Shown here: positions 1 to 64,000 of the stretch, one piece after another
How the letters are laid out: each line of letters starts with the position of its first letter
How positions within the stretch are numbered: position 1 is the stretch's first letter
Assembly (NCBI RefSeq): GCF_023701485.1
Contig: NZ_JAMQBK010000031.1
Coordinates: 1-64,000 of the forward strand
Source: Aporhodopirellula aestuarii
GTDB lineage: Bacteria > Planctomycetota > Planctomycetia > Pirellulales > Pirellulaceae
Direction of reading: 5' to 3'
DNA: 64,000 bases
The notes under the pieces: model-generated
Told to the model about the DNA's origin: nothing
Seen by the model: only the letters and a program-made list of their open reading frames with translations
The model's database searches: none
Translations under genes and position numbers: made by a program

Positions 1-46
1 ACGGCGCGAGCCGTCCGGTGGCTCGGGACCGGACGGCTCGCGCCGT
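1..46. repeat. REP-like perfect hairpin
   Basis: A perfect 19-bp inverted repeat (positions 1-19 pair with 28-46) closes on an 8-nt loop. Its GC-rich arms, based on CGGCGCGAG, make a very stable stem. No T-run follows on the plus strand, so a REP-type intergenic element or a factor-assisted 3' end fits better than a classic intrinsic terminator. The left end is at the window edge, so the arm may be longer. Confidence 0.75.
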
Positions 47-346
47 TCCGCTAAAAAGGCACTCAAACAATCGACGTCCTGAGGGAGGGTGATGGGATTC
101 GTACGATGGGGACAAGTGGGATCGAAAAACGTCAACGACATGGTAATCGGATCTGGCATCGAGTTCGAGCGTCGCAAAGGAGGTTGGGGCGGACTGGCGT
201 CGGTGTCCCTCATTTATGAACCCGAAACGAGCCGATGTTAGTTGGCTGGAGGCGTGGGCTGCGTGAATTCGAACCGTTTTGTGTGGTCCATTCCTTGAAC
301 GGATTCCGATAATCTCATTCTCCCGCAGGACCGTTAGATGATCGCT
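47..346. other. Non-coding stretch downstream of the DUF3748 gene
   Basis: This is the 3' flank of the minus-strand gene that ends at 347. Open frames here are short and lack recognisable protein character. I see no tRNA, terminator or clear repeat beyond the hairpin at 1-46. Confidence 0.5.
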
Positions 347-1663
347 TCACGAATCGACGAACTGCTGAGGGCGTAGCGTTGTGGAGCCCACGAAGATGTG
401 GTTGCGTGGGCCGGCGGGAGTAGCGATCCGACGTAAGTAGGTGATTTGAGTTCCGTCGGGGCTGTACACGCATGCGAGACGCAGAGGGGAATCTGTAGAG
501 TTGACCTTTGGTGCTAACGCGTGAATAGAACCATCGTCTACGTCCACCTCGCAGACGCGGGTGTCGATGACGCAAGCGATGGTACGACCGTCACTGCGGT
601 AAGTAAACGCGGACTGGATCGGTGTGGGAGAGTGGGTGAGTTGGCGCATGTTATCACCACGAGGGGAGATGAGCCACAGCTGCGACACGCCACGTTCATC
701 TCGCATCAGGAATGCGATTCGCTCTCCGTCAGGACTGCTGCGGGGCCAATGCCGTACACCGGAGATGCCGGGATGTTTTCGGTCTACGGTGTGCGTGAGT
801 CGTCGCTGGCGCGTGCCCGCTGGCGGTGAGGGGCGGTTCGTTTCGGTGCCACACAGTGGTGAGTCGCCCGCGACGGTGACGTCGTCGGGGACGTCGACGA
901 TGAACAACTCTGTAATGGTGGCCCCTTGTTCGTCGAGGCAATCACCGAGGAAAGCGATGGCTCGGTCCTGGCGTTCGCCATTGCTTTTTCGATAGCCGCG
1001 GATACCAACCCACGCGTCGCTGTAGGCGCGGTTGATCTCGTCGCTGCCTGGTGTCGGGCGATCCCAAGTTTGCGTGACCAAAACGCTGAAGTGTGTCCCG
1101 TCATGATTGCGTGGATGCGTCTTGGGGACGTCTACGCCGCGGGTCGGGACGCTGACTCCGACCCCACGTTGATTGAGTCGGGCGGCGGGGTGCTTATCGG
1201 TCGCCAGTACGTGGTCTTCATACGTGAAGCTGACCCATTTGCCATCGCCGCTGAACACATGCACGTGTGAACCGCCCCGTAGCGCACCGGGTGTGAACGG
1301 CGGCGACAGATCGCGAGCGTCCAGATTGCAGGTTTGCTCGGGCCGATTGGGAATCGTCAAAACGCCTCGGCGGTGATAGGCGTTGTACTGCCACGCTGCA
1401 GTCGGATTCTCAGGACCGTGAATGAATACGACGCGGTCATCGGTGGGGCAGGCTGTGACAACGCCAACGCATGCACCCTGCCGGGCCTCGAAAACAGTCT
1501 CGACCCGCCCGCTCGGCACGTGCACGCGTCCGAGCGTTTGGCTATCGAAGATCGATCCATCACCGTCGCTGCGAGAGTCAAAGTAGATCCACTGGCCGTC
1601 AGGTGACCAAACGTCGGCGTTGGTCAAAATATGGTTATTGATCCCTTGAGTGAGTTGTCGCAC
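347..1663 (-). CDS. DUF3748 (YidR-like) beta-propeller protein
   Basis: The 438-residue protein resembles E. coli YidR and the DUF3748 family along its whole length. It opens with RQLTQ and N-H-x-L-T-N, followed by W-S-P-D-G-Q-W. It also carries FIHGPENP, GALRGGSHVHVFS, PGSDEINRAY, GTET, and two TolB/PD40-type blade motifs (IAFLMRDE, QLWLISP). YidR-type proteins are predicted TolB-like propellers of unknown biochemical role, and nothing here gives a substrate. The start is a GTG at 1663; the match to YidR begins at once, so no longer N terminus is needed, and no signal peptide is visible. It lies 71 bp downstream of the barrel protein gene on the same strand and could share its transcript. 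Confidence 0.85.
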   Translation of the reverse strand: MRQLTQGINNHILTNADVWSPDGQWIYFDSRSDGDGSIFDSQTLGRVHVPSGRVETVFEARQGACVGVVTACPTDDRVVFIHGPENPTAAWQYNAYHRRGVLTIPNRPEQTCNLDARDLSPPFTPGALRGGSHVHVFSGDGKWVSFTYEDHVLATDKHPAARLNQRGVGVSVPTRGVDVPKTHPRNHDGTHFSVLVTQTWDRPTPGSDEINRAYSDAWVGIRGYRKSNGERQDRAIAFLGDCLDEQGATITELFIVDVPDDVTVAGDSPLCGTETNRPSPPAGTRQRRLTHTVDRKHPGISGVRHWPRSSPDGERIAFLMRDERGVSQLWLISPRGDNMRQLTHSPTPIQSAFTYRSDGRTIACVIDTRVCEVDVDDGSIHALAPKVNSTDSPLRLACVYSPDGTQITYLRRIATPAGPRNHIFVGSTTLRPQQFVDS

Positions 1664-1734
1664 GCGGATGATCGGTGGGTGGTTGTTTCGTGTTTGGGGG
1701 AACTCGATCGGCGGAGCGATCGGCCACGTGGGGG

Positions 1735-3330
1735 TTAGTATCCGTAGCCGGCGCGGACGATGAAAGCTTCGCCGAGATCTTGATCGTCGGGGGAGAATTC
1801 ATATTTGAGTTCTCGTTGGAAGACGCCACCGAATTCGATGAACGCGGTGCGTTGTCCAGCGCGAATCAGGTCGCTGCGTCCCCATTCCCAACCGAATGTG
1901 ACGGCGATTTGATTGACGTCGACGCGTTCTTCGATATTGGTGAAATTGCGTGTGACTGTCCACGAATCGCCACCGTACTCACCGGCGAGATACCACCACA
2001 CGTCCTGTGTTCCGATCGTGCGCCAGTATTTCGCCAACTTGGGTTCAGGGAAGAAGATGTCGAAACGGGTGTAAGGGTCCGGTTGCCAGAGTAGACCGCC
2101 CGCGGGCAGCATCTTGATGCTCTCACGGTCCAGGTAATAAACGCCGGCTTTGAGCGTCGACGCGGGAGTCAGGCGAAACGACACCAGCCCTTTGCCCATG
2201 AACCGAACGCTATCGGAGTTAAAGGTATCAAAATCTGAAAACGCACCGACGCGGAATCCGAGTTCGCTCCCGATGATTTGGTTGGGATCCGATTGCCATC
2301 CGAAATCGAGAAAGCCGCCGTAGGCGCTGCCAGGGAGATCAGCGTTATTGCTCGCCGTCGTCATCGGTCCGTCGAAGAGGTACAGCGAGAACGAGGGGAC
2401 GACGTAGAGCGGTCGGTTGCTGTAGAAAAAATTACCAAACGCGAAGCCGAGCGACACGTCCGTCTGGTTGATCCCCAGGTCGTCTTGATCGTCGCCACCG
2501 CCACCGATAAATGAGTGACGCAGTCGAGGGCCGTGGAGCAATTGGTAGGCGTTGAAACCGCCGGCGGAAAACAGCCCGGCGGGGAGGAGCGTGCCGCCGT
2601 ACCCCGGGCCACCGAGTCCGCTGGGGAAGAGCGACGTCGGCGAACCTGATGGATAGGCGGACGCTGGGAATGGATCGCCACCGTATCCCGAAGGCGATGA
2701 CGGCGACAAAATCGGTCCGTTCCCGTACAGCGATCCGCTGCCCATCGGGGCGGCACCGTAAGCCGGGGGTGATCCGTAAACAGAAGGTGCGTTGTAAGGA
2801 GCAGCCGTTGCCGACGGGTAGCCCGCGCCTTGGTACAGGCCCGTGCCGCTGTTGCTGCGGAACCAATTTCCAGAAAACAGACCGCCCAGTAAACTGCCGT
2901 TGGGATAGGAGGGATTGGGGCCGACGCTCGGTCCTACCGAGTAGGAGGGCGCGCCGGTGGGAGTGGGCGTGCCCAGCGGTGTGACCGTGCTGCCGCCGAA
3001 TCCAGGCGGGGCAAAATTAAATCCGGAGCCACCGAGAGTGGCTCCACCAGAGGTCGCGTAGGGATCAAACGACGGCGTGGTGGGACTGAGGGACCCCGAA
3101 ACGCTGGCTCCGGCCGGGTTGGCACCGTAAATGCTGCCAGAATTCGACGGAGGGTAGACGTTTCCGGACCCGGAGGGACCAATCGGCGCCAAGTTCGTTA
3201 GCGGGGTAGGTGAAAATCCGTTCTGGGCGGACACGCGGTCCGATGGTGCGAGTGCGGCAAGTACGAACGCCCCCACTAGCCAGAATCCTCTCTGGCGTAA
3301 CGATAACCGGTCGTCCGATGCGGTAGACAA
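1735..3330 (-). CDS. Predicted secreted outer-membrane beta-barrel protein
   Basis: The 531-residue protein has an N-terminal hydrophobic signal (WLVGAFVLAALAP) ending near a plausible signal peptidase site (VSA-QN). Residues about 40-255 form a low-complexity linker rich in Gly, Pro, Ser and Tyr. Residues about 270-531 alternate polar and aromatic residues, with many Y/F/W-containing strand-like segments, and the chain ends AGYGY; this suits an outer-membrane beta-barrel. I cannot name a family with certainty. The start is a TTG at 3330, chosen because the signal peptide follows it. The Gly/Pro/Tyr linker may span the periplasm or interact with the wall. The downstream DUF3748 gene is on the same strand. 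Confidence 0.65.
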   Translation of the reverse strand: MSTASDDRLSLRQRGFWLVGAFVLAALAPSDRVSAQNGFSPTPLTNLAPIGPSGSGNVYPPSNSGSIYGANPAGASVSGSLSPTTPSFDPYATSGGATLGGSGFNFAPPGFGGSTVTPLGTPTPTGAPSYSVGPSVGPNPSYPNGSLLGGLFSGNWFRSNSGTGLYQGAGYPSATAAPYNAPSVYGSPPAYGAAPMGSGSLYGNGPILSPSSPSGYGGDPFPASAYPSGSPTSLFPSGLGGPGYGGTLLPAGLFSAGGFNAYQLLHGPRLRHSFIGGGGDDQDDLGINQTDVSLGFAFGNFFYSNRPLYVVPSFSLYLFDGPMTTASNNADLPGSAYGGFLDFGWQSDPNQIIGSELGFRVGAFSDFDTFNSDSVRFMGKGLVSFRLTPASTLKAGVYYLDRESIKMLPAGGLLWQPDPYTRFDIFFPEPKLAKYWRTIGTQDVWWYLAGEYGGDSWTVTRNFTNIEERVDVNQIAVTFGWEWGRSDLIRAGQRTAFIEFGGVFQRELKYEFSPDDQDLGEAFIVRAGYGY

Positions 3331-3464
3331 ACAAAATACTCCGTGTGGGCACGTCGACGTCGGCTCGACGCTGGAATAACTTGAGTCGATTTACCGATTT
3401 TGTGTGACTTCCGTCAAGGGAAGTGTGGATAGAAGCCAAACGTTTACTGCCGATTGAAAATCCC

Positions 3465-4172
3465 ATGGAAGACCTCGATATCCCCCAGCTTGCCGAATAC
3501 CTGCACGTTACCCCTGATCAAATCACCAAAATGGTGACTCGCGGCAATTTGCCTGGTCGCAAGGTCGGGGGTCAGTGGCGTTTCAACGAAGCCGAAATCC
3601 ACCACTGGCTCGAGGAACGGATCGGTTTGAGCGACCCCAACGAGCTGGACGAAGTCCGGCGGGTGCTGCACCGAAGCTCGGACACCCCCGCGCGAAAACT
3701 CAGTGAAATTTGCTCCGTCGATTTGATCGCCAACCCGTTATCCGCACGGACCCGCGGCAGCGTGATCCGCGGGATGGCCAACTTGGCCGCCACGACCGGG
3801 ATGCTGTGGGACGCCCCGGCGATGGCCCAAGCGGTGTCCGAACGCGAAAAATTGCATCCGACCGCGCTCGACAATGGTGTCGCGTTATTGCACCCCCGCC
3901 GCCCGCAGACCTCGATCCTGGCCGACTCCGTACTCGCGCTCGGGATTTGTCAGGCGGGATTGCCGTTCTCCAACCGGGGGCAATTGACCGACATTTTCTT
4001 CCTCATCTGCTCTTATGACGATTCGAGTCACTTGCGTATTCTCGCAAAACTCAGCCGGTTGGTTTCTGACGATGCGTTCCTCGATGGGCTGCGTTCGAGC
4101 GATTCGCCCGGCGACGCTTGGTTGATTTTGAAAGAAGCCGAAGCAGCCATTGATGAAAACATCACGCTCTAA
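3465..4172 (+). CDS. Excisionase-type HTH fused to a PTS EIIA (PtsN-like) domain
   Basis: The start is the ATG at 3465; an in-frame GTG at 3423 would add 14 residues that do not look conserved. Residues 1-55 are an excisionase/MerR-like HTH (I-P-Q-L-A-E-Y-L, then W-R-F, then W-L-E). Residues about 80-230 look like an EIIA domain of the PtsN/fructose type: NGVALLHPR matches the phospho-histidine segment, placing the acceptor at His143. In such families EIIA receives phosphate from HPr, so a phosphorylation-controlled DNA-binding protein is a reasonable inference. EI, HPr and a stand-alone EIIA are encoded at 53944-57159. The next gene starts inside this one (4153), which implies translational coupling. 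Confidence 0.8.
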   Translation: MEDLDIPQLAEYLHVTPDQITKMVTRGNLPGRKVGGQWRFNEAEIHHWLEERIGLSDPNELDEVRRVLHRSSDTPARKLSEICSVDLIANPLSARTRGSVIRGMANLAATTGMLWDAPAMAQAVSEREKLHPTALDNGVALLHPRRPQTSILADSVLALGICQAGLPFSNRGQLTDIFFLICSYDDSSHLRILAKLSRLVSDDAFLDGLRSSDSPGDAWLILKEAEAAIDENITL

Positions 4173-5127
4173 TTCACCGCCTTTCGCGCTCCTTCGGAGC
4201 CAGCAAGCGGCCGCTGGCGACGAGCAAGCCTTCGGCTGCGATCGACTGCTGTGGGTCGGCGATAACGAACACCGTCAAATGCGACCGGCTTGGCGAATCT
4301 GCCAAAAACATTGCGACACGATTGCAGTCCGCTATGGCATCGATGAAGCCCTGGAATCGCCACCCCGACAGATGCCCACCCACGTGATCGTGGCTCAAAC
4401 GAACCGTCACGAGCGAACGCGTTTGGCGATCGACGGCGTCGGCTACGCTCGTTTTCGTTCCCTGTATCCCGAAGCCGAAGTTCTCGTCGTACGCGGGCCG
4501 TTGGTCGCGTCGACCGTTCGTTTGCCCGAGTCACCTTCACCGCTTGCATCGTTAACGAAGCCCCGCATCGCGGCGAGTCCGGCGGATGCGAGATCCTGCG
4601 AGACGCCGATTTGGGTCGATTCGGTTTCCTCCGACGAAGCCCCCACATTCTTACCGCACTGGCTAACAAGTCAGAAACAAGCCGAATCCGGCGACGTGCG
4701 ATTGGCTACGGGGGAGTCCTCCGCAATTGAAAACGATTCGGATCAGCTGCATGAACCAACGCAGCCAATCGTCGGACCGATTGCCATCGTGGCATCGCGA
4801 TTTGCCGATGCCGAGAGTTATCTCGATGCGCTCGCGGGACTGTTGCACGACAGCGGGCGGTTGGAACCAATGATTCGGTGGCAGCGTGAGCTGACCCATC
4901 GAACGTCGAGTGGCTTTGCGACGGTTCTTTGGGACGAGTCGGCGGCTCCTGCGACGACGCCCGAGGATTGGCGAGAGCGTTGTGAGCGAGCCCCCGAGGC
5001 TCGTCACGTGTGGATGACCGGACTTGCCAACCTGGAGCAACGGACGGTGGCACGCGAGAACGGGATTCATAACGTGCTCGAAAAACCGGGCCGGCTAGAA
5101 TGTCTGATCGCCAGCCTCGCGTTCTAA
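4153..5127 (+). CDS. Unknown protein, possibly a degenerate response-regulator-like protein
   Basis: The reading frame begins inside the 3' end of the HTH-EIIA gene (ATG at 4153, TTG just before it at 4150), so the two are probably translationally coupled. The protein has about 324 residues. The N-terminal part has alternating beta/alpha character with an LLWVGD start, and a low-complexity middle follows. The C terminus (HVWMTGLAN through ENGIHNVLEKPG) recalls the end of a receiver fold, where a Lys precedes Pro, but I cannot point to a full acidic pocket. I do not recognise a named family. The coupling suggests it works with the EIIA regulator, perhaps as a partner or sensor. A 173-bp inverted-repeat element begins at its stop codon. 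Confidence 0.6.
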   Translation: MKTSRSNSPPFALLRSQQAAAGDEQAFGCDRLLWVGDNEHRQMRPAWRICQKHCDTIAVRYGIDEALESPPRQMPTHVIVAQTNRHERTRLAIDGVGYARFRSLYPEAEVLVVRGPLVASTVRLPESPSPLASLTKPRIAASPADARSCETPIWVDSVSSDEAPTFLPHWLTSQKQAESGDVRLATGESSAIENDSDQLHEPTQPIVGPIAIVASRFADAESYLDALAGLLHDSGRLEPMIRWQRELTHRTSSGFATVLWDESAAPATTPEDWRERCERAPEARHVWMTGLANLEQRTVARENGIHNVLEKPGRLECLIASLAF

Positions 5128-5300
5128 CCCGGATATTGCGTAGGCCGGACTGAGGTCGCGAACAATCCTGCCGTATCCGCATCAACCTGATTTGCTCGAA
5201 ATACATTCTGTTATTTTCAAAATCAATCGATTTGCGACCGTAGTTCCGGCTTGGCAATGGTTGATGCGATACGGCCTACGAATCGCGTGCAATATCCGGG
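5128..5300. repeat. Imperfect 173-bp inverted-repeat element (MITE/REP-like)
   Basis: The outer arms are a perfect 12-bp inverted repeat (5128-5139 with 5289-5300, built on CCCGGATATTGC). An inner pair (5140-5147 with 5272-5279, GTAGGCCG) and a third pair (5171-5187 with 5259-5274, one-base bulge) extend it. Left and right halves are spaced differently, so the halves have drifted. It begins directly after the stop codon at 5127. It could be a non-autonomous mobile element or a large 3'-end hairpin; no transposase is nearby. Confidence 0.65.
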
Positions 5301-5670
5301 CTAATACTGAGCGTCTCGAGTTGGGTTGAGTGAGTCCTGCTCGACCGCATCCCGATCGTATCGGCAACGCCTTGGCCGATCCGATCAGTGGCGTGCCCGG
5401 CCACACTATGAGGTCGCTCTCCTCGATCTTCAGCTCCTGAGATTGGTTGTCTTTGATGGGCGAAGCGATTGGCTGGTCGGGGTGCATTTCCAAATCAAAA
5501 GTACCGTCAGTTTGGTTCCCTTTCACAACACCTGTGGCTGCTTTCGGATAAAATGCGGCGTGATTGCATGTCGGTTGACGTCTGGTCTAAGTCCACCTGT
5601 TTGATGGTTTGACTCATCCGCCAAGCGCCCCCACGCGTTCCCTCCTTACACAACCCACCTTTGGTAGTTT
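5301..5670. other. Non-coding leader before the oxidoreductase gene
   Basis: About 370 bp lie between the inverted-repeat element and the next gene. Short frames occur on both strands (plus 5326-5604, minus 5182-5526), but neither has recognisable character or a good ribosome site. I see no tRNA or riboswitch. Confidence 0.45.
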
Positions 5671-7164
5671 ATGAATTCCAATAGCACACCCCGCCGGCAA
5701 TCGGTTTCCATGCCACGCATTGATCGTCGTCACCTCCTCGGCCTCGCTGCAGCGGGTATCGGAAGTGCAGCTTTGCCCCGTTTTGCTCGCGCAGCGGGAG
5801 CGAACGAAGAAGTCCGGATGGCGGTACTCGGTGCGGGCGGACGGGGTGGCGAAATCGCTCGTGCAATCCACGGAACACCCGGTGCCAAAGTCGTGATGGT
5901 CGCCGACCCGGACAAGGGACGCGCCGAAATGCTGGCGGGTAAATACAACGCGCAGGCCGTCACAGACTTGCGGACGGCATTGGATTCGGATGACATCGAC
6001 GCGGTCGCGATCACGACGTGCAACCACTGGCACTGCCTTGCCTCGATTTGGGCCATCGAAGCCGGCAAGGACGTCTACGTTGAAAAGCCGTTGTCGCACT
6101 CACAGTGGGAAGGACGGCAAGTCGTGTTGGCCGCCGAGAAATCAGGACGCATTGTCCAGCTCGGCACTCAACAACGCAGCGATCCGATCCAGATGGAGGC
6201 ACGTCAGTACCTTCACGAGGCGAAGGAACTCGGCGAAATCAAGTATGTTCAAGCAAATCGACTTGGGATTCGCGGATCGATCGGCAAACGCGACACGCCG
6301 CTGACTCCGCCAGCAGGCGTCGACTACGACTTGTGGCTCGGCCCGGCTGCGGACGAGCCGATCATGCGAAATAACTTTCACTACGATTGGCACTGGGACT
6401 GGAACACCGGTAGCGGTGAGATGGGCAATTGGGGCGTGCACATCCTCGACGATATTCGTAACGTCGCGTACCAGGACCAAGTTTCAACGCCGAGTCGTCT
6501 GATTTGCGGCGGCGGGCGGATCGGCTGGAACGATGCGGGGGAAACCCCGAACGTGCACTTTGCGTTGTTCGAAACCGAAACCTTTCCGACCCTGATCGCA
6601 CTGAGCAACCTGCCATCGAAGCCGGGCGAGAAGAGCCCGTGGTCGGTCCAAGGCAAGATGAAGGTCGCGGCGCCGAACAGCGGCTACGCAATCGTTTGCG
6701 AAGGCGGCACCTACCTCGGCCAACGTGGAATCGGTCGCGTGGTGGATCAGGATGGAAAACAGGTCCGAACGTTTAAGGCGAAAGTCAGCACGATCCCGGC
6801 ACACGTGAATAACTTCGTCGAAGCCGTCCGCAGCCGTGATGCGTCCAGTTTGGCGGCACCGATTGAAAACGGTCACCACAGCACGGGATGGTGCAACTTG
6901 GCCAACGTCGGATTCCGAGCCGGGGGCAGCTTCGATGCGGAGCAACTGTCTGCCGCGAGCGACCTACCCCAGTGGCATGCGGTGATGGATGACATGACCG
7001 CGCCGCTGAGCCTGTTCGGTGCCGACGCGAACGATTTGGTGTCCTGCCCGATGCTTGAGCACGATCCTAGGACCGAGCGTTTCGTGGGTGAGCATGCCGA
7101 TTTGGCGAACCCCTACCTGCGGCGAGAATATCGCAGCGGCTACGAAGTCAAACCGGTTGCGTAA
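5671..7164 (+). CDS. Tat-exported Gfo/Idh/MocA-family oxidoreductase
   Basis: The 497-residue protein has a Tat-like N terminus (D-R-R-H-L-L-G followed by a short hydrophobic stretch and an AAG region). The Rossmann fold follows at about residue 48 (VRMAVLGAGGRGG). The family's EKPLSHS motif is at about residues 138-144, and the C-terminal half is a substrate domain (HWDWNTGSGEMGNWGVHILDD). Such enzymes use NAD(P) on sugars or sugar-like compounds; the substrate is not evident. The ATG at 5671 is used, but the Met at 5710, which puts the Arg pair closer to the start, is equally possible. The gene appears monocistronic, with a repeat block beyond its stop. Confidence 0.85.
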   Translation: MNSNSTPRRQSVSMPRIDRRHLLGLAAAGIGSAALPRFARAAGANEEVRMAVLGAGGRGGEIARAIHGTPGAKVVMVADPDKGRAEMLAGKYNAQAVTDLRTALDSDDIDAVAITTCNHWHCLASIWAIEAGKDVYVEKPLSHSQWEGRQVVLAAEKSGRIVQLGTQQRSDPIQMEARQYLHEAKELGEIKYVQANRLGIRGSIGKRDTPLTPPAGVDYDLWLGPAADEPIMRNNFHYDWHWDWNTGSGEMGNWGVHILDDIRNVAYQDQVSTPSRLICGGGRIGWNDAGETPNVHFALFETETFPTLIALSNLPSKPGEKSPWSVQGKMKVAAPNSGYAIVCEGGTYLGQRGIGRVVDQDGKQVRTFKAKVSTIPAHVNNFVEAVRSRDASSLAAPIENGHHSTGWCNLANVGFRAGGSFDAEQLSAASDLPQWHAVMDDMTAPLSLFGADANDLVSCPMLEHDPRTERFVGEHADLANPYLRREYRSGYEVKPVA

Positions 7165-7170
7165 GTCGCC

Positions 7171-7385
7171 CAGTCGCTCTGCGGATGGGTGGTTAAAGAG
7201 CGAATCGCGGAGCGATTCGGCGACAATGGTTCAGCCTTGAATTGTGGCCAGACGCTCCGCGGCCGGGTGGGTGAAGAGCGAATCGCGGAGCGATTCGGCG
7301 ACTGTGGTTCAGCCTTGAATTGTGGCCAGACGCTCCGCGGCTGGATGGGTGTGGAGCGAATCGCGGAGCGATTCGGCGACACTGG
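7171..7385. repeat. 78-bp tandem direct repeat, about 2.7 copies, each with a small hairpin
   Basis: The segment GAGCGAATCGCGGAGCG recurs at 7198, 7276 and 7354, an exact 78-bp period. Between these the copies also share TTCAGCCTTGAATTGTGG and CAGACGCTCCGCGG. The first copy is partial on its left. Each copy holds a 7-bp inverted repeat (CGAATCG/CGATTCG, 5-nt loop). The period is a multiple of three, so it leaves spurious open frames on both strands. The block sits between two convergent genes and may act on mRNA 3' ends. Confidence 0.85.
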
Positions 7386-7401
7386 GCGACGATGGGCGGT
7401 G

Positions 7402-8211
7402 CTAGGCTGCTTTTTGGGCAGCTTGCGGGAGCTCGTTTGCCGGCTTTCGGGCATGGATGATCGCGGCTTCGTCGGGATCCTCCGCCCATTCGAGACGCTC
7501 AAGAGACGTCTCGACTTGGCCGGCGATCGCCGCGAGGTCGTCACTTTCCTGAACGTAAATCGGATCGCCAAAACGGCAATCGAGACGGCAGAACGGGATC
7601 GGAAGCTGCATCCGGTCCCAAGCGTTGGCGAACAGCCAACGGCGACGGGCGACGAGGACGACCGGTAGGATCGGGATGCCAGTTTTCTGGGCCAACATCG
7701 CGGCCCCTTTCTGAACCTTGCCACGGGGCCCCTTAGGGCCGTCTACGGCGATCACGGCAGGATGTCCTTGTTGGCAGTGGCGGATCAGTTGCGAGAGCGC
7801 TGTGGCCCCGCCTTTGCGTCCCTCACCGCTGCTGCCGCGGATCGGCACGCAGCCGCACGATTCGAGCAACGGAACGAGCAGATCGCCGTCGCGTGACCGT
7901 GACACCAACGCACCCGTGTTCGGGTCGGATAACGCAACCGCGGCGACTTGGTGGGCGTGCAGGATCGCGTAGATGAACTGACGATCGGATTGATACCGAA
8001 TCTGGTCACGGCGGTCATTGATCACTCGAATCCGCACGGTGCGGCGGATAAGCGTGAAGAACCAGCGCAGACCGAACAGTTCAAGACGTTTGCCGAACGT
8101 GAGTTTTTTGGGAGCACTTTGGCGGCGACGGTGAGCCCGCGTTGGAGCGATGCCGCTCGGGGTTTCCTCGGATTGAGGTGGCACGGGAATCCCTGTATTG
8201 GATTGATACAT
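7402..8211 (-). CDS. DUF374 lysophospholipid acyltransferase-family protein
   Basis: The 269-residue protein matches the DUF374 branch of the acyltransferase (LPLAT) superfamily. LHAHQ at about residues 88-92 supplies the catalytic histidine region, VPLLESCG follows, and the typical VDGPKGPRGK lies near residue 158. The basic N terminus (about residues 1-45) is probably cytoplasmic or disordered. The family is thought to acylate a lipid A-type or phospholipid acceptor at the inner membrane; the acceptor is not known here. The start codon abuts the stop of the upstream gene with no gap (TGA-ATG), so translation is coupled. The 78-bp repeat block lies just past its stop. Confidence 0.8.
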   Translation of the reverse strand: MYQSNTGIPVPPQSEETPSGIAPTRAHRRRQSAPKKLTFGKRLELFGLRWFFTLIRRTVRIRVINDRRDQIRYQSDRQFIYAILHAHQVAAVALSDPNTGALVSRSRDGDLLVPLLESCGCVPIRGSSGEGRKGGATALSQLIRHCQQGHPAVIAVDGPKGPRGKVQKGAAMLAQKTGIPILPVVLVARRRWLFANAWDRMQLPIPFCRLDCRFGDPIYVQESDDLAAIAGQVETSLERLEWAEDPDEAAIIHARKPANELPQAAQKAA

Positions 8212-9009
8212 TCAGTGCTCGTATTGATCCCACGGGATCTCTTGGAAAAGAACACGCATCGACTGCGTGTCTTTGATTTGTTTGTTAATGGAAGCGGTGA
8301 TTTGATCGTGAATCGTCGTTGTCGAGCGTAACCGAATTTTGGCTGGTGTGCGGTCGACACCGATGTGGCGGGTCAGGGTGACGACAGTCTCTCGCGGCAT
8401 GACATGGTGGTCCGTCATGATCGCATTGAGTTTCATCCGGGCGAACGGTGGCACACCTCGTGGGCGAGCGACGTTCAGCCGGCAGACCCAATCGACGAAG
8501 CGGCCGTACTCGGCGGCGACGCTTGGAGAGTCAGGCCGTATCGCGGTCACGCGGTAGTGCGTCTCGGCGTAGGCGACATCGAACTCGTTTTCGCTCACGC
8601 GGGTCGGCTGAGCGTCCATCCCGAATCGTGTGCGGTCGGCGGGATCGGTAACTTCGGATTCGGCGCGGGCGGACAAGCGGATCAGATCTTCGGTCGCAAC
8701 GCTGGTCCGCATTTGACGCTCGCGGTCGAGAAGGACCACACTCGAGCGGGGCAGATCGAAAATCGTCCAGGGTTGTTTCGGGTCGGACGGAAAATCGTAG
8801 TAGATGCCGTTGCTGAACACGACGTGATGCGTTTCGGCGGGCTGCGGCTCGTCGCCCTGGAAAACATGTGTGACGGCCATCCAGGGGCCGACTGCTGGCA
8901 AGGACTGCGGATCGTCCGCGGACGCGTTGTCGAATGCCACGAGGCACAAAGAAGCGATCAGCAGCGCAGCGAGAACACGCGTTTGATAGATGCTTTGCAA
9001 GAGAATCAT
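8212..9009 (-). CDS. Secreted protein of unknown function
   Basis: About 265 residues from the ATG at 9009; an upstream in-frame Met at 9039 would place a Cys- and Arg-rich stretch before the signal. A classical signal peptide is visible (RVLAALLIASLCLVAF, cleavage near NASA-DD). The mature part is mixed alpha/beta, with no motif I recognise. It contains the regions HVVFSNGIYYDF and WTIFDLPRSSVVLLDR. Its stop codon touches the start codon of the DUF374 acyltransferase gene, so it may act in the envelope with that enzyme. The function is unknown. Confidence 0.65.
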   Translation of the reverse strand: MILLQSIYQTRVLAALLIASLCLVAFDNASADDPQSLPAVGPWMAVTHVFQGDEPQPAETHHVVFSNGIYYDFPSDPKQPWTIFDLPRSSVVLLDRERQMRTSVATEDLIRLSARAESEVTDPADRTRFGMDAQPTRVSENEFDVAYAETHYRVTAIRPDSPSVAAEYGRFVDWVCRLNVARPRGVPPFARMKLNAIMTDHHVMPRETVVTLTRHIGVDRTPAKIRLRSTTTIHDQITASINKQIKDTQSMRVLFQEIPWDQYEH

Positions 9010-9166
9010 GCTATCACCCCGGCACCGACAAGAGACCAAAAACAGGTCAATAACAAACCGTGGGATTTATCTCTAGATCAGAATGAAACTGCCCTCCGTC
9101 CCGATGACAATCGAGAGGAAGGCAGGCGTGCGTCGTTGACGACTTGATCCAAATCCGGGAAACGGA

Positions 9167-9487
9167 TTAGACCATTTCCTTAAGGCCCTTGAGCGGACGG
9201 ATAGTCAGCTTTTTGCTAGCTGGCTTCGGCGCGAGCCAAATTTCTTCGCCGTTGGCTGGGTTGCGACCTTTTCGTTTGGGTTTGGCAGGAACGTCTTTGA
9301 GGACGATTTTGCAAAGTCCAGGAATTGCGAATTGGCCGGGCCCACCCTTCTTGAGCGACTTTTCGATTTCAGCGGCGAGCGCGTCCAAGACGGCGGCGAC
9401 GTCTTTCTTGCTCAACTCCGTCTCTTCGGCGATGTTGGCGAGAATTTGGGTCTTAGTGGGCGCTTTGGGTGGAATGGCTGCGGGCAT
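9167..9487 (-). CDS. HU/IHF-family DNA-binding protein
   Basis: The 106-residue protein begins at the ATG at 9487; 26 further in-frame codons upstream look non-coding. It has the HU pattern: TKTQILANIAEE, KKDVAAVLDALAAEIEKSL, a GPGQFAIPGLCKIV strand, and the R-N-P-A-N-G-E-E arm that enters the minor groove. HU-type proteins bend DNA as dimers and compact the nucleoid. The N-terminal Ala/Pro-rich extension (about 10 residues) is slightly longer than in the shortest HU proteins. It stands alone, between the secreted-protein gene and the giant surface-protein gene. Confidence 0.9.
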   Translation of the reverse strand: MPAAIPPKAPTKTQILANIAEETELSKKDVAAVLDALAAEIEKSLKKGGPGQFAIPGLCKIVLKDVPAKPKRKGRNPANGEEIWLAPKPASKKLTIRPLKGLKEMV

Positions 9488-9663
9488 GGGCTGCACCTGT
9501 AAATTGGAAACTGAGACTGTAAAACGAGGGAAAACAAAATCGTTTCCACTTCGTGGTGGCTGCAAGTGTTATGTCGATACTCGAAAACCTGCAACCCTCC
9601 TGACCGACAAAAACCACGTGTTTTTCCGTGTTTTCGTCGAATCGGGACCGCACACCCCCCCGA

Positions 9664-12600
9664 TTAGGCTTCCTCAGTGTTTGTCAAGACCTGATCCACC
9701 GCTTCGGTGAACGTTTGGACGCTCTCTGAAGCCTGTTCCGCGATCCGTTCTCCGGGACGTGAAATCAGCTCCAAAGTCTCCGAAACATCGTTCATTGCAG
9801 CATCCACGCTCGCCGTTTGTTGCGACGAAGACGAGCCCGAGAGTGGCTCTCCCGAGGCAGCCAACGTGCTGACCTCGTCACTCGATTCGTCCGATGCTTC
9901 TTCCTCGAGAGTCGCCAACGCGGCGGCTGAGAGCGGCTCGCCGGCGGGCACGAAGACGTCGTTGACGGACGAAGCTGCGGCAGCCACGGTGGCAGTCGAA
10001 GTGCCGGACTCGGTCAGATTCAAAGCACCCGAGCTGTTTTCCAAACTGACGAGCACCAATTTCATTTCACCCGACTCGCCACGCTGTCGAATGACAGTCG
10101 CATCGGTCACACTCGCCGCCAAGCCGACCGAGACAGGGTCGGTGCTTGTCGAGCCTGAGGCGGCTGGTTTCATCGCGTTCACCGTCACTGCCGAACCGGT
10201 GTCGTTGAGCTGCACCTGCAGATCGAAGACCTCGTCAAGGGCAGCCGTGGACGCTTGGGCGTAGACGGCCGAACTGCCAGGGTTCACGGCGGCCAAAACG
10301 GCGATTCGTGGTGCCGATCCGAACCAATCCGAGACGCTGTAGTACTGAGCTTTGATGGGACCCAAATTCAACTCGATCGATTCGTCGCCTTCATCCACAT
10401 CGCTGCTGATATCGATCGTCTGTGCTTCGTCACCGTTGTGCAAAAACGGAATCGCTGGGACGTTGAGTTTGTAACTACCGGGCAACAGGTTAGGCACCCG
10501 GATGCCATTGGCGGTCACCTCCACGCTGCTGTGGTTGAGCGGCAAGGTCACCGTTTGATTCAGCAGGTCAGTGCCGGTGAGTGTGAACTGTGACAAGTCA
10601 CCGGTAAGCAGTCCGAACGTGCTGCTGCGGAATTTGACTTCGATCGCGCGGCGTTGATAGTCGGCGACCGTGACGGTCATCGTTGCCGGGCCGCTCTTCA
10701 ATCCGCTGGAGTCCTCGACGTAGAAGTCGAACGTCACTTCACCGGTGAAGTCGGCGTCGGCAGGCGTGAACGAGATCGATTGTCCGTCGGTAGACACCGT
10801 GGCCGTGCCGCTCGTCGGCGTGGTCAGGTCAACAAATTTCAATGTCTCGCCCGAATCCACGTTTGCTGGCAAGTCGGAGATCGATAGCACCGTTGATGCG
10901 GTCGCACCTTTCACCAATGTGATCGAACCTGCGGAGATCGGTGGGGCATCGTTGACGCTGGTGATCACGAAAGTCGCCGTCGCGGTAGCCAGTCCGCCGC
11001 CGGTGTCACGAATGGTGTAGGTGACGGTTTCAGTGCCGTTAAAATTGGCTTTCGGTTTGTACAACAGCGTGGTGCCGTTGTTGCCGATCGAGACGGTACC
11101 GCCTGCCGAAGGTGTGCCGAGCGCGGTGATCACAAACTCTTGGTTATCGCTATCTCGCGTGTCGTTGGCCAACACGTCATAGCTCGCCTGAGCCGCGTCT
11201 TCGTTAATCGCGGTGCCTCCCGTTCCCGGGAACGCGTCATCAACGGCTGTCGGCGGGTTGTCGGTCGGGTTGACCGTCACGGTAACTGAAACGGTGTCCG
11301 TGCTCGTTCCATCGCTGAGCGTGTACTCAAAGGTGTCGGTGCCGACGAACGAGGCGGGGGGCGTGTAGTTGACGGATTTGCCATCGCTGGCGATCGTCAC
11401 CGTACCGCCGTTGGTCGGAGTCGTGACGCCGGTGACCGTGAGGGTTTCACCGGCTTCGGCGGTATCCGCTTCGTTGGCAAGCACGTCGAGTGAGTTTGCG
11501 GTAGAGTCCGCATCGACGATGAACGTGTCATCCACACCGACAGGAGGATCGTTTATCCCCGTGACGGTGACCGTCACCGGTACTGTTTCTTGAACCCCGC
11601 CAGGACCGGAGACGCGGTATGTGAACTCGGCCGTTCCGACAAAGTCGGTCGCGGGTGTGAAGCGAACTTCGCCACCGCTCAGAGTCACGCTTCCGCCGCT
11701 GGTCGGCTGAGTCACGCTGACCACCGAGAGCGTGCCGGTACCCGAGGTGATGGTGTCGTTGGCGAGCACGTTCAGCACGGTCGCACCGCTGTCTTCGGCA
11801 ACGGTGAAGGTGTCTGCGAGCGCGGTAAACGATTGTCCGATCGCCAGCGAAACGCTGCCATAAGCGATCGCGTCGGCGGGGATATTGTTGTTGTTAAAGA
11901 ACAATAACACTTCGCGGTTCGATCCGTCGGCGGGATCGGTTACGAAATTGACCGATCCTGCGGCGAGTGCTTCCATTTGGATCGTTGCGATCAGCGTTTC
12001 GACTTCGTTGGAAGGAGTCGTCCCGCTGCTGACGGCACCCAGCTCGTCAATCAGTCCGGTGCCGATGGTTCCCGACCGAGTGTTACCAAACGTGGTTTCG
12101 TATTGAATGCTGGTTCCGGGAACCGCACGGACAAGCGTTCCGTCAAAGACGACGTCGGCGTATGCGGCGTAGATCCCGCCTTGGCTACCGCGAGCGCGTT
12201 CGTCAGTACCGTAGAAACGCAGCAGGAACTTGTCGCCAACGTCGAGCGAGGTGATCACGTTGCCGTTCAAGTCGGTGGCTTCGAGTTTGATGCCGGCGAG
12301 TGGTTCACCAGCGACGGTGACGGAAAAGGTTTCGGTGCGAACGTTACCCGCTCTGTCCGTCAGCGTAACGGTGAAGGTATTCGCCCCGCTTTGTGCTTCC
12401 GTCGGCGTCCAATTGATCACGCCGGTTCCCGCAACGATGGTCGCGCCGCTGGGGAAGGTCGACAGCGAGTAGGTGGCGCCGTTGCCTTCTTCGGCGCTGA
12501 CTAGGTCGGTCGTGTAAGCCGTGCTAACGTTACCGGTGGTCTTGACGTTGGTTACGTCGAAAGTCGGTGCCGCGGTGTCATAGACGACGGTGATTGAAGG

Positions 12601-14517
12601 CGAGAGGTCGCCGGCGACGCTATCGATCACTTGGCGAGCGGCCAACGTGTAACTGCCCTGGCCCATCGCCGAGAGATTGTTGGTTGTGATCGCAATCGTG
12701 CTCCCCGTTGCGGTGCCGACACCGATGACGGTGTTGTCCGACGTGTCGATGATTTGGACGGTGGCGCCCGAGGTTACACCCGTGATGTCAAACGTCAGGG
12801 AACCGACATTGGTGACATTATCCGTGTTGCTCGAACCCGAGTCGCTCGAGGCTCGCAGGTCGAGCGAAGTTGGGACCGCGATGGCCTGATCGTCAAACGT
12901 GAAGGTGACGGTTTGAGTATCCGATGCGCTGCCCGCACCGGTCTCGGCGAAGACACCCACTGACACGTTGACGCTGCCGATAAAGCCATTGGCGGCGGTG
13001 ACCTCGACCAATCCCGTAGTCGGATTCACCACCGCGGTCGCGCTGCTCGAACTCGTGCCGCCAATAAAGTACCGGACCGGGTCGCCTTCAACGTCAACGC
13101 TTTCGAGTTGCAATTGTGCCACGTTACTGCTCGTGACGATCGGGTCAGCGATCGGTTTGAGGTACGGTTGGCTGTTGATCGGGACGCCTTGGATGCTGAG
13201 GTCTTCGGTCACGGTGACCGAGACGACTTCTTGGAACTGATTGCCATCGCTGTCGGTGATCGTGAACGTAACGTTTGTTGTTCCGGTGCCGCCTAGCGCC
13301 TTCAACATCACGACCGAGTTTTCGGTGTCTTCAAAAATCGTTGCGTTGTTGATACGTACGGTATTGGTGGGCTTTTCGTTGGCGTCGGTGTGGTTTTGGC
13401 TGATCGCTTCACGAACGCCTTCGCCTTCGACGAGTTGTCCAAACACCGAGTGATTGAAGTCCAGGAATCGGGCATCGGTTTCGGCGATGAAGAACTGCGA
13501 GTTATTGGTGTCGTCTGATGATTTTGCAAACGACAGCACACCCGACCGGTTGTGTTGCAGATCGGGATGGAAATCATCATCAAACGTGCCCAGCGACGAT
13601 CCGCCCGTTCCCGTTCCACCTGGATCGCCACCCTGAATGACGAAGTCACCGTCAATGCGGTGGAAAATGATCCCGTTGTAGAAACCGCTCTCGGCAAGCG
13701 TCACGATGCGTTCGGTGGCGACGGATGCTCGTTGTTCAAACAGTTCAAAAACCATGTCGTCATAGCCGTCCATGTCCAACCGCAGCGACCGGTTGCCCGT
13801 GATGACTTCGGCAGACAATAGCGCCGGGTTCGCGACCGAAACCGTCACCGTGAGCGGTCCGCCTTCGGCGTCATAGGCGTCGATCGGAATGTGCAACGGC
13901 GAGCCGATCGCAACCGTTTGCGAGCCGATCGTTTCGAACATGGGGCGTTCGTCGGTCGGATTAACGAATCCACTTGCCTGGATCAGTTCTTCGATCGTGA
14001 GGACTTCTTCGTGACGCGTGTTGTCAGGGAATATCCAGGTGGGGTAAATCGTGATTCCCAAACTCGCAAACTGCGGGTCTTGCGAGCGGGTCGCGTTGGG
14101 TAACGTCACGTCCGTAAACGGAAGGTACTTGCTGCCATCTTCAAACAATTGCTTCTGTTCGGTACACGCTGGGCACCAGTTTGCCCCGTAGAATTCGAAC
14201 CCGGTTTGATCGAGCCACTTGGCAAGCTCGACGAGGTTGATCCCCTGTTCACCTTCGGCGGCGAGGCTCGACGTACCGCGATCGGTACTGGATGTGCCCG
14301 TGGCTGACGCGTCGCTGAACGCGGAAACGTTCTCCGCCGGCGCAGAGGGATCGGTGAACAAAAGCTCCACATCCCCCGCCATCATCTGTCGCCCCTCGAG
14401 CGTCTCGAGCAACAAGCGACCGCGATCAGCCGAAATCTTGGCCTGAACACCGCGTCCGGAAGCATCCATGGCAACCATGCGGGCGAGACGTTGGCGTAAT
14501 TTTTGAGCGAGATTCAT
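9664..14517 (-). CDS. Giant surface protein: thioredoxin-like, cyclophilin, cohesin-like and Ig/cadherin-like domains
   Basis: The 1617-residue protein has no standard signal peptide. An N-terminal planctomycete motif (LETLEGRQMM, residues about 37-46) resembles the LEPR-x-LL domain of exported planctomycete proteins. A thioredoxin-like domain follows (about 100-185) with WCPAC at residues 114-118, like the Trx domain attached to some VKOR proteins. A cyclophilin-type peptidyl-prolyl isomerase spans about 243-395, with FHR at 285-287, QGGDP at 295-299 and QFF at 341-343. Cadherin- and Ig-like modules follow (about 445-735), then a cohesin-like domain (about 740-895). Three VLANDT-type repeats (about 900-1190) and a Ser/Thr/Glu-rich C terminus complete it. 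It may fold or anchor surface proteins; this is inference. Confidence 0.75.
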   Translation of the reverse strand: MNLAQKLRQRLARMVAMDASGRGVQAKISADRGRLLLETLEGRQMMAGDVELLFTDPSAPAENVSAFSDASATGTSSTDRGTSSLAAEGEQGINLVELAKWLDQTGFEFYGANWCPACTEQKQLFEDGSKYLPFTDVTLPNATRSQDPQFASLGITIYPTWIFPDNTRHEEVLTIEELIQASGFVNPTDERPMFETIGSQTVAIGSPLHIPIDAYDAEGGPLTVTVSVANPALLSAEVITGNRSLRLDMDGYDDMVFELFEQRASVATERIVTLAESGFYNGIIFHRIDGDFVIQGGDPGGTGTGGSSLGTFDDDFHPDLQHNRSGVLSFAKSSDDTNNSQFFIAETDARFLDFNHSVFGQLVEGEGVREAISQNHTDANEKPTNTVRINNATIFEDTENSVVMLKALGGTGTTNVTFTITDSDGNQFQEVVSVTVTEDLSIQGVPINSQPYLKPIADPIVTSSNVAQLQLESVDVEGDPVRYFIGGTSSSSATAVVNPTTGLVEVTAANGFIGSVNVSVGVFAETGAGSASDTQTVTFTFDDQAIAVPTSLDLRASSDSGSSNTDNVTNVGSLTFDITGVTSGATVQIIDTSDNTVIGVGTATGSTIAITTNNLSAMGQGSYTLAARQVIDSVAGDLSPSITVVYDTAAPTFDVTNVKTTGNVSTAYTTDLVSAEEGNGATYSLSTFPSGATIVAGTGVINWTPTEAQSGANTFTVTLTDRAGNVRTETFSVTVAGEPLAGIKLEATDLNGNVITSLDVGDKFLLRFYGTDERARGSQGGIYAAYADVVFDGTLVRAVPGTSIQYETTFGNTRSGTIGTGLIDELGAVSSGTTPSNEVETLIATIQMEALAAGSVNFVTDPADGSNREVLLFFNNNNIPADAIAYGSVSLAIGQSFTALADTFTVAEDSGATVLNVLANDTITSGTGTLSVVSVTQPTSGGSVTLSGGEVRFTPATDFVGTAEFTYRVSGPGGVQETVPVTVTVTGINDPPVGVDDTFIVDADSTANSLDVLANEADTAEAGETLTVTGVTTPTNGGTVTIASDGKSVNYTPPASFVGTDTFEYTLSDGTSTDTVSVTVTVNPTDNPPTAVDDAFPGTGGTAINEDAAQASYDVLANDTRDSDNQEFVITALGTPSAGGTVSIGNNGTTLLYKPKANFNGTETVTYTIRDTGGGLATATATFVITSVNDAPPISAGSITLVKGATASTVLSISDLPANVDSGETLKFVDLTTPTSGTATVSTDGQSISFTPADADFTGEVTFDFYVEDSSGLKSGPATMTVTVADYQRRAIEVKFRSSTFGLLTGDLSQFTLTGTDLLNQTVTLPLNHSSVEVTANGIRVPNLLPGSYKLNVPAIPFLHNGDEAQTIDISSDVDEGDESIELNLGPIKAQYYSVSDWFGSAPRIAVLAAVNPGSSAVYAQASTAALDEVFDLQVQLNDTGSAVTVNAMKPAASGSTSTDPVSVGLAASVTDATVIRQRGESGEMKLVLVSLENSSGALNLTESGTSTATVAAAASSVNDVFVPAGEPLSAAALATLEEEASDESSDEVSTLAASGEPLSGSSSSQQTASVDAAMNDVSETLELISRPGERIAEQASESVQTFTEAVDQVLTNTEEA

Positions 14518-15060
14518 CAGCGGGTGTGTTTCTAGCGGGGATTTTTGGGGCCTGCGTTACCGTGTCGATTCATCTTTTGGGATCGAATCGACTCCGACGA
14601 AACGCGTAATAGTCGGAATTGGGAAAGCAGGATGTATCGGAAAAGTCGACCATGTTCGGTCGCAGTAACAAGGTTTTTCAGCACAGGCGTTGTCGTCTCG
14701 CCATCCCGGCAGGTTGGCCCAACCGGCGCAGTAGCCTCGATCCATCATCAGCTGGCTAATCCGCAGAAATTGCCACGCCGAGCCTGTCCCGACACGCCAG
14801 TTTGACGGACCGGCAACCTCCCATTTACGTCGGGAACTTGCCTTTTTGCCAATGTTTTAGCAGGTGCGCGTCGTCGATTTTGCGACATGAACGCTGAATA
14901 TGCATGGCAAAACCGCTGTGACGACCTTACCGATATTGACGTTTGCGGGACCAAATAGGTTCCCAATCGGCGGCGTTTTGGGTAACCACCCCTTTGGGGG
15001 AGACTGTGTTTTGAGGCGTGGGCATGCGGTAAGGGATTTTCCCGCCGAAGTCCGTCGCGA
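14518..15060. other. Non-coding leader of the giant protein gene
   Basis: About 540 bp separate the start of the giant protein gene from the stop of the substrate-binding protein gene, both on the minus strand. Short frames here are compositionally like noise. I see no hairpin with a T-run, no tRNA and no TPP-riboswitch core. Confidence 0.4.
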
Positions 15061-16080
15061 CTACTGCAAGGGCAGGAAATCGGTCGTGAAGCAGTCCTCC
15101 GCTCGCACCGCATCGGGGGAGATGACCTTGAGTTCGGCCATCTCGTTTACCAGCGATTCCCAGCGGTCGAGCGTCATTTCGCCAAACTGCGTCGTCTCCT
15201 CCGGATACGCCAAAGTGCGCATTTGTTCAGCACCAAACTGAAGAACCTCGGCGGTCATGCCGTGTTTATTGGCGGCCAAGATTTGCTCATTGGCTTGCGC
15301 CGGCGATTTGAGGTAGTTCACCCATCCCTGCCGGGTAGCTTCGACGAACTGTCGGACCATATCGGGTGATTCGCGAATGAGCGTTCCGGTGGTAACCAGG
15401 ACGCTGGAATAGGGATTCCAGCCCAAGTCGCTGACCATCAACGTCCGTACATCGACGCCCTGCTGCCGGGCGAGCAGTGGTTCAGCCACGACGTAGGCTT
15501 GGACGGCCATTTTGGGGTCGTTGACCATTCCCGCAATCGAATTGAAATACGGAACCTCCTTAACCCCTTCCAGGTAACCGTGCTTTCGCAAAAACGGCAA
15601 AAACGCGCGTCCGGGTTGGCACTGAAGCGTTATTCCGGACAGATCTTCGAACGACTCAACACCGCTATCAGCCCGCACCAGCAAACATCTCGGGTTGTCC
15701 TGCACCGCCGCCAACACGGCAACAATTTCCGCACCCTGGGCCCGAAACAGCACGACATCGTCAGCGTTCGTGATCGCAAATTGGCTGCGGCCGAGCAGCA
15801 ACTCAGCGGCGACAGGAGTTTCGCTGCCCCCGGGTTTGATCTCCACCTCGAGGCCCTCGTTCTCGTACGTGCCGTCCACCAAAGCTTGGTAGACGCCTCC
15901 GTGTTCGACCTCGGGAAACCAATTCAATTGAACGCTGACTCGCTTCGTTTGGTTTTCCGAGGATCCATCTACCGTCGTTGCTGTCCGACCCGAACAGCCT
16001 GGGATCGTGCCGAAGAGGAGGACGGCGAGGGCGGCCAAAACGGCATTGGAGGATGGTCGTTGAATCACTTCTGTCGTCAC
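15061..16080 (-). CDS. NMT1/Thi5-like ABC transporter substrate-binding lipoprotein
   Basis: From the GTG at 16080 the protein has about 339 residues. A lipoprotein signal (VLAALAVLLFG then IPGC) precedes a Ser/Asn-rich stretch. The mature domain begins VQLNWFPEVEHGGVYQA, the opening of NMT1/Thi5-type and SsuA/TauA-type binding proteins, and continues with the family's central GNxxEV-like region. Members bind thiamine precursors (HMP), sulfonates or nitrate; which one cannot be told from sequence here. Upstream in-frame codons are possible, but the lipobox argues for a start near 16080. It is the last gene of the minus-strand ABC set, 26 bp past the permease stop. Confidence 0.75.
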   Translation of the reverse strand: MTTEVIQRPSSNAVLAALAVLLFGTIPGCSGRTATTVDGSSENQTKRVSVQLNWFPEVEHGGVYQALVDGTYENEGLEVEIKPGGSETPVAAELLLGRSQFAITNADDVVLFRAQGAEIVAVLAAVQDNPRCLLVRADSGVESFEDLSGITLQCQPGRAFLPFLRKHGYLEGVKEVPYFNSIAGMVNDPKMAVQAYVVAEPLLARQQGVDVRTLMVSDLGWNPYSSVLVTTGTLIRESPDMVRQFVEATRQGWVNYLKSPAQANEQILAANKHGMTAEVLQFGAEQMRTLAYPEETTQFGEMTLDRWESLVNEMAELKVISPDAVRAEDCFTTDFLPLQ

Positions 16081-16106
16081 TAAATAGGGAGGTCGCAAGT
16101 TCCAAT

Positions 16107-16952
16107 TCAATCTACACGAGTGTAGCGACTGAAGAAGAGCCATCCGATGCCGTTGACCAATCCGAAGAGAGCCAGTCCGAGCAAGGTGGACATCCCGAGT
16201 GCCGCGATCAACGCGTCGGTTTGCGACAAGCCTTGCCAACGCGTCATCAGGGCGCCGAGCCCGACATAAACGGATCCGTTACTGACAAAGAATTCTGCCA
16301 CGATCGCTCCGATGACCGCCAACCCGCTGCTGATCCGGGCCCCGAGCAACAAGTAGGTTATCGAGGTCGGAATCTGGAGACGGACGAGGGTTTGTAACCG
16401 CGAAGCACCATAAAGACGAAACAAATCGCGGTGTTCCGTCCGACAGGACTGCAGTCCCGTGGTGATGTTGTTGACGATCGGAAACAGGCAAATGATCACC
16501 GCGGCGATCACGGTTGTTCGAAATTCGTAACCACTCCAGATGATCAACAACGGAGCGATCGCCACGATTGGGACCGTTTGTAGAAAGATGACGTAGGGAA
16601 AGAACGCCCGACGCAGCATGCGAGATTGACTGAAAATAATCGACAACACGCCGCCGATTAGGATCGCCACAGCCAAACTCACCGCGGCCGCGTAGAACGT
16701 CACCCAGCTCGCCATGAGCAGTTCTTCACGTCGCTGCCACCCCGCCGCAGCGACTTGGCCCGGAGTTGGCAACAGGATTTTGGGCAGATCGAAAATGCGG
16801 ACAAAAAGGTGCCACACAAGCAGTCCAAAAACTGCGACCACCGTTACGCTCAGCGTGCTGAACAACGCGTCTTGCCAACCGCGATGGTTCAGGCCGGGTT
16901 TGTTGCTCGTCTCAGGGAGTCGATCGTTATCGGTGCGGTCGCTACTTCTCAT
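16107..16952 (-). CDS. ABC transporter permease, SsuC/ThiX type
   Basis: The 281-residue membrane protein has about six hydrophobic segments. The first lies near residues 30-55 (VTVVAVFGLLVWHLFV), and others include VSLAVAILIGGVLSII and VIFLQTVPIVAIAPLLIIW. The EAA-loop-type region is GASRLQTLVRLQIP, which contacts the ATPase in this family. It pairs with the ATPase gene, whose stop it overlaps by 4 bp (ATGA), and with the substrate-binding protein downstream. The set forms a complete importer. No sulfonate, nitrate or thiamine gene adjoins it to settle the substrate. Confidence 0.85.
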   Translation of the reverse strand: MRSSDRTDNDRLPETSNKPGLNHRGWQDALFSTLSVTVVAVFGLLVWHLFVRIFDLPKILLPTPGQVAAAGWQRREELLMASWVTFYAAAVSLAVAILIGGVLSIIFSQSRMLRRAFFPYVIFLQTVPIVAIAPLLIIWSGYEFRTTVIAAVIICLFPIVNNITTGLQSCRTEHRDLFRLYGASRLQTLVRLQIPTSITYLLLGARISSGLAVIGAIVAEFFVSNGSVYVGLGALMTRWQGLSQTDALIAALGMSTLLGLALFGLVNGIGWLFFSRYTRVD

Positions 16953-17866
16953 CGTCCCGCCGCCTCCCGCAATCGATCGCTGACCACGCCGTAGAACGCG
17001 GCGAACTCGGGCGTGCGACGTACGTCGACTTCATCGACTGATTCAGTCTCGTCACCGGATCGAGCAACCGGATTATCGAGCACCGCGTTGATTTGGCCGT
17101 TGTGCATCACGCAGACCCGATCGCTCAACGCAATTGCCTCGGCAATGTTGTGGGTGACCAAAACAATCGTGAAATGATGCAGACGCCATAACCGGGTGAC
17201 CAATCCGCCGAGCTGTGTCCTCAAGAGATCATCCAGAGCCGCGAAGGGTTCGTCGAGCAAGAGCAGGTCGGGGCGTGTCACAAGGGCTCGAGCAATCGAG
17301 ACCCGCATCTTCATCCCGCCTGAAAGCTGATACGGGAAACGCGAGGCGACATCGCGGAGTTCGACCTCGTCGAGAGCCGCACCGGCCGCATCCTTCGCAG
17401 CCGCACCGGCATGTTTGCGATTTTGCAGTTCAAGCGGCAGGGACACGTTGTCGATCACCCGACGCCACGGCAATAAAGCAGGCTGTTGAAAAACGAACGA
17501 CGTCGAGCCTCGACCAGGATGTTCGCATCGACCGGAACTCAGCTGTTGAAGTCCAGCGATCACCCGCAAGAGCGTCGTCTTGCCGCAACCGCTCTGACCG
17601 ACAAGAGCCAGCCGTTCACCGGAGATCACGTCCAAGTCGACGTTGTCGACGGCTTTGACGCGGTCACCCGCTCGCCGTCCACCAGCGAACTCAACCGTTG
17701 CCTGCCTGATCGTGACAGCGGCTTTCGGGGAGGAAATCGTCTCGGGATTTTGAATCAGATTCAAAACGAAAGGGGACCAAAGCGGATAAACGGGCGGGTG
17801 TATTCCGACTCCTGGCGGCGTCGATTGGGATCGCCGGAGCCATTTCGACCGAGTTTCCCAGTACAT
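16949..17866 (-). CDS. ABC transporter ATPase of the NMT1/SsuB type
   Basis: The ATPase domain starts near AAVTIRQATVEF. Walker A is GQSGCGKTT, the signature is LSGGMKMR, Walker B is LLLLDEPFAALDD, and the switch His is in VTHNIAEA. These identify an importer ATPase of the SsuB/ThiZ branch. I use the ATG at 17866, giving about 305 residues; the first 45 or so are unconserved. A TTG at 17764, nearer the conserved core, is plausible. An upstream GTG or ATG at 17929 would overlap the divergent MBL gene leader. Genes run ATPase, permease, binding protein, with an ATGA overlap between the first two. No TPP riboswitch core is visible in the leader. Confidence 0.8.
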   Translation of the reverse strand: MYWETRSKWLRRSQSTPPGVGIHPPVYPLWSPFVLNLIQNPETISSPKAAVTIRQATVEFAGGRRAGDRVKAVDNVDLDVISGERLALVGQSGCGKTTLLRVIAGLQQLSSGRCEHPGRGSTSFVFQQPALLPWRRVIDNVSLPLELQNRKHAGAAAKDAAGAALDEVELRDVASRFPYQLSGGMKMRVSIARALVTRPDLLLLDEPFAALDDLLRTQLGGLVTRLWRLHHFTIVLVTHNIAEAIALSDRVCVMHNGQINAVLDNPVARSGDETESVDEVDVRRTPEFAAFYGVVSDRLREAAGR

Positions 17867-17967
17867 TGTGAGCGAGGCAACTAGACTTGCCAGCCACCAC
17901 AGACGACGATAGCGAAAAGGAAACCGCACAACAGCGAGTATTTGCTGGAACTCCAGATCACAATCCC

Positions 17968-18726
17968 ATGCAGCTTCATTGCCTCGGCACGGCCGGCTAT
18001 CACCCCAACGAAATGCGGCACACGTCGTGTTATTTCGTCCCGGACACCGGTCTGTTGCTCGATGCCGGGACGGGGATCTTTCGTCTGCCGTCGCTGCTGA
18101 AAACCGAGACGCTTGACATTCTGCTCTCGCACGCCCACCTCGATCATATTGTCGGCCTGACGTTTCTGCTTGATATTCTGTACCAGCATCCGCTGAAACA
18201 AGTTCGAGTCTTTGGCGAAGCCGAAAAAATCAACGCGATTCGGACCCTCGTCTCGAGTGAGTTTATTTTTCCCGTTGAATTGCCCGTTCAATGGTGTGCG
18301 ATCGACGAAGACTACAACACCGATGGTCAACAATCATTCGACGTCGCGGGCGCACACGTGAGCTGGCGACGCCAAGAACATCCCGGAGGATCCGTCGCGT
18401 ACCGCATCGAGTGGCCGGCCCAGGAACGTGTGCTGCTTTATGCCACGGACACGGTCGGTGCGTCCGAGGACGCGATGTTGGATTGGATGAAGGGGACAGA
18501 TGTCTTGTTGCATGAATGCAACTTTCATGACAATCAAGTCGAGTGGGCGATTAAGACAGGGCACTGTTATCTCGATCGCGTAGCCCAAATCAGTGCCGTG
18601 ACTCAACCCAAACGGGTTCTACTGACGCATGTCAATCCGATCGACGAAATGACACTGAATGCAAACGAGAATCGATTTGCGATGCCTTGCGAAGTCGTCA
18701 GTGACAGACAAATCATCGAGTTCTGA
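17968..18726 (+). CDS. MBL-fold metallo-hydrolase, RNase Z/phosphodiesterase-like
   Basis: From the ATG at 17968 the protein has about 252 residues; the longer frame from 17887 overlaps the divergent promoter. The metallo-beta-lactamase signature HAHLDH is present near residues 56-61, after LLLDAGTG, the family's first acidic site. Later metal-ligand candidates are the Asp in YATDT, the HECNFH region and the His in LLTHVNP. Family members are two-zinc hydrolases acting on nucleic acids, cyclic nucleotides or thioesters; the sequence does not say which. It is divergent from the ABC genes and convergent with the FhcB-like gene, 41 bp beyond its stop. Confidence 0.85.
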   Translation: MQLHCLGTAGYHPNEMRHTSCYFVPDTGLLLDAGTGIFRLPSLLKTETLDILLSHAHLDHIVGLTFLLDILYQHPLKQVRVFGEAEKINAIRTLVSSEFIFPVELPVQWCAIDEDYNTDGQQSFDVAGAHVSWRRQEHPGGSVAYRIEWPAQERVLLYATDTVGASEDAMLDWMKGTDVLLHECNFHDNQVEWAIKTGHCYLDRVAQISAVTQPKRVLLTHVNPIDEMTLNANENRFAMPCEVVSDRQIIEF

Positions 18727-18767
18727 CACGATCTTCCATCGATCAAGCGGTGCGTACGCCAACGCAG

Positions 18768-19838
18768 CTATTGGATCCAAAGCCGGGACAGCACTTCACC
18801 GGGAGTCACCATGTCGCTTGGGATCGGGGCCGAAAGTGGCAGAGAAACCGAACCGTCGCCGCGGATGACCATGCCCCGGCGATGAAGCCCGGCGATGGAA
18901 CTGGCGCGGTACGCTTTCGCCAAGCGAGGTCCTGGATCGACGCCACCAATCTGCAACGCCGCTGGACGCGAATCGCTGCAGCGTGGCGAACCTAACCGGA
19001 CATCGAAGGCGGCGTTGGTGAGCTGATCTTCGACCGAAGCGGGGCTTTCATTGGTCTTCCACAAACAAACGCTTCGCAGCGTCGCGGCCGCATCGAGCGT
19101 GAGCAGAACGCAGCGAGTGTTTTGGTTACGCAGCCGCGCGATTCGGCACAGCATCGTCGCCGAGATTGTTTCCTCACCGGCCTTAAACGCTCCCGGCCCA
19201 ACGATGATCGCCGCGTATTGGGCGGAGTGCCAGCGATCGATCTTTTGCGTGGGGCAGGACGCTTTCGCGGTTGTTTGTCCCGCCAACCTAGAGGCTGATT
19301 CGGTTGCCGCGGCGAACTCCGCAAGGGCATCTGCCGAGCACGAACCAAATCGCATCACACCGTTCTTGCCACCGTTCGCTGACTTTCGACGGAGCTTTGC
19401 CAACAGTCGCGGCCATGTCTTTTCGACATCACCAATCATCCACACGAGGTCCGCGTGTGTGGCGACGTCGGCGAGCGTTGCCGAGACGATTCCATCACGA
19501 CTGATGACTTCAATCAACGCTTGAATGCTGGGATCGGATTCGATTGTCAAATCGATTTTGCCGCCATGGTGCCAATCCGACAACTGCCTCGCCGTAGCTA
19601 GGTCGACACCCGTGGTGACGCCCCGAATCGGTCGTGTGAGCTTTGTCACGTCGACATCGATCTCGCCGCGATCCATCGGTGCGATCAGTTGCGGGCCGAA
19701 TTCGCTGACGAGCGAGCAGCCATCGGCAATCCATTCACCCGTCTTACTGATCTGTACGTCATCACAGTGCAGCGGACACAGCGGGCAAACGAATGTTTGA
19801 TCGCTGGTGCAAACGGGATCACTCGGTTTCGGGTTCAC
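18768..19838 (-). CDS. FwdB/FhcB-like formylmethanofuran dehydrogenase subunit B homologue
   Basis: The 356-residue protein starts at a GTG. Its N terminus has a cysteine set, FVCPLCPLHCDDVQ then DGCSL (Cys18, 21, 25, 41), which matches the opening of FwdB-type proteins and could bind an iron-sulfur cluster. In archaeal FwdB the domain holds a molybdenum or tungsten cofactor; bacterial FhcB proteins of the tetrahydromethanopterin C1 pathway are related. The protein is shorter than archaeal FwdB, and I see no clear cofactor motif. No fwdA/C/D-like gene is in the window. It overlaps the HemD-HemE gene (GTGA) and follows it on the same strand. Assignment is probable, not certain. Confidence 0.6.
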   Translation of the reverse strand: MNPKPSDPVCTSDQTFVCPLCPLHCDDVQISKTGEWIADGCSLVSEFGPQLIAPMDRGEIDVDVTKLTRPIRGVTTGVDLATARQLSDWHHGGKIDLTIESDPSIQALIEVISRDGIVSATLADVATHADLVWMIGDVEKTWPRLLAKLRRKSANGGKNGVMRFGSCSADALAEFAAATESASRLAGQTTAKASCPTQKIDRWHSAQYAAIIVGPGAFKAGEETISATMLCRIARLRNQNTRCVLLTLDAAATLRSVCLWKTNESPASVEDQLTNAAFDVRLGSPRCSDSRPAALQIGGVDPGPRLAKAYRASSIAGLHRRGMVIRGDGSVSLPLSAPIPSDMVTPGEVLSRLWIQ

Positions 19839-21823
19839 AACTCGTCTTGCCCGTCGTTACTTCCCGATGCACCGGAGAAACCATCTCGCACCGAAAGTTC
19901 TTGCACGGCGCGGACGAGTTCGATCGCGTTTTCAACGGGGGTCATTTGCATGACGCCGTGACCCAAGTTGAATATATGGCCCGGCCGATTCCCGACTTCG
20001 TCGAGTAACTCTTTTGCGGCCGCACGGATCGTTTTTGGATCGGTTAAGAGTACCGTCGGATCCATGTTGCCCTGGACTGAAATGTCGTGGCCGATCCGTT
20101 TCCACGCCGTCGCCATATCGATCCGCCAGTCCACACCGACGACGGTGCGGCGATCTCCACGCAGCAGCGGCAGCAGCTCGGGGTTCCCGGTTGCGAAATT
20201 GATCAGCGGCACGCCCGGCGTGACTCCCATGATGATCCGCTGCATCCAAGGCAGTACAAAACGGGTGTAGTCTGCGGCCGACAGGCACCCGGCCCAACTA
20301 TCAAACAGCTGAACGCACTGCGCACCGGCGGAGATTTGTTCGTTGAGATAAACGATGATCGCGTCGGTCAGTCGATCCATGAGCGCCGACCATCCTCCAT
20401 CATCGGCTCGCATCAATTGTTTGGTCGCCGCGTATTGCTTGCTGCCACCACCTTCAATCGCGTAGCTGGCCAATGTAAACGGGGCGCCTGCAAAACCGAT
20501 CAGCGGGATCGTTTCAGGGAGATCTTTTCGAGTTTGTCGAACGGTTTCATAGACAAAGCCGAGGTCTTGCGGATTGTCGAGCGGCTTGACGCGATCGACA
20601 TCCGCGGCGGTGCGCACCGGATTATGGATGACGGGACCGTCGCCTTTGACAAATTCCAAATCGAAACCCATCGGCACGAGAATCGGCAGCAGGTCGGAGA
20701 AGATAATCGCTGCATCGACGCCGAGACGTTCGACCGCCGTGCACATCACTTCGCTGCAGAGGGTCGGGTTGGCGCACAGTTCGAGGAATGTTTGCTGTGA
20801 CCGCACGGACCGGTACTCTTGCATGTAACGGCCGGCTTGACGCATCAACCAAACCGGGGTGCGTGGCGTTGGTTCCCCACGGCACGCTTTCATGAATAGG
20901 CTCGACTGTGACGGGTGTTCGTCGACCGCCTCGAGAGGTTCCCGTTCGGATGTCGCCGTCACCGACACGCGTGCGAATGACTCGGCTTGGTGGGCAGCCC
21001 GCCGCTTTTCGACGAGTGAGGCTGCTTCCCGTGCCGCTTCGTTGACGAGGTGTCCCATTTTGGGGTGTGATGGTTCCATATCGACATGCAGGTCGCTCTC
21101 GCGAAGCATCTCACTGGTGGTCGGACCGATTGAAACGATCACTGTCTTTGCCAGGCCTGCTCGAAGTGCCTCGGTGAGGTTCAGCGACTCGGCCATCCGC
21201 AGCATGTTGACGACTTGGTGCGCGCTGGTGAGCAACAGCATGTCGCGTTCACCCGCAGCAATCGCCCGGACGTTTTCTTCGAGCGGCCCCGTGTCCTCGG
21301 GATATTCCCAGCCATAAACACGAACGGTTTCCGGGATCGCCCCGCGAGCTTCCAGCCCCGCGATCAAGGAAGTATTGGTGACACCGTATTCTTGGATGCC
21401 GACGACTTGGTTGGCGATCGGAATACCTTCATCGATCGTGCGTAACAGATCACGCCACGTGTTGGGTTCGGGAACGCGGTGGGTCGCGGTGACGCCGAAT
21501 TCTCGCATCGCCGAAGCCGGTTTCGGGCCGCGAGCGATCGTCGTGATATCGCTTAACGCGTCGAGGAACCGTTGGGAGTCGACGTGTTTCTCGGTGCTCT
21601 TGAGTAGATATCGAAAGCCGACGCCCGTCATGAAAATCACGATCGGGATCTCACCCGTAATGACACGGTACGCGAAGTCGATCGCCGGTCGATTGGGTTC
21701 GATCGGGACTTCTCGCATCGAAGGGCTCACGCAAGCCTCGCCACCAAATTTGGTGATCAGGCGTGCCATGTCCTCTGCCCGGCGGCTTTCGAGCGAAGCA
21801 ATACGGAGTCCAGAAAAATTCAT
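19835..21823 (-). CDS. Fused uroporphyrinogen-III synthase and uroporphyrinogen decarboxylase
   Basis: The 662-residue protein contains two haem-pathway enzymes in order. Residues about 1-270 look like HemD: an ESRRAEDMA start, VIFMTGVG, LLLTSAHQVV, VIVSIGPTTSE. This domain closes and inverts hydroxymethylbilane to uroporphyrinogen III. After a linker (about 270-308), residues 309-650 are HemE: PVWLMRQAGRYMQEYR, IFSDLL, IGFAGAPFTLASY and FNLGHGV. HemE removes four carboxylates to give coproporphyrinogen III. One chain thus does consecutive steps of haem synthesis. The protein starts at an ATG at 21823, and its stop overlaps the next gene's start. Confidence 0.9.
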   Translation of the reverse strand: MNFSGLRIASLESRRAEDMARLITKFGGEACVSPSMREVPIEPNRPAIDFAYRVITGEIPIVIFMTGVGFRYLLKSTEKHVDSQRFLDALSDITTIARGPKPASAMREFGVTATHRVPEPNTWRDLLRTIDEGIPIANQVVGIQEYGVTNTSLIAGLEARGAIPETVRVYGWEYPEDTGPLEENVRAIAAGERDMLLLTSAHQVVNMLRMAESLNLTEALRAGLAKTVIVSIGPTTSEMLRESDLHVDMEPSHPKMGHLVNEAAREAASLVEKRRAAHQAESFARVSVTATSEREPLEAVDEHPSQSSLFMKACRGEPTPRTPVWLMRQAGRYMQEYRSVRSQQTFLELCANPTLCSEVMCTAVERLGVDAAIIFSDLLPILVPMGFDLEFVKGDGPVIHNPVRTAADVDRVKPLDNPQDLGFVYETVRQTRKDLPETIPLIGFAGAPFTLASYAIEGGGSKQYAATKQLMRADDGGWSALMDRLTDAIIVYLNEQISAGAQCVQLFDSWAGCLSAADYTRFVLPWMQRIIMGVTPGVPLINFATGNPELLPLLRGDRRTVVGVDWRIDMATAWKRIGHDISVQGNMDPTVLLTDPKTIRAAAKELLDEVGNRPGHIFNLGHGVMQMTPVENAIELVRAVQELSVRDGFSGASGSNDGQDEL

Positions 21824-22069
21824 AGGGGCGGGCTAAGGGCTGAGAGGTCTGGTGATTGAGTGGGCGGGTTTACGCGAGTCTGAATCGGCATGTCGCGGTT
21901 TGCAAACTCGGCCGTGGCGAGCGTTGGGGACGGGAGGTTTCGCGGGCGGTGAAACCGGTTCACTGCACCCTATCTGGTCCCGCCCAGATTGTAGAGCAAT
22001 TCTGACGCGTTACGATGGCGGTTCGCTTTCCCCCATTTTTGTCCGTTCATCCTCCGCAGCCTCCCCTCC

Positions 22070-22801
22070 ATGCCTCGCGCCGCCCTGCGAAAACCGCACC
22101 CCGATCTCGATTTGTCCGCATGGTTGAAGACGCCGGAGGACCTGCCGCCGATCATTTCCAGCCAATCGCTCTTCGGCAACGATTTACCGCTCGAAATCGA
22201 GGTCGGCAGCGGCAAAGGTTTGTTCATCCAGACCGAATCGGATCGCCGGCCCGAACATAACTTCTTTGGCATTGAGATCGCACGAAAGTACGCCGCCCAC
22301 GCCGCGGCGAGGTTGGCCAAGCGAAACCGAACCAACGCCAAAATGCTAGCCGGTGACGCCACTCCGCTGTTCGCGACCGGCGCCGGCGAAACCGGATCCC
22401 AGGTCGGCGAACCGGCGGCCGCAGATGAACACACGGGGCAACCCGCGGTCACGCGGATCGAGAGCGGTTCGCTGGAAGCCGTGCACGTTTATTTCCCGGA
22501 CCCGTGGTGGAAAAAGCGGCATCGTAAACGGCGTGTCTTGAGCGATGCCAACATCCGCCAATTCAGTCGCTGCCTGCGGACGGGCGGACGGCTGCATTTC
22601 TGGACGGACGTGCTCGATTACTTTGAGTTGACCGTTGAGCTGATCGCTGAGATCGCCCCCGAACTCGGGGTCCCCTTGCCCGAAACGCAACGCGAATCGA
22701 CTCACGATCTCGACTATCACACGCACTTCGAGCGACGCAGTCGGAAGTTCGGTATCCCCGTCTACCGCGTTTGTTACATCAAACGCGATCGGAACCGATA
22801 G
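22070..22801 (+). CDS. trmB: tRNA (guanine-N7)-methyltransferase
   Basis: The 243-residue protein has the SAM pocket EIEVGSGKG followed by NFFGIEIARKYA, and the TrmB signature VYFPDPWWKKRHRKRR with LHFWTDVLDY. TrmB makes m7G46 in tRNA. The stretch from about residue 101 to 134 (after GDATPLF, before the SLEAVHVYFPDP strand) is Gly/Ala/Glu-rich and seems to be an insertion relative to shorter TrmB proteins. The start is the ATG at 22070; a window-wide alternative is not seen. It is convergent with the LpxH-like gene, whose stop lies 39 bp away. Confidence 0.9.
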   Translation: MPRAALRKPHPDLDLSAWLKTPEDLPPIISSQSLFGNDLPLEIEVGSGKGLFIQTESDRRPEHNFFGIEIARKYAAHAAARLAKRNRTNAKMLAGDATPLFATGAGETGSQVGEPAAADEHTGQPAVTRIESGSLEAVHVYFPDPWWKKRHRKRRVLSDANIRQFSRCLRTGGRLHFWTDVLDYFELTVELIAEIAPELGVPLPETQRESTHDLDYHTHFERRSRKFGIPVYRVCYIKRDRNR

Positions 22802-22840
22802 ATGCTGATGTTGCAGACGTGAAGTTCATGTTTGCGACGA

Positions 22841-23689
22841 TTAACGGCACGTCGCAAATCGATCACGCGTTGATGTGTTGGTTCGGCGTAGGCGTGGGTG
22901 CGTGGGCAGTTGCAGCATTCGGGGCGATCCGTAAATGGATTCCAAGCGGATGCTGCCATCGAGGTGCTCGACCAAGCCGGTGCAGTTCTCAACCCAATCG
23001 CCGGTGTTGCAATACAGCATCTCTTCGCTGTAGACGATTGCCGGTGTATGGATGTGTCCGCAGATCACGCCGTCGCAATTCTGATCGCGAGCGTGTTGCA
23101 TGATCGCGGCTTCAAAACCGCTGAGCATCATGACGACGCGTTTGACGAGCGACTTCAACGTCGCGCACGCACCGTAAGGATTCTTGCGTCGTCGTGTCGG
23201 CAAGCGATTAAAGAGTCGGTTGGCACTCAAGACAGAGTCGTAGGCAAACGACGTGACTTTCGATATCCACTGGGCCTGTGTCTCGACCATGTCGAACAGG
23301 TCACCGTGCGTGATCAGGAACCGCCAACCGCCTTTGGATTCAAACACAAATTCGTTGGCAAACCGAACGTCGGAGAATTTCCCGGGCAACATTTCCAAGC
23401 TTTGTTCGTTCCGCAGGAACGCGTCATGGTTACCAGGAACATAAAAGACCTCTGTCCCCTGTTGGATCAGGGCTTCGAGGTGTTCAATGATCTCGTTGCA
23501 TTCGTCCGACCAATGCCACCCTTGATTACAACGCCAGCCATCGATGAAGTCGCCGACGAGGTAAACCCGTTCCGGTGAGTAGGACCGCAGGAATTCGAGG
23601 CACTGTTTGGATTGAGAGTGTTTGGAACCCAAGTGCACGTCGCTGATCAGCACCGTGCGGACCTCGGTCATTTTGGAGTGTTTTGTCAT
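22841..23689 (-). CDS. LpxH-like UDP-2,3-diacylglucosamine pyrophosphatase-family phosphoesterase
   Basis: The 282-residue protein has all calcineurin-like metallophosphoesterase motifs in order: LISDVHLGS, LVGDFIDGW, VPGNHD, THGDLFD and GHIHTPA. The metal-binding Asp, Asn and His residues are in place. The order and the separate C-terminal tail (about 240-282, Arg/Thr-rich) resemble the LpxH2-like branch. These enzymes cleave UDP-2,3-diacylglucosamine in lipid A synthesis; a related phosphoesterase role is possible. The ATG at 23689 is the first of two Met residues (the other is at 23671). Confidence 0.85.
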   Translation of the reverse strand: MTKHSKMTEVRTVLISDVHLGSKHSQSKQCLEFLRSYSPERVYLVGDFIDGWRCNQGWHWSDECNEIIEHLEALIQQGTEVFYVPGNHDAFLRNEQSLEMLPGKFSDVRFANEFVFESKGGWRFLITHGDLFDMVETQAQWISKVTSFAYDSVLSANRLFNRLPTRRRKNPYGACATLKSLVKRVVMMLSGFEAAIMQHARDQNCDGVICGHIHTPAIVYSEEMLYCNTGDWVENCTGLVEHLDGSIRLESIYGSPRMLQLPTHPRLRRTNTSTRDRFATCR

Positions 23690-24060
23690 CGTAGTCGCTG
23701 ACCTTCACCAGTGATTTGAACGCCAGCCCAACGAAGGCAAGCTTTCGGGGTGCAGATTCTATCCAAGGAAATTACAATGCAACCACTGTTTTTTCATTTT
23801 GCCGGCGATGAAATCGGTTCGATTCGCGAGCGTATGTGATCGTGAATCGGCATGAGCTTTGTCGTCGCACCCGGTTAAGGTGGCTTTTTTTGCCTCAGTG
23901 ACTGGTCTCGCCTTTTTGAACGCCCTCCTGGGTGTTCACTTGCCTACCACCAAACACTTGGTTCGTCCACTTTTGCGGCAACCACACTGTTTCCTCACCG
24001 CTTTTTTTTCAGAAAACCACGGTGGATTTCTGACCTAAAAAGCGCCGCCCCACCCCCTAT
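23690..24060. other. Divergent leader between the phosphoesterase and cytochrome genes
   Basis: About 370 bp lie between divergent genes. It holds two T-rich runs, but no hairpin-plus-T-run terminator, tRNA or conserved riboswitch. It presumably holds promoters for both genes, which I cannot place. Confidence 0.4.
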
Positions 24061-27000
24061 TTGAGATTTCTGATTGTGAATTGTCCTGTTGCGCGCCGAC
24101 CTTGGGCGTGGGTTGTCGGCGTGGTGATGGTTGGTTGTGGGACCACAATTTCTTGCCTCCCTCAGATCGTGAGTGCTGCGGGGACCGCCGATCGGCAGGT
24201 TGCCGAGCGTGATCCCGATTTTGCAATCCAAGGAGAATACGTCGGCACCGACCGAGCCATGCAGGTCATCGCAGCAGGGGACGGCGAGTTTGACCTAGTC
24301 ATCTACGAAGGCGGTTTACCGGGTGCGGGTGCCAAAGGCGAACCGCGTCGCATCGAAAGCGATATCGACTCCATCGAAGATCTGATCGAGTCGATGGGAC
24401 TCAAAAGGGTTGACCGCGTTAGCCCCACGTTGGATCGGGAAGCACCCGCCGGAGCGATCGTGTTATTCGACGGCACGCAGCGTTCGATTGATGAACACTG
24501 GGAAAAAGGACAACTCAGTGAAGATGGCTTGCTCAAGGAAGGAGCGTCAACGAAACAGAAGTTTCGCGACTACACACTGCACCTCGAATTTCGAACGCCG
24601 TTCGCGCCGCAGGAACGTGGCCAAAAGCGAGGCAACAGTGGCGTCTATCATCAAGGCCGATTTGAGACTCAGATTCTCGATTCATTCGGTTTAGAAGGGC
24701 TTAATAACGAAACCGGCGGCATCTACACGGTCAGTGCTCCTTCGGTCAACGCATGCTTGCCACCCTTGCAGTGGCAAACGTACGACGTTGATTTTACGGC
24801 GGCACGTTACGATTCCGCTGGTAAGAAAATAGCCAACGCCAAGATGACCGTCCGGCTTAACGGCATCATGGTTCAGAACGATGTCGAGGTGCCTGCCCCG
24901 ACACGCGCATCGACGGTCAAGGCTGGTCCCGAGCCAGGGCCGATCGTGTTGCAAAACCACGGAGATCCGGTTCGTTTTCGCAACATCTGGCTATTACCGC
25001 GAGATGCCGATCGTGAAGCGGCCCGCCCGATCGTTCCTGGATTTGAACGCTTTGTCGGCGGCGGATCGACATCGCTCGCCGATTCCGGTGAGGTGCTGAT
25101 GGGATCGCTCGCGTGTGCGGCGTGCCATGCGTATGAAGAAACGATGGCACCGGCCAAGCGTGGGCCTAACTTGAGCGAAGTGGGAGCTCGCGTCCGCGCC
25201 GATGCGATCGTTGCCATGATCGCGGATCCCCACTCCACCAAAACCGGTACAACCATGCCTGACCCTTGGCCCGGTGCCGATCCGAGTACACGCCAACAAA
25301 ATGCCGAGGCGATCACCAGTTACTTGATGCTGCGTGGCAAAAGTGGACTCGCAGATCGCGTCGTCAGCCAAAATCTCGCCGATCGCGGTCGAGAGCTTTA
25401 TCACCAAATCGGCTGCGTCGCCTGTCACGGTCCGCTCGGCGATGATGGCAAAAAAACACCGCTAGCGACCACCGTACCGCTGGGACAAACGCACCGCAAA
25501 TACACGGTCCCCTCGCTGATGCATTTTTTGAAGAATTGCAACACGATTCGAGGAGGCCTGCGGATGCCGGCGATGGTCGGCACTGCAGACGAAGTTGCTG
25601 CGGTCGCCGCCTATTTGACCGCAAATACCACCGTCGGTGAAACCGATGCGAAGTTCATTCGGCGTCTCTATCGGGGCAAGTGGCAGACGCTGCCGAACTT
25701 CGAGGAACTCGAACCCGTGTCCTCCACCGAAGTTGACGGACTGCAAATAGACGACATCAAGCCCAAGAACATGTTCGGGGCCGTTTACGAAGCCAAACTC
25801 TCGATCGAAAGCGACGGTGAATACACCTTTGCCTTGTCCAGCGACGACGGAAGTGCGTTTGAAATCGATGGACACCGTCTGGAAAACGATGGGATCCATC
25901 CTGACAGGACTCGCCAAGACACCTACACGCTCAAAGCCGGGATCTATCCGATCCGGATCGAGTATTTCGACGCCGGTGGGCAAGTGGCGTTGAATCTGGA
26001 GATGACCGATCCGCGTTTGGGGCGGGACGATATTTCGATATGGCTGACAAACGGCAGTCGAGGTGGTCCGATCGATTTACTACCAAGTCAATTCCAACCC
26101 GATGAGTCGCTGGTCACAAAGGGACAAACGCTGTTTGCAGCATCCGGTTGCATCAACTGCCACGCGTTTGAGGCGGCCGGCTCCGACGAAGTGAAAATGG
26201 CGATGCCACTGAATCGGCTGCCTTCGGAGGGAGGTTGTTTGTCTCTCGATGTGAAATCACCCGCAGTCGATTACGGACTCGGCGGAACACAAGTCAATGC
26301 CATCACAGCGGCCCTCGATCGGCGCCGTGGCGGTGATCTGCCGGCCGCAAGCGATTCGCATCTCGTGCACACGACGATGATGTCGCTGAATTGCTACGCC
26401 TGTCATGAGCGAGATTCGGTGGGCGGTCCCGAGCCGAGTCGCGACGAGTTCTTCCTCACGAGGGTTCCCGAGATGGGACTAGAAGGACGCCTTCCGCCAT
26501 CGCTCACGGGTGTTGGCGACAAACTCAACGACACGTATTTGAGTGATGTGTTGAAGTCAGGCGCGAATGCCCGCGGATACATGCATACCCGCATGCCGGC
26601 GTTTGACCATGCGAAACTCACCGCGTTTCAGAATGCGATCACCAAGCTCGATCGCAGCGACGAGATGGAGGTCTACCCCAAAACTAAAACGCTGGAAGAA
26701 GTGCAGTTCGACGGCCGCAAATTGTGCGGCGACTCAGGTTTGTCATGTATCAAATGCCACAGCTACAACGGAAACGATGCCGGCGGGCTCAACGCGATCG
26801 ACATGTTGCTGATGCCCAAACGGCTTCGCCAAGAATGGTTTCAACGCTACCTGCAAGACCCGACGAAGTATCGCCCGGGAACGCGGATGCCTAACAGTTT
26901 TGTGGATGGTCGTTCCGCGGTAACGGATATCGACGACGGAGATCCGGCAAGACAAATCGATGCGATTTGGCAGTATTTGCTCTTGGGCACGGATGCGAAG

Positions 27001-27672
27001 GAGCCACAAGGGCTCAACCAAGAAGCCATCGTTTTGATGGCGACCGAGCGACCGAGGATCTATCGCAATTTCTTCACGGACGTCAGCCCTCGCGGCATCG
27101 GTGTCGGTTATCCCACCGAAGTCAACCTAATCTGGGATGTAGAGCGAATGTCGCTCGCGAAAGTTTGGAAGAATGGTTTCATCGACGCCTCCAAGCATTG
27201 GCGTGGACGCGGCCAAGGCAGCCAACAACCGCTCGGAGACGCCGTCATGACGGTGGACTCGGCCTCGCCGCTGGCGTTGCTGGCGAATTTATCCGACCCG
27301 TGGCCAAAAGAAACTGGACGTGACTTAGGCTATCAAATGCGAGGTTACGCCCTCGATAAAAAAGGCAACCCAAAATTCCGTTACACGATCGGTGAGATCG
27401 TGGTCGAAGATTTACCGCTTCCCGTCGAGGACGGACTACAACGTGAAATCACGGTCGAAGTGCCAGAGTCGGATGCAAGTGAGATTCTTGTTTGGCAGGT
27501 CGCGGCGGGAGAGATCGAGCCTGTCGAAGGTGGCTATCGTGTCAACGGACGAACCAAGATCTCTGTCGATGGCGTTGAGGCTCAATTGCTGAACGTCGAC
27601 GGAGGGCAAGTTCTGAGGGCGCAATTGCCGACAGGCTCCACCACGAAGGTGACGCAGCGAATCGGTTGGTAA
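24061..27672 (+). CDS. Secreted multi-heme protein: DUF1080, PA14 and cytochrome c domains
   Basis: The 1203-residue protein has a secretion signal at residues about 10-40. A DUF1080/3-keto-disaccharide hydrolase-like domain spans about 134-312 ([16 protein letters not shown]). Cytochrome c heme sites CAACH (352-356) and CVACH (452-456) follow. A PA14-like domain lies at about 530-650 ([24 protein letters not shown]). Three further CxxCH sites are at 697-701, 778-782 and 896-900. Five c-type hemes are therefore predicted, with a C-terminal region related to planctomycete cytochrome c proteins. Such proteins probably pass electrons from polysaccharide-related oxidations. The TTG at 24061 is used; a GTG at 24076 also fits. 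The propeller gene downstream is the likely partner. Confidence 0.8.
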
Positions 27673-27725
27673 CGATCGACGCTTATCTCTCCCATCCATT
27701 TTGTCCAACTACGAATTATCCCATC

Positions 27726-29201
27726 ATGTCGCTACGAAAACCCATTTGGTCAGTCATTTCCCTCGCCTTCCTGCTCGCCGTTCCGACCTTGGCCGCCGAA
27801 CCGAAGGAAGAGGACTACTATCGCATCACGCGGTTTGAATTGCCTCCTGATGAGGTGATTGAAGCGTGTGGATTCCAACGCATGCCCGACGACAAATTAG
27901 CGGTGTGTTCTCGCCGTGGTGATATTTTCATGATCACCGATCCGCTCGCTGAAACGGTAACCGCCGACCAAGTGAAGGTGTTCGCACGCGGATTGCATGA
28001 GCCGTTGAGTTTGGCCGAACGCGACGGATGGTTGTATGCGACCCAGCGTCCGGAAGTCACCCGGATGCGTGACACCGATGGTGATGGATTGGCTGATGTG
28101 TTCGAAACCCACGCCGATGGTTGGGGCGTTTCAGGCGACTACCACGAATACGCGTTCGGGTCGAAATTCGACAGCAACGGGGACATGGTATTGACCCTCT
28201 GTCTGACCGGCTCGTTCTCGAGCGAAGTGCCTTTTCGGGGCTGGGCGATGAAGGTCACTTCGGATGGTCAAACGCTGCCGATGTGCAGCGGTGTCCGATC
28301 GCCCGGTGGGATCGGAAGCGACTTGCACGGGAATCTTTTCTACACCGACAATCAAGGACCATGGAACGGAACCTGTGGGCTCAAGATATTGCAGCAAGGA
28401 AAGTTCGTCGGTCATCCAGGCGGATTCCAGTGGTACGACTTGGCACCGACGATGGGCCCTCGTCCGCCGGAACCGGAGAGTGGCAGCCGGATGCATATTG
28501 AAGCGGCAAAAATCCCTGAACTCGTCCCGCCCGCGATTTTGTTCCCGTATGACAAACTCGGAAAGAGTGCGTCGGGCATCGCGTGCGATACGACATCCGG
28601 GAAGTTCGGTCCGTTTGCGGGGCAACTCTTTGTCGGCGATCAAACTCAGAGCCGGATCATGCGGGTGTATTTAGAGGAGGTCGACGGTCTGTGGCAGGGA
28701 GCATGTTTTCCGTTTTGCAGCGGTTTCGGTTCCGGGAACGTCGGTGTCGAGATGGACGCCAGCGGGGCGTTGTTTGTCGGTGGCACCAACCGGGGTTGGG
28801 GATCGGTGGGACGACTTCCGTTTGCCGTCGAGCGTCTCGATTGGACGGGCAAAGTGCCGTTCGAGATCAAGGAGATGCGATTAACGCCCGAAGGATTCGA
28901 ATTGGAATTCACGAAAGAATTGGATCCGACCACGGCTAGCGATCTCGGGGCCTATCAGATGTCGACCTACACGTATGAATACCGGTCTCAATACGGTAGC
29001 CCTGAGGTGGATGCGACAGAGCCGAAAATCACGTTGGTGAGCGTTTCGGAGGACCGGATGCGGGTCAAGCTGGCGGTCGATGGGTTGCAACTGGGGCACG
29101 TCCATGAGCTACATGCCGAGGGCGTCCGCAACGTCGATGGCGTTGGGCTCCTTCACAACGTCGCCTACTACACCCTCAATCGGTTGCGGAAAACGCAATA
29201 G
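27726..29201 (+). CDS. Secreted sugar-dehydrogenase-like beta-propeller protein
   Basis: From the ATG at 27726 the protein has 491 residues; 20 upstream in-frame codons are discounted. A signal peptide is clear ([18 protein letters not shown]). The N-terminal two-thirds resemble the soluble/PQQ-type glucose/sorbosone dehydrogenase propellers of planctomycetes: [41 protein letters not shown] and [10 protein letters not shown]. Its C-terminal part (about 385-491) is a separate domain. It lacks a heme motif of its own. It follows the multi-heme protein gene by 53 bp on the same strand, so electrons could pass from the propeller to the cytochrome domain. The substrate is not known. Confidence 0.75.
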
Positions 29202-29229
29202 TCATGAGTGTGCTCGAGCCGATCGCACT

Positions 29230-32200
29230 TCAGGGCGCTGCATCAAACCTGACGGCGTGAAGGGTGAGATGTTCGTCAACGTTGTTGACCATCGTGATGA
29301 CTTGATCCTCATCTTTGGACAGCCCGATGCGGTAAACCCTTTGTCCGTTTAAGGGAAAACCTAATTTCCCGATCTCGTGGAAGTCACGCAAGCTCCACAT
29401 CCGGCTACTGTTGCTCTCATCGATGCTAATCAACGTTTTTTGATCGTAACTCGCTGCGAGTTCAGAAACCTCCGCCTCATGGCCATGGAGAACTGCCAGT
29501 TGCGATCCCGAATCGATGTCCCAAACACGGATTGATGAATCGCGATGGCCAGTGACAAGTGTGGCACTGTCTTGGAGAAAAATCCCACAGCGCGTGCCGT
29601 CACCGGCTTCGACCACCCATTTCAATTCAAAGTCGTTTGTCGAAAAGAGTTCCGTTTTCTCGTAATTCCCCCCGGCGAGTAACCATCGACCGTCATGCGA
29701 AAAGGAAACGATTTCCCCGCTGTCGGTAAATTCACGCAGGAAGACTTTTTTGCCGTCATCAACCGACCAAACATGCAGCCATCGGTTACTGCACGTGGCA
29801 GCGACAAGGCGCCCATCGGGTGAAATTGCGATCGAAGTAATCAGCTCACTTGCGTAGGGTTCGATCCCGGTGTGAAAGTGCGTGATGGATGCTTGCGACT
29901 GAAGGTCAATGACAGCAATGCGACCGATGTCGTTACAGGCAACTGCCCGGGATTCGTCCCGACTGACCGCGAGCCACTGTTCGTCACCGGCGGTGTCAAT
30001 CTTGCTGAGTGATCGCCAATTGGGAGACGGGCCGATCTGATCATTTCCGGTAGTCGCAAACGACGCGGTTTGGGACCACGCAAAAGGGGACTCGGGATCA
30101 CGATCGAGAACGACGAGCCTCGCGTCGCAATCCAGCACGTAAATTCTCCGCCCGTTCCGACTACAACAAAAGTCAACAACCGCCAAATCGGGCGAAACGA
30201 TCGGACTGGTCGGGGTCCCGGTCGGGTTGTAGGTGATGATGCGGCCATCTTCACCGGCGCTCACCAACCATTGGTCGTCGAGGTAGGCGATCGACATGCA
30301 AGGACCGTCATGCAGTGCGTCGGTGTGAAGCGGCGAGGCGGGGGCTGAATTTTCGGCATCGACACGAGCGTCGATTGTTGAGGCGTTCTTGATTGCCCAC
30401 GTCTGCACGATGCCATCGCCATTGGCCATCGAAACTTGCGTCGCGTCGCGATTAAACGCGATTGATTCAGCGACGCCAACAGCGTCCTCAAGCAACTGTG
30501 TTTGTTCCCATTTCGGCGAGATGCGTCCGACGCGGATGAATTTCTTGTTGGACCGACGGTAGGCTAGTAGATTCCCGTCGATCGATACGTCAAAAAGCAA
30601 ACGCCAGTCACCATCACCAATTCGCTGGACCACCTCCCCGGTCTCGACATCAAAACTGACAAATTCCTCCTCGTTGGGCAGCAGAAGTTGATGCGTGTCG
30701 CCTCGGATCGCAATGTGCAGGTTTCGAGTTCCGGTAGCCATTGTGCGAGTGATTCCCTGCCCACGCTTCCACAAAAAGGTGTGCCCGTAGCGTGCACCCA
30801 ACGCGAGCCAATCTGCATCACGCGTCCACGCCAGCGTCTCGACCGTCGTCGGGGCACCTTCAATTTCATGCGACTGAGATTTGGTTTTAGGATCCACGAA
30901 GACGACACCGTTGAGCCCATGTTTGCTTTGGGTGACGCCGACCGCGATTTCAGATCCGTCGTATGTGATGGCGAGTGCATGCAACGAACCGGCATTGAGA
31001 TCGATCTGATCGATCTCAATGCCGCGTTGAAAGTCAAACCTTCGGAGGATGCCATCCGTGCCGACGCTCCAGAAGTCACCAGTTGATGGATCGACTGCGA
31101 CCTCGGTAGCTGGGCCCTGGTGGTGGGCAACAATCAAGTAACGGGCGCGGAGCTGAGCGTCGAGCCACTTCCAACTGAGGTCTCGATGATCCGTCGGATA
31201 GCCAACCAGAGGATAGTTGTCGAGCAACCTACGAGTGCTCGCCAAACGTTTTTGCTCGTAGAACCGATAGGCCTGTTGCATGTCAGTCTCATAGACGAGT
31301 TGACGTGCCAACTGTTCCTGACGCAGCGCCTTTGCTTGGGCGAGTCGAGCTTCCTGGAGCAGTCGGTCTGCCCTGGCACGTTCCTCGATTGACTTTGCCA
31401 GTGCAGACGAAAGCTGAGTTTCGTGACTCAATAATCGACTGGAATAAATCGACAATCCCCAAACACCAATTACCAAAGACGCGACGCACACGAAAACCAA
31501 CGCGGCGGTGGACGGTGATCGGCGACTCCAGCGATGCAGTTCTTCCAAGATCGGGACTGGACGAGCGATTGTGGGGTGCCCGCTAGCGAATCGCCTGAGG
31601 TCGTCGCGAAGTGCCGCGGCGTTCTCGTATCGCTTGCCGATTTGTTTTTCAAGACATTTCATGCAGATCGCATCGAGGTCGCGTGGTATCTCACTGCGAA
31701 TGGCGCGGGGACGTTTTGGCGTTTCCGTTTCAAGAGCAAGATGCGTGGCGCCGATCGACGTTCGCGCGAACGCTCGGCGGCCCGTCAAAAGTTCGTACAA
31801 AATGACGCCGAGCGAAAACACATCACTGGGGAAGCTGACTTCATCGTGCCGTGCGGCGGCTTGCTCGGGAGACGCGTAGCCGGCCGATCCGAGGGGCTGT
31901 CCCGGTTCGGTCAACACGTAGTCTTGCTCGTCCATCCGCGCTAAACCAAAGTCCGTGATCCGCGCCAGGTAACCCGCCAGCGATTCCAGACACATCTCGT
32001 CGGCATGCGGGTCACGCAACTGAAGCAAGATATTCCCTGGCTTGAGGTCGCGGTGCAGGATTCCCAATTCGTGGGCGTATTGCATGGCGTCGGCAAGCGA
32101 TTCGATCAGCGACGCCGCTTCCATAATGTCGACCGGTCTCGTTCGGAGACGCATCCACTGCGCTAAGCTCGGGCCCTCGATGTATTCAGCAGCGATATAG

Positions 32201-32715
32201 GGCGTGCCCCCGGAGACTCCGGTTTCGTAGACGCCGATTAGATTGGGGTGCCGCAGTTGGGCCGCCGATGTCGCTTCCTGGTGAAAACGCTGAAGGACCT
32301 TTCGGTTCATGAGAGAATGCTGATGCGGAATCTTGATCGCAACTTTGCGATTAAGCAAAGCATCGTCCGCCAAGTACACGCTGCCCATTCCGCCCGCACC
32401 GATAAGCCTTCTGATTTCAAAGCGACCGATCCTCACAATCGGTTTGTCGTTCACTTCGCTAGGCTGCTCGACCTCATCGACGTCAAACTCAGACTCGTCT
32501 AGCTCCAAGAAATGCGCCCTGGTCTTGGCGTGCGTCTGCGAACTGGAATCGGTTCCGCAAAGCTTTGTGACCGTGCTGGGGTCGGCGTCATTCGCCGAAG
32601 TGTCAGGCGATGATGATCCCGACGCCGCGTGGGCGCGGCCCGACACTTGTGGCGTGATTGCGAAAACCCACTTGGGCAGATAACGCGTCAGGAAGCTGGC
32701 GGATCTTGAAGCCAT
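29230..32715 (-). CDS. Ser/Thr protein kinase with a WD40-type C-terminal propeller
   Basis: From the ATG at 32715 the protein has about 1161 residues. The kinase domain (about 100-370) is complete: G-loop IGAGGMGSVYLA, Lys128 in VAIKIP, HRDLKPGN with Asp223, DFGLA, and SPEQ. An acidic stretch precedes it. A membrane segment follows (about 403-425, TAALVFVCVASLVIGVWGL), then a coiled-coil-like region rich in Glu, Arg and Ala. The C-terminal part is a WD40-like set of repeats (SPDGRLVAATCSNRWLHVWS, HRDSSIRVWDID). Such proteins are common in planctomycetes. The propeller presumably faces outward and senses a ligand or binds partners. It is convergent with the dehydrogenase gene. Confidence 0.9.
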   Translation of the reverse strand: MASRSASFLTRYLPKWVFAITPQVSGRAHAASGSSSPDTSANDADPSTVTKLCGTDSSSQTHAKTRAHFLELDESEFDVDEVEQPSEVNDKPIVRIGRFEIRRLIGAGGMGSVYLADDALLNRKVAIKIPHQHSLMNRKVLQRFHQEATSAAQLRHPNLIGVYETGVSGGTPYIAAEYIEGPSLAQWMRLRTRPVDIMEAASLIESLADAMQYAHELGILHRDLKPGNILLQLRDPHADEMCLESLAGYLARITDFGLARMDEQDYVLTEPGQPLGSAGYASPEQAAARHDEVSFPSDVFSLGVILYELLTGRRAFARTSIGATHLALETETPKRPRAIRSEIPRDLDAICMKCLEKQIGKRYENAAALRDDLRRFASGHPTIARPVPILEELHRWSRRSPSTAALVFVCVASLVIGVWGLSIYSSRLLSHETQLSSALAKSIEERARADRLLQEARLAQAKALRQEQLARQLVYETDMQQAYRFYEQKRLASTRRLLDNYPLVGYPTDHRDLSWKWLDAQLRARYLIVAHHQGPATEVAVDPSTGDFWSVGTDGILRRFDFQRGIEIDQIDLNAGSLHALAITYDGSEIAVGVTQSKHGLNGVVFVDPKTKSQSHEIEGAPTTVETLAWTRDADWLALGARYGHTFLWKRGQGITRTMATGTRNLHIAIRGDTHQLLLPNEEEFVSFDVETGEVVQRIGDGDWRLLFDVSIDGNLLAYRRSNKKFIRVGRISPKWEQTQLLEDAVGVAESIAFNRDATQVSMANGDGIVQTWAIKNASTIDARVDAENSAPASPLHTDALHDGPCMSIAYLDDQWLVSAGEDGRIITYNPTGTPTSPIVSPDLAVVDFCCSRNGRRIYVLDCDARLVVLDRDPESPFAWSQTASFATTGNDQIGPSPNWRSLSKIDTAGDEQWLAVSRDESRAVACNDIGRIAVIDLQSQASITHFHTGIEPYASELITSIAISPDGRLVAATCSNRWLHVWSVDDGKKVFLREFTDSGEIVSFSHDGRWLLAGGNYEKTELFSTNDFELKWVVEAGDGTRCGIFLQDSATLVTGHRDSSIRVWDIDSGSQLAVLHGHEAEVSELAASYDQKTLISIDESNSSRMWSLRDFHEIGKLGFPLNGQRVYRIGLSKDEDQVITMVNNVDEHLTLHAVRFDAAP

Positions 32716-33235
32716 GGCACTCGTTTCACGGTGTGATACGGTTCGACGGTACAGGGCTAGCGTTTCCCGCTGTGGCATTCAGCAGTTGCTGAACGATCGG
32801 GGCACCGTGTTTCGGCTTATCAAACAAAGGTCTGTGTCAGTCGGCAGACACGGTGGAGTAGCGGTACGAGTTTTATTGTAGACGAAACGAGAAAGCGATT
32901 GCGACATCTCGAAAAATTGCAGAATCGTCCGGCGTCGCCGTGAAACCGTCTCGCCGAACGATTCGGTTCTTCGGTACGAGATGGCGGCGTCCCTGACCAG
33001 GCGGACACGGTTATGTTTCTGGTGCGAGCAAATTTGGATCAAAAAGGAGTCGAGAAACAAACTTTCCAAACGGCCAACCGACGCCACTTTGATAAGCAGA
33101 TCTCATCTCATTCCTGGAGGCGTGGTGGGTCACAAGTCGCTATCATCGACGAGATTGTCGCTGTCGCGGGCCGACGCGAGTGCCTCATTCACTGCCACTT
33201 GTTCGCTGCAATTCGTTCGCTATCAAACGACAAAA
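32716..33235. other. Non-coding region upstream of the kinase gene
   Basis: About 520 bp upstream of the kinase start. No tRNA, riboswitch or convincing open frame is visible; the 330-codon frame from 32981 runs mostly antisense to the DUF1571 gene. Promoters for the kinase gene should lie here. Confidence 0.4.
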
Positions 33236-33262
33236 CCCTGGCTCAATTTGCATGAGCCAGGG
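33236..33262 (-). terminator. Intrinsic terminator of the DUF1571 gene
   Basis: A perfect 10-bp stem (CCCTGGCTCA pairs with TGAGCCAGGG) with a 7-nt loop is followed, on the minus strand, by TTTTG. It lies 33 bp beyond the stop of the DUF1571 gene at 33296. Confidence 0.85.
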
Positions 33263-33295
33263 CGTCGAGTGACACACCAATACGGAGATCAGGAA

Positions 33296-34216
33296 TCAGG
33301 AATAGAAGTTGTATTCCTTGTTATTGGGATCAAAGTCCGCGTCGGTCAGTCCCACGTTGACTTTGAGGTTGAGGTAGTTGTATTCCTCGATCACTTGACC
33401 AGGCTGTCCTTCGCGTGTCGGCCAGCTGTAAGCGATATAACGGATCGGCATGTTGAGCTGATCGTCCATGAAGACTTGGGCTTGATAGAACTCAGCATCT
33501 GGACGTTGCGTCGGCTGCGTGACTTCGAGGACCGTGCACACGCGGTCTTTGAGTTTTGCACCGCGACGGAATTCGCAAGTGACGTCTTCGTAACGCAATG
33601 CTTTTTCACCGCGTTCGATCAACTTGACAATCATGTTCTCGACACCGATTTCGGTGAGCGGATAGCGTTGGCCTCTCATCGCCAGCATGCCATCGACCGG
33701 CAAGCTTACCGTCGGCAGGAAGCGGCCTTTGAAACCGCCTTCGTGTGCGGTCAATTTGCCGTCGTTGCGGTTTTCGACGTAAACAACTTCGCGTCCTTTG
33801 ACGGAGGCGGGTTTGAGGAAGCCGATGTAAACGCTGAACGGTTGGATGAGCTGCCCACCGGAGACTTTCCGGTTGCGAACTTTGATCGTCATGTATTCAT
33901 GTTCGCCGATCGTGCCGTCGATTTGCTCACGCTTGACCAAGATCGCGGTGTAGTCACGGATCTCGTTACGTGAGATTTCAAGAGATTGGCGTGCCATCTC
34001 GAGTCCGCGTTTCAGCGCCGCTTTGCCAGGAACTTCCCGCGGGACTTCCGTTTTGGGTACCGACATGGCGTTGGCGACACGGTGAACCGGATTGGCCCAT
34101 TGGGGGTGGCCCCCGGGGGACTGTGCCGCAGCCCGAGAGGCCATCGTGGCGGAGAAGAAGCCACCGGTGAGCAGTCCCGTGGTCAAACCTAAAAATTGGC
34201 GTCGTGGCGTTTTCAT
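33296..34216 (-). CDS. DUF1571 protein with a Tat-type signal
   Basis: From the ATG at 34216 the protein has 306 residues; a longer frame reaches 34378 (with another Met at 34252), which is not obviously coding. The N terminus has a Tat-type twin arginine (P-R-R-Q-F-L-G) and a hydrophobic stretch. The rest matches the planctomycete DUF1571 pattern: EIRDYTAILVKREQIDG, PFSVYIGFLKP, GREVVYVENRN, DDQLNMPIRY. DUF1571 proteins are of unknown function, possibly lipid- or ligand-binding in the envelope. The gene is followed by a terminator at 33236-33262. Confidence 0.8.
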   Translation of the reverse strand: MKTPRRQFLGLTTGLLTGGFFSATMASRAAAQSPGGHPQWANPVHRVANAMSVPKTEVPREVPGKAALKRGLEMARQSLEISRNEIRDYTAILVKREQIDGTIGEHEYMTIKVRNRKVSGGQLIQPFSVYIGFLKPASVKGREVVYVENRNDGKLTAHEGGFKGRFLPTVSLPVDGMLAMRGQRYPLTEIGVENMIVKLIERGEKALRYEDVTCEFRRGAKLKDRVCTVLEVTQPTQRPDAEFYQAQVFMDDQLNMPIRYIAYSWPTREGQPGQVIEEYNYLNLKVNVGLTDADFDPNNKEYNFYS

Positions 34217-34582
34217 ATTCTTTCCGTTCAGCGAAGTCCGTTTGCTGTTCATGCGATCCGAAGCGATCGCTGCACTCTCTCGCGAGAAGTACCTGAGTCC
34301 TTGGTTAAGACATCGACTTCGGCGAACCGCGGCGCCAACATTCTGGCGTCCCGTCCGATCGACCCGTTTAACTGACACAAACCTCAGGTCATCCAGATAT
34401 TCGACGAAACGACGTCGTCGTGAAACTAGCAGAATAATTCAGTCGGCGACCAGTCGGATTGCAGATTTGACTTGCCACTACCCGGCCGCTTACCCTAGTG
34501 AGGTGTCGATTGACCCATCGGGTTAGGTCGTTTCGGTGCTTTGTGTCACCGCCTGTTTTCCGCAGAATCAAAGAGTTGACTG
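34217..34582. other. Divergent leader of the DUF1571 and YHS/TRASH genes
   Basis: About 365 bp between divergent genes. No tRNA or repeat is visible. Promoters of both genes should lie here, but I cannot place them. Confidence 0.4.
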
Positions 34583-35047
34583 ATGAAAAATCGAATGTTG
34601 TCCTGTTTTGCTGTGCTTCTGATCACTTCTGCCACGGTGTTGGCCGCCAACGGTCACCTCAGTAAAGACGTCGATCTGGAAGGTGTGAAATGTATTGTCG
34701 CTGACCGCGACGCTCAAACGGGGAAATCGGCCGACTACAAAGACGGGAAGGTTTACTTTTGTTGCGGTGGGTGTGCCGGCAAGTTTGCCAAGACTCCCAA
34801 AAAGTTCGCAACCCAAGCCAACCGCCAACTCGTTCAAACCGGCCAATACACCCAAACGGGCTGCCCAATCAGTGGTGGGGCAGTTGATGAGTCGACAATG
34901 ATTTCGGTCGACGGTGTCAAAGTCGGCTTCTGCTGTGGCAAGTGCAAAGCCAAAGTGGAAGGTGCTGAAGGCAAAGAGGCCAGCAACTTGGTCTTTGGTG
35001 AAAAAGCCTTCGCGGAAGGTTACAAGAAGACCGAAAAAGAAGGCTAA
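34583..35047 (+). CDS. Secreted protein with two CC-x2-C (YHS/TRASH-like) repeats
   Basis: The 154-residue protein has a signal peptide (LSCFAVLLITSATVLA). The mature part holds two tandem copies of a cysteine module: Cys37 then CCGGC at 60-64, and Cys94 then CCGKC at 117-121. The pattern is Cys, about 22 residues, then Cys-Cys-x2-Cys in both. This recalls YHS/TRASH-type metal-binding domains, some of which bind copper or other soft metals. A periplasmic metal-handling role is therefore plausible but not shown. The gene is single, has an ATG start, and a good terminator (35085-35114) follows it. Confidence 0.75.
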   Translation: MKNRMLSCFAVLLITSATVLAANGHLSKDVDLEGVKCIVADRDAQTGKSADYKDGKVYFCCGGCAGKFAKTPKKFATQANRQLVQTGQYTQTGCPISGGAVDESTMISVDGVKVGFCCGKCKAKVEGAEGKEASNLVFGEKAFAEGYKKTEKEG

Positions 35048-35084
35048 ATCAACCGTTGGTTGAGCCTGTTGTATTCACATGAAT

Positions 35085-35114
35085 CAGCCTGGAACATTCG
35101 TTCCAGGCTGTTTT
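35085..35114 (+). terminator. Intrinsic terminator of the YHS/TRASH-like gene
   Basis: A perfect 10-bp stem (CAGCCTGGAA with TTCCAGGCTG, 6-nt loop) is followed by TTTT on the plus strand. It lies 38 bp after the stop and 20 bp before the convergent malQ stop. Confidence 0.85.
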
Positions 35115-35134
35115 CATTGAATGCGAGTGCATTC

Positions 35135-36733
35135 TTACGAGCGGTTTGCCCGGGCGGTCATTTCCTTGAGCCTCTCGGTGAGTGCGGGCGTCAGCGCCGA
35201 CTCGCTCATCCGCCACGTCCAGTTTCCTTTGGCCTGTCCCGGAACATTCATCCGGGCGGCGTTGTCTAGCCCCAGCAGATCTTGCATTGGGATAATCGCC
35301 GTTTCACTCGCGGATTGCAGCACGGCATTGATCAGCTGCCAATGCACCGGTTCACCTTCGGCGTATTGGTGGTCTTCGATCCAGGTTTCCAGCGGGTCGG
35401 GAGATTTCGGTTTCCGCGATTTCAGCCACCCGACGAGGGTGTCGTTGTCGTGGGTTCCGGTGTAAGCCACCGAGTCCTCCGGATAGGTGCTGGGGCGGTG
35501 GAAATCGTCTTCAAGGGTATCAAACCCGAACTGGAGCACCCGCATTCCCGGGAACCCGAGTTGTTCTCGCAGCTGGTGCACCTCCTCGGTGATGAGCCCC
35601 AGGTCTTCGGCGATGAACGGCAATTCGCCCAGGACTTCGCGAGCGGCGTCGAACGGTTTGCTCCCCGGGCCAATTTTCCACTTTCCACCGATGGCGGTGC
35701 GAGCGGAGGCGGGGACTTCCCAATACGCTTCAAATCCGCGGAAATGATCTACCCGAAGAAGGTCAAATTGGCGCATCGCGGCCCCGAACCGTTCGGTCCA
35801 CCAGCGATAATGCGTTTTTTCGAGCGCGTCCCAATTGTATTGCGGGTTGCCCCAGAGCTGTCCCGTTTTGCTGAAATAGTCTGGCGGCACACCTGCGACG
35901 AGCGTCGGTTTTCCATTGCTGTCGACGGCAAAGAGTGACTGGTTTGCCCAAACGTCGGCGCTCTCATGAGCGACAAAGATGGGCATATCGCCACAGATCT
36001 GCACGCCTGCATCGTGGGCGTATTGCTTGAGTGCTTGCCACTGGCGTTCAAACAAGAACTGTTTGAAGTTCGAGTAGTGGATCGCGTCGGTGAGTTGGTC
36101 GTCCCATTTCACCAGTGCCGCGGGTTCACGAGCGATGAGTTCGGCAGGCCATTTTGACCAATCCGACTCATTGAGTTCGCGCATAATGGCCTCGAACCGG
36201 GAGAAATCTTCCAGCCAGGCGGCATGTTTTTTGCAAAATGTGAGCAGCGGCGACCGGAGCGGATGAGACGCGGTGTTCTGAAAACGCTCAAACGCACGAC
36301 TCAGTGCGGCTTCTTTGCGGAAAGCAGCGGTTGCAAAGTCGACGTGAGACTGCTGAGCGACGGGTGCGGAGACCGCCGTGGCTGCCCCCCCGGACGAGAC
36401 GCTTTCGCTGTCGTAGTGGCTTGCCGGGTCGGGACCGAGGTCGGGCGGGGTGAGTTGTCGGGTCTCATTGAGGTCTGCCTGGTCGAGAAGTCCGTCTGAG
36501 ACGAGTCCCGCGAGGCTAATCATCAGCGGGTTGCCCGCGAACGCGGAGTAGGCGCTGTACGGCGAATTACCCTCGGCAGGGGGAGAGAGCGGGAGGATCT
36601 GCCAGATGGACTGCCCACTCGCTGAAAGAAAATCGACGAATTGATAGGCCGTCGCCCCAAGATCGCCGACGCCGTCACCTCCCGGTAAACTCGTGATATG
36701 CAACAGCACGCCGGAAGATCGAGGGAATTTCAT
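35135..36733 (-). CDS. malQ: 4-alpha-glucanotransferase
   Basis: From the ATG at 36733 the protein has 532 residues, a normal length for MalQ of the GH77 family. The opening is RSSGVLLHITSLPGG, then SIWQILPLSPP and PYSAYSAFAGNPL. The catalytic blocks are present: LLRVDHFRG with the nucleophilic Asp, FIAEDLG with the acid/base Glu, and GTHDND with the third Asp. MalQ transfers alpha-1,4-glucan segments, releasing glucose, in maltodextrin and glycogen metabolism. A longer frame reaches 36808 but lacks conserved sequence. It stands alone; no other glycogen or maltose gene adjoins it. Confidence 0.92.
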   Translation of the reverse strand: MKFPRSSGVLLHITSLPGGDGVGDLGATAYQFVDFLSASGQSIWQILPLSPPAEGNSPYSAYSAFAGNPLMISLAGLVSDGLLDQADLNETRQLTPPDLGPDPASHYDSESVSSGGAATAVSAPVAQQSHVDFATAAFRKEAALSRAFERFQNTASHPLRSPLLTFCKKHAAWLEDFSRFEAIMRELNESDWSKWPAELIAREPAALVKWDDQLTDAIHYSNFKQFLFERQWQALKQYAHDAGVQICGDMPIFVAHESADVWANQSLFAVDSNGKPTLVAGVPPDYFSKTGQLWGNPQYNWDALEKTHYRWWTERFGAAMRQFDLLRVDHFRGFEAYWEVPASARTAIGGKWKIGPGSKPFDAAREVLGELPFIAEDLGLITEEVHQLREQLGFPGMRVLQFGFDTLEDDFHRPSTYPEDSVAYTGTHDNDTLVGWLKSRKPKSPDPLETWIEDHQYAEGEPVHWQLINAVLQSASETAIIPMQDLLGLDNAARMNVPGQAKGNWTWRMSESALTPALTERLKEMTARANRS

Positions 36734-37367
36734 GGCGTTTTTACCGAATGAGCGTGGAGGATTCGTGATTGGGCACCGGTTGGCAGAACCGGTTTCAACA
36801 TGCGCCAAAGTCGGGCTGCGACCAAGGTACGCGATGAAAAGAGTGGCAGTTTGACGGTTTCTGCGGCAGTTGTCTGCCCTAGTTGTGGTAAGTCAGGCGG
36901 GTGAGAGCATAAACGGGACCAAATTCCTCGCGTTGCCCTTTGCGAAATGCAGATTTAGGGTTACATTTCAAATTCGACTATCGCCCCCCGGTATCCCGCA
37001 ACGCGTCTCCACTATCTGCCGCCCACTCTCTGGATGCAAACTTTTCGTGGAATTGTGCCCTCCACGGCTAGCCAGTTTTTTGTCCTGAGAGATTTTTCGT
37101 TTCAACTCCGCCCCTCGATTGAAGAAATGTTCGATCTGATTGAACATTTTCGTGTGGGTCGTTTGGAGCGACTTGTTTTGAGTGCAGGAATGGGTCCGCC
37201 ACATGTGGCCTGGCACGAATTTACCGCGGGTTTCGGTAGTCTAACTTAAGTTTAGTCATCTCACTCGTTTCCGGCGTTGGACGGATCTGGCCGCACCGAA
37301 ATGGTGGCAGATTTCAACTCCGGGATGTGGTGAATTTGTTCTTCCCCGCGAAGGAGCTTTCCTCTCG
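36734..37367. other. Leader of rpoB, with no rplJ/rplL in front
   Basis: About 634 bp separate the divergent malQ and rpoB starts. In most bacteria rplJ and rplL come directly before rpoB; here none is present. A small dyad (ACCGGTT/AACCGGT, 36775-36793) and an AAGGAG ribosome site (37351-37356, 11 nt before the ATG) are visible. I see no gene, tRNA or attenuator with a T-run. Promoters for rpoB must lie here or within the preceding DNA. Confidence 0.6.
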
Positions 37368-40300
37368 ATGGCAACCACGACTCAGCGTCGACTCGAGCCC
37401 ACCAGTATCCGCAAATTTGGAACCGGCTTGGGCCAGTTCGAATTGCCCGATCTGACCGCACTGCAAACCGCTTCCTATTCCGCGTTCCTGCAGGCCGACA
37501 CGGCTAGTTCAGAGCGTGCCAATCAAGGGTTGGAGTCAGTGCTGAGGGAGATATTCCCGATCAGCAGTTATGACGGCAACACCACGCTGGAGTACCTGCG
37601 TTATGAATTGGGCAAGCCGCGGTACACGGTTCAAGAATGCCGGCAGTTGCGGTTGACCTACGGGCGGCCGATGCGAGTTTGGCTGCGTCTGAATCGGGAA
37701 GAACCGATCGAGGAAGAGGTCTATCTCGGTGACCTTCCGATCATGCTCGGCGGCGGCGAGTTCGTGATCAACGGTGCGGAGCGTGTCGTTGTTAGCCAGT
37801 TGCACCGTAGCCCCGGTGTCGACTTTGTGCTCGAGCAGGACACGACCACCGATCGTAAGTTGCCTTCGTGCCGCGTGATTCCGGAACGTGGTTCGTGGAT
37901 TGAAGTCAACGTCACGAAGAAAGATTCGCTCACCGTGCGAATCGACCAGAGCGGTAAGTTCCCGGCGACCATGTTGCTGCGGGCGATGGACCCGAAGTAC
38001 AGCAGCGATGCGGAATTGCTTGCCGCGTTCTACGAAACCAGAGTCGTCAAAATTGCCGGCGGAAAAGATGCGCCGAAGCTAGAAAACAAGATTTGCGTCG
38101 ACGACGTGGTTTATCCAAGCGGTCACGATCGTGCGGGCGAGATCATCGTCGAGCCAGGCCACAAGATCAGCACCGAACTGGCTGAAACAATTGCCACAGC
38201 CGGGGTGACGAGCGTCGCGGTGATGGACCTGCCAAAGGTTCCGTTGATTTTCCACACGCTCGCCGAAGACACGACGGCCAGCCACGAAGAGGCGTTGCTG
38301 CGGATTTACCAACGCTTGCGTCCTGGTAACCCGCCGCAGTTGGAAAAGGCACGCACGCTGTTCCAAGAGAAGTTCTACGACGAAAACCGGTATCGCCTCG
38401 GTAAAGTCGGCCGATTCCGGCTCAACCGTAAACTCGGTCTCGACATCAGCGAAGAGGTGATGACGCTGCGACCGGAAGACATGATCGCGGCGATTCGTTA
38501 CCTGATCGATTTGTTCGACGCCGACAGCGATGCGGAAATCGACGATATCGACCACCTCGGCAACCGCCGACTGCGAACGATCGACGAACTCGCCAGCGAA
38601 GAGCTCCGCAAGGGCTTCTTGAAGCTTCGTCGTACCGTGCAAGAGCGCATGAGCGTCAAAGATGCTCAGGACATGACACCACGTTCGCTGATTAATCCGA
38701 AGAGCGTTTCGGCAGCAATCGATTACTTCTTCGGTCGCGGTGAACTTTCGCAGGTGGTTGACCAGACCAACCCGTTGAGCCAATTGGCTCACGAGCGACG
38801 TTTGTCGGCACTCGGCCCTGGGGGTCTGAACCGGAAACGTGCCGGTTTCGAAGTTCGCGACGTGCACATTTCGCACTACGGTCGTATCTGCCCGATTGAG
38901 ACGCCGGAAGGTACGAACATTGGTCTGATCAGCTCGCTGGCGATTTTCGCCGGCGTGGATGACTACGGCTTCCTGATCACTCCGTTCCGTAAAGTTATCG
39001 ACGGAAAGATCAGCGAAGACACCGTTTGGTTGCGTGCCGACGAAGAAGGCGAATCTTACGTGGCTCCCGCCGACACCGAAGTCAAAGACGGGGCGTTGGT
39101 TCCTGGTCCTAACTTGATCGCCCGGTTCCGTAGTGACTTCGAAATCGTGTTGCCCGAACAGGTCAGCTACATGGACGTCGCGCCGGCCCAGATGGTCGGT
39201 GTGTCGGCTGGGTTGATTCCGTTCCTCGAGCACGATGATGCTAACCGCGCGTTGATGGGATCGAACATGCAGCGGCAAGCCGTGCCGTTGCTCGTTGCCG
39301 AACCGCCGATCGTCGCGACGGGGATGGAACGTGAAGTCGCCAAAAACAGCGCGATGGTCGTACGTGCCCGCCGTGCCGGCAAAGTGACTTACGCCGATGC
39401 CACACGCATCGAAGTTGGCAGCGATCATTACCCGCTCAAGAAGTACCAAGGGCTCAACGAACGCACCTGCCAAAACCAAAAACCACTCGTTTCGGTGGGC
39501 GACAAGGTCGAGAAGGGCCAGATCATCGCAGACGGTGCGGCGACCCGCTTGGGCGAACTCGCTCTGGGCCGGAACGTGCTCGTCGGATTTATGTCGTTTG
39601 ACGGATTCAACTACGAAGACGCGATCATCATCAGCGAAGAGTTGGTTCGCAACGATACGTACACTTCGATTCACATCGAAGACTTCGATGTCGAAATTCG
39701 CGAAACCAAACTCGGCCGGGAAGAGTTTACCCGGGATATCCCGAACGTGTCCGAGAAGGCCCTACGCAATCTCGATGACAGCGGTATTGTTCAAGTCGGT
39801 ACCTATGTTAAGCCAGGCGACATCCTGGTCGGCAAGGTCAGCCCGAAGAGCAAGACCGAGCTGACTCCAGAAGAAAAACTCCTGCACGCGATCTTCGGTC
39901 GTGCCGGTGAAGACGTGAAGAACGATTCACTCGAAGTGCCTTCGGGCATCGAAGGGATCGTCATCGACACGCACAAATTCTCTCGCCGGATGAGTCTCGG
40001 CGAAGACGAGCGGAAGCAGTTTGAGAAAGAGCTCAAACAGCACGAGACCGAAGGCAACGACGAAATCGCTAGAACGTTTGAGTCGTTGATCCGTGATCTC
40101 GAAGCCGCTGCGGGAACCAAGCTCAAGGACTCGACCGGAACGCCACTGGCTGACGGTCAGGATCCAAAGTTCGTTGCCGAACGTGCAACCAGCTTCCGCT
40201 TCGACATCGTTCTCGACCAAGTCGACGAATCGAAGAAAGAAGAAGTCGAAAAGGTCTACGCCGCCCAATGGCAAAACGTTGAGAACGCGATCGATGAACG

Positions 40301-41087
40301 TGACCGCAAGCTGAACTCGATGAAACGCGGCGATGAACTTCGCAGCGGCGTGTTGCAGATGGTCAAGGTTTACATCGCGACCAAACGGACGATCAGCGTC
40401 GGTGACAAGATGGCCGGTCGTCACGGAAACAAAGGGGTTATCGCCAAGATCCTCCCGATCGAAGACATGCCGTTCCTTCCAGACGGTACGCCGATCCAAA
40501 TCATGCTCAACCCGCTGGGCGTTCCCTCGCGGATGAACGTGGGGCAGATTTTGGAAACGCACCTCGGTTGGGCCGGTGCCAAGCTTGGTTTCCAAGCGGT
40601 CACGCCGATCTTCGACGGTGCTTCGGAGTCGGAAATCAATGATTGTCTCGCCGAGGCTGGCTTGCCCGCCCACGGTAAGATCCGTTTGACCGACGGCCGA
40701 ACCGGCGAACCGATGGAGCAGGAAACAACGGTGGGTTACATCTACATGTTGAAACTGCACCACCTCGTCGACGACAAGGTTCACGCACGTAGCACGGGGC
40801 CATACTCGCTCATCACGCAGCAGCCTCTCGGCGGTAAGGCCCGCTTCGGTGGTCAACGCTTCGGAGAGATGGAAGTGTGGGCACTCGAGGCTTACGGTGC
40901 GGCGTACATCCTTCAAGAGTTGCTCACGGTTAAGAGTGACGACGTCGAAGGCCGTACGAAGATCTACGAATCGATGGTCAAGGGCGAGAACACCTTGGAA
41001 GCCGGCACACCAGCCAGTTTCGACGTGTTGACCAACGAAATTCGTGGTCTGGCACTGAACATGCAACTTGAAAAACGCCCGATCTAG
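37368..41087 (+). CDS. rpoB: DNA-directed RNA polymerase subunit beta
   Basis: The 1239-residue protein has the beta-subunit blocks throughout. SPGVDFV lies near residue 146, [13 protein letters not shown] and NIGLISSLA lie near 502-521, [12 protein letters not shown] is at 1012-1023, and [27 protein letters not shown] lies near the C terminus. The beta subunit forms the catalytic cleft and the rifampicin pocket. The start has a good Shine-Dalgarno sequence. It is followed after 228 bp by rpoC. A region around residues 880-1000 is Glu/Lys-rich and could be a lineage-specific insertion. Confidence 0.98.
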
Positions 41088-41284
41088 GCGTGACGTGACT
41101 CAGCCGGACGGCGTCGTGCGAAGCAACTTCTTCTCATCGACGCCGTTCCGCGAGAGATCTTCCGCCTGAAGATAAATTGACGTTGGGCTATTGCCTGACT
41201 GTATCGCGACAAAATCGCTTGAAACCTTCCACTTCAAAACGCTCAATGCCTTCCTGCCAAACAAACATTTGGCCGCAGGCGACG

Positions 41285-41305
41285 AGCTAAAAGCTAATAG
41301 CTAAA
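41285..41305 (+). repeat. Three heptamer repeats just before rpoC
   Basis: AGCTAAA, AGCTAAT and AGCTAAA occur in tandem (7-bp period), ending 10 bp before the rpoC ATG. The run resembles an intergenic heptamer motif, and no stem is formed by it. It could affect rpoC translation or transcription; the spacing is suggestive only. Confidence 0.55.
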
Positions 41306-41315
41306 GGCTTCTTCC

Positions 41316-45599
<4,284 letters not shown>

Positions 45600-45631
45600 C
45601 GCAGCGTCCTGACGGACCTTAGAAAACGCAT

Positions 45632-45668
45632 AAACCCAGCGGAGTTGACTCCGCTGGGTTTTGTTTTG
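45632..45668 (+). terminator. Intrinsic terminator of rpoC
   Basis: A perfect 12-bp stem (45632-45643 with 45650-45661, AAACCCAGCGGA type, loop 6 nt) is followed by TGTTTTG. It lies 32 bp after the rpoC stop. Confidence 0.92.
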
Positions 45669-45770
45669 GATTCACCACACGTCACGGCTCGATTCGCCTG
45701 ACCAGATGAGGGAATCAATCCCGCCTGAGTCTGCGGTGATTGCGAATCCAACGCCGTGCCAATTGAGGCA

Positions 45771-47219
45771 CTACTGCGATTTCCGCTTTGGACGCTTTGC
45801 GACGTTGGACGCCAAGTCGGGATCGTAGTTCGGATTCGGATTCGGTAGTTGAGCGTCTACGGTGTCGAGCCACTGATGCAGTTTCGCTTGCAGTGATGCT
45901 GCTTTCTCAGGCTGCACTGCCGCCAAGTCAACTTGTTCACCGAGGTCTTCGGCGATGTTGTACAAGTGAATGGAACGATCTTCGTGAAATTCGATCAATC
46001 GATAGTCGCCCGATCGAATGGCGCTGTAGGGGCCGTCGCCGCCGGCATGATAGTGCGGGTAGTGCCAAAACAAGTCACGATCCACAGTGGTGGAAACATC
46101 ACGTAGCAACGGCGTGATACTTCGCCCATCGATTATCTGGCCTGCGTCGACCTCCACTGCGGCCATCTCAAGAAAGGTCGGAAATAAGTCGGTCGTGATA
46201 ATGGGTTCGTTACAGATGGAACCGGCGGCGGTAACGCCAGGCCACGATACGATGGCGGGAACACGCACGCCGCCTTCGTATGCCGAACCTTTTCCGCGAC
46301 GCAAAGGGAAGTTGTCAGTAAACCCGTCGTGTTTGCCATTGCGTTGGGTCAGTCCGCCGTTATCGCTAAAGAAGACGACAACGGTTTTCTCGGCCAATGA
46401 ATGATGATCCAAACGGTCGACGATACGGCCCACGCTTTGGTCCAGGCTGGCCACCATCGCGGCGTAGACCGGATTGCGGTGGACTGCGTTTTCGTCGACT
46501 TTACGCTGAAAATATTCGACCAAGTCCGCACGTCCCTGGATCGGTGTGTGGGGAACGTTGTAGGCAAAGTACAGAAAGAACGGACGCGATCTGGATTCGT
46601 CGATGAAGTCACAGGCTTTGTCGGTCAACACATCGGTTAGATACCGTGAGCCCGTTTTACTTTTTGACGAGTCTTCTAATAAATAACCTTTGGCCCCTTT
46701 TGGCCGTTCGAAGGATACGTCAAAGCCTTGATCGGTTGGTGATGTGCCCGCGGCGTCGGAACCACTGCCGCTGAGATGCCATTTGCCGATGTGCCCCGTT
46801 CGGTATCCGGCAGCGCGGAGTGATTCGGCGATGGTAATCTCATCGGGTGCGAGACGTTTGGTCCAATCGGGAATCATCAGTTTTGCATGCGGACGGTGTT
46901 GCCCGGCTATAAAGTCCGTGAGATGCAGGCGGGCGGGGTATTTGCCCGTCATGATCGATGCTCTGGTTGGAGAGCAAACGGTGCAGGCGGCGTAGGCGTT
47001 GGTGAATTTCACTCCTTTCGCGGCGAGTGCATCCAGATTGGGCGTCTCATAGAAATCGCTTCCAAAGGAACGGAGCCCGGTCCAGCCTAAGTCGTCGGCT
47101 AGCAGCAAAATGATATTGGGCGGTTCGGCGGCACAGCGATTGCCCCCAATCGACCCTCCACCACTGATGATCAGCGCACCGATCGCCGAAGCGATTCGCA
47201 AAGAGAGACGGAAACGCAT
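45771..47219 (-). CDS. Arylsulfatase-family sulfatase with a signal peptide
   Basis: From the ATG at 47219 the protein has 482 residues; Met codons at 47234 and 47252 are alternatives. A signal peptide (IASAIGALIISGGG) precedes NIILLLADDLGW. The formylglycine motif C-S-P-T-R begins at Cys82 and is followed by a GKYP stretch, so it belongs to the Cys-type sulfatases activated by a formylglycine-generating enzyme. The later SDNGG and GKGSAYEGG motifs match type I sulfatases. It is probably periplasmic and removes sulfate from polysaccharides, as in many marine planctomycetes. The DUF3500 gene lies upstream on the same strand, 126 bp away. Confidence 0.9.
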   Translation of the reverse strand: MRFRLSLRIASAIGALIISGGGSIGGNRCAAEPPNIILLLADDLGWTGLRSFGSDFYETPNLDALAAKGVKFTNAYAACTVCSPTRASIMTGKYPARLHLTDFIAGQHRPHAKLMIPDWTKRLAPDEITIAESLRAAGYRTGHIGKWHLSGSGSDAAGTSPTDQGFDVSFERPKGAKGYLLEDSSKSKTGSRYLTDVLTDKACDFIDESRSRPFFLYFAYNVPHTPIQGRADLVEYFQRKVDENAVHRNPVYAAMVASLDQSVGRIVDRLDHHSLAEKTVVVFFSDNGGLTQRNGKHDGFTDNFPLRRGKGSAYEGGVRVPAIVSWPGVTAAGSICNEPIITTDLFPTFLEMAAVEVDAGQIIDGRSITPLLRDVSTTVDRDLFWHYPHYHAGGDGPYSAIRSGDYRLIEFHEDRSIHLYNIAEDLGEQVDLAAVQPEKAASLQAKLHQWLDTVDAQLPNPNPNYDPDLASNVAKRPKRKSQ

Positions 47220-47345
47220 AGTCGCTTCTGACATGATGGTCACCACTATCAAGCTAGGGGTCGATCAGGGGATTCCGATTCGACTCCCCCGCGGCCGTAA
47301 TGGAAGCGTCCCGCAATGTGTGCAAGACTGCTTGTCGTTACGTTA

Positions 47346-48350
47346 CTAAGCGTTGAGTTCGACGTCCGGGCTGTCGGCTACGTTTACCCAGACGTGCACG
47401 TGCGGAGCGCCTCGGTAGTGCCAGACAAACGCAGGCCCCTCTAGTCGCCAGTTATCCCAAACACCGTCATCGCCGATATCCTTGTCGCTATAAAACGCCA
47501 GATGACAGGCATCCAATCCGCCTTGTGTCTGCAAGCACGCCATCACTTCCGCTTGATCGGTGGAGCGATACATCTCGACGAGTGTCTTGAGTACCAGCTG
47601 CAAGTGTTCTTTCTGGTCCGATGACAATTCAGTAACCGGGAGCCCCGCAATCTCGCCGCTGCTGCCTTTAAATCCGACGGCTTGTTCGCGTGGTGTTTTC
47701 GGGAGCAAGGCTAGTTTTTGTTGTCGGCCATCGAGCATCTTGAATAGGTCATTTGCAGCGACGGCTTGATGCCAGAACACGTTCCCAGTGTGATTGGGTC
47801 CTTCGTTGAAGTCAGGTGCATGTCCATAGAACAGAGGACCACCGAACGCGACATGGTCCGCCGAGTTGCCGTCACAACGGAGAGTCATGTGACGGCCCGT
47901 CATGACCAATTCAAACTTGCCTTGACCGGGAGTTCCAAAAATCGCAATCGATTGCTCGTGTCCGAAACCGCCAGCGTCGTCTTCGAGTTGTTGGTAGTAT
48001 CGCTCGTGCCAAGACGGATCAATGATCGACTCGAATACCTTTGTGATCAGATCTCGTTGTTCATCGTTGTAGAAATCGGACACGATTTCGTGATTGGTGA
48101 TGTTCCAATTGTTTGCGACAAACGTTCTCAGGAGTCCACGTTTCTTGTCTCGGTGGTCCCAGTCAAAGCAAACTGCTTGCTTTTGTTTCTCACTCAGGGA
48201 TTCGTAAAGCAAACCCGTATACGATTCGGCTGATTGAACCGGCGTCGCCGAAGCAAGAAGATTGGTGGACGCAAGCAGTGGTCCCGCGCTGAGAGCGGCC
48301 GATGCAGTTCCTAAAAACTGACGACGATTGAAACTGAACTGGTCACGCAT
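47346..48350 (-). CDS. DUF3500 protein with a Tat-type signal
   Basis: From the ATG at 48350 the protein has 334 residues, with a twin-Arg signal (N-R-R-Q-F-L-G followed by a hydrophobic stretch). The body fits DUF3500: VCFDWDHRDKKR, NHEIVSDFY, FGTPGQGKFELVMTGRHMTLRC, FWHQAVAAN, and HVHVWVN at the end. DUF3500 proteins are of unknown function, often found with secreted enzymes. The gene is upstream of the sulfatase gene on the same strand. A co-acting role on an extracellular or periplasmic substrate is possible. Confidence 0.8.
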   Translation of the reverse strand: MRDQFSFNRRQFLGTASAALSAGPLLASTNLLASATPVQSAESYTGLLYESLSEKQKQAVCFDWDHRDKKRGLLRTFVANNWNITNHEIVSDFYNDEQRDLITKVFESIIDPSWHERYYQQLEDDAGGFGHEQSIAIFGTPGQGKFELVMTGRHMTLRCDGNSADHVAFGGPLFYGHAPDFNEGPNHTGNVFWHQAVAANDLFKMLDGRQQKLALLPKTPREQAVGFKGSSGEIAGLPVTELSSDQKEHLQLVLKTLVEMYRSTDQAEVMACLQTQGGLDACHLAFYSDKDIGDDGVWDNWRLEGPAFVWHYRGAPHVHVWVNVADSPDVELNA

Positions 48351-48630
48351 TGTTTTGACTCCCTGGTCCCAAAGAACGATCCGAAACACGACTTCAGTGT
48401 ATCACGTTTCAGAGCGCAATCCGAAGTTTGTTCGGTGAGACTCGAGTCAGGAAGCGGAGGCGGTACCCGGTTGCCGGCGCGTTTCAAAAGCTTAAAAGCC
48501 ACGCGTCTATTCACGCAAGACAATCGGAAGAGTCAAAGAACGAACTCAGCATCGATACCTGTCCACACATGGACATACACACCCTGAGCGGTTTGTGTCT
48601 TTGAGTTGCGTCACCGAAACCTGCCGGCAT
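48351..48630. other. Non-coding stretch downstream of the FecR-like fragment
   Basis: About 280 bp containing no convincing open frame. It lies between the DUF3500 start and the end of the fragment at 48631. Confidence 0.35.
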
Positions 48631-48834
48631 TCACGCCGTGAACCGCTTGTTGTTCACTGAATGCATCGGGCGACTGATTTGGAGCAACATCGCGTGCAGA
48701 TTTGTTTGTTGCCAGAATTCCTTTCTTGCAACCGGCGAACTCAACAACAACTGTTCCAGACTTTCCTTGGATTCCTGGGTAAGCCCGCCATCTAGATAGA
48801 GCCCGAGTAAGTGCTGAAGTTTTTCCATCTTCAT
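48631..48834 (-). pseudogene. N-terminal fragment of a FecR/anti-sigma-like gene
   Basis: From an ATG at 48834 the frame gives 67 residues. The sequence (LLGLYLDGGLTQESKE, LLLSSPVARKEF and NLHAMLLQ) matches the N-terminal helix region of planctomycete FecR/anti-sigma-like proteins. Normally such proteins then run on through a membrane segment and a long FecR or LamG domain, but here a stop comes at once. It therefore looks like a truncated relic. No ECF sigma gene is detectable next to it. An independent small protein cannot be excluded. Confidence 0.55.
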
Positions 48835-49383
48835 CGAGATTCCTTTCTTTGTGTGCAGGGCTCCGCCCCGGGAAATCGGCCCGCGTTGGCAATTCGTCTC
48901 TCGGAAATGCCATCCAAAACACCGACGAAGTCGACCACCTTCCATAGATATCGTCTGTCGCCAACATCGACTAAACGCCGATTGAGCTCTTTTGTTTGGC
49001 TCGATCGGCAACCATCGTCGACCCCGTCGCGACCGTACGACACGCACAAACGGCGTAACCCGTCTTTGCGAAAAATCGTAGACGAACGTCGCCGATGTCT
49101 GATGTTTTGCGAATGAACATCGCATCGACGCCATCTCGGGGAGAGTTTGGGTCCAGCCATTCGAGGAGCTCCGGGGGTAGAGTGATCTCAGTGCAATGAA
49201 ATGAGGGCATGCACGCAAATCTGAACTACCCCATCGAAGGGTTTCCGAATATTTACTGCCATGGTTGTTCTCGGCGACGACGTGCGCGGTTTATGGCGGG
49301 CATGTGAGGCTTGTCTGAGGCGAATTTTCGCAAATAGCGAGGATAAAAACCGGCCCCACTCCCCCCCTTCGGCATGTGGTGCG
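48835..49383. other. Decayed, apparently non-coding stretch
   Basis: About 550 bp with no convincing gene. A minus-strand frame at 48971-49210 and longer overlapping frames lack recognisable character. It may hold remnants of the gene to which the FecR-like fragment belonged. Confidence 0.4.
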
Positions 49384-50217
49384 TTAGCGTCGTCGAAGCA
49401 GCAGGAGGTCAGCGGCGAGGGTCACAGACATTGCTTCGACCGTTTTCAACCGTTCCTGTTGCGAGTGCCGGACGCCTCGATACGTCATAGCGAGTGCATC
49501 CAGAATGGCGTCTGGTGCGAGTTCCACCTTGAGTTCCCAGTGGGTTTGCTCGGCGCACCGGAGCCCAGCGGCCTCCATTTCTTCGACGACCAATTCCCAC
49601 CGCCGCCGTCGATGTCCGGACTGCTGCACCTTTTCTCGCAGCTCGATCAGATCCTCTTCCCCCGGCACAGCGATGATGCACACCCCATCTGGAGCGAGCA
49701 CCCGTTGAATCTCGGCGACAGGTCGGCGGCCGAAGAGCGAGATCACTCGATCCACGCTCGCGTCCGTCGCCGGCAGTTCGCGGTCGGCGTTAGCGAGCAC
49801 CCAGGTTGCCTCCGGCCAACGCCGGGCAGCTAGCTTCATGGCAGTTTTGGAGAGATCGATGCCGCAGTAGCCTTCAGCTTCGTTCGCGAACAAGGCAGGA
49901 CCGAAGAAGCCTTCTCCGCAACCAAGGTCGAGCGTACGCGGCGGCGAGTCAGCACCGGACCGTGTTGGAATTGCGATCCAAGGCGATAGCGTCTGAACTA
50001 AACCGGCGGCGTGCCCGCGTGCGAGCCAGCGGTGCCTCGCCATCACGGCCTCGGTGCAATCGCCCGGCTGTTTTGACTTTCGATCCTGGGGCTGCGTCAG
50101 ATTCCAGTAGCCCTGTTTGGCACGATCGAAGTGGTGTCGCGCCTCACAGGTGAGACCAGAGTCGGAGGGTACCAAGATATTTTGGCAATCTCGGACGGTG
50201 CAGCGTAATTCAAACAT
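49384..50217 (-). CDS. RlmA-like 23S rRNA (guanine-N1)-methyltransferase
   Basis: The 277-residue protein follows the E. coli RlmA pattern. An N-terminal Cys region (LRCTVRDC, LTCEARHHFD) precedes AKQGYWNL, then K-Q-P-G-D and a run like ARHRWLARGH. The SAM fold follows: DLGCGEGFFGPAL, GIDLSKTAMKLA, VLANADRELP, VISLFGRRP. RlmA methylates 23S rRNA at a guanine near position 745 in E. coli. The Cys spacing differs a little from E. coli, so zinc binding is uncertain. It lies 239 bp after the Ntn hydrolase gene on the same strand. Confidence 0.8.
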   Translation of the reverse strand: MFELRCTVRDCQNILVPSDSGLTCEARHHFDRAKQGYWNLTQPQDRKSKQPGDCTEAVMARHRWLARGHAAGLVQTLSPWIAIPTRSGADSPPRTLDLGCGEGFFGPALFANEAEGYCGIDLSKTAMKLAARRWPEATWVLANADRELPATDASVDRVISLFGRRPVAEIQRVLAPDGVCIIAVPGEEDLIELREKVQQSGHRRRRWELVVEEMEAAGLRCAEQTHWELKVELAPDAILDALAMTYRGVRHSQQERLKTVEAMSVTLAADLLLLRRR

Positions 50218-50456
50218 CGGAGCATTCTAAACGAAGCGAAACCAAGGGGAAGTCTTGGGCCGTGTTTATCACTCGGGTACATGCGGGTCCGCAACAGCGA
50301 ATGCCCATCGAGCATCATTGCGGATGCCGGCGACGCGGTGCCAGACGACACAGACGAGAGACCATCGCACCGGTCAGGTTTCGGGGACGACGCGAGTAAT
50401 CGCCTGATGCCGAGTTGCCAATTGCAAGTTGGGTCCAGGCCGGTGCATGCTCTGGT

Positions 50457-51497
50457 CTATTTGATCAAAGCGGGTTCGAGGGCTTCGCCGTAGTTGAGGA
50501 CCATCTGCTTGATCGTCGATCGTACCAGGCCAGCCGGGAGGATCGCGTCGAACGCGTCGTCCACGATTCGGCTGTTCGCTTCTCGGGTGAACTGCTGCAA
50601 GTGTTGCTGCACGTCGCCTTCGTGGTCCGCGTTGATGTCGACGCAGAGCACCTCAGCGTTTTCCTCGAACTGAAGTTCCTTGAGATCGATCCGACGGAGT
50701 TTGGGAGCGACTCGTGTTCGAAACGAGATGCGAAGCCGCTCGGGTTCGTAGACCAGGTTCCACTGCGTGTGGGACTGGGCGACTCGGTGTAATGCCGCAA
50801 TCGCGTCATTGACGGGCGCGTCGGAGTCTTTCGTCTGAGACAACAACTTGGCCTGCATGAACCTTCGTTCGCTGCCGTTGGTTGGCCGCTCTCGTTCGCA
50901 GGCTTGCCATGATCGTTCCCAGGTAGAATTGGCAAGAATGCACGCCGTGACCGGATCGTGTTGGACGATCGGTTTGCCATCGAGATATTCGATGATCGCG
51001 ACGTCACCACTCGCGTCGGTCACGAAGTAGTGCACCTTTTCGAGCATCGCGATGAAAGGTGTCGGCGTGATTACATCGAGGCTCTCAATCACATCCGCAA
51101 CGCTGGCGGACATATCGAGCTGGTACTGAACCCACTGCACCACATTGACCGACGCGGTGTCATCGCCGGCATTAGGAAAGGCAGCGTCGCCGAGTTGAAG
51201 CAGGTCGACGGTGAGGCCTTTTTCGTTCATGCCCGCGAAGGGGATTTCGCGACCGAACTGGGCGAACGAGACGCTACCATACCGCGAGACCCACTTTGCC
51301 GGGTTGACCGGGGTGATGGCGGTTTTTTCGATCCCGCGTGGGTTGACGATCAAGAGTCCTCCGCCAGTTCCCCAGTCATGATTGCGGGCGACAATCAGTT
51401 GATCGGCGAGTTTCATCCGCATGACGGTGCACGCCGCAGCCGGGTGAGCGACTGCGGCGACCGCGAGAATCAATCCGATGCAAAGGAATCTTCTCAT
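50457..51497 (-). CDS. Secreted Ntn-hydrolase (choloylglycine/penicillin V acylase family)
   Basis: The 346-residue protein has a signal peptide (IGLILAVAAVAHPAAA) ending directly before Cys23. In the family this Cys is the N-terminal nucleophile revealed by processing, and signal cleavage here would expose it. RNHDWGTG at about 38-45 contains the conserved Asp. Other family segments are GMNEKGLTVDLLQL and ACILANSTW. The family hydrolyses amide bonds, as in bile salts, penicillin V or N-acyl homoserine lactones; the substrate here is unknown. It lies 43 bp after the RNase E/G gene. Confidence 0.85.
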   Translation of the reverse strand: MRRFLCIGLILAVAAVAHPAAACTVMRMKLADQLIVARNHDWGTGGGLLIVNPRGIEKTAITPVNPAKWVSRYGSVSFAQFGREIPFAGMNEKGLTVDLLQLGDAAFPNAGDDTASVNVVQWVQYQLDMSASVADVIESLDVITPTPFIAMLEKVHYFVTDASGDVAIIEYLDGKPIVQHDPVTACILANSTWERSWQACERERPTNGSERRFMQAKLLSQTKDSDAPVNDAIAALHRVAQSHTQWNLVYEPERLRISFRTRVAPKLRRIDLKELQFEENAEVLCVDINADHEGDVQQHLQQFTREANSRIVDDAFDAILPAGLVRSTIKQMVLNYGEALEPALIK

Positions 51498-51540
51498 CGA
51501 CGGAATGCCCCAGGGAAGGTGACTCAGGAGGTTGGATAAC

Positions 51541-53145
51541 TCAGGAGTCGATTTCGACTCGTTCGCCGTGACTGTCCCGGCAATCGACTTCGAGGTGTTC
51601 GGGGAACAACCCTTCGCTGCCGAGGATCTGCACGGTCATGTTACCGACGTCTTCCATTTCAGTTACGGCACGGCGTTTCTTGTTGTTCAGGAACGCGGCG
51701 ACGGCGTCGTTGACGCGGACGGTGACTCGCACAATGTGCTTGTTCTTGACCGCCAGAGCGAGCATGCGAACAACTTCGATCGACATGCTCTCGGGGGTTT
51801 TGACGAGACCCCGGCCTTTGCAGCACGGGCAATCTTGATAGATGCTGCGTTTGAGGCTGGGGCGAATCCGTTGACGCGTCATTTCGATCAAGCCGAACGG
51901 ACTCGTCCGCAGAATTTTGGTACGGGCACGATCCTTAGCCATGGCGTCCCGCAGCACTCGCTCGACTTTGCGACGATAACTTTCTTTACGCATGTCGATG
52001 AAGTCGTTGACGATCACGCCGCCGAGGTCGCGCAGACGAAGCTGCCGCGCGATTTCTTTGGCGGCTGAGACGTTCAATCGGAACGCGTTTTCATCGGCCG
52101 AAGCGTTGCCCCGGAAGTTTCCGCTGTTGACGTCAATCGCAACCAAAGCCTCGGTGGGGTCGATCACGATCGATCCACCGTCTTTGAGTTGGACTTGGCG
52201 TTGATTGATTTTCACAATCTCTTCTTCGAGATTGTATTTATGGAACAGCGGGACGGCACCGTCGTAGAACTTCAAGCGATCGACGACGCGTGGCATGACG
52301 CTTTTGAGGAAGTCGCGTGCCTTGTTATACGACTCTTCTTCGTCAATCAGGATGTGATCGATGTCATCGCTATAGATATCGCGAATCGTCCGGATAATCA
52401 GATCGCTCTCTTCGTAGATTTCGCCCGGTTCGGTTGTTGTTTCGATACGCCGCGCGATCGCTTTCCAGAGACGCAGGAGGTAGTCCATGTCGCGGTGCAG
52501 TTCATCTTCGCTGCGACCGGCACCGGCGGTGCGGACGATGAACCCAAGTCCCTTGGGCGGGTTACAGGCGTGAAGTGCTTTCTTGAGACGCTTGCGATCG
52601 TCTTCATCTTCGATCTTACGGCTGACTCCGACGCGGGAGAGCGCTGGCATCAAAACAAGGTATCGGCCGGGGATCGAGATGTATGTGGAGAGAGTGGGGC
52701 CTTTGGTGCCAATGCCTTCTTTGATGACTTGGACGAGTACTTCGTCGCCGCGTTTGAAGATCTCTTGAATGGGTGGCTTGATCCGTGGTCGTCCGCCTTT
52801 GAAGACTCGTGAGCTACCGCGTCCGCTTTCACGGTTACGCGCGGCCGAAGCGGCGGCCATCTCGTCGGACTCCCGCATGATTTCTTCAGGGTCGTAACCA
52901 CCTTGGCGAAAGTATTGTGGTTCGACGTCACTGATGTGGAGGAACCCGTTTCGTCCGACGCCGAAGTCTACGAACGCCGCTTGGATACTCGGTTCCAAGT
53001 TGACGATTTTTCCTCGGTAGATATTGCCTGCGAACGCTTCGACGCTTTTTCGCTCCACGTAAAGTTCTTCAAGCACATTGTCTTCGACCACCGCGATGCG
53101 GCTTTCTTCAGGCTGAAGCACATTGATGAGCATTTCACGTTTCAT
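51541..53145 (-). CDS. rng: Ribonuclease E/G family endoribonuclease
   Basis: The 534-residue protein has an S1 domain (about 35-170), the AIDVNSG block with Asp338 and the VNDFIDM block with Asp381; these are the metal-binding catalytic pair. The CPCC zinc-link (Cys439, Cys442) follows. A stretch of about 50 residues (75-128, basic and Glu-rich) is inserted in the S1 domain. No long C-terminal scaffold is present, so it resembles RNase G or short RNase E. It cuts single-stranded RNA in mRNA decay and rRNA maturation. The TIGR03936-type gene precedes it. Confidence 0.92.
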   Translation of the reverse strand: MKREMLINVLQPEESRIAVVEDNVLEELYVERKSVEAFAGNIYRGKIVNLEPSIQAAFVDFGVGRNGFLHISDVEPQYFRQGGYDPEEIMRESDEMAAASAARNRESGRGSSRVFKGGRPRIKPPIQEIFKRGDEVLVQVIKEGIGTKGPTLSTYISIPGRYLVLMPALSRVGVSRKIEDEDDRKRLKKALHACNPPKGLGFIVRTAGAGRSEDELHRDMDYLLRLWKAIARRIETTTEPGEIYEESDLIIRTIRDIYSDDIDHILIDEEESYNKARDFLKSVMPRVVDRLKFYDGAVPLFHKYNLEEEIVKINQRQVQLKDGGSIVIDPTEALVAIDVNSGNFRGNASADENAFRLNVSAAKEIARQLRLRDLGGVIVNDFIDMRKESYRRKVERVLRDAMAKDRARTKILRTSPFGLIEMTRQRIRPSLKRSIYQDCPCCKGRGLVKTPESMSIEVVRMLALAVKNKHIVRVTVRVNDAVAAFLNNKKRRAVTEMEDVGNMTVQILGSEGLFPEHLEVDCRDSHGERVEIDS

Positions 53146-53224
53146 AAATAAATTCCCCTCATTAGGGTGTTGAGATCAGCTGGATGCCGCCATCCCTCCA
53201 AGGGTGGCCGCATGGACGCCGACG

Positions 53225-53947
53225 TTACGAGTGTTTCAATTCGCCCTTCAGATCCATACCGGTACGAACGAGCGTCGCACCTCTTTCGGGCCAGTCACTC
53301 AAACCGAGCAGATCCAGAATGTCTTGAATTTTCAAAGACGCTCCGTCTCCAGTCACGATCCGAACGACGAGTTTGTCTGTTTGCAGATCGAGTAAGGGCA
53401 GTTGCGTGGCCACGTGGGCGGTCACCGTTTTCCCTTTCCGCTCGATCGATACGGTTTCTTCTTGCTTGATTCGATTGATGGCTTGTTCAACACGGGCCGA
53501 TTCTTCGTCGTCGAAATCGTCCGGCAGTGTGACGGCATAATTCATCGCCGCGAGTTGCGACTTGCCGTCGGCGAGGTCGACGCGGGAGACCGAGTTGATG
53601 GTAAGCCCGGGCTGGTCATCGAGCTGTAATCTCTCCAGCAGTTTTTCAGCCGGCCAGTCTTCACGGAGTTCGAGGTCGAGTACTTCGTCGAGACTTTCCA
53701 CGCCAAGAGACAACGCCGACGGAAATTGCATCCGCGGTTTCGGATTGAACCCTTCCGTCATGGAAAATGGCAGCTCGGCGCGGCGTCCGATACGTTCCCA
53801 AAGATTGGCCAGGTCCCGATGGCTGATCCAACGAAGCAGCCCGGTTTTGGCGAATCGAACGCGGTAGCGATAGCGAGGTGTGCCGACCGGTTGAAGGTTT
53901 GGCGACGGGTTGCTGTTGGAGCGAGGATGGCGTCGGGAGCGACTCAT
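53225..53947 (-). CDS. TIGR03936/DUF2344 radical SAM-linked protein
   Basis: The 240-residue protein has the family blocks RYRVRFAKTGLLRWISHRDL, FNPKPRMQFPSALSLGVES and DEVLDLELRE. TIGR03936 proteins are usually next to, or fused with, a B12-binding radical SAM protein and near RNase E/G; here the RNase gene is next but no radical SAM gene is in the window. Their role is undetermined, possibly in tRNA or translation-linked modification. The start ATG overlaps the ptsI stop by 4 bp, so it is coupled to the PTS enzyme. A polar Arg/Ser/Asn tract opens the protein. Confidence 0.85.
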   Translation of the reverse strand: MSRSRRHPRSNSNPSPNLQPVGTPRYRYRVRFAKTGLLRWISHRDLANLWERIGRRAELPFSMTEGFNPKPRMQFPSALSLGVESLDEVLDLELREDWPAEKLLERLQLDDQPGLTINSVSRVDLADGKSQLAAMNYAVTLPDDFDDEESARVEQAINRIKQEETVSIERKGKTVTAHVATQLPLLDLQTDKLVVRIVTGDGASLKIQDILDLLGLSDWPERGATLVRTGMDLKGELKHS

Positions 53948-55689
53948 TGCATCACCAATTCGGGAGCCAAGTCGGCGAGACGGTCAAGAAGATACAAATC
54001 CACGTCACGTGCCGATTCGAGTTTGCGCACTCGTTCGGCGATCGCTTCACACTGCTCGATGGACACGTTGCGGATCGCCTTTTTGACCCGCGGTAACGCC
54101 GACGGTGGCACGCTCAAGTTGCGAACCCCCATACCAAGCAGCAACAACGCGCGGGCGGGATTGCTACTCATTTCACCGCACACGCTGATCGGCGTTTGTG
54201 TTTGGTCGGCCACATCAATACTGGCTTGGATCAACCGCAGCACCGCCGGATCGCTTGACTGGTACAAGTCGGCAACGGATTCGTTGGATCGATCAACCGC
54301 AAGGGTGTACTGCGCCAGATCGTTGGTGCCGATGCTAAAAAAGTCAACTTCGCAAGCGAAGTGATCGAGCATGATCACCGCGGCAGGCACTTCTACCATC
54401 ATGCCGACGGGCAAGTCACTGCGGAAAGGAATGCCAGCTTCTTTCAAATCTTCGGCGACGACGTTGAGCAGCATGCGGGCTTGGCGGAGCTCCGCGATCG
54501 TCGTGATCAAAGGAAACATGACGCGAACGTCGCCGAGCGCGGCGGCTCGCAGGACGGCGCGGAGCTGCGGGCGGAAGAGATCGAGATTGCGAAGCGACAG
54601 GCGGATGCTGCGTAGCCCCAGGAAAGGGTTGTTTTCCTCCTGGCTGCGTTTGCCGTGCCCCATTTTATCGGCACCGAGATCGAGTGTTCGGATGACGACA
54701 GGGCGCCCATTCATCTGCTCGATGACTTCGGCGTAGGCTTGGTAATGGTCCTCTTCGCTGGGTTCCTCATCCGAGGAAAGGTACAGGAATTCGGTGCGGT
54801 AGAGGCCGATGCCGTCAGCCCCGCGTTGCAGGCAGGCGGCGGTTTCGTGCGGGAACTCGATGTTTGCGTTGAGCGAGATTCGGGTTCCGTCGGTGGTGGT
54901 CGCCGGCAGCTGGCTCTGCTGTGCCAGTCGCTGCGCCAGAGAACGGCGGTACTCAGCCCGTTGGCGATAGTGTTCGAGAACTTCTTCGGTCGGGTCGATA
55001 ATCAATCGGCCGCGATCTCCGTCGACGATGACGCAGTCGGCGCCCGCGATAACGGGGAGAAACTCCCCGATTCCGACCACGGCAGGGATTTCGAGTCCCT
55101 TGGCAACGATCGCGGTGTGACCGCCAGGGCCGCCGATTTCGGTGCAGAAGCCTTTGACGAATTCCCGGTTGAGCCCCGCGGTCTCGCTCGGAGTTAGCAT
55201 GCGGGAAAGAACGATGACCGGTTCATTCAGGTCCTGCAGCGGTTGCCGGGTAACGGCACCGAGCTGCGTAAGCAATTGCCGCTCGATATCGAGTACGTCT
55301 TGGGCACGATCGGCCAAGAAGGGGTTCTCGAGTTTCTGCAGCGCCGAGGCGTAATTGTGTAGCACGCCGCTGACGGCGAACGCGGCAGATTGCCGTTCTT
55401 CGCCGATACGTTTTTCCAGTTCGCTGTGAAGCCGCGGGTCGTGCAGCATCTGCAGCTGAGCTGCGAAAATATCGCCGGTCTGTCGACCGGCCGTTGCGGT
55501 GGTTTCGAGCCGGCTCTGCTCGAGCTGTTCCGAGACGACATCAACGGCCTCGCGCAGACGCGCGAATTCATCGTCAACGTCCGCCGCGGGGACGATGCAC
55601 CGCGGGATTCGATAGCCATCAGCGTCGAGCACCAAGGCGGACGCAATGGCAACGCCCGGTGAAACGGGAATGCCTTGTAGTTCCAGCAT
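53944..55689 (-). CDS. ptsI: PTS enzyme I (phosphoenolpyruvate-protein phosphotransferase)
   Basis: From the ATG at 55689 the protein has 581 residues, the usual length for sugar-type EI. GIPVSPGVA opens the swivelling domain. The active-site His is His191 in GGPGGHTAIVAKG, the aromatic R-T-L-D-L-G-A-D-K block lies at about 334-342, and Cys504 in SVCGEMSSNP is the catalytic Cys. There is no GAF domain in front, unlike the PtsP form of EI. EI moves phosphate from PEP to HPr. HPr is 499 bp upstream, and EIIA lies further up. The DUF2344 gene overlaps its stop. Confidence 0.95.
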   Translation of the reverse strand: MLELQGIPVSPGVAIASALVLDADGYRIPRCIVPAADVDDEFARLREAVDVVSEQLEQSRLETTATAGRQTGDIFAAQLQMLHDPRLHSELEKRIGEERQSAAFAVSGVLHNYASALQKLENPFLADRAQDVLDIERQLLTQLGAVTRQPLQDLNEPVIVLSRMLTPSETAGLNREFVKGFCTEIGGPGGHTAIVAKGLEIPAVVGIGEFLPVIAGADCVIVDGDRGRLIIDPTEEVLEHYRQRAEYRRSLAQRLAQQSQLPATTTDGTRISLNANIEFPHETAACLQRGADGIGLYRTEFLYLSSDEEPSEEDHYQAYAEVIEQMNGRPVVIRTLDLGADKMGHGKRSQEENNPFLGLRSIRLSLRNLDLFRPQLRAVLRAAALGDVRVMFPLITTIAELRQARMLLNVVAEDLKEAGIPFRSDLPVGMMVEVPAAVIMLDHFACEVDFFSIGTNDLAQYTLAVDRSNESVADLYQSSDPAVLRLIQASIDVADQTQTPISVCGEMSSNPARALLLLGMGVRNLSVPPSALPRVKKAIRNVSIEQCEAIAERVRKLESARDVDLYLLDRLADLAPELVMQ

Positions 55690-56188
55690 CGCGATCGATG
55701 CTTTTTGAATCCAATTCGTGTCGGTCTGTTGGGTCGCCTTGATCAGGCGGGTCAACAGGCGGTCAGGTGCAGTATCCGCTTGGGAAACCCGTATTCGCTC
55801 CGTTCAACGGTGCCCAGTCGGCGATGACGCCAATCGGGGCTGCCAATTGCATGTTGAAAACGACGATGTGATTCACCGGTCGATCTTCCCAAATCAACAT
55901 TCCCGTGGTGTGGCGATGGGGCCGACGGGTGTGCAGCAGAGGGGAGGAGACGACTCGTTATCAACACGGCCGTCGGTGTGACGGAGCGGAAGCGTGGGTT
56001 TATGTGTGGGTAGAGGTCCTGTTGAAATTGGAAGCAAAAAGCATCCTGTGATCTCTTGTAAAAAGTAGGTTGTCAGGGAGCGTTCCGGGGAACGCAGTTG
56101 CGTCGTCCTGGAGCATTCGGGACGGTTATCATGTCGACGAGTGGACCAGGTGGATGTGTCAAAACGGGGTGAGCCAAACCGTTCGTGG
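55690..56188. other. Non-coding gap between ptsH and ptsI
   Basis: About 499 bp lie between ptsH and ptsI on the same strand. No tRNA or clear small gene is visible; minus-strand frames here lack character. The gap is large for an operon and may contain a ptsI promoter. Confidence 0.45.
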
Positions 56189-56500
56189 TTACTGAGACGG
56201 CTGACCCAATTCGTGGAACCCGAGTTCGAACAGTTCACCGATTGCCGCGAGGGCTGCTTCGGCGTCGTGCCCTTGGGCAGTCAATTGCAGTTCGGTCCCC
56301 TCGGTTGCGCCCAGCGTCAGCAAAGACAAAATGCTGCGGCAATCAACTTTCTCAGAACCTTTTTGGATCATAATGGTCGAATCAAACCCCTCCGCACATC
56401 GAACAACCAGGTCGGCTGGGCGGGCATGCAACCCCTGCGGGTTGATGATAACCACAGTTTTTTGAAGCTGCGTTGGCTCGTCGGGCGGGTTCTGGTTCAT
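56189..56500 (-). CDS. ptsH: HPr-family phosphocarrier protein
   Basis: The 103-residue protein has GLHARPAD with the phosphorylated His at residue 25. VDCRSILSLLTLGA follows, whose Ser51 is where Ser46 would be in Gram-positive HPr. EI at 53944-55689 would phosphorylate it, and it would pass phosphate to the EIIA proteins here. A Gln/Pro-rich N terminus (about 15 residues) precedes the core. It lies 179 bp after ptsN on the same strand. No HPr kinase or sugar permease is in the window. The retained Ser leaves open an HPr-kinase type of control. Confidence 0.93.
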   Translation of the reverse strand: MNQNPPDEPTQLQKTVVIINPQGLHARPADLVVRCAEGFDSTIMIQKGSEKVDCRSILSLLTLGATEGTELQLTAQGHDAEAALAAIGELFELGFHELGQPSQ

Positions 56501-56679
56501 ATGTTCACCAGGTGGCCGGGTGATGGCGGGATTTTGACCGATATGGCGCCGAAGGGGAATCCCTTTGGCGTCGTGGATCGCTGATTTTTCGGGATAGACA
56601 TCGTCGGAGCGGAGCCCAGGAATAGGGTCAATAGTTGGCCGGAGTCGCTGGGGGTCGGCTGTGCGGCGTTGTCTTCGGT

Positions 56680-57159
56680 TTAGCCAGCAGCGAATTGGTT
56701 ATCGTCGGCTTCCTGCAGCAATTGCTGGATATCGTCTGGCGTCTTGCTCTGCTTGAGGAATCGGCAGAACGACTCGTCGCGAAGTTGTCGCGAGATGTTT
56801 TCCAGGGCCCGGAGGTGATCGCCGGGGCGTTCGGGGGGGCTGATAAGGAGGAAGAACAACTGGACGCGTTCTCCGTCGAGGGAATCAAAGTCGACACCGA
56901 CTTCACTGACACCGACGGTTCCGACGAGTTCGGGGACGCTGGGGTGCTTGGTGTGGGGGACGGCGACGCCACGGCCGATGCCGGTGCTGCCGAGTTCTTC
57001 CCGTTTCATGATTGCGGCAATGATGTCGTCGCGTTGGTCAGCGGCGATTTCACCGGCGTCCAGCAGCGATTGGACGAGCTCGTCGATCACAGCCTCTTTG
57101 GTGGTGGACTGCAGGTTGGCGCGGATTGCGTCTTTCTTGACAAAGTCAGAGAACTTCAT
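56680..57159 (-). CDS. ptsN: PTS IIA-like nitrogen-regulatory protein
   Basis: The 159-residue protein begins FSDFVKKDAIRAN, and the EIIA motif GRGVAVPHTKH carries His69, the phosphorylated residue. LGSTGIG precedes it and LFFLLISPP follows, both typical of PtsN. PtsN regulates potassium transport, nitrogen or carbon responses in various bacteria, not sugar uptake. It lies 64 bp after hpf and 179 bp before ptsH on the same strand, similar to proteobacterial rpoN operons, in which hpf, ptsN and an HPr also occur. No rpoN is visible here. Confidence 0.92.
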   Translation of the reverse strand: MKFSDFVKKDAIRANLQSTTKEAVIDELVQSLLDAGEIAADQRDDIIAAIMKREELGSTGIGRGVAVPHTKHPSVPELVGTVGVSEVGVDFDSLDGERVQLFFLLISPPERPGDHLRALENISRQLRDESFCRFLKQSKTPDDIQQLLQEADDNQFAAG

Positions 57160-57223
57160 AGCAAAGAGTTATGTCTTGGGTTGGGATGGAATGTATGTGG
57201 ATGTCGGGGCGAAGGGAGTTGTT

Positions 57224-57568
57224 TTACTCGTCGTCGCCGACATCTGCTGTTTCAACGTGTTTATGGTCTGCCGTTCGGTTGCCCGTTTTACGTGCTTTGA
57301 GCTTGCGTAATTGCTGCTCTACCTTGGGAATCGCGTTGTCTAACGCCGCGAGTACGTTGCTCGCTTCGGCTCGAGCGATGGAATCTTCAGCGTGCTCGGC
57401 GGAAACCTTGATTTCGACGACTGGTTTGTCCAACTGTTTCAAGTCGATGGTGACCTCGATCGCGTTGATCCGGTCATACAATCGCCGAAGCCTGATCGCC
57501 TTTTCCTCAATCAGTTCCTGATCCCCAGGCTGAAGAGTGCCGTGGCGGGCTGAAACATTCACCTGCAT
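57224..57568 (-). CDS. hpf: Ribosome hibernation promoting factor (short HPF/RaiA family)
   Basis: From the ATG at 57568 the protein has 114 residues; 17 upstream in-frame residues are unlikely to be translated. It begins MQVNVSARHGTL, and the LEEKAIRLRRLYDRI-type helix and the strand VEIKVSAEHAE follow. HPF-type proteins bind the small ribosomal subunit and inactivate ribosomes in stress or stationary phase. The absence of a long C-terminal domain makes it the short type. It is the first gene of the hpf-ptsN-ptsH series. The dyads at 57661-57698 lie about 100-130 bp upstream. Confidence 0.92.
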   Translation of the reverse strand: MQVNVSARHGTLQPGDQELIEEKAIRLRRLYDRINAIEVTIDLKQLDKPVVEIKVSAEHAEDSIARAEASNVLAALDNAIPKVEQQLRKLKARKTGNRTADHKHVETADVGDDE

Positions 57569-58062
57569 GTTCAAACTCGTTTGATTAGAGAATCCGCTCG
57601 TCAATATTCCCGCACGCATGGTCGAAGCCGGCTCACGGTCGGTGGTCTCTAGCGGTCAGAGAACATCGATGTTCATCTGAAATTGATCACGGATCAATAG
57701 TGTGATGACCGCGGGAGGGTAAACTACAGCCTAGCCGAATCCAGGCGTCTCGAATAGCGATACTAGGGGTCATTTTTGCTCACGAGGGGAAATTCTGTCG
57801 CAGGTGGATGGTGAGATTGCGAGAAATGGGGCAGTCTTGGCAATATTTCTCAGAACTTTTCTCCGCCGCGTCCCCATGACAAAACGGACTGCAGCGGATA
57901 ACCTTCGTGATCTATTTCATCCTGGCTCCGTGATCGTTTGATTTCCCCCTCACTCCGCCGCTTCGCCTGTCGGGCAGTGGCTGACTCGTAAGGGGCGAAT
58001 CCGATCCCGCTTCGGGTGGATTTTCCATGAACCCCATCCACTAACCCCCACAGCTGAGATTT
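57569..58062. other. Divergent leader between hpf and the Lys-rich gene
   Basis: About 490 bp between divergent genes. It holds the two dyads at 57661-57698 and otherwise no tRNA, riboswitch or convincing gene. It should contain the promoter of the hpf-pts group and that of the Lys-rich protein. Confidence 0.5.
57661..57698. promoter_or_regulatory. Two tandem palindromes upstream of hpf
   Basis: GAACATCGATGTTC (57661-57674) is a perfect 14-bp palindrome. ATTGATC-ACG-GATCAAT (57682-57698) is a perfect 7-bp dyad with a 3-bp spacer. They are 7 bp apart and lie 93-130 bp before the hpf ATG. They may be operators for the hpf-pts group or for the divergent gene. Confidence 0.4.
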
Positions 58063-58353
58063 ATGGCTCGGAAGGTCGTCAATCGGCAGGCAAAAGCAGC
58101 CGAAGCAGATGCTGCTGAAAAGCTGGCAGCCGAGGTCAAACGCAAGAAAGCCTCCAAACGCAAAACCAAAAAGGCTGCCGCTGATGTGCGGCTGCGCCTC
58201 TATTGGGGCGTTTTCAGCCAAAATCTGAAGCGGGTCGCCGTTTTTGATTTTGACAAGCAATCCGAGGCCGTTAAGCGAGCCGAAGAATTGAGCAAAGGAG
58301 GCAAGTCGCCTCACTTTGTCCAAAAAGTCAAAGAAGAGATCAAGCCGGAGTGA
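58063..58353 (+). CDS. Small Lys-rich protein of unknown function
   Basis: The 96-residue protein has a basic first half (Lys/Arg/Ala-rich, residues 1-40). The second half (RLYWGVFSQNLKRVAVFDFDKQSEAVKRAEEL) is mixed, with a WGVF-like strand. I do not recognise a family, though the form recalls short conserved planctomycete proteins. Its stop overlaps the agmatine deiminase start (GTGA, 4 bp), so the two are translationally coupled. The basic stretch could bind nucleic acid. It was noted as a real gene because of the coupling and codon use. Confidence 0.65.
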   Translation: MARKVVNRQAKAAEADAAEKLAAEVKRKKASKRKTKKAAADVRLRLYWGVFSQNLKRVAVFDFDKQSEAVKRAEELSKGGKSPHFVQKVKEEIKPE

Positions 58354-59450
58354 GTCCGGGCGAACCCCATTCTTCTGCGGGAGAAGGCGCGCCTTCCCGG
58401 CCACTGCGACGGTTCCCCGCGCAGTGGGAACCCTGCGACGCCGTCTGGCTGGCTTGGCCGCACAACCTCGAAACGTGGCCTGGCCATTTCGAAGGAGTCC
58501 CCGAAGCTTTCGCGGTCTTTGCCCACGCGATCGCGGAGTCAACGCCCGTCAAAATTCTCGCGAGTGGGGACCTCGCCGGCCAGTGCCGCGAAATCCTGCG
58601 ATTGACCGCGGCGGGCCGAAAACCACAGCAATTGCCGCGAGAAATCGAAATCGTGGACATCCCCACGAACGATTGCTGGATCCGTGACTACGGGCCGACG
58701 TTCGTCCACGAAGGCGACTCGCTATTGGCAGTGAAATGGCACTTCAATGCCTGGGGTGGGAAATACTTTCCTCACGACCTCGATGCTGCCGCGGGAGCAC
58801 AGATCGCCCGCGCCGCAGGGCTGAGGCTCTTGCGGGCAGACCTCACGCTGGAAGGCGGTGCCCTCGAAACCGATGGTGCGGGCCGATTGCTTCTGCACGC
58901 CGCGTGTGTACTCGACCCCGCCCGGAACCCTGGCTTGACGGCCCAGCAGTGCGCCGAGCGTATGCACCAATATCTCGGTGTGGAAGAAATTCTCTGGATC
59001 GATGGTGGACTGATCCCCGGCGATGATACCGATGGGCACATCGATCAGATTGCCCGGTTTGTCGATCGTGAAAATGTCGTTGTCGCGGTTGCCGAAAATA
59101 ATGAAGTGCCGTTTGCCGAGGCGCTCGAAGCCAATTTTCGTCAGGTCAAGTTATGGGGCACCGAAACGAACCCGGGCGTGACGGCGCATCGCCTGCCGGT
59201 CCCGCCGCCGCGAACGATCGACGGGCATAGCGTTCCGCAGAGCTATTGCAATTTCCTTCGGCTCGGGCCAGATCGGATTCTCGTTCCCACGTTTGCGGTG
59301 CCGGATAGCGATGACCGGGCACTCGGCATTTTGCGCGATCTCTGCCCCGGGGTAGATATCCAGGGGATTCCATGCGAGAAGATTGCCTGGGGACTGGGTG
59401 CGTTGCACTGCGCGAGCTGTCATCAACCCGCCGTGCCCCGCATCGGCTAG
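58350..59450 (+). CDS. aguA: Agmatine deiminase / peptidyl-arginine deiminase-family protein
   Basis: The 366-residue protein starts at a GTG at 58350. The family blocks are DCWIRDYGPTF (Asp113), LEGGALETDG, DTDGHIDQIARF (His230) and GALHC (Cys354, the nucleophile). Agmatine deiminase converts agmatine to N-carbamoylputrescine in putrescine synthesis. Motif fit is strong, but the agmatine-specific role over a related deiminase is inferred. The GTG start is in the stop of the upstream Lys-rich gene. The mgtE start is 40 bp downstream, so the three may be co-transcribed. Confidence 0.88.
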   Translation: MSPGEPHSSAGEGAPSRPLRRFPAQWEPCDAVWLAWPHNLETWPGHFEGVPEAFAVFAHAIAESTPVKILASGDLAGQCREILRLTAAGRKPQQLPREIEIVDIPTNDCWIRDYGPTFVHEGDSLLAVKWHFNAWGGKYFPHDLDAAAGAQIARAAGLRLLRADLTLEGGALETDGAGRLLLHAACVLDPARNPGLTAQQCAERMHQYLGVEEILWIDGGLIPGDDTDGHIDQIARFVDRENVVVAVAENNEVPFAEALEANFRQVKLWGTETNPGVTAHRLPVPPPRTIDGHSVPQSYCNFLRLGPDRILVPTFAVPDSDDRALGILRDLCPGVDIQGIPCEKIAWGLGALHCASCHQPAVPRIG

Positions 59451-59490
59451 AGACGCCCTATCGCATTCATTCCATCTCTGGAACTTTGAC

Positions 59491-60840
59491 TTGGTCAACA
59501 CACTTTTCCTGCCTGAAATTCGCGAGATGCTCGCTTTTGAGCAGGAGGGCGAACTGCGGGAATTTTGTGTCGCTTTGAATCCGGGGCGGACAGCCGAGTT
59601 CATGGAGGGACTCGACGACCATGAGGTCTGGAGGGTGCTGCAATACGCGGAGGCCGACCGGCGAGCGGAGATTTTCAGTTACTTCGACGAAAGCCGTCAA
59701 CTCGCGATGCTTGCCAACGAGCCCGCGGCCGAAACGGCAATCCTGATTGAAGAGATCCCCGAGGATGATCGAGTCGACTTGATTCAAGGTCTGCCGTCCG
59801 AAGCGGTTGATGGGATCTTGAAATTGCTGCCGGCGAGCGAACGCCGGAACATCGAGCGTTTGCGTTCATTCGCCGAAGGCACCGCGGGCGCCCTGATGAC
59901 GACCGAGGTGGCCAAGTTAGCCGAACGGCTGACGGTCGCTGAAGCTTTCGATGAGCTTGCCAAACAGGCAAGCGACCTGGAAACGATCTATTATCTGTAC
60001 GTCGTTGACGATAACAATCTGTTGCGCGGAATCGTTTCCACACGGCAATTGGTGTCATCGTTAAAAAACAAATCGATCACGCTCGGCCAGATGATGGAAA
60101 CCGATGTCGTTGTTGCCCTCGCCGGCGAGGACCAGGAATCGGTTGCTGAGAAAGTCGAGCGGTTCAACCTGCTGGCGATCCCCGTGATCGACTCGGGCCG
60201 CCAGATGCTCGGCATTATCACGCACGATGACGTGATCGACGTCGTCCGTGAAGAATTGACCGAAGACGCGCAGCGGATCGCCGCGGTCGCGCCCTTGGAA
60301 GGTGATTTTCTGCAGATCGGATTGATGAGCCTTTCTTACAAGCGAGGGCTGTGGTTAACGATCCTATTTTTTGCCGCGTTGCTGACCGCGTTTGCGCTGC
60401 GTCACTACGAAGCGGAATTAGCGGTGCATGGTTGGTTGGTTTGGTTTATCCCGCTGATCATCAGTTCGGGCGGTAACTCAGGCAGCCAATCAGCGACACT
60501 GGTCATCACAGCGATGACCGGCGGCGAAGTGAAGCTCACTGATCTCCCCAAGGTGCTTTCACGCGAAGTTTGCGTGTCGTTATTGTTGGGTGGGTTTTTG
60601 TCGCTGATCGGTTTTATGGTCGCGATCTTTGTCGCGCCAACAGCGCTGGCAGCCACGGTGATTCCGATCACGTTGGTGTCGGTCATCGTTTGCGGGTGCC
60701 TTTGCGGGGTGACGCTGCCAATCACCTTTAAGCGACTGGGGCTGGACCCGGCATTGATGAGCAATCCGTTCGTGGCGGGGATCGTCGATATTCTTGGGAT
60801 TGTGATTTACATCAACGTCGCCCGGATGGTGCTGGGCTAG
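59491..60840 (+). CDS. mgtE: MgtE-type magnesium transporter
   Basis: From the TTG at 59491 the protein has 449 residues, the usual MgtE length; the frame extends to an ATG at 59383, but those residues overlap aguA and look unconserved. The order is an N domain (about 1-130, LNPGRTAEFMEGLDDHE), two CBS domains (about 135-260) and a five-helix membrane domain. The membrane region holds ISSGGNSGSQSA and PALMSNPFVAGIVD, whose Asp is in the ion-selective pore. MgtE is a Mg2+ channel gated by cytoplasmic Mg2+. Confidence 0.93.
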   Translation: MVNTLFLPEIREMLAFEQEGELREFCVALNPGRTAEFMEGLDDHEVWRVLQYAEADRRAEIFSYFDESRQLAMLANEPAAETAILIEEIPEDDRVDLIQGLPSEAVDGILKLLPASERRNIERLRSFAEGTAGALMTTEVAKLAERLTVAEAFDELAKQASDLETIYYLYVVDDNNLLRGIVSTRQLVSSLKNKSITLGQMMETDVVVALAGEDQESVAEKVERFNLLAIPVIDSGRQMLGIITHDDVIDVVREELTEDAQRIAAVAPLEGDFLQIGLMSLSYKRGLWLTILFFAALLTAFALRHYEAELAVHGWLVWFIPLIISSGGNSGSQSATLVITAMTGGEVKLTDLPKVLSREVCVSLLLGGFLSLIGFMVAIFVAPTALAATVIPITLVSVIVCGCLCGVTLPITFKRLGLDPALMSNPFVAGIVDILGIVIYINVARMVLG

Positions 60841-60913
60841 AAACGTCCCACGGCGTCCTGGCAACCACAGTCTGCACCGGAAAGCGGTCTATTTCGCTTA
60901 GCGGTCGGTTCGA

Positions 60914-61495
60914 CTAGGACTCGATCGAGCCTTCCTCAGTTTGATTGCGAGTCATGTCGGGATGCACCGGGCGTGGGTAGGCCAGCGTTAAACCGGCGCC
61001 GCAGTAGCGAGTCAGATGCAGAGGCGCAGTCCCGATGGGGCGGGCGTCTTGCCGAATGACGTAGGTGCCGGCCAAGCAATCGCGGATGGTTTGGTGGTCG
61101 CGATCAGCGGCGATCCAGACGAGATCCACCAGGAAATTCACGGGACCGAATGCCCATAACAGCATGCGAAACGTCATCTTCAGCAACGACGGACGATCGC
61201 CCTTGATGGACGTGATGCGAACGTCCGCCAAGCGATAGCCGATCGTGCGAAGTCGAGAGCGTTTCACGACCGTGAGATACAGCCAACTGATCCCGACTGC
61301 GATCAAGATTGCGTATGTCGTCAGGTCCTCGTCCACCCAGAACGTTTCGACCATCGTTTGCGCGACCAACAAGCCGGACGCGAAGAAAAGCAAAACGGTG
61401 GAGTCGATCATCATGACGACAACCCGGCGGGTAAATCCCGCGTAATCCTCAGATCGAAAAAAGACGCCGTCGCCTAGCGAGTGATCGACAGCCAT
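60914..61495 (-). CDS. RDD-family membrane protein
   Basis: From the ATG at 61495 the protein has 193 residues. AGFTRRVVVMMIDSTVLLF carries the R-x-x-D-type pattern for which the family is named, and later helices (LLVAQTMVETF, YAILIAVGISWLYLTV) with RTIGYRLADVRI fit. RDD proteins have three to four membrane segments and uncertain function, some linked to sodium or solute transport. Longer frames reach 61636 but have no conserved part. The gene is convergent with mgtE. Confidence 0.8.
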   Translation of the reverse strand: MAVDHSLGDGVFFRSEDYAGFTRRVVVMMIDSTVLLFFASGLLVAQTMVETFWVDEDLTTYAILIAVGISWLYLTVVKRSRLRTIGYRLADVRITSIKGDRPSLLKMTFRMLLWAFGPVNFLVDLVWIAADRDHQTIRDCLAGTYVIRQDARPIGTAPLHLTRYCGAGLTLAYPRPVHPDMTRNQTEEGSIES

Positions 61496-61752
61496 GGTTA
61501 ATGAAGCATCGGTGGGGTGAGTTGATATGCCAAGGGCGATTTCATCGTAGCAAGGACGGCTTTGGTGGAGTATCGTTTCCGCCTCCAGGTTCTCGCGTTT
61601 TACGCAAGCGAACATTTTTCCTGTAAAAAGTGTCACTGGCGAAACGGTCCGAACGCTCGCGGAGTGCGAAACACCTGAACGGACGAAGATCTGTTTAACT
61701 CCTTCAAAACGTTTCGCCGGAAAAAAAGCTCGATCGCTAACATCAATTCTCC

Positions 61753-62181
61753 ATGTCTGATTTGCACGTCACGAAACGATTCACGATTCCGGAGGCTGAG
61801 CTTTCGTGGTCGGCAACGCGGAGCAGCGGTCCTGGCGGCCAGAATGTCAACAAGGTGAATTCCAAGGTGACGCTGCGATGGAAGCCAAAAACGCAAATCG
61901 GATTTGACGACGCTTGGCGTCAGCGATTTGAGTCGCGATTCTCAACCCGTATCAACCGCGAAGGTGAACTGGTGCTGCATAGCGACAAGACTCGGGACCA
62001 GATTCGCAATCTGGCCGATGCCCGATCGCGACTCGTTGCGATGCTGCTGGAGTGCCGCGTGCCACCTAAAACCCGCACGCCAACGCGTCCGACACTGGGC
62101 AGCAAGAAACGTCGCGTGGAAGGAAAAAGACGGCAATCGCAAAAGAAACGCTTGCGTGGGAATCCCGGACGAGACGATTGA
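61753..62181 (+). CDS. arfB: ArfB-type peptidyl-tRNA hydrolase
   Basis: The 142-residue protein has the GGQ motif at residues 28-30 in SSGPGGQNVNKVNSKV, then the rest of the release-factor domain and a Lys/Arg-rich tail (about 105-142). ArfB (YaeJ) rescues ribosomes stalled without a stop codon: the tail enters the mRNA channel and the GGQ cleaves peptidyl-tRNA. The length and tail match ArfB, not the longer RF1/RF2. It has an ATG start and is a single gene. Confidence 0.93.
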   Translation: MSDLHVTKRFTIPEAELSWSATRSSGPGGQNVNKVNSKVTLRWKPKTQIGFDDAWRQRFESRFSTRINREGELVLHSDKTRDQIRNLADARSRLVAMLLECRVPPKTRTPTRPTLGSKKRRVEGKRRQSQKKRLRGNPGRDD

Positions 62182-62364
62182 CGCGACTGAACAAGTGTTT
62201 GGGAGCGATGATTGAAGGTTCACCTACGGCCGTACGCTGATATACTGATAAATGGGGCTGGGCGATCTAATTAACAACGTTGCGGTCCCCCCCGGCTGAT
62301 GACTGCGTTTCGACGCAGGGGCTTTTATTTCAGAAATCACTCCGCACTCTCGAATAATTCATTC

Positions 62365-63099
62365 ATGAAACGCCCACGGCACCTGGACGATCTGTTGAAG
62401 CGATGGGCATTTGACCCAACAACTCTCAATGTCCGCATGATCAAAGGCAAAGACGATCGCGACGTTTTGCAGATGCGGGTGGACATGGGGGTGTTGCAGC
62501 TTGAGACGACCGGGCGGCCTGATGGGGAGTTGATCGAAGGCTCCGAAAGCTACCTCGAACATTTGAACTTATGCCGCCTCAATGACCCCGACTACCAACT
62601 TTCGGAAAAGGACTTCAACGAGATCGACCGCGAGTTCATGCAGTTTTATCACCGGCGTATCTGTTGGCTGCGGCTGCAGTTTTATCATCGCGCGGTGATG
62701 GACGCCGATCACACGTTACGATTGATGGATTTGTGCGAAGAACTGTCGGATGATCCGGAATGGTCTTCGACACACGAACAATATAGACCGTTTGTGTTGT
62801 TCCATCGCACTCAAGCTGAGGCGCTCGGCGAGTTGGAAGAGAATACTCCCGAGGAAGCGATTCAAGCGATCAACCGCGGGCTAGAAACATTGCGTGCGTT
62901 CTTTGTCAAACACGATGCTGAGGAGCACTTCGACGAAGACGAGTTGATCGTCCGGTTGGTCGAACTGCGTGAATCGTTGCGAACCGAGTACTCGGTTGGA
63001 CAAACTCTGCGTGAACGGCTCGAGCATGCTGTCGAGCAAGAGCACTATGAGTTGGCCGCTAAATTGCGAGATGAACTGACGAGACGAGAAACGCACTGA
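62365..63099 (+). CDS. UVR (UvrB/UvrC) motif-containing protein
   Basis: From the ATG at 62365 the protein has 244 residues; 22 extra codons upstream reach an ATG-like frame at 62299 that I discount. A C-terminal UVR motif lies at about 215-242 (LEHAVEQEHYELAAKLRDEL), the helix pair that UvrB and UvrC use to bind each other and that also occurs in other proteins. The rest is helical and rich in Glu, Asp and Leu, with no Walker or nuclease motif, so it is not UvrB or UvrC. The stop is one base before the histidine kinase start. Confidence 0.8.
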   Translation: MKRPRHLDDLLKRWAFDPTTLNVRMIKGKDDRDVLQMRVDMGVLQLETTGRPDGELIEGSESYLEHLNLCRLNDPDYQLSEKDFNEIDREFMQFYHRRICWLRLQFYHRAVMDADHTLRLMDLCEELSDDPEWSSTHEQYRPFVLFHRTQAEALGELEENTPEEAIQAINRGLETLRAFFVKHDAEEHFDEDELIVRLVELRESLRTEYSVGQTLRERLEHAVEQEHYELAAKLRDELTRRETH

Positions 63100-63100
63100 T

Positions 63101-64000
63101 ATGGCGTTGATCTCGCACGCCCCTTTGGGGTCATCGACGTGGTTGTTGCGATTGCGTTCGTTCGCAAGCATCGGGCAATTGATCGCGATCGTTTTAGCCA
63201 ACCCGGTAACGTCGACATCGCTGCCGCTCGTACCGTTGCTCGCGTTTGTTGCCCTGACTGCGTGCACCAACTTTGTCTATGGATGGTGGCTTTCACGCTA
63301 CGAGCAGGGCGTGGTCGATGACGCGAACAGCGTAATCCCGTTGCGGGTGGCGTTTGCGTTGATGGCGCTCGACCTCGTCACGTTGACGGGAATGTTGTAT
63401 TTCAGCGGCGGGGCCGACAACCCGTTTTGCTTCTTTTACTTCGTCAACTTGGCGGTCGGTGGCGTGATGCTGCAGCCTGCAGCGGTGTGGACGTTGACCG
63501 GGCTCGCGGTGCTCGGCTATTCAGTGCTGCTGCTCGAATCGTGGCCAGTCCGTGGGTTGAGCGTGCAGACGATCGATCCTTCGACGGTTCAACTCGGTGT
63601 GCTGGGGATGCGCGACATCGCATCGCTGATCGCGTTTGTCGCGTGCGGTACGGTGATCACTTACTTTGTGGCGCGGACGTCGCGGCAACTGCGAGACCGC
63701 GAGGAGGATTTGCGGCGCAGCCAATCCGAGCGGGCCGATGCCATGCGGCTTGAAGGGCTCACGACCTTGGCGGCCGGCGCCGCCCATGAATTGGCGACGC
63801 CTCTTTCGACGATCGACATCGCTTGCCGTGAGCTGACGCGGCATCTCGAATCGATCACCAAGCCTGCTTCGATCGATGAGGACCTGAGGTTGATCGACGG
63901 GCAGTTGCAGATGTGTCGTCAGATTCTTTCTCGAATGCGTGCCGCGGCGGGCGATGCGGTTGCTGATCAGTGGAACCAAACAACGCTTGGCGATTTGATC
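63101..64000 (+). CDS. RegB/PrrB-like sensor histidine kinase, partial at window edge
   Basis: The first 300 codons are in the window, starting with the ATG at 63101, one base after the previous stop. About six membrane segments span residues 15-205. The GGADNPF motif at residues 103-109 matches the GGxxNPF motif of RegB/PrrB that binds quinone. The H-box is AAHELATPLS with His229 as the phosphorylated residue. RegB-type kinases sense respiratory redox state. The C-terminal ATPase domain lies beyond the window, so completeness is unknown. The short gap suggests it is translated together with the UVR-motif gene. Confidence 0.85.
   Translation, partial: MALISHAPLGSSTWLLRLRSFASIGQLIAIVLANPVTSTSLPLVPLLAFVALTACTNFVYGWWLSRYEQGVVDDANSVIPLRVAFALMALDLVTLTGMLYFSGGADNPFCFFYFVNLAVGGVMLQPAAVWTLTGLAVLGYSVLLLESWPVRGLSVQTIDPSTVQLGVLGMRDIASLIAFVACGTVITYFVARTSRQLRDREEDLRRSQSERADAMRLEGLTTLAAGAAHELATPLSTIDIACRELTRHLESITKPASIDEDLRLIDGQLQMCRQILSRMRAAAGDAVADQWNQTTLGDLI

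Follow-up and report, generated by a model that had tools for sequence, protein, structure and literature searches.

What does a phosphotransferase (PTS) relay control when its genes lie between those of a ribosome hibernation factor and an RNase E/G? The question is raised by a locus of Aporhodopirellula aestuarii (Pirellulaceae; assembly GCF_023701485.1, contig NZ_JAMQBK010000031.1, positions 1 to 64,000), and this stretch of 64,000 nucleotides is referred to here as the window. A first-pass annotation had described eight genes running on one strand between 49384 and 57568, and all eight were found there on the minus strand with matches to the expected families, in the order hpf, ptsN, ptsH, ptsI, a TIGR03936 gene and rng, then genes for an Ntn hydrolase and an RlmA-like protein.

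Gene content and organization of the cluster

The hpf gene (57224..57568, minus strand as for all genes of this run; TIGR00741, PF02482) encodes a short ribosome hibernation-promoting factor with an S30AE domain only, which scored 44.4 bits against TIGR00741, over the cut-off of 40.9, with the second ATG at 57568 as its start. It is followed by ptsN (56680..57159; PF00359, E 1.2e-32) for a free EIIA of the EIIA-Ntr/fructose type, ptsH (56189..56500; TIGR01003, 88 bits) for HPr and ptsI (53944..55689; TIGR01417, 567.8 bits) for enzyme I (EI). Downstream of these lie the TIGR03936/DUF2344 gene (53225..53947; 145.4 bits, cut-off 71.9) and rng (51541..53145), the product of which passed TIGR00757 (494.4 bits, cut-off 325.95) and remained below the cut-offs of the RNase E and RNase G equivalogs. 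Upstream of hpf there is a divergent ORF of 96 amino acids with no Pfam match and then a PAD_porph gene, and no rpoN is adjacent.

Apart from these, the Ntn (CBAH-type) hydrolase gene (50457..51497; PF02275) and the RlmA-like methyltransferase gene (49384..50217; PF21302 and methyltransferase domains) had also been counted as members. Among 40 stretches compared, the former was confined to the window and L089-L091, three stretches from its genus, and the latter to the window and L089, and both were dropped as parts of the system and placed outside the conserved cluster.

The distance between ptsH and ptsI (55690..56188, 499 bp counted to the ATG at 55689) is large, the other distances along the eight genes being 64, 179, -4, 79, 43 and 239 bp. 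Four genomes of the genus, when aligned, share a conserved block in this gap at about 56077-56013. With one mismatch at most allowed, its core 11-mer was missing from all 10 loci searched in other genera; two of these match it with two mismatches. As this block is shared by the four genomes, the gap may contain a promoter of ptsI itself, or possibly a leader, and the size of the gap suggests that the Rhodopirellula cluster comprises at least two transcription units. The Rfam scan of 48000-60000 returned zero matches, and the scan for promoter-like (1 against 3.0 expected) and terminator-like sites (18 against 11.3) was uninformative.

The relay proteins and their phosphorylation sites

The residues needed for phosphotransfer had been reported as complete, and the translations bear this out: EI carries His191 and Cys504, HPr carries His25 and the EIIA encoded by ptsN carries His69. 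The EI numbering assumes a start at ATG 55689 and corresponds to His 213 and Cys 526 in the longer frame; this start is likely the correct one, since in most relatives the alignment begins at residue 17-24 of that frame, and the alternative TTG at 55755 is less favoured. The phospho-histidine column was unchanged across 90 aligned EIIA rows that included both PtsN and EIIA domains fused to a helix-turn-helix (HTH) domain.

In profile searches the ptsH product was the only PF00381 match of the genome. It also bears Ser56, which we take to correspond to the Ser46 position. For wider comparison we used a set of 20 genomes, hand-picked from the relatives in the EI list plus G167 and hence not random, in which enzyme II, HPr, EIIA, hprK and TIGR03960 were counted. 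Each of the 20 has a single PF00381 match that adjoins a PF00359 match. The hprK model PF07475 matched none of the 20 genomes nor the control B. subtilis, which presumably carries hprK, so that the control should have matched. Besides ptsI, the genome of A. aestuarii has four more EI matches.

Conservation of the cluster among planctomycetes

The same gene order is seen again at 37 family loci and, partly, at those of distant families, which places it beyond chance. Within the family, hpf and ptsN lie upstream of ptsH in 37/37 loci and rng lies downstream in 35 of 36 (L127 being the sole miss and the incomplete stretch L113 being left out), while the presence of ptsI in 34/37 is uninformative, as 34 of the loci either were picked for their EI match or represent the window itself. 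In family f3, rng was present in 9/10 loci. Across other families, represented by one locus each also where a genome has several HPr genes and scored in strict windows, hpf was found in 42/48, ptsN in 37/48 and ptsI in 34/49 loci. In distant families rng lay within 7 kb of ptsH in 13/43 loci (18/54 over the whole stretch) and TIGR03936 in 10/43, several of these loci having been selected with TIGR03936 already known to be nearby. A looser count, in which an incomplete stretch becomes evaluable once the gene is seen, gave 18/35 for rng and 12/34 for TIGR03936; the strict windows are preferred.

The consensus of the cluster is hpf-ptsN-(yvcK)-ptsH-ptsI-(pilMNOQ)-(TIGR03936)-rng, with optional genes in brackets. 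The gene yvcK separates ptsN from ptsH in 13/54 families and at 0/37 loci within the family; ptsI lies outside the cluster in three relatives (G407, G315 and G387). All 48 genomes inspected, that of the window included, encode exactly one RNase E/G (PF10150). In a midpoint-rooted RNase E/G tree of 68 rows, from which the short rows of the pil-containing loci L137, L141 and L143 were left out, 58 of the 60 rows lacking pil genes group in a single starred set that includes no pil row, and the other two (L158 and L167) are long branches outside it. The linkage of hpf, the PTS genes and rng is real and older than the genus.

The conserved order could also belong to an inherited housekeeping block in which a regulatory PTS and the genes hpf and rng are unconnected in regulation. 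Consistent with such a block, TIGR03936 and pil genes are present in some of its versions and missing from others, rng is located away from the cluster in six genomes (G387, G167, G137, G130, G095 and G077) and is near ptsH in under a third of the distant loci, and the ptsH-ptsI gap is large. Against it stands the near-invariant association of hpf, ptsN, ptsH and rng in the family, which remain together even in L125 and L126, where the cluster lacks EI or TIGR03936, and a comparable hpf-ptsN pairing is described in the parts of PMC13104625 at hand for proteobacterial rpoN operons. We regard this explanation as unlikely on balance, though it is the most serious of the alternatives.

Enzyme II families and EIIA carriers

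The absence of a sugar EIIB/EIIC had been claimed for the locus, and it holds genome-wide for the three enzyme II families that were screened: PF02378, PF02302 and PF00358 had no match in the genome of A. aestuarii, and the claim is restricted to these. Among the 20 genomes, PF02302 was found in none and PF02378 in one. One relative, G315, was seen to have an EIIC.

The genome holds three PF00359 domains, namely PtsN, an HTH-EIIA protein and an EIIA fused to a Na+/H+ exchanger; in relatives, EIIA domains are found on other transporters. The HTH-EIIA protein (HTH_17-EIIA fusion, 3423..4172, plus strand; PF12728 and PF00359), with His157, is encoded at the other end of the window and is present in 20/20 genomes; it is likely the DNA-binding output protein of the relay. 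A gene without Pfam match that overlaps it (4150..5127, plus strand) stays beside it in near relatives and is the neighbour in 10/19 of the relatives' HTH-EIIA loci. The relay probably ends in several EIIA carriers, which are PtsN, HTH-EIIA and the EIIA-tailed cation/proton antiporter.

The absence of the three enzyme II families and the contexts of the three PF00359 domains support the earlier proposal of a regulatory relay, and from these sequences the phosphorelay is very probably regulatory, its sugar transporters having seemingly been lost. A relay that still serves a sugar transporter encoded elsewhere, of an enzyme II family beyond the three screened, would accord with the narrow screen and with the EIIC of G315. 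This explanation is extremely improbable, as all the PF00359 domains of the genome sit in the three contexts above and planctomycetes are stated, in the part of PMC2405797 available, to harbour no PTS transporters.

The TIGR03936 gene as a probable separate module

The 4-bp overlap of ptsI with the TIGR03936 gene was confirmed in the window, and a special coupling of the latter with EI was considered on its account. We rejected this coupling: a start codon that gives the overlap is available in 5/24 family loci, three of them of the same genus, the nearest TIGR03936 starts in the other family loci lying -1 to +233 bp from ptsI (starts chosen by us), and TIGR03936 is missing in 12/36 family loci, 11 of which retain EI and rng. 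TIGR03936 instead tracks the radical-SAM protein TIGR03960, which was found in 14/14 genomes with TIGR03936 in their stretch and in 0/6 without it; this absence of TIGR03936 is genome-wide for G121 and G205 (single-sequence search) and concerns the fetched stretch for G349, G395, G407 and G387.

In A. aestuarii the TIGR03960 protein (G000:C144:55530-57293; 592.7 bits, cut-off 462.3) is encoded on a different contig from TIGR03936. Both members of the known TIGR03936-TIGR03960 radical-SAM pair are hence in the genome, the window TIGR03936 being over its cut-off. In the one spirochaete locus, which was the only one taken from outside the phylum, TIGR03936 (by tblastn) and the radical-SAM part (judged by eye) lie within one protein. 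In A. aestuarii, by contrast, the pair is split over two contigs and the TIGR03936 gene has those of EI and RNase E/G as its neighbours. It appears to be a module of its own, paired with TIGR03960.

In a Foldseek search with the TIGR03936 model (pTM 0.47), six of the seven matches at E <= 0.001 were pseudouridine synthases at TM scores of 0.23-0.34; the comparison with TruA gave Z 8.3 over 89 residues, where an unrelated protein scores 7.6. The predicted fold is perhaps pseudouridine-synthase-like.

A model of the relay and its outputs

We somewhat favour the reading that the locus encodes a transport-free, nitrogen-PTS-like relay in an old cluster, with several EIIA readouts and co-expressed with hpf and the sole RNase E/G. 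Phosphate would pass from PEP to EI, to HPr and on to EIIA, and the phosphorylation state of HPr would report PEP and the energy or nitrogen status. This state would be read by free PtsN, by the HTH-EIIA transcription factor and by the EIIA-tailed antiporter. Through clustering, the relay would be co-expressed with the ribosome hibernation factor and the only RNase E/G, and slowed translation and RNA turnover would be kept in step with it. TIGR03936 would be a separate, perhaps RNA-related module with the unlinked TIGR03960 as its partner. What we infer from these genes is the phosphotransfer, the signal, the co-expression and whatever control there may be over translation or RNA decay.

The first-pass annotation had further linked PEP level to translation and RNA turnover. 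The regulatory part of that proposal stands, and an action of the relay on those proteins is a matter of inference; in the portion of PMC13232886 available, E. coli PtsN, used as a negative control, shows no binding to RNase E, a result that also agrees with the housekeeping block. The same result speaks against direct control, in which phosphorylated or unphosphorylated PtsN or HPr would bind RNase E/G, HPF or TIGR03936 and switch its activity. The adjacency of these genes in the family and in several distant ones would fit such binding, and RapZ, which is encoded in the hpf-ptsN operon of E. coli and binds RNase E (excerpts of PMC13232886 and PMC13104625), is a precedent for a tie of RNase E to this operon. 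The open-access literature yielded no planctomycete interaction data, and we judge direct control to be improbable.

A bolder form would be a growth/dormancy switch in which phospho-PtsN/HPr directly sets HPF and RNase E/G, HTH-EIIA acts on transcription, EIIA-tailed transporters act on ion balance, and TIGR03936, as a TruA-like RNA-binding subunit, forms with TIGR03960 an RNA-modifying enzyme tied to RNase E/G. We consider it decidedly doubtful; if true, the tie of hpf-ptsN-rapZ to RNase E in proteobacteria would be what is left there of one shared ancestral association.

Under the co-expression reading that we prefer, the cluster would possibly tie protein synthesis and RNA turnover to energy status, and a wider setting would be gained for the hpf-ptsN-rapZ link to RNase E of proteobacteria. 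The conserved hpf and RNase E/G cluster, together with HTH-EIIA in all 20 genomes, makes the role of a transport-free planctomycete PTS testable, with ribosome dimers, mRNA half-life, HTH-EIIA binding sites and cation transport as read-outs. Besides, a function class related to RNA is suggested for the uncharacterised TIGR03936-TIGR03960 pair.

Comparison with known systems

The idea of a regulatory planctomycete PTS is not new, as Comas et al. 2008 (PMC2405797, in part) reported group R enzyme I (EI-R) genes in Planctomycetes, where they go without PTS transporters, and proposed a regulatory role. The EI of the window may belong to this group. A planctomycete cluster, hpf, rng and TIGR03936 are not described in section 9 and the other passages at hand. 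In the open-access literature we found no prior description of a planctomycete PTS linked to rng, TIGR03936 or HTH-EIIA, and no relevant paper on a planctomycete PTS with HPr and EIIA or on RNase E with hibernation; the available part of PMC3162934 leaves planctomycetes unmentioned.

A close counterpart is the proteobacterial PTS-Ntr, likewise an EI-HPr-EIIA relay, which has no enzyme II, as holds here for the three families screened, and in which hpf is found close to ptsN and a gene for HPr; the pairing named in the earlier annotation is that of the rpoN-hpf-ptsN-rapZ-ptsO operon (PMC13104625, in the parts seen). In contrast to PTS-Ntr, the window cluster has no rpoN beside hpf, its EI has the three EI domains only and no GAF domain (398 bits against PRK11061, cut-off 583), its PtsN scores below the equivalog TIGR01419 (89.2 bits, cut-off 138.7) and its HPr below the NPr equivalog NF008146 (53.8 bits, cut-off 119). 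The planctomycete cluster moreover includes EI and RNase E/G itself instead of the RNase adaptor gene rapZ, and TIGR03936 and pil genes occur in it.

Crh is an HPr-like protein. In the yvcI-yvcJ-glmR(yvcK)-yvcL-crh-yvcN operon of B. subtilis, as outlined in the available text of PMC6171935, the YvcK gene likewise accompanies crh and YvcJ is termed a RapZ homolog, but this operon, unlike the planctomycete cluster, has no hpf, ptsN, EI or RNase E/G. Going by its description in the part of PMC5723314 at hand, the Chlamydia ptsN_2 product, a 'PTS IIA protein + HTH DNA-binding domain', resembles the HTH-EIIA protein in joining HTH and EIIA in one protein.

Organization and conservation of the cluster

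The genes hpf, ptsN, ptsH, ptsI, a TIGR03936 (DUF2344) gene and the RNase E/G gene (rng) follow one another in that order on the minus strand (57568 to 51541) of the genome under study (9.07 Mb, 165 contigs), and genes for an Ntn hydrolase and an RlmA-like methyltransferase lie after rng on the same strand. The eight names proposed by the first-pass annotation each found family-level support from Pfam and NCBIfam, and the phospho-residues it had named, His191 and Cys504 of enzyme I (EI), His25 of HPr and His69 of EIIA, were correct, the EI numbers holding for a start at ATG 55689. The intergenic gaps were 64 bp (hpf-ptsN), 179 bp (ptsN-ptsH) and 79 bp (TIGR03936-rng), then 43 and 239 bp, and ptsI and the TIGR03936 gene do overlap by 4 bp (gap of -4). 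Recomputed for the ATG at 55689, the ptsH-ptsI gap is 499 bp and holds a block of ~60 bp (about 56077-56013, minus strand) kept in four genomes of the genus, the rest of the gap being variable. The length of this gap and the conserved stretch within it speak against a single operon.

The same order was sought in 38 stretches of the own family besides the window, in 10 of f3, another family of the class, and in at least one from each of 54 further families across the phylum; their annotation used profiles built up from the proteins of the window. It was recovered widely in the own family, where hpf and ptsN lay upstream of ptsH in 37/37 HPr-holding stretches (two stretches had no HPr) and rng downstream in 35/36, locus L127 lacking it and the incomplete stretch L113 not being counted; TIGR03936 was present in 24/36 (L127 left out). 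The count for ptsI (34/37) carries no weight because those 34 comprise the window itself and stretches selected through a match to EI. Of 20 comparison genomes picked by hand, 19 from the own family and one from the same order, 18 have rng no more than 8 kb from ptsH, the exceptions being G387 and G167. EI was not found in the cluster of the genomes G407, G315 and G387. Exactly one RNase E/G gene per genome was detected with PF10150 in 48/48, and in the own family this sole gene nearly always adjoins the relay genes. In f3, rng was found in 9/10 loci and TIGR03936 in 0/16 whole genomes.

In the other families, counted on the first locus per family in strict windows, we found hpf in 42/48, ptsN in 37/48, ptsI in 34/49, PilM in 20/49 and YvcK in 12/48. 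TIGR03936 occurred in 10/43 and rng, within 7 kb, in 13/43 (anywhere in the stretch, 12/54 and 18/54), where some loci had been chosen with prior knowledge of a nearby TIGR03936 and pil-bearing stretches often stop short of where rng would lie. All six genes occurred together at 33 loci of seven families (f1, f6, f44, f49, f71, f75 and f76). In many other families (loci L134, L136, L137, L141-L144 and others) ptsH/ptsI are followed by the type IV pilus genes pilM-N-O and a gene for a secretin (pilQ), and in some of these TIGR03936 and rng lie beyond the secretin. In the RNase E/G tree, 58/60 pil-less rows fell in one supported set. On these sequence comparisons, the cluster is evidently old.

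Probable EIIA outputs of the relay

The first-pass annotation had reported that no sugar EIIB/EIIC is present, and this stands for the own genome in the three enzyme II families searched, with zero matches to PF02378 (EIIC), PF02302 (EIIB) and PF00358 (glucose EIIA). PF02302 was found in 0/20 hand-picked genomes and PF02378 in one, G315 (C2:1273391-1274308), whose cluster is without ptsI. PF07475 (HPr kinase) matched 0/20, in a search that also missed the B. subtilis control.

With PF00359, EIIA domains were identified at three places in the own genome: in PtsN, in an HTH_17-EIIA fusion of 249 residues (3423-4172) and at the end of a Na+/H+ exchanger (L206). Across 90 aligned EIIA rows from PtsN, HTH-EIIA and the antiporter domain, four columns are invariant, among them that of the phospho-His. 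An HTH-EIIA protein was encoded in 20/20 genomes, and in relatives EIIA is also joined to a bicarbonate transporter (L214), to a CNNM/CBS protein (L231) and to an amino-acid permease that carries a Usp domain as well (L217), the PH motif being kept in all three. HPr was found in 191/199 genomes of the phylum, and each of the 20 genomes has one HPr gene, always adjoining ptsN. On these findings, the relay looks branched and regulatory.

The HTH-EIIA gene overlaps a gene of unassigned family (together 3423-5127), whose 325-aa product had no Pfam match and ends, judged by eye, like a response-regulator receiver; it adjoins the HTH-EIIA gene in 10/19 relatives' loci. Open frames of ~680-718 residues for HPr-EI fusion proteins were seen at L160, L179 and L187-L190 (families f44 and f75), and a second enzyme I, 34-41% identical, lies away from the cluster in many own-family genomes (L232 and further matches).

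The TIGR03936 module

The TIGR03936 gene is 87% identical to its Rhodopirellula rubra and 85% to its R. sallentina counterpart, which suggests that the genome belongs to Rhodopirellula. A special EI-TIGR03936 link, as first proposed, was not upheld: a start codon giving the 4-bp overlap with ptsI is available in 5/24 own-family loci, and TIGR03936 tracks the radical-SAM TIGR03960, present in 14/14 genomes with TIGR03936 in the stretch and 0/6 without. The two lie on different contigs in the own genome and are joined in one protein in a spirochaete. By its sequence distribution, TIGR03936 is apparently a separate module. TIGR03960 of the own genome lies near a secretin-like gene (L205, C144:50000-64000).

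A structure model built on an alignment of five sequences (mean pLDDT 78.4, pTM 0.47) gave Pus1 or PUS10 as 6/7 Foldseek matches at E <= 0.001, with low TM-scores; VIA-align gave TruA at Z 8.3 over 89 residues and an unrelated acetolactate synthase subunit at 7.6. DUF2344 with PseudoU_synth_1 is given as one Pfam split of the pseudouridine synthase domain (PMC7955657). The TIGR03960 co-occurrence, the model matches and this naming tentatively suggest that TIGR03936 may be an RNA-binding subunit of a radical-SAM RNA-modifying enzyme.

Proposed mechanism and comparison with known systems

Phosphate would pass from PEP through EI and HPr to the EIIA carriers, and the phosphorylation level would report PEP and, by analogy with PTS-Ntr, perhaps energy or nitrogen state. 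Co-expression with hpf and rng would tie ribosome hibernation and RNA decay to the relay state, and HTH-EIIA would set a transcription response. Comas et al. 2008 (PMC2405797) put forward a transporter-less regulatory PTS for planctomycetes, and Planctomycetales are among the taxa for which a 2026 review gives PTS-Ntr homologs (PMC13104625). Neither the hpf-pts-TIGR03936-rng cluster nor a planctomycete HTH-EIIA protein was found described in the literature searched, which covered planctomycete PTS, HPr and EIIA, TIGR03936 with TIGR03960, ribosome hibernation and RNase E/G; a protein of HTH-EIIA type is annotated in Chlamydia (PMC5723314).

RNase E is reported to be bound by E. coli RapZ and not by E. 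coli PtsN (PMC13232886), which speaks against direct control of the RNase; hpf, ptsN and rapZ belong to one rpoN operon (PMC13104625). In E. coli, a K+/H+ antiporter is inhibited by unphosphorylated PtsN (PMC11808508), and the antiporter-fused EIIA may be a hard-wired counterpart of this control. The yvcK (CofD-family) gene found between ptsN and ptsH in 13/54 other families (e.g., L135, L137, L138, L142 and L143) is reminiscent of the yvcK-crh operon of Firmicutes.
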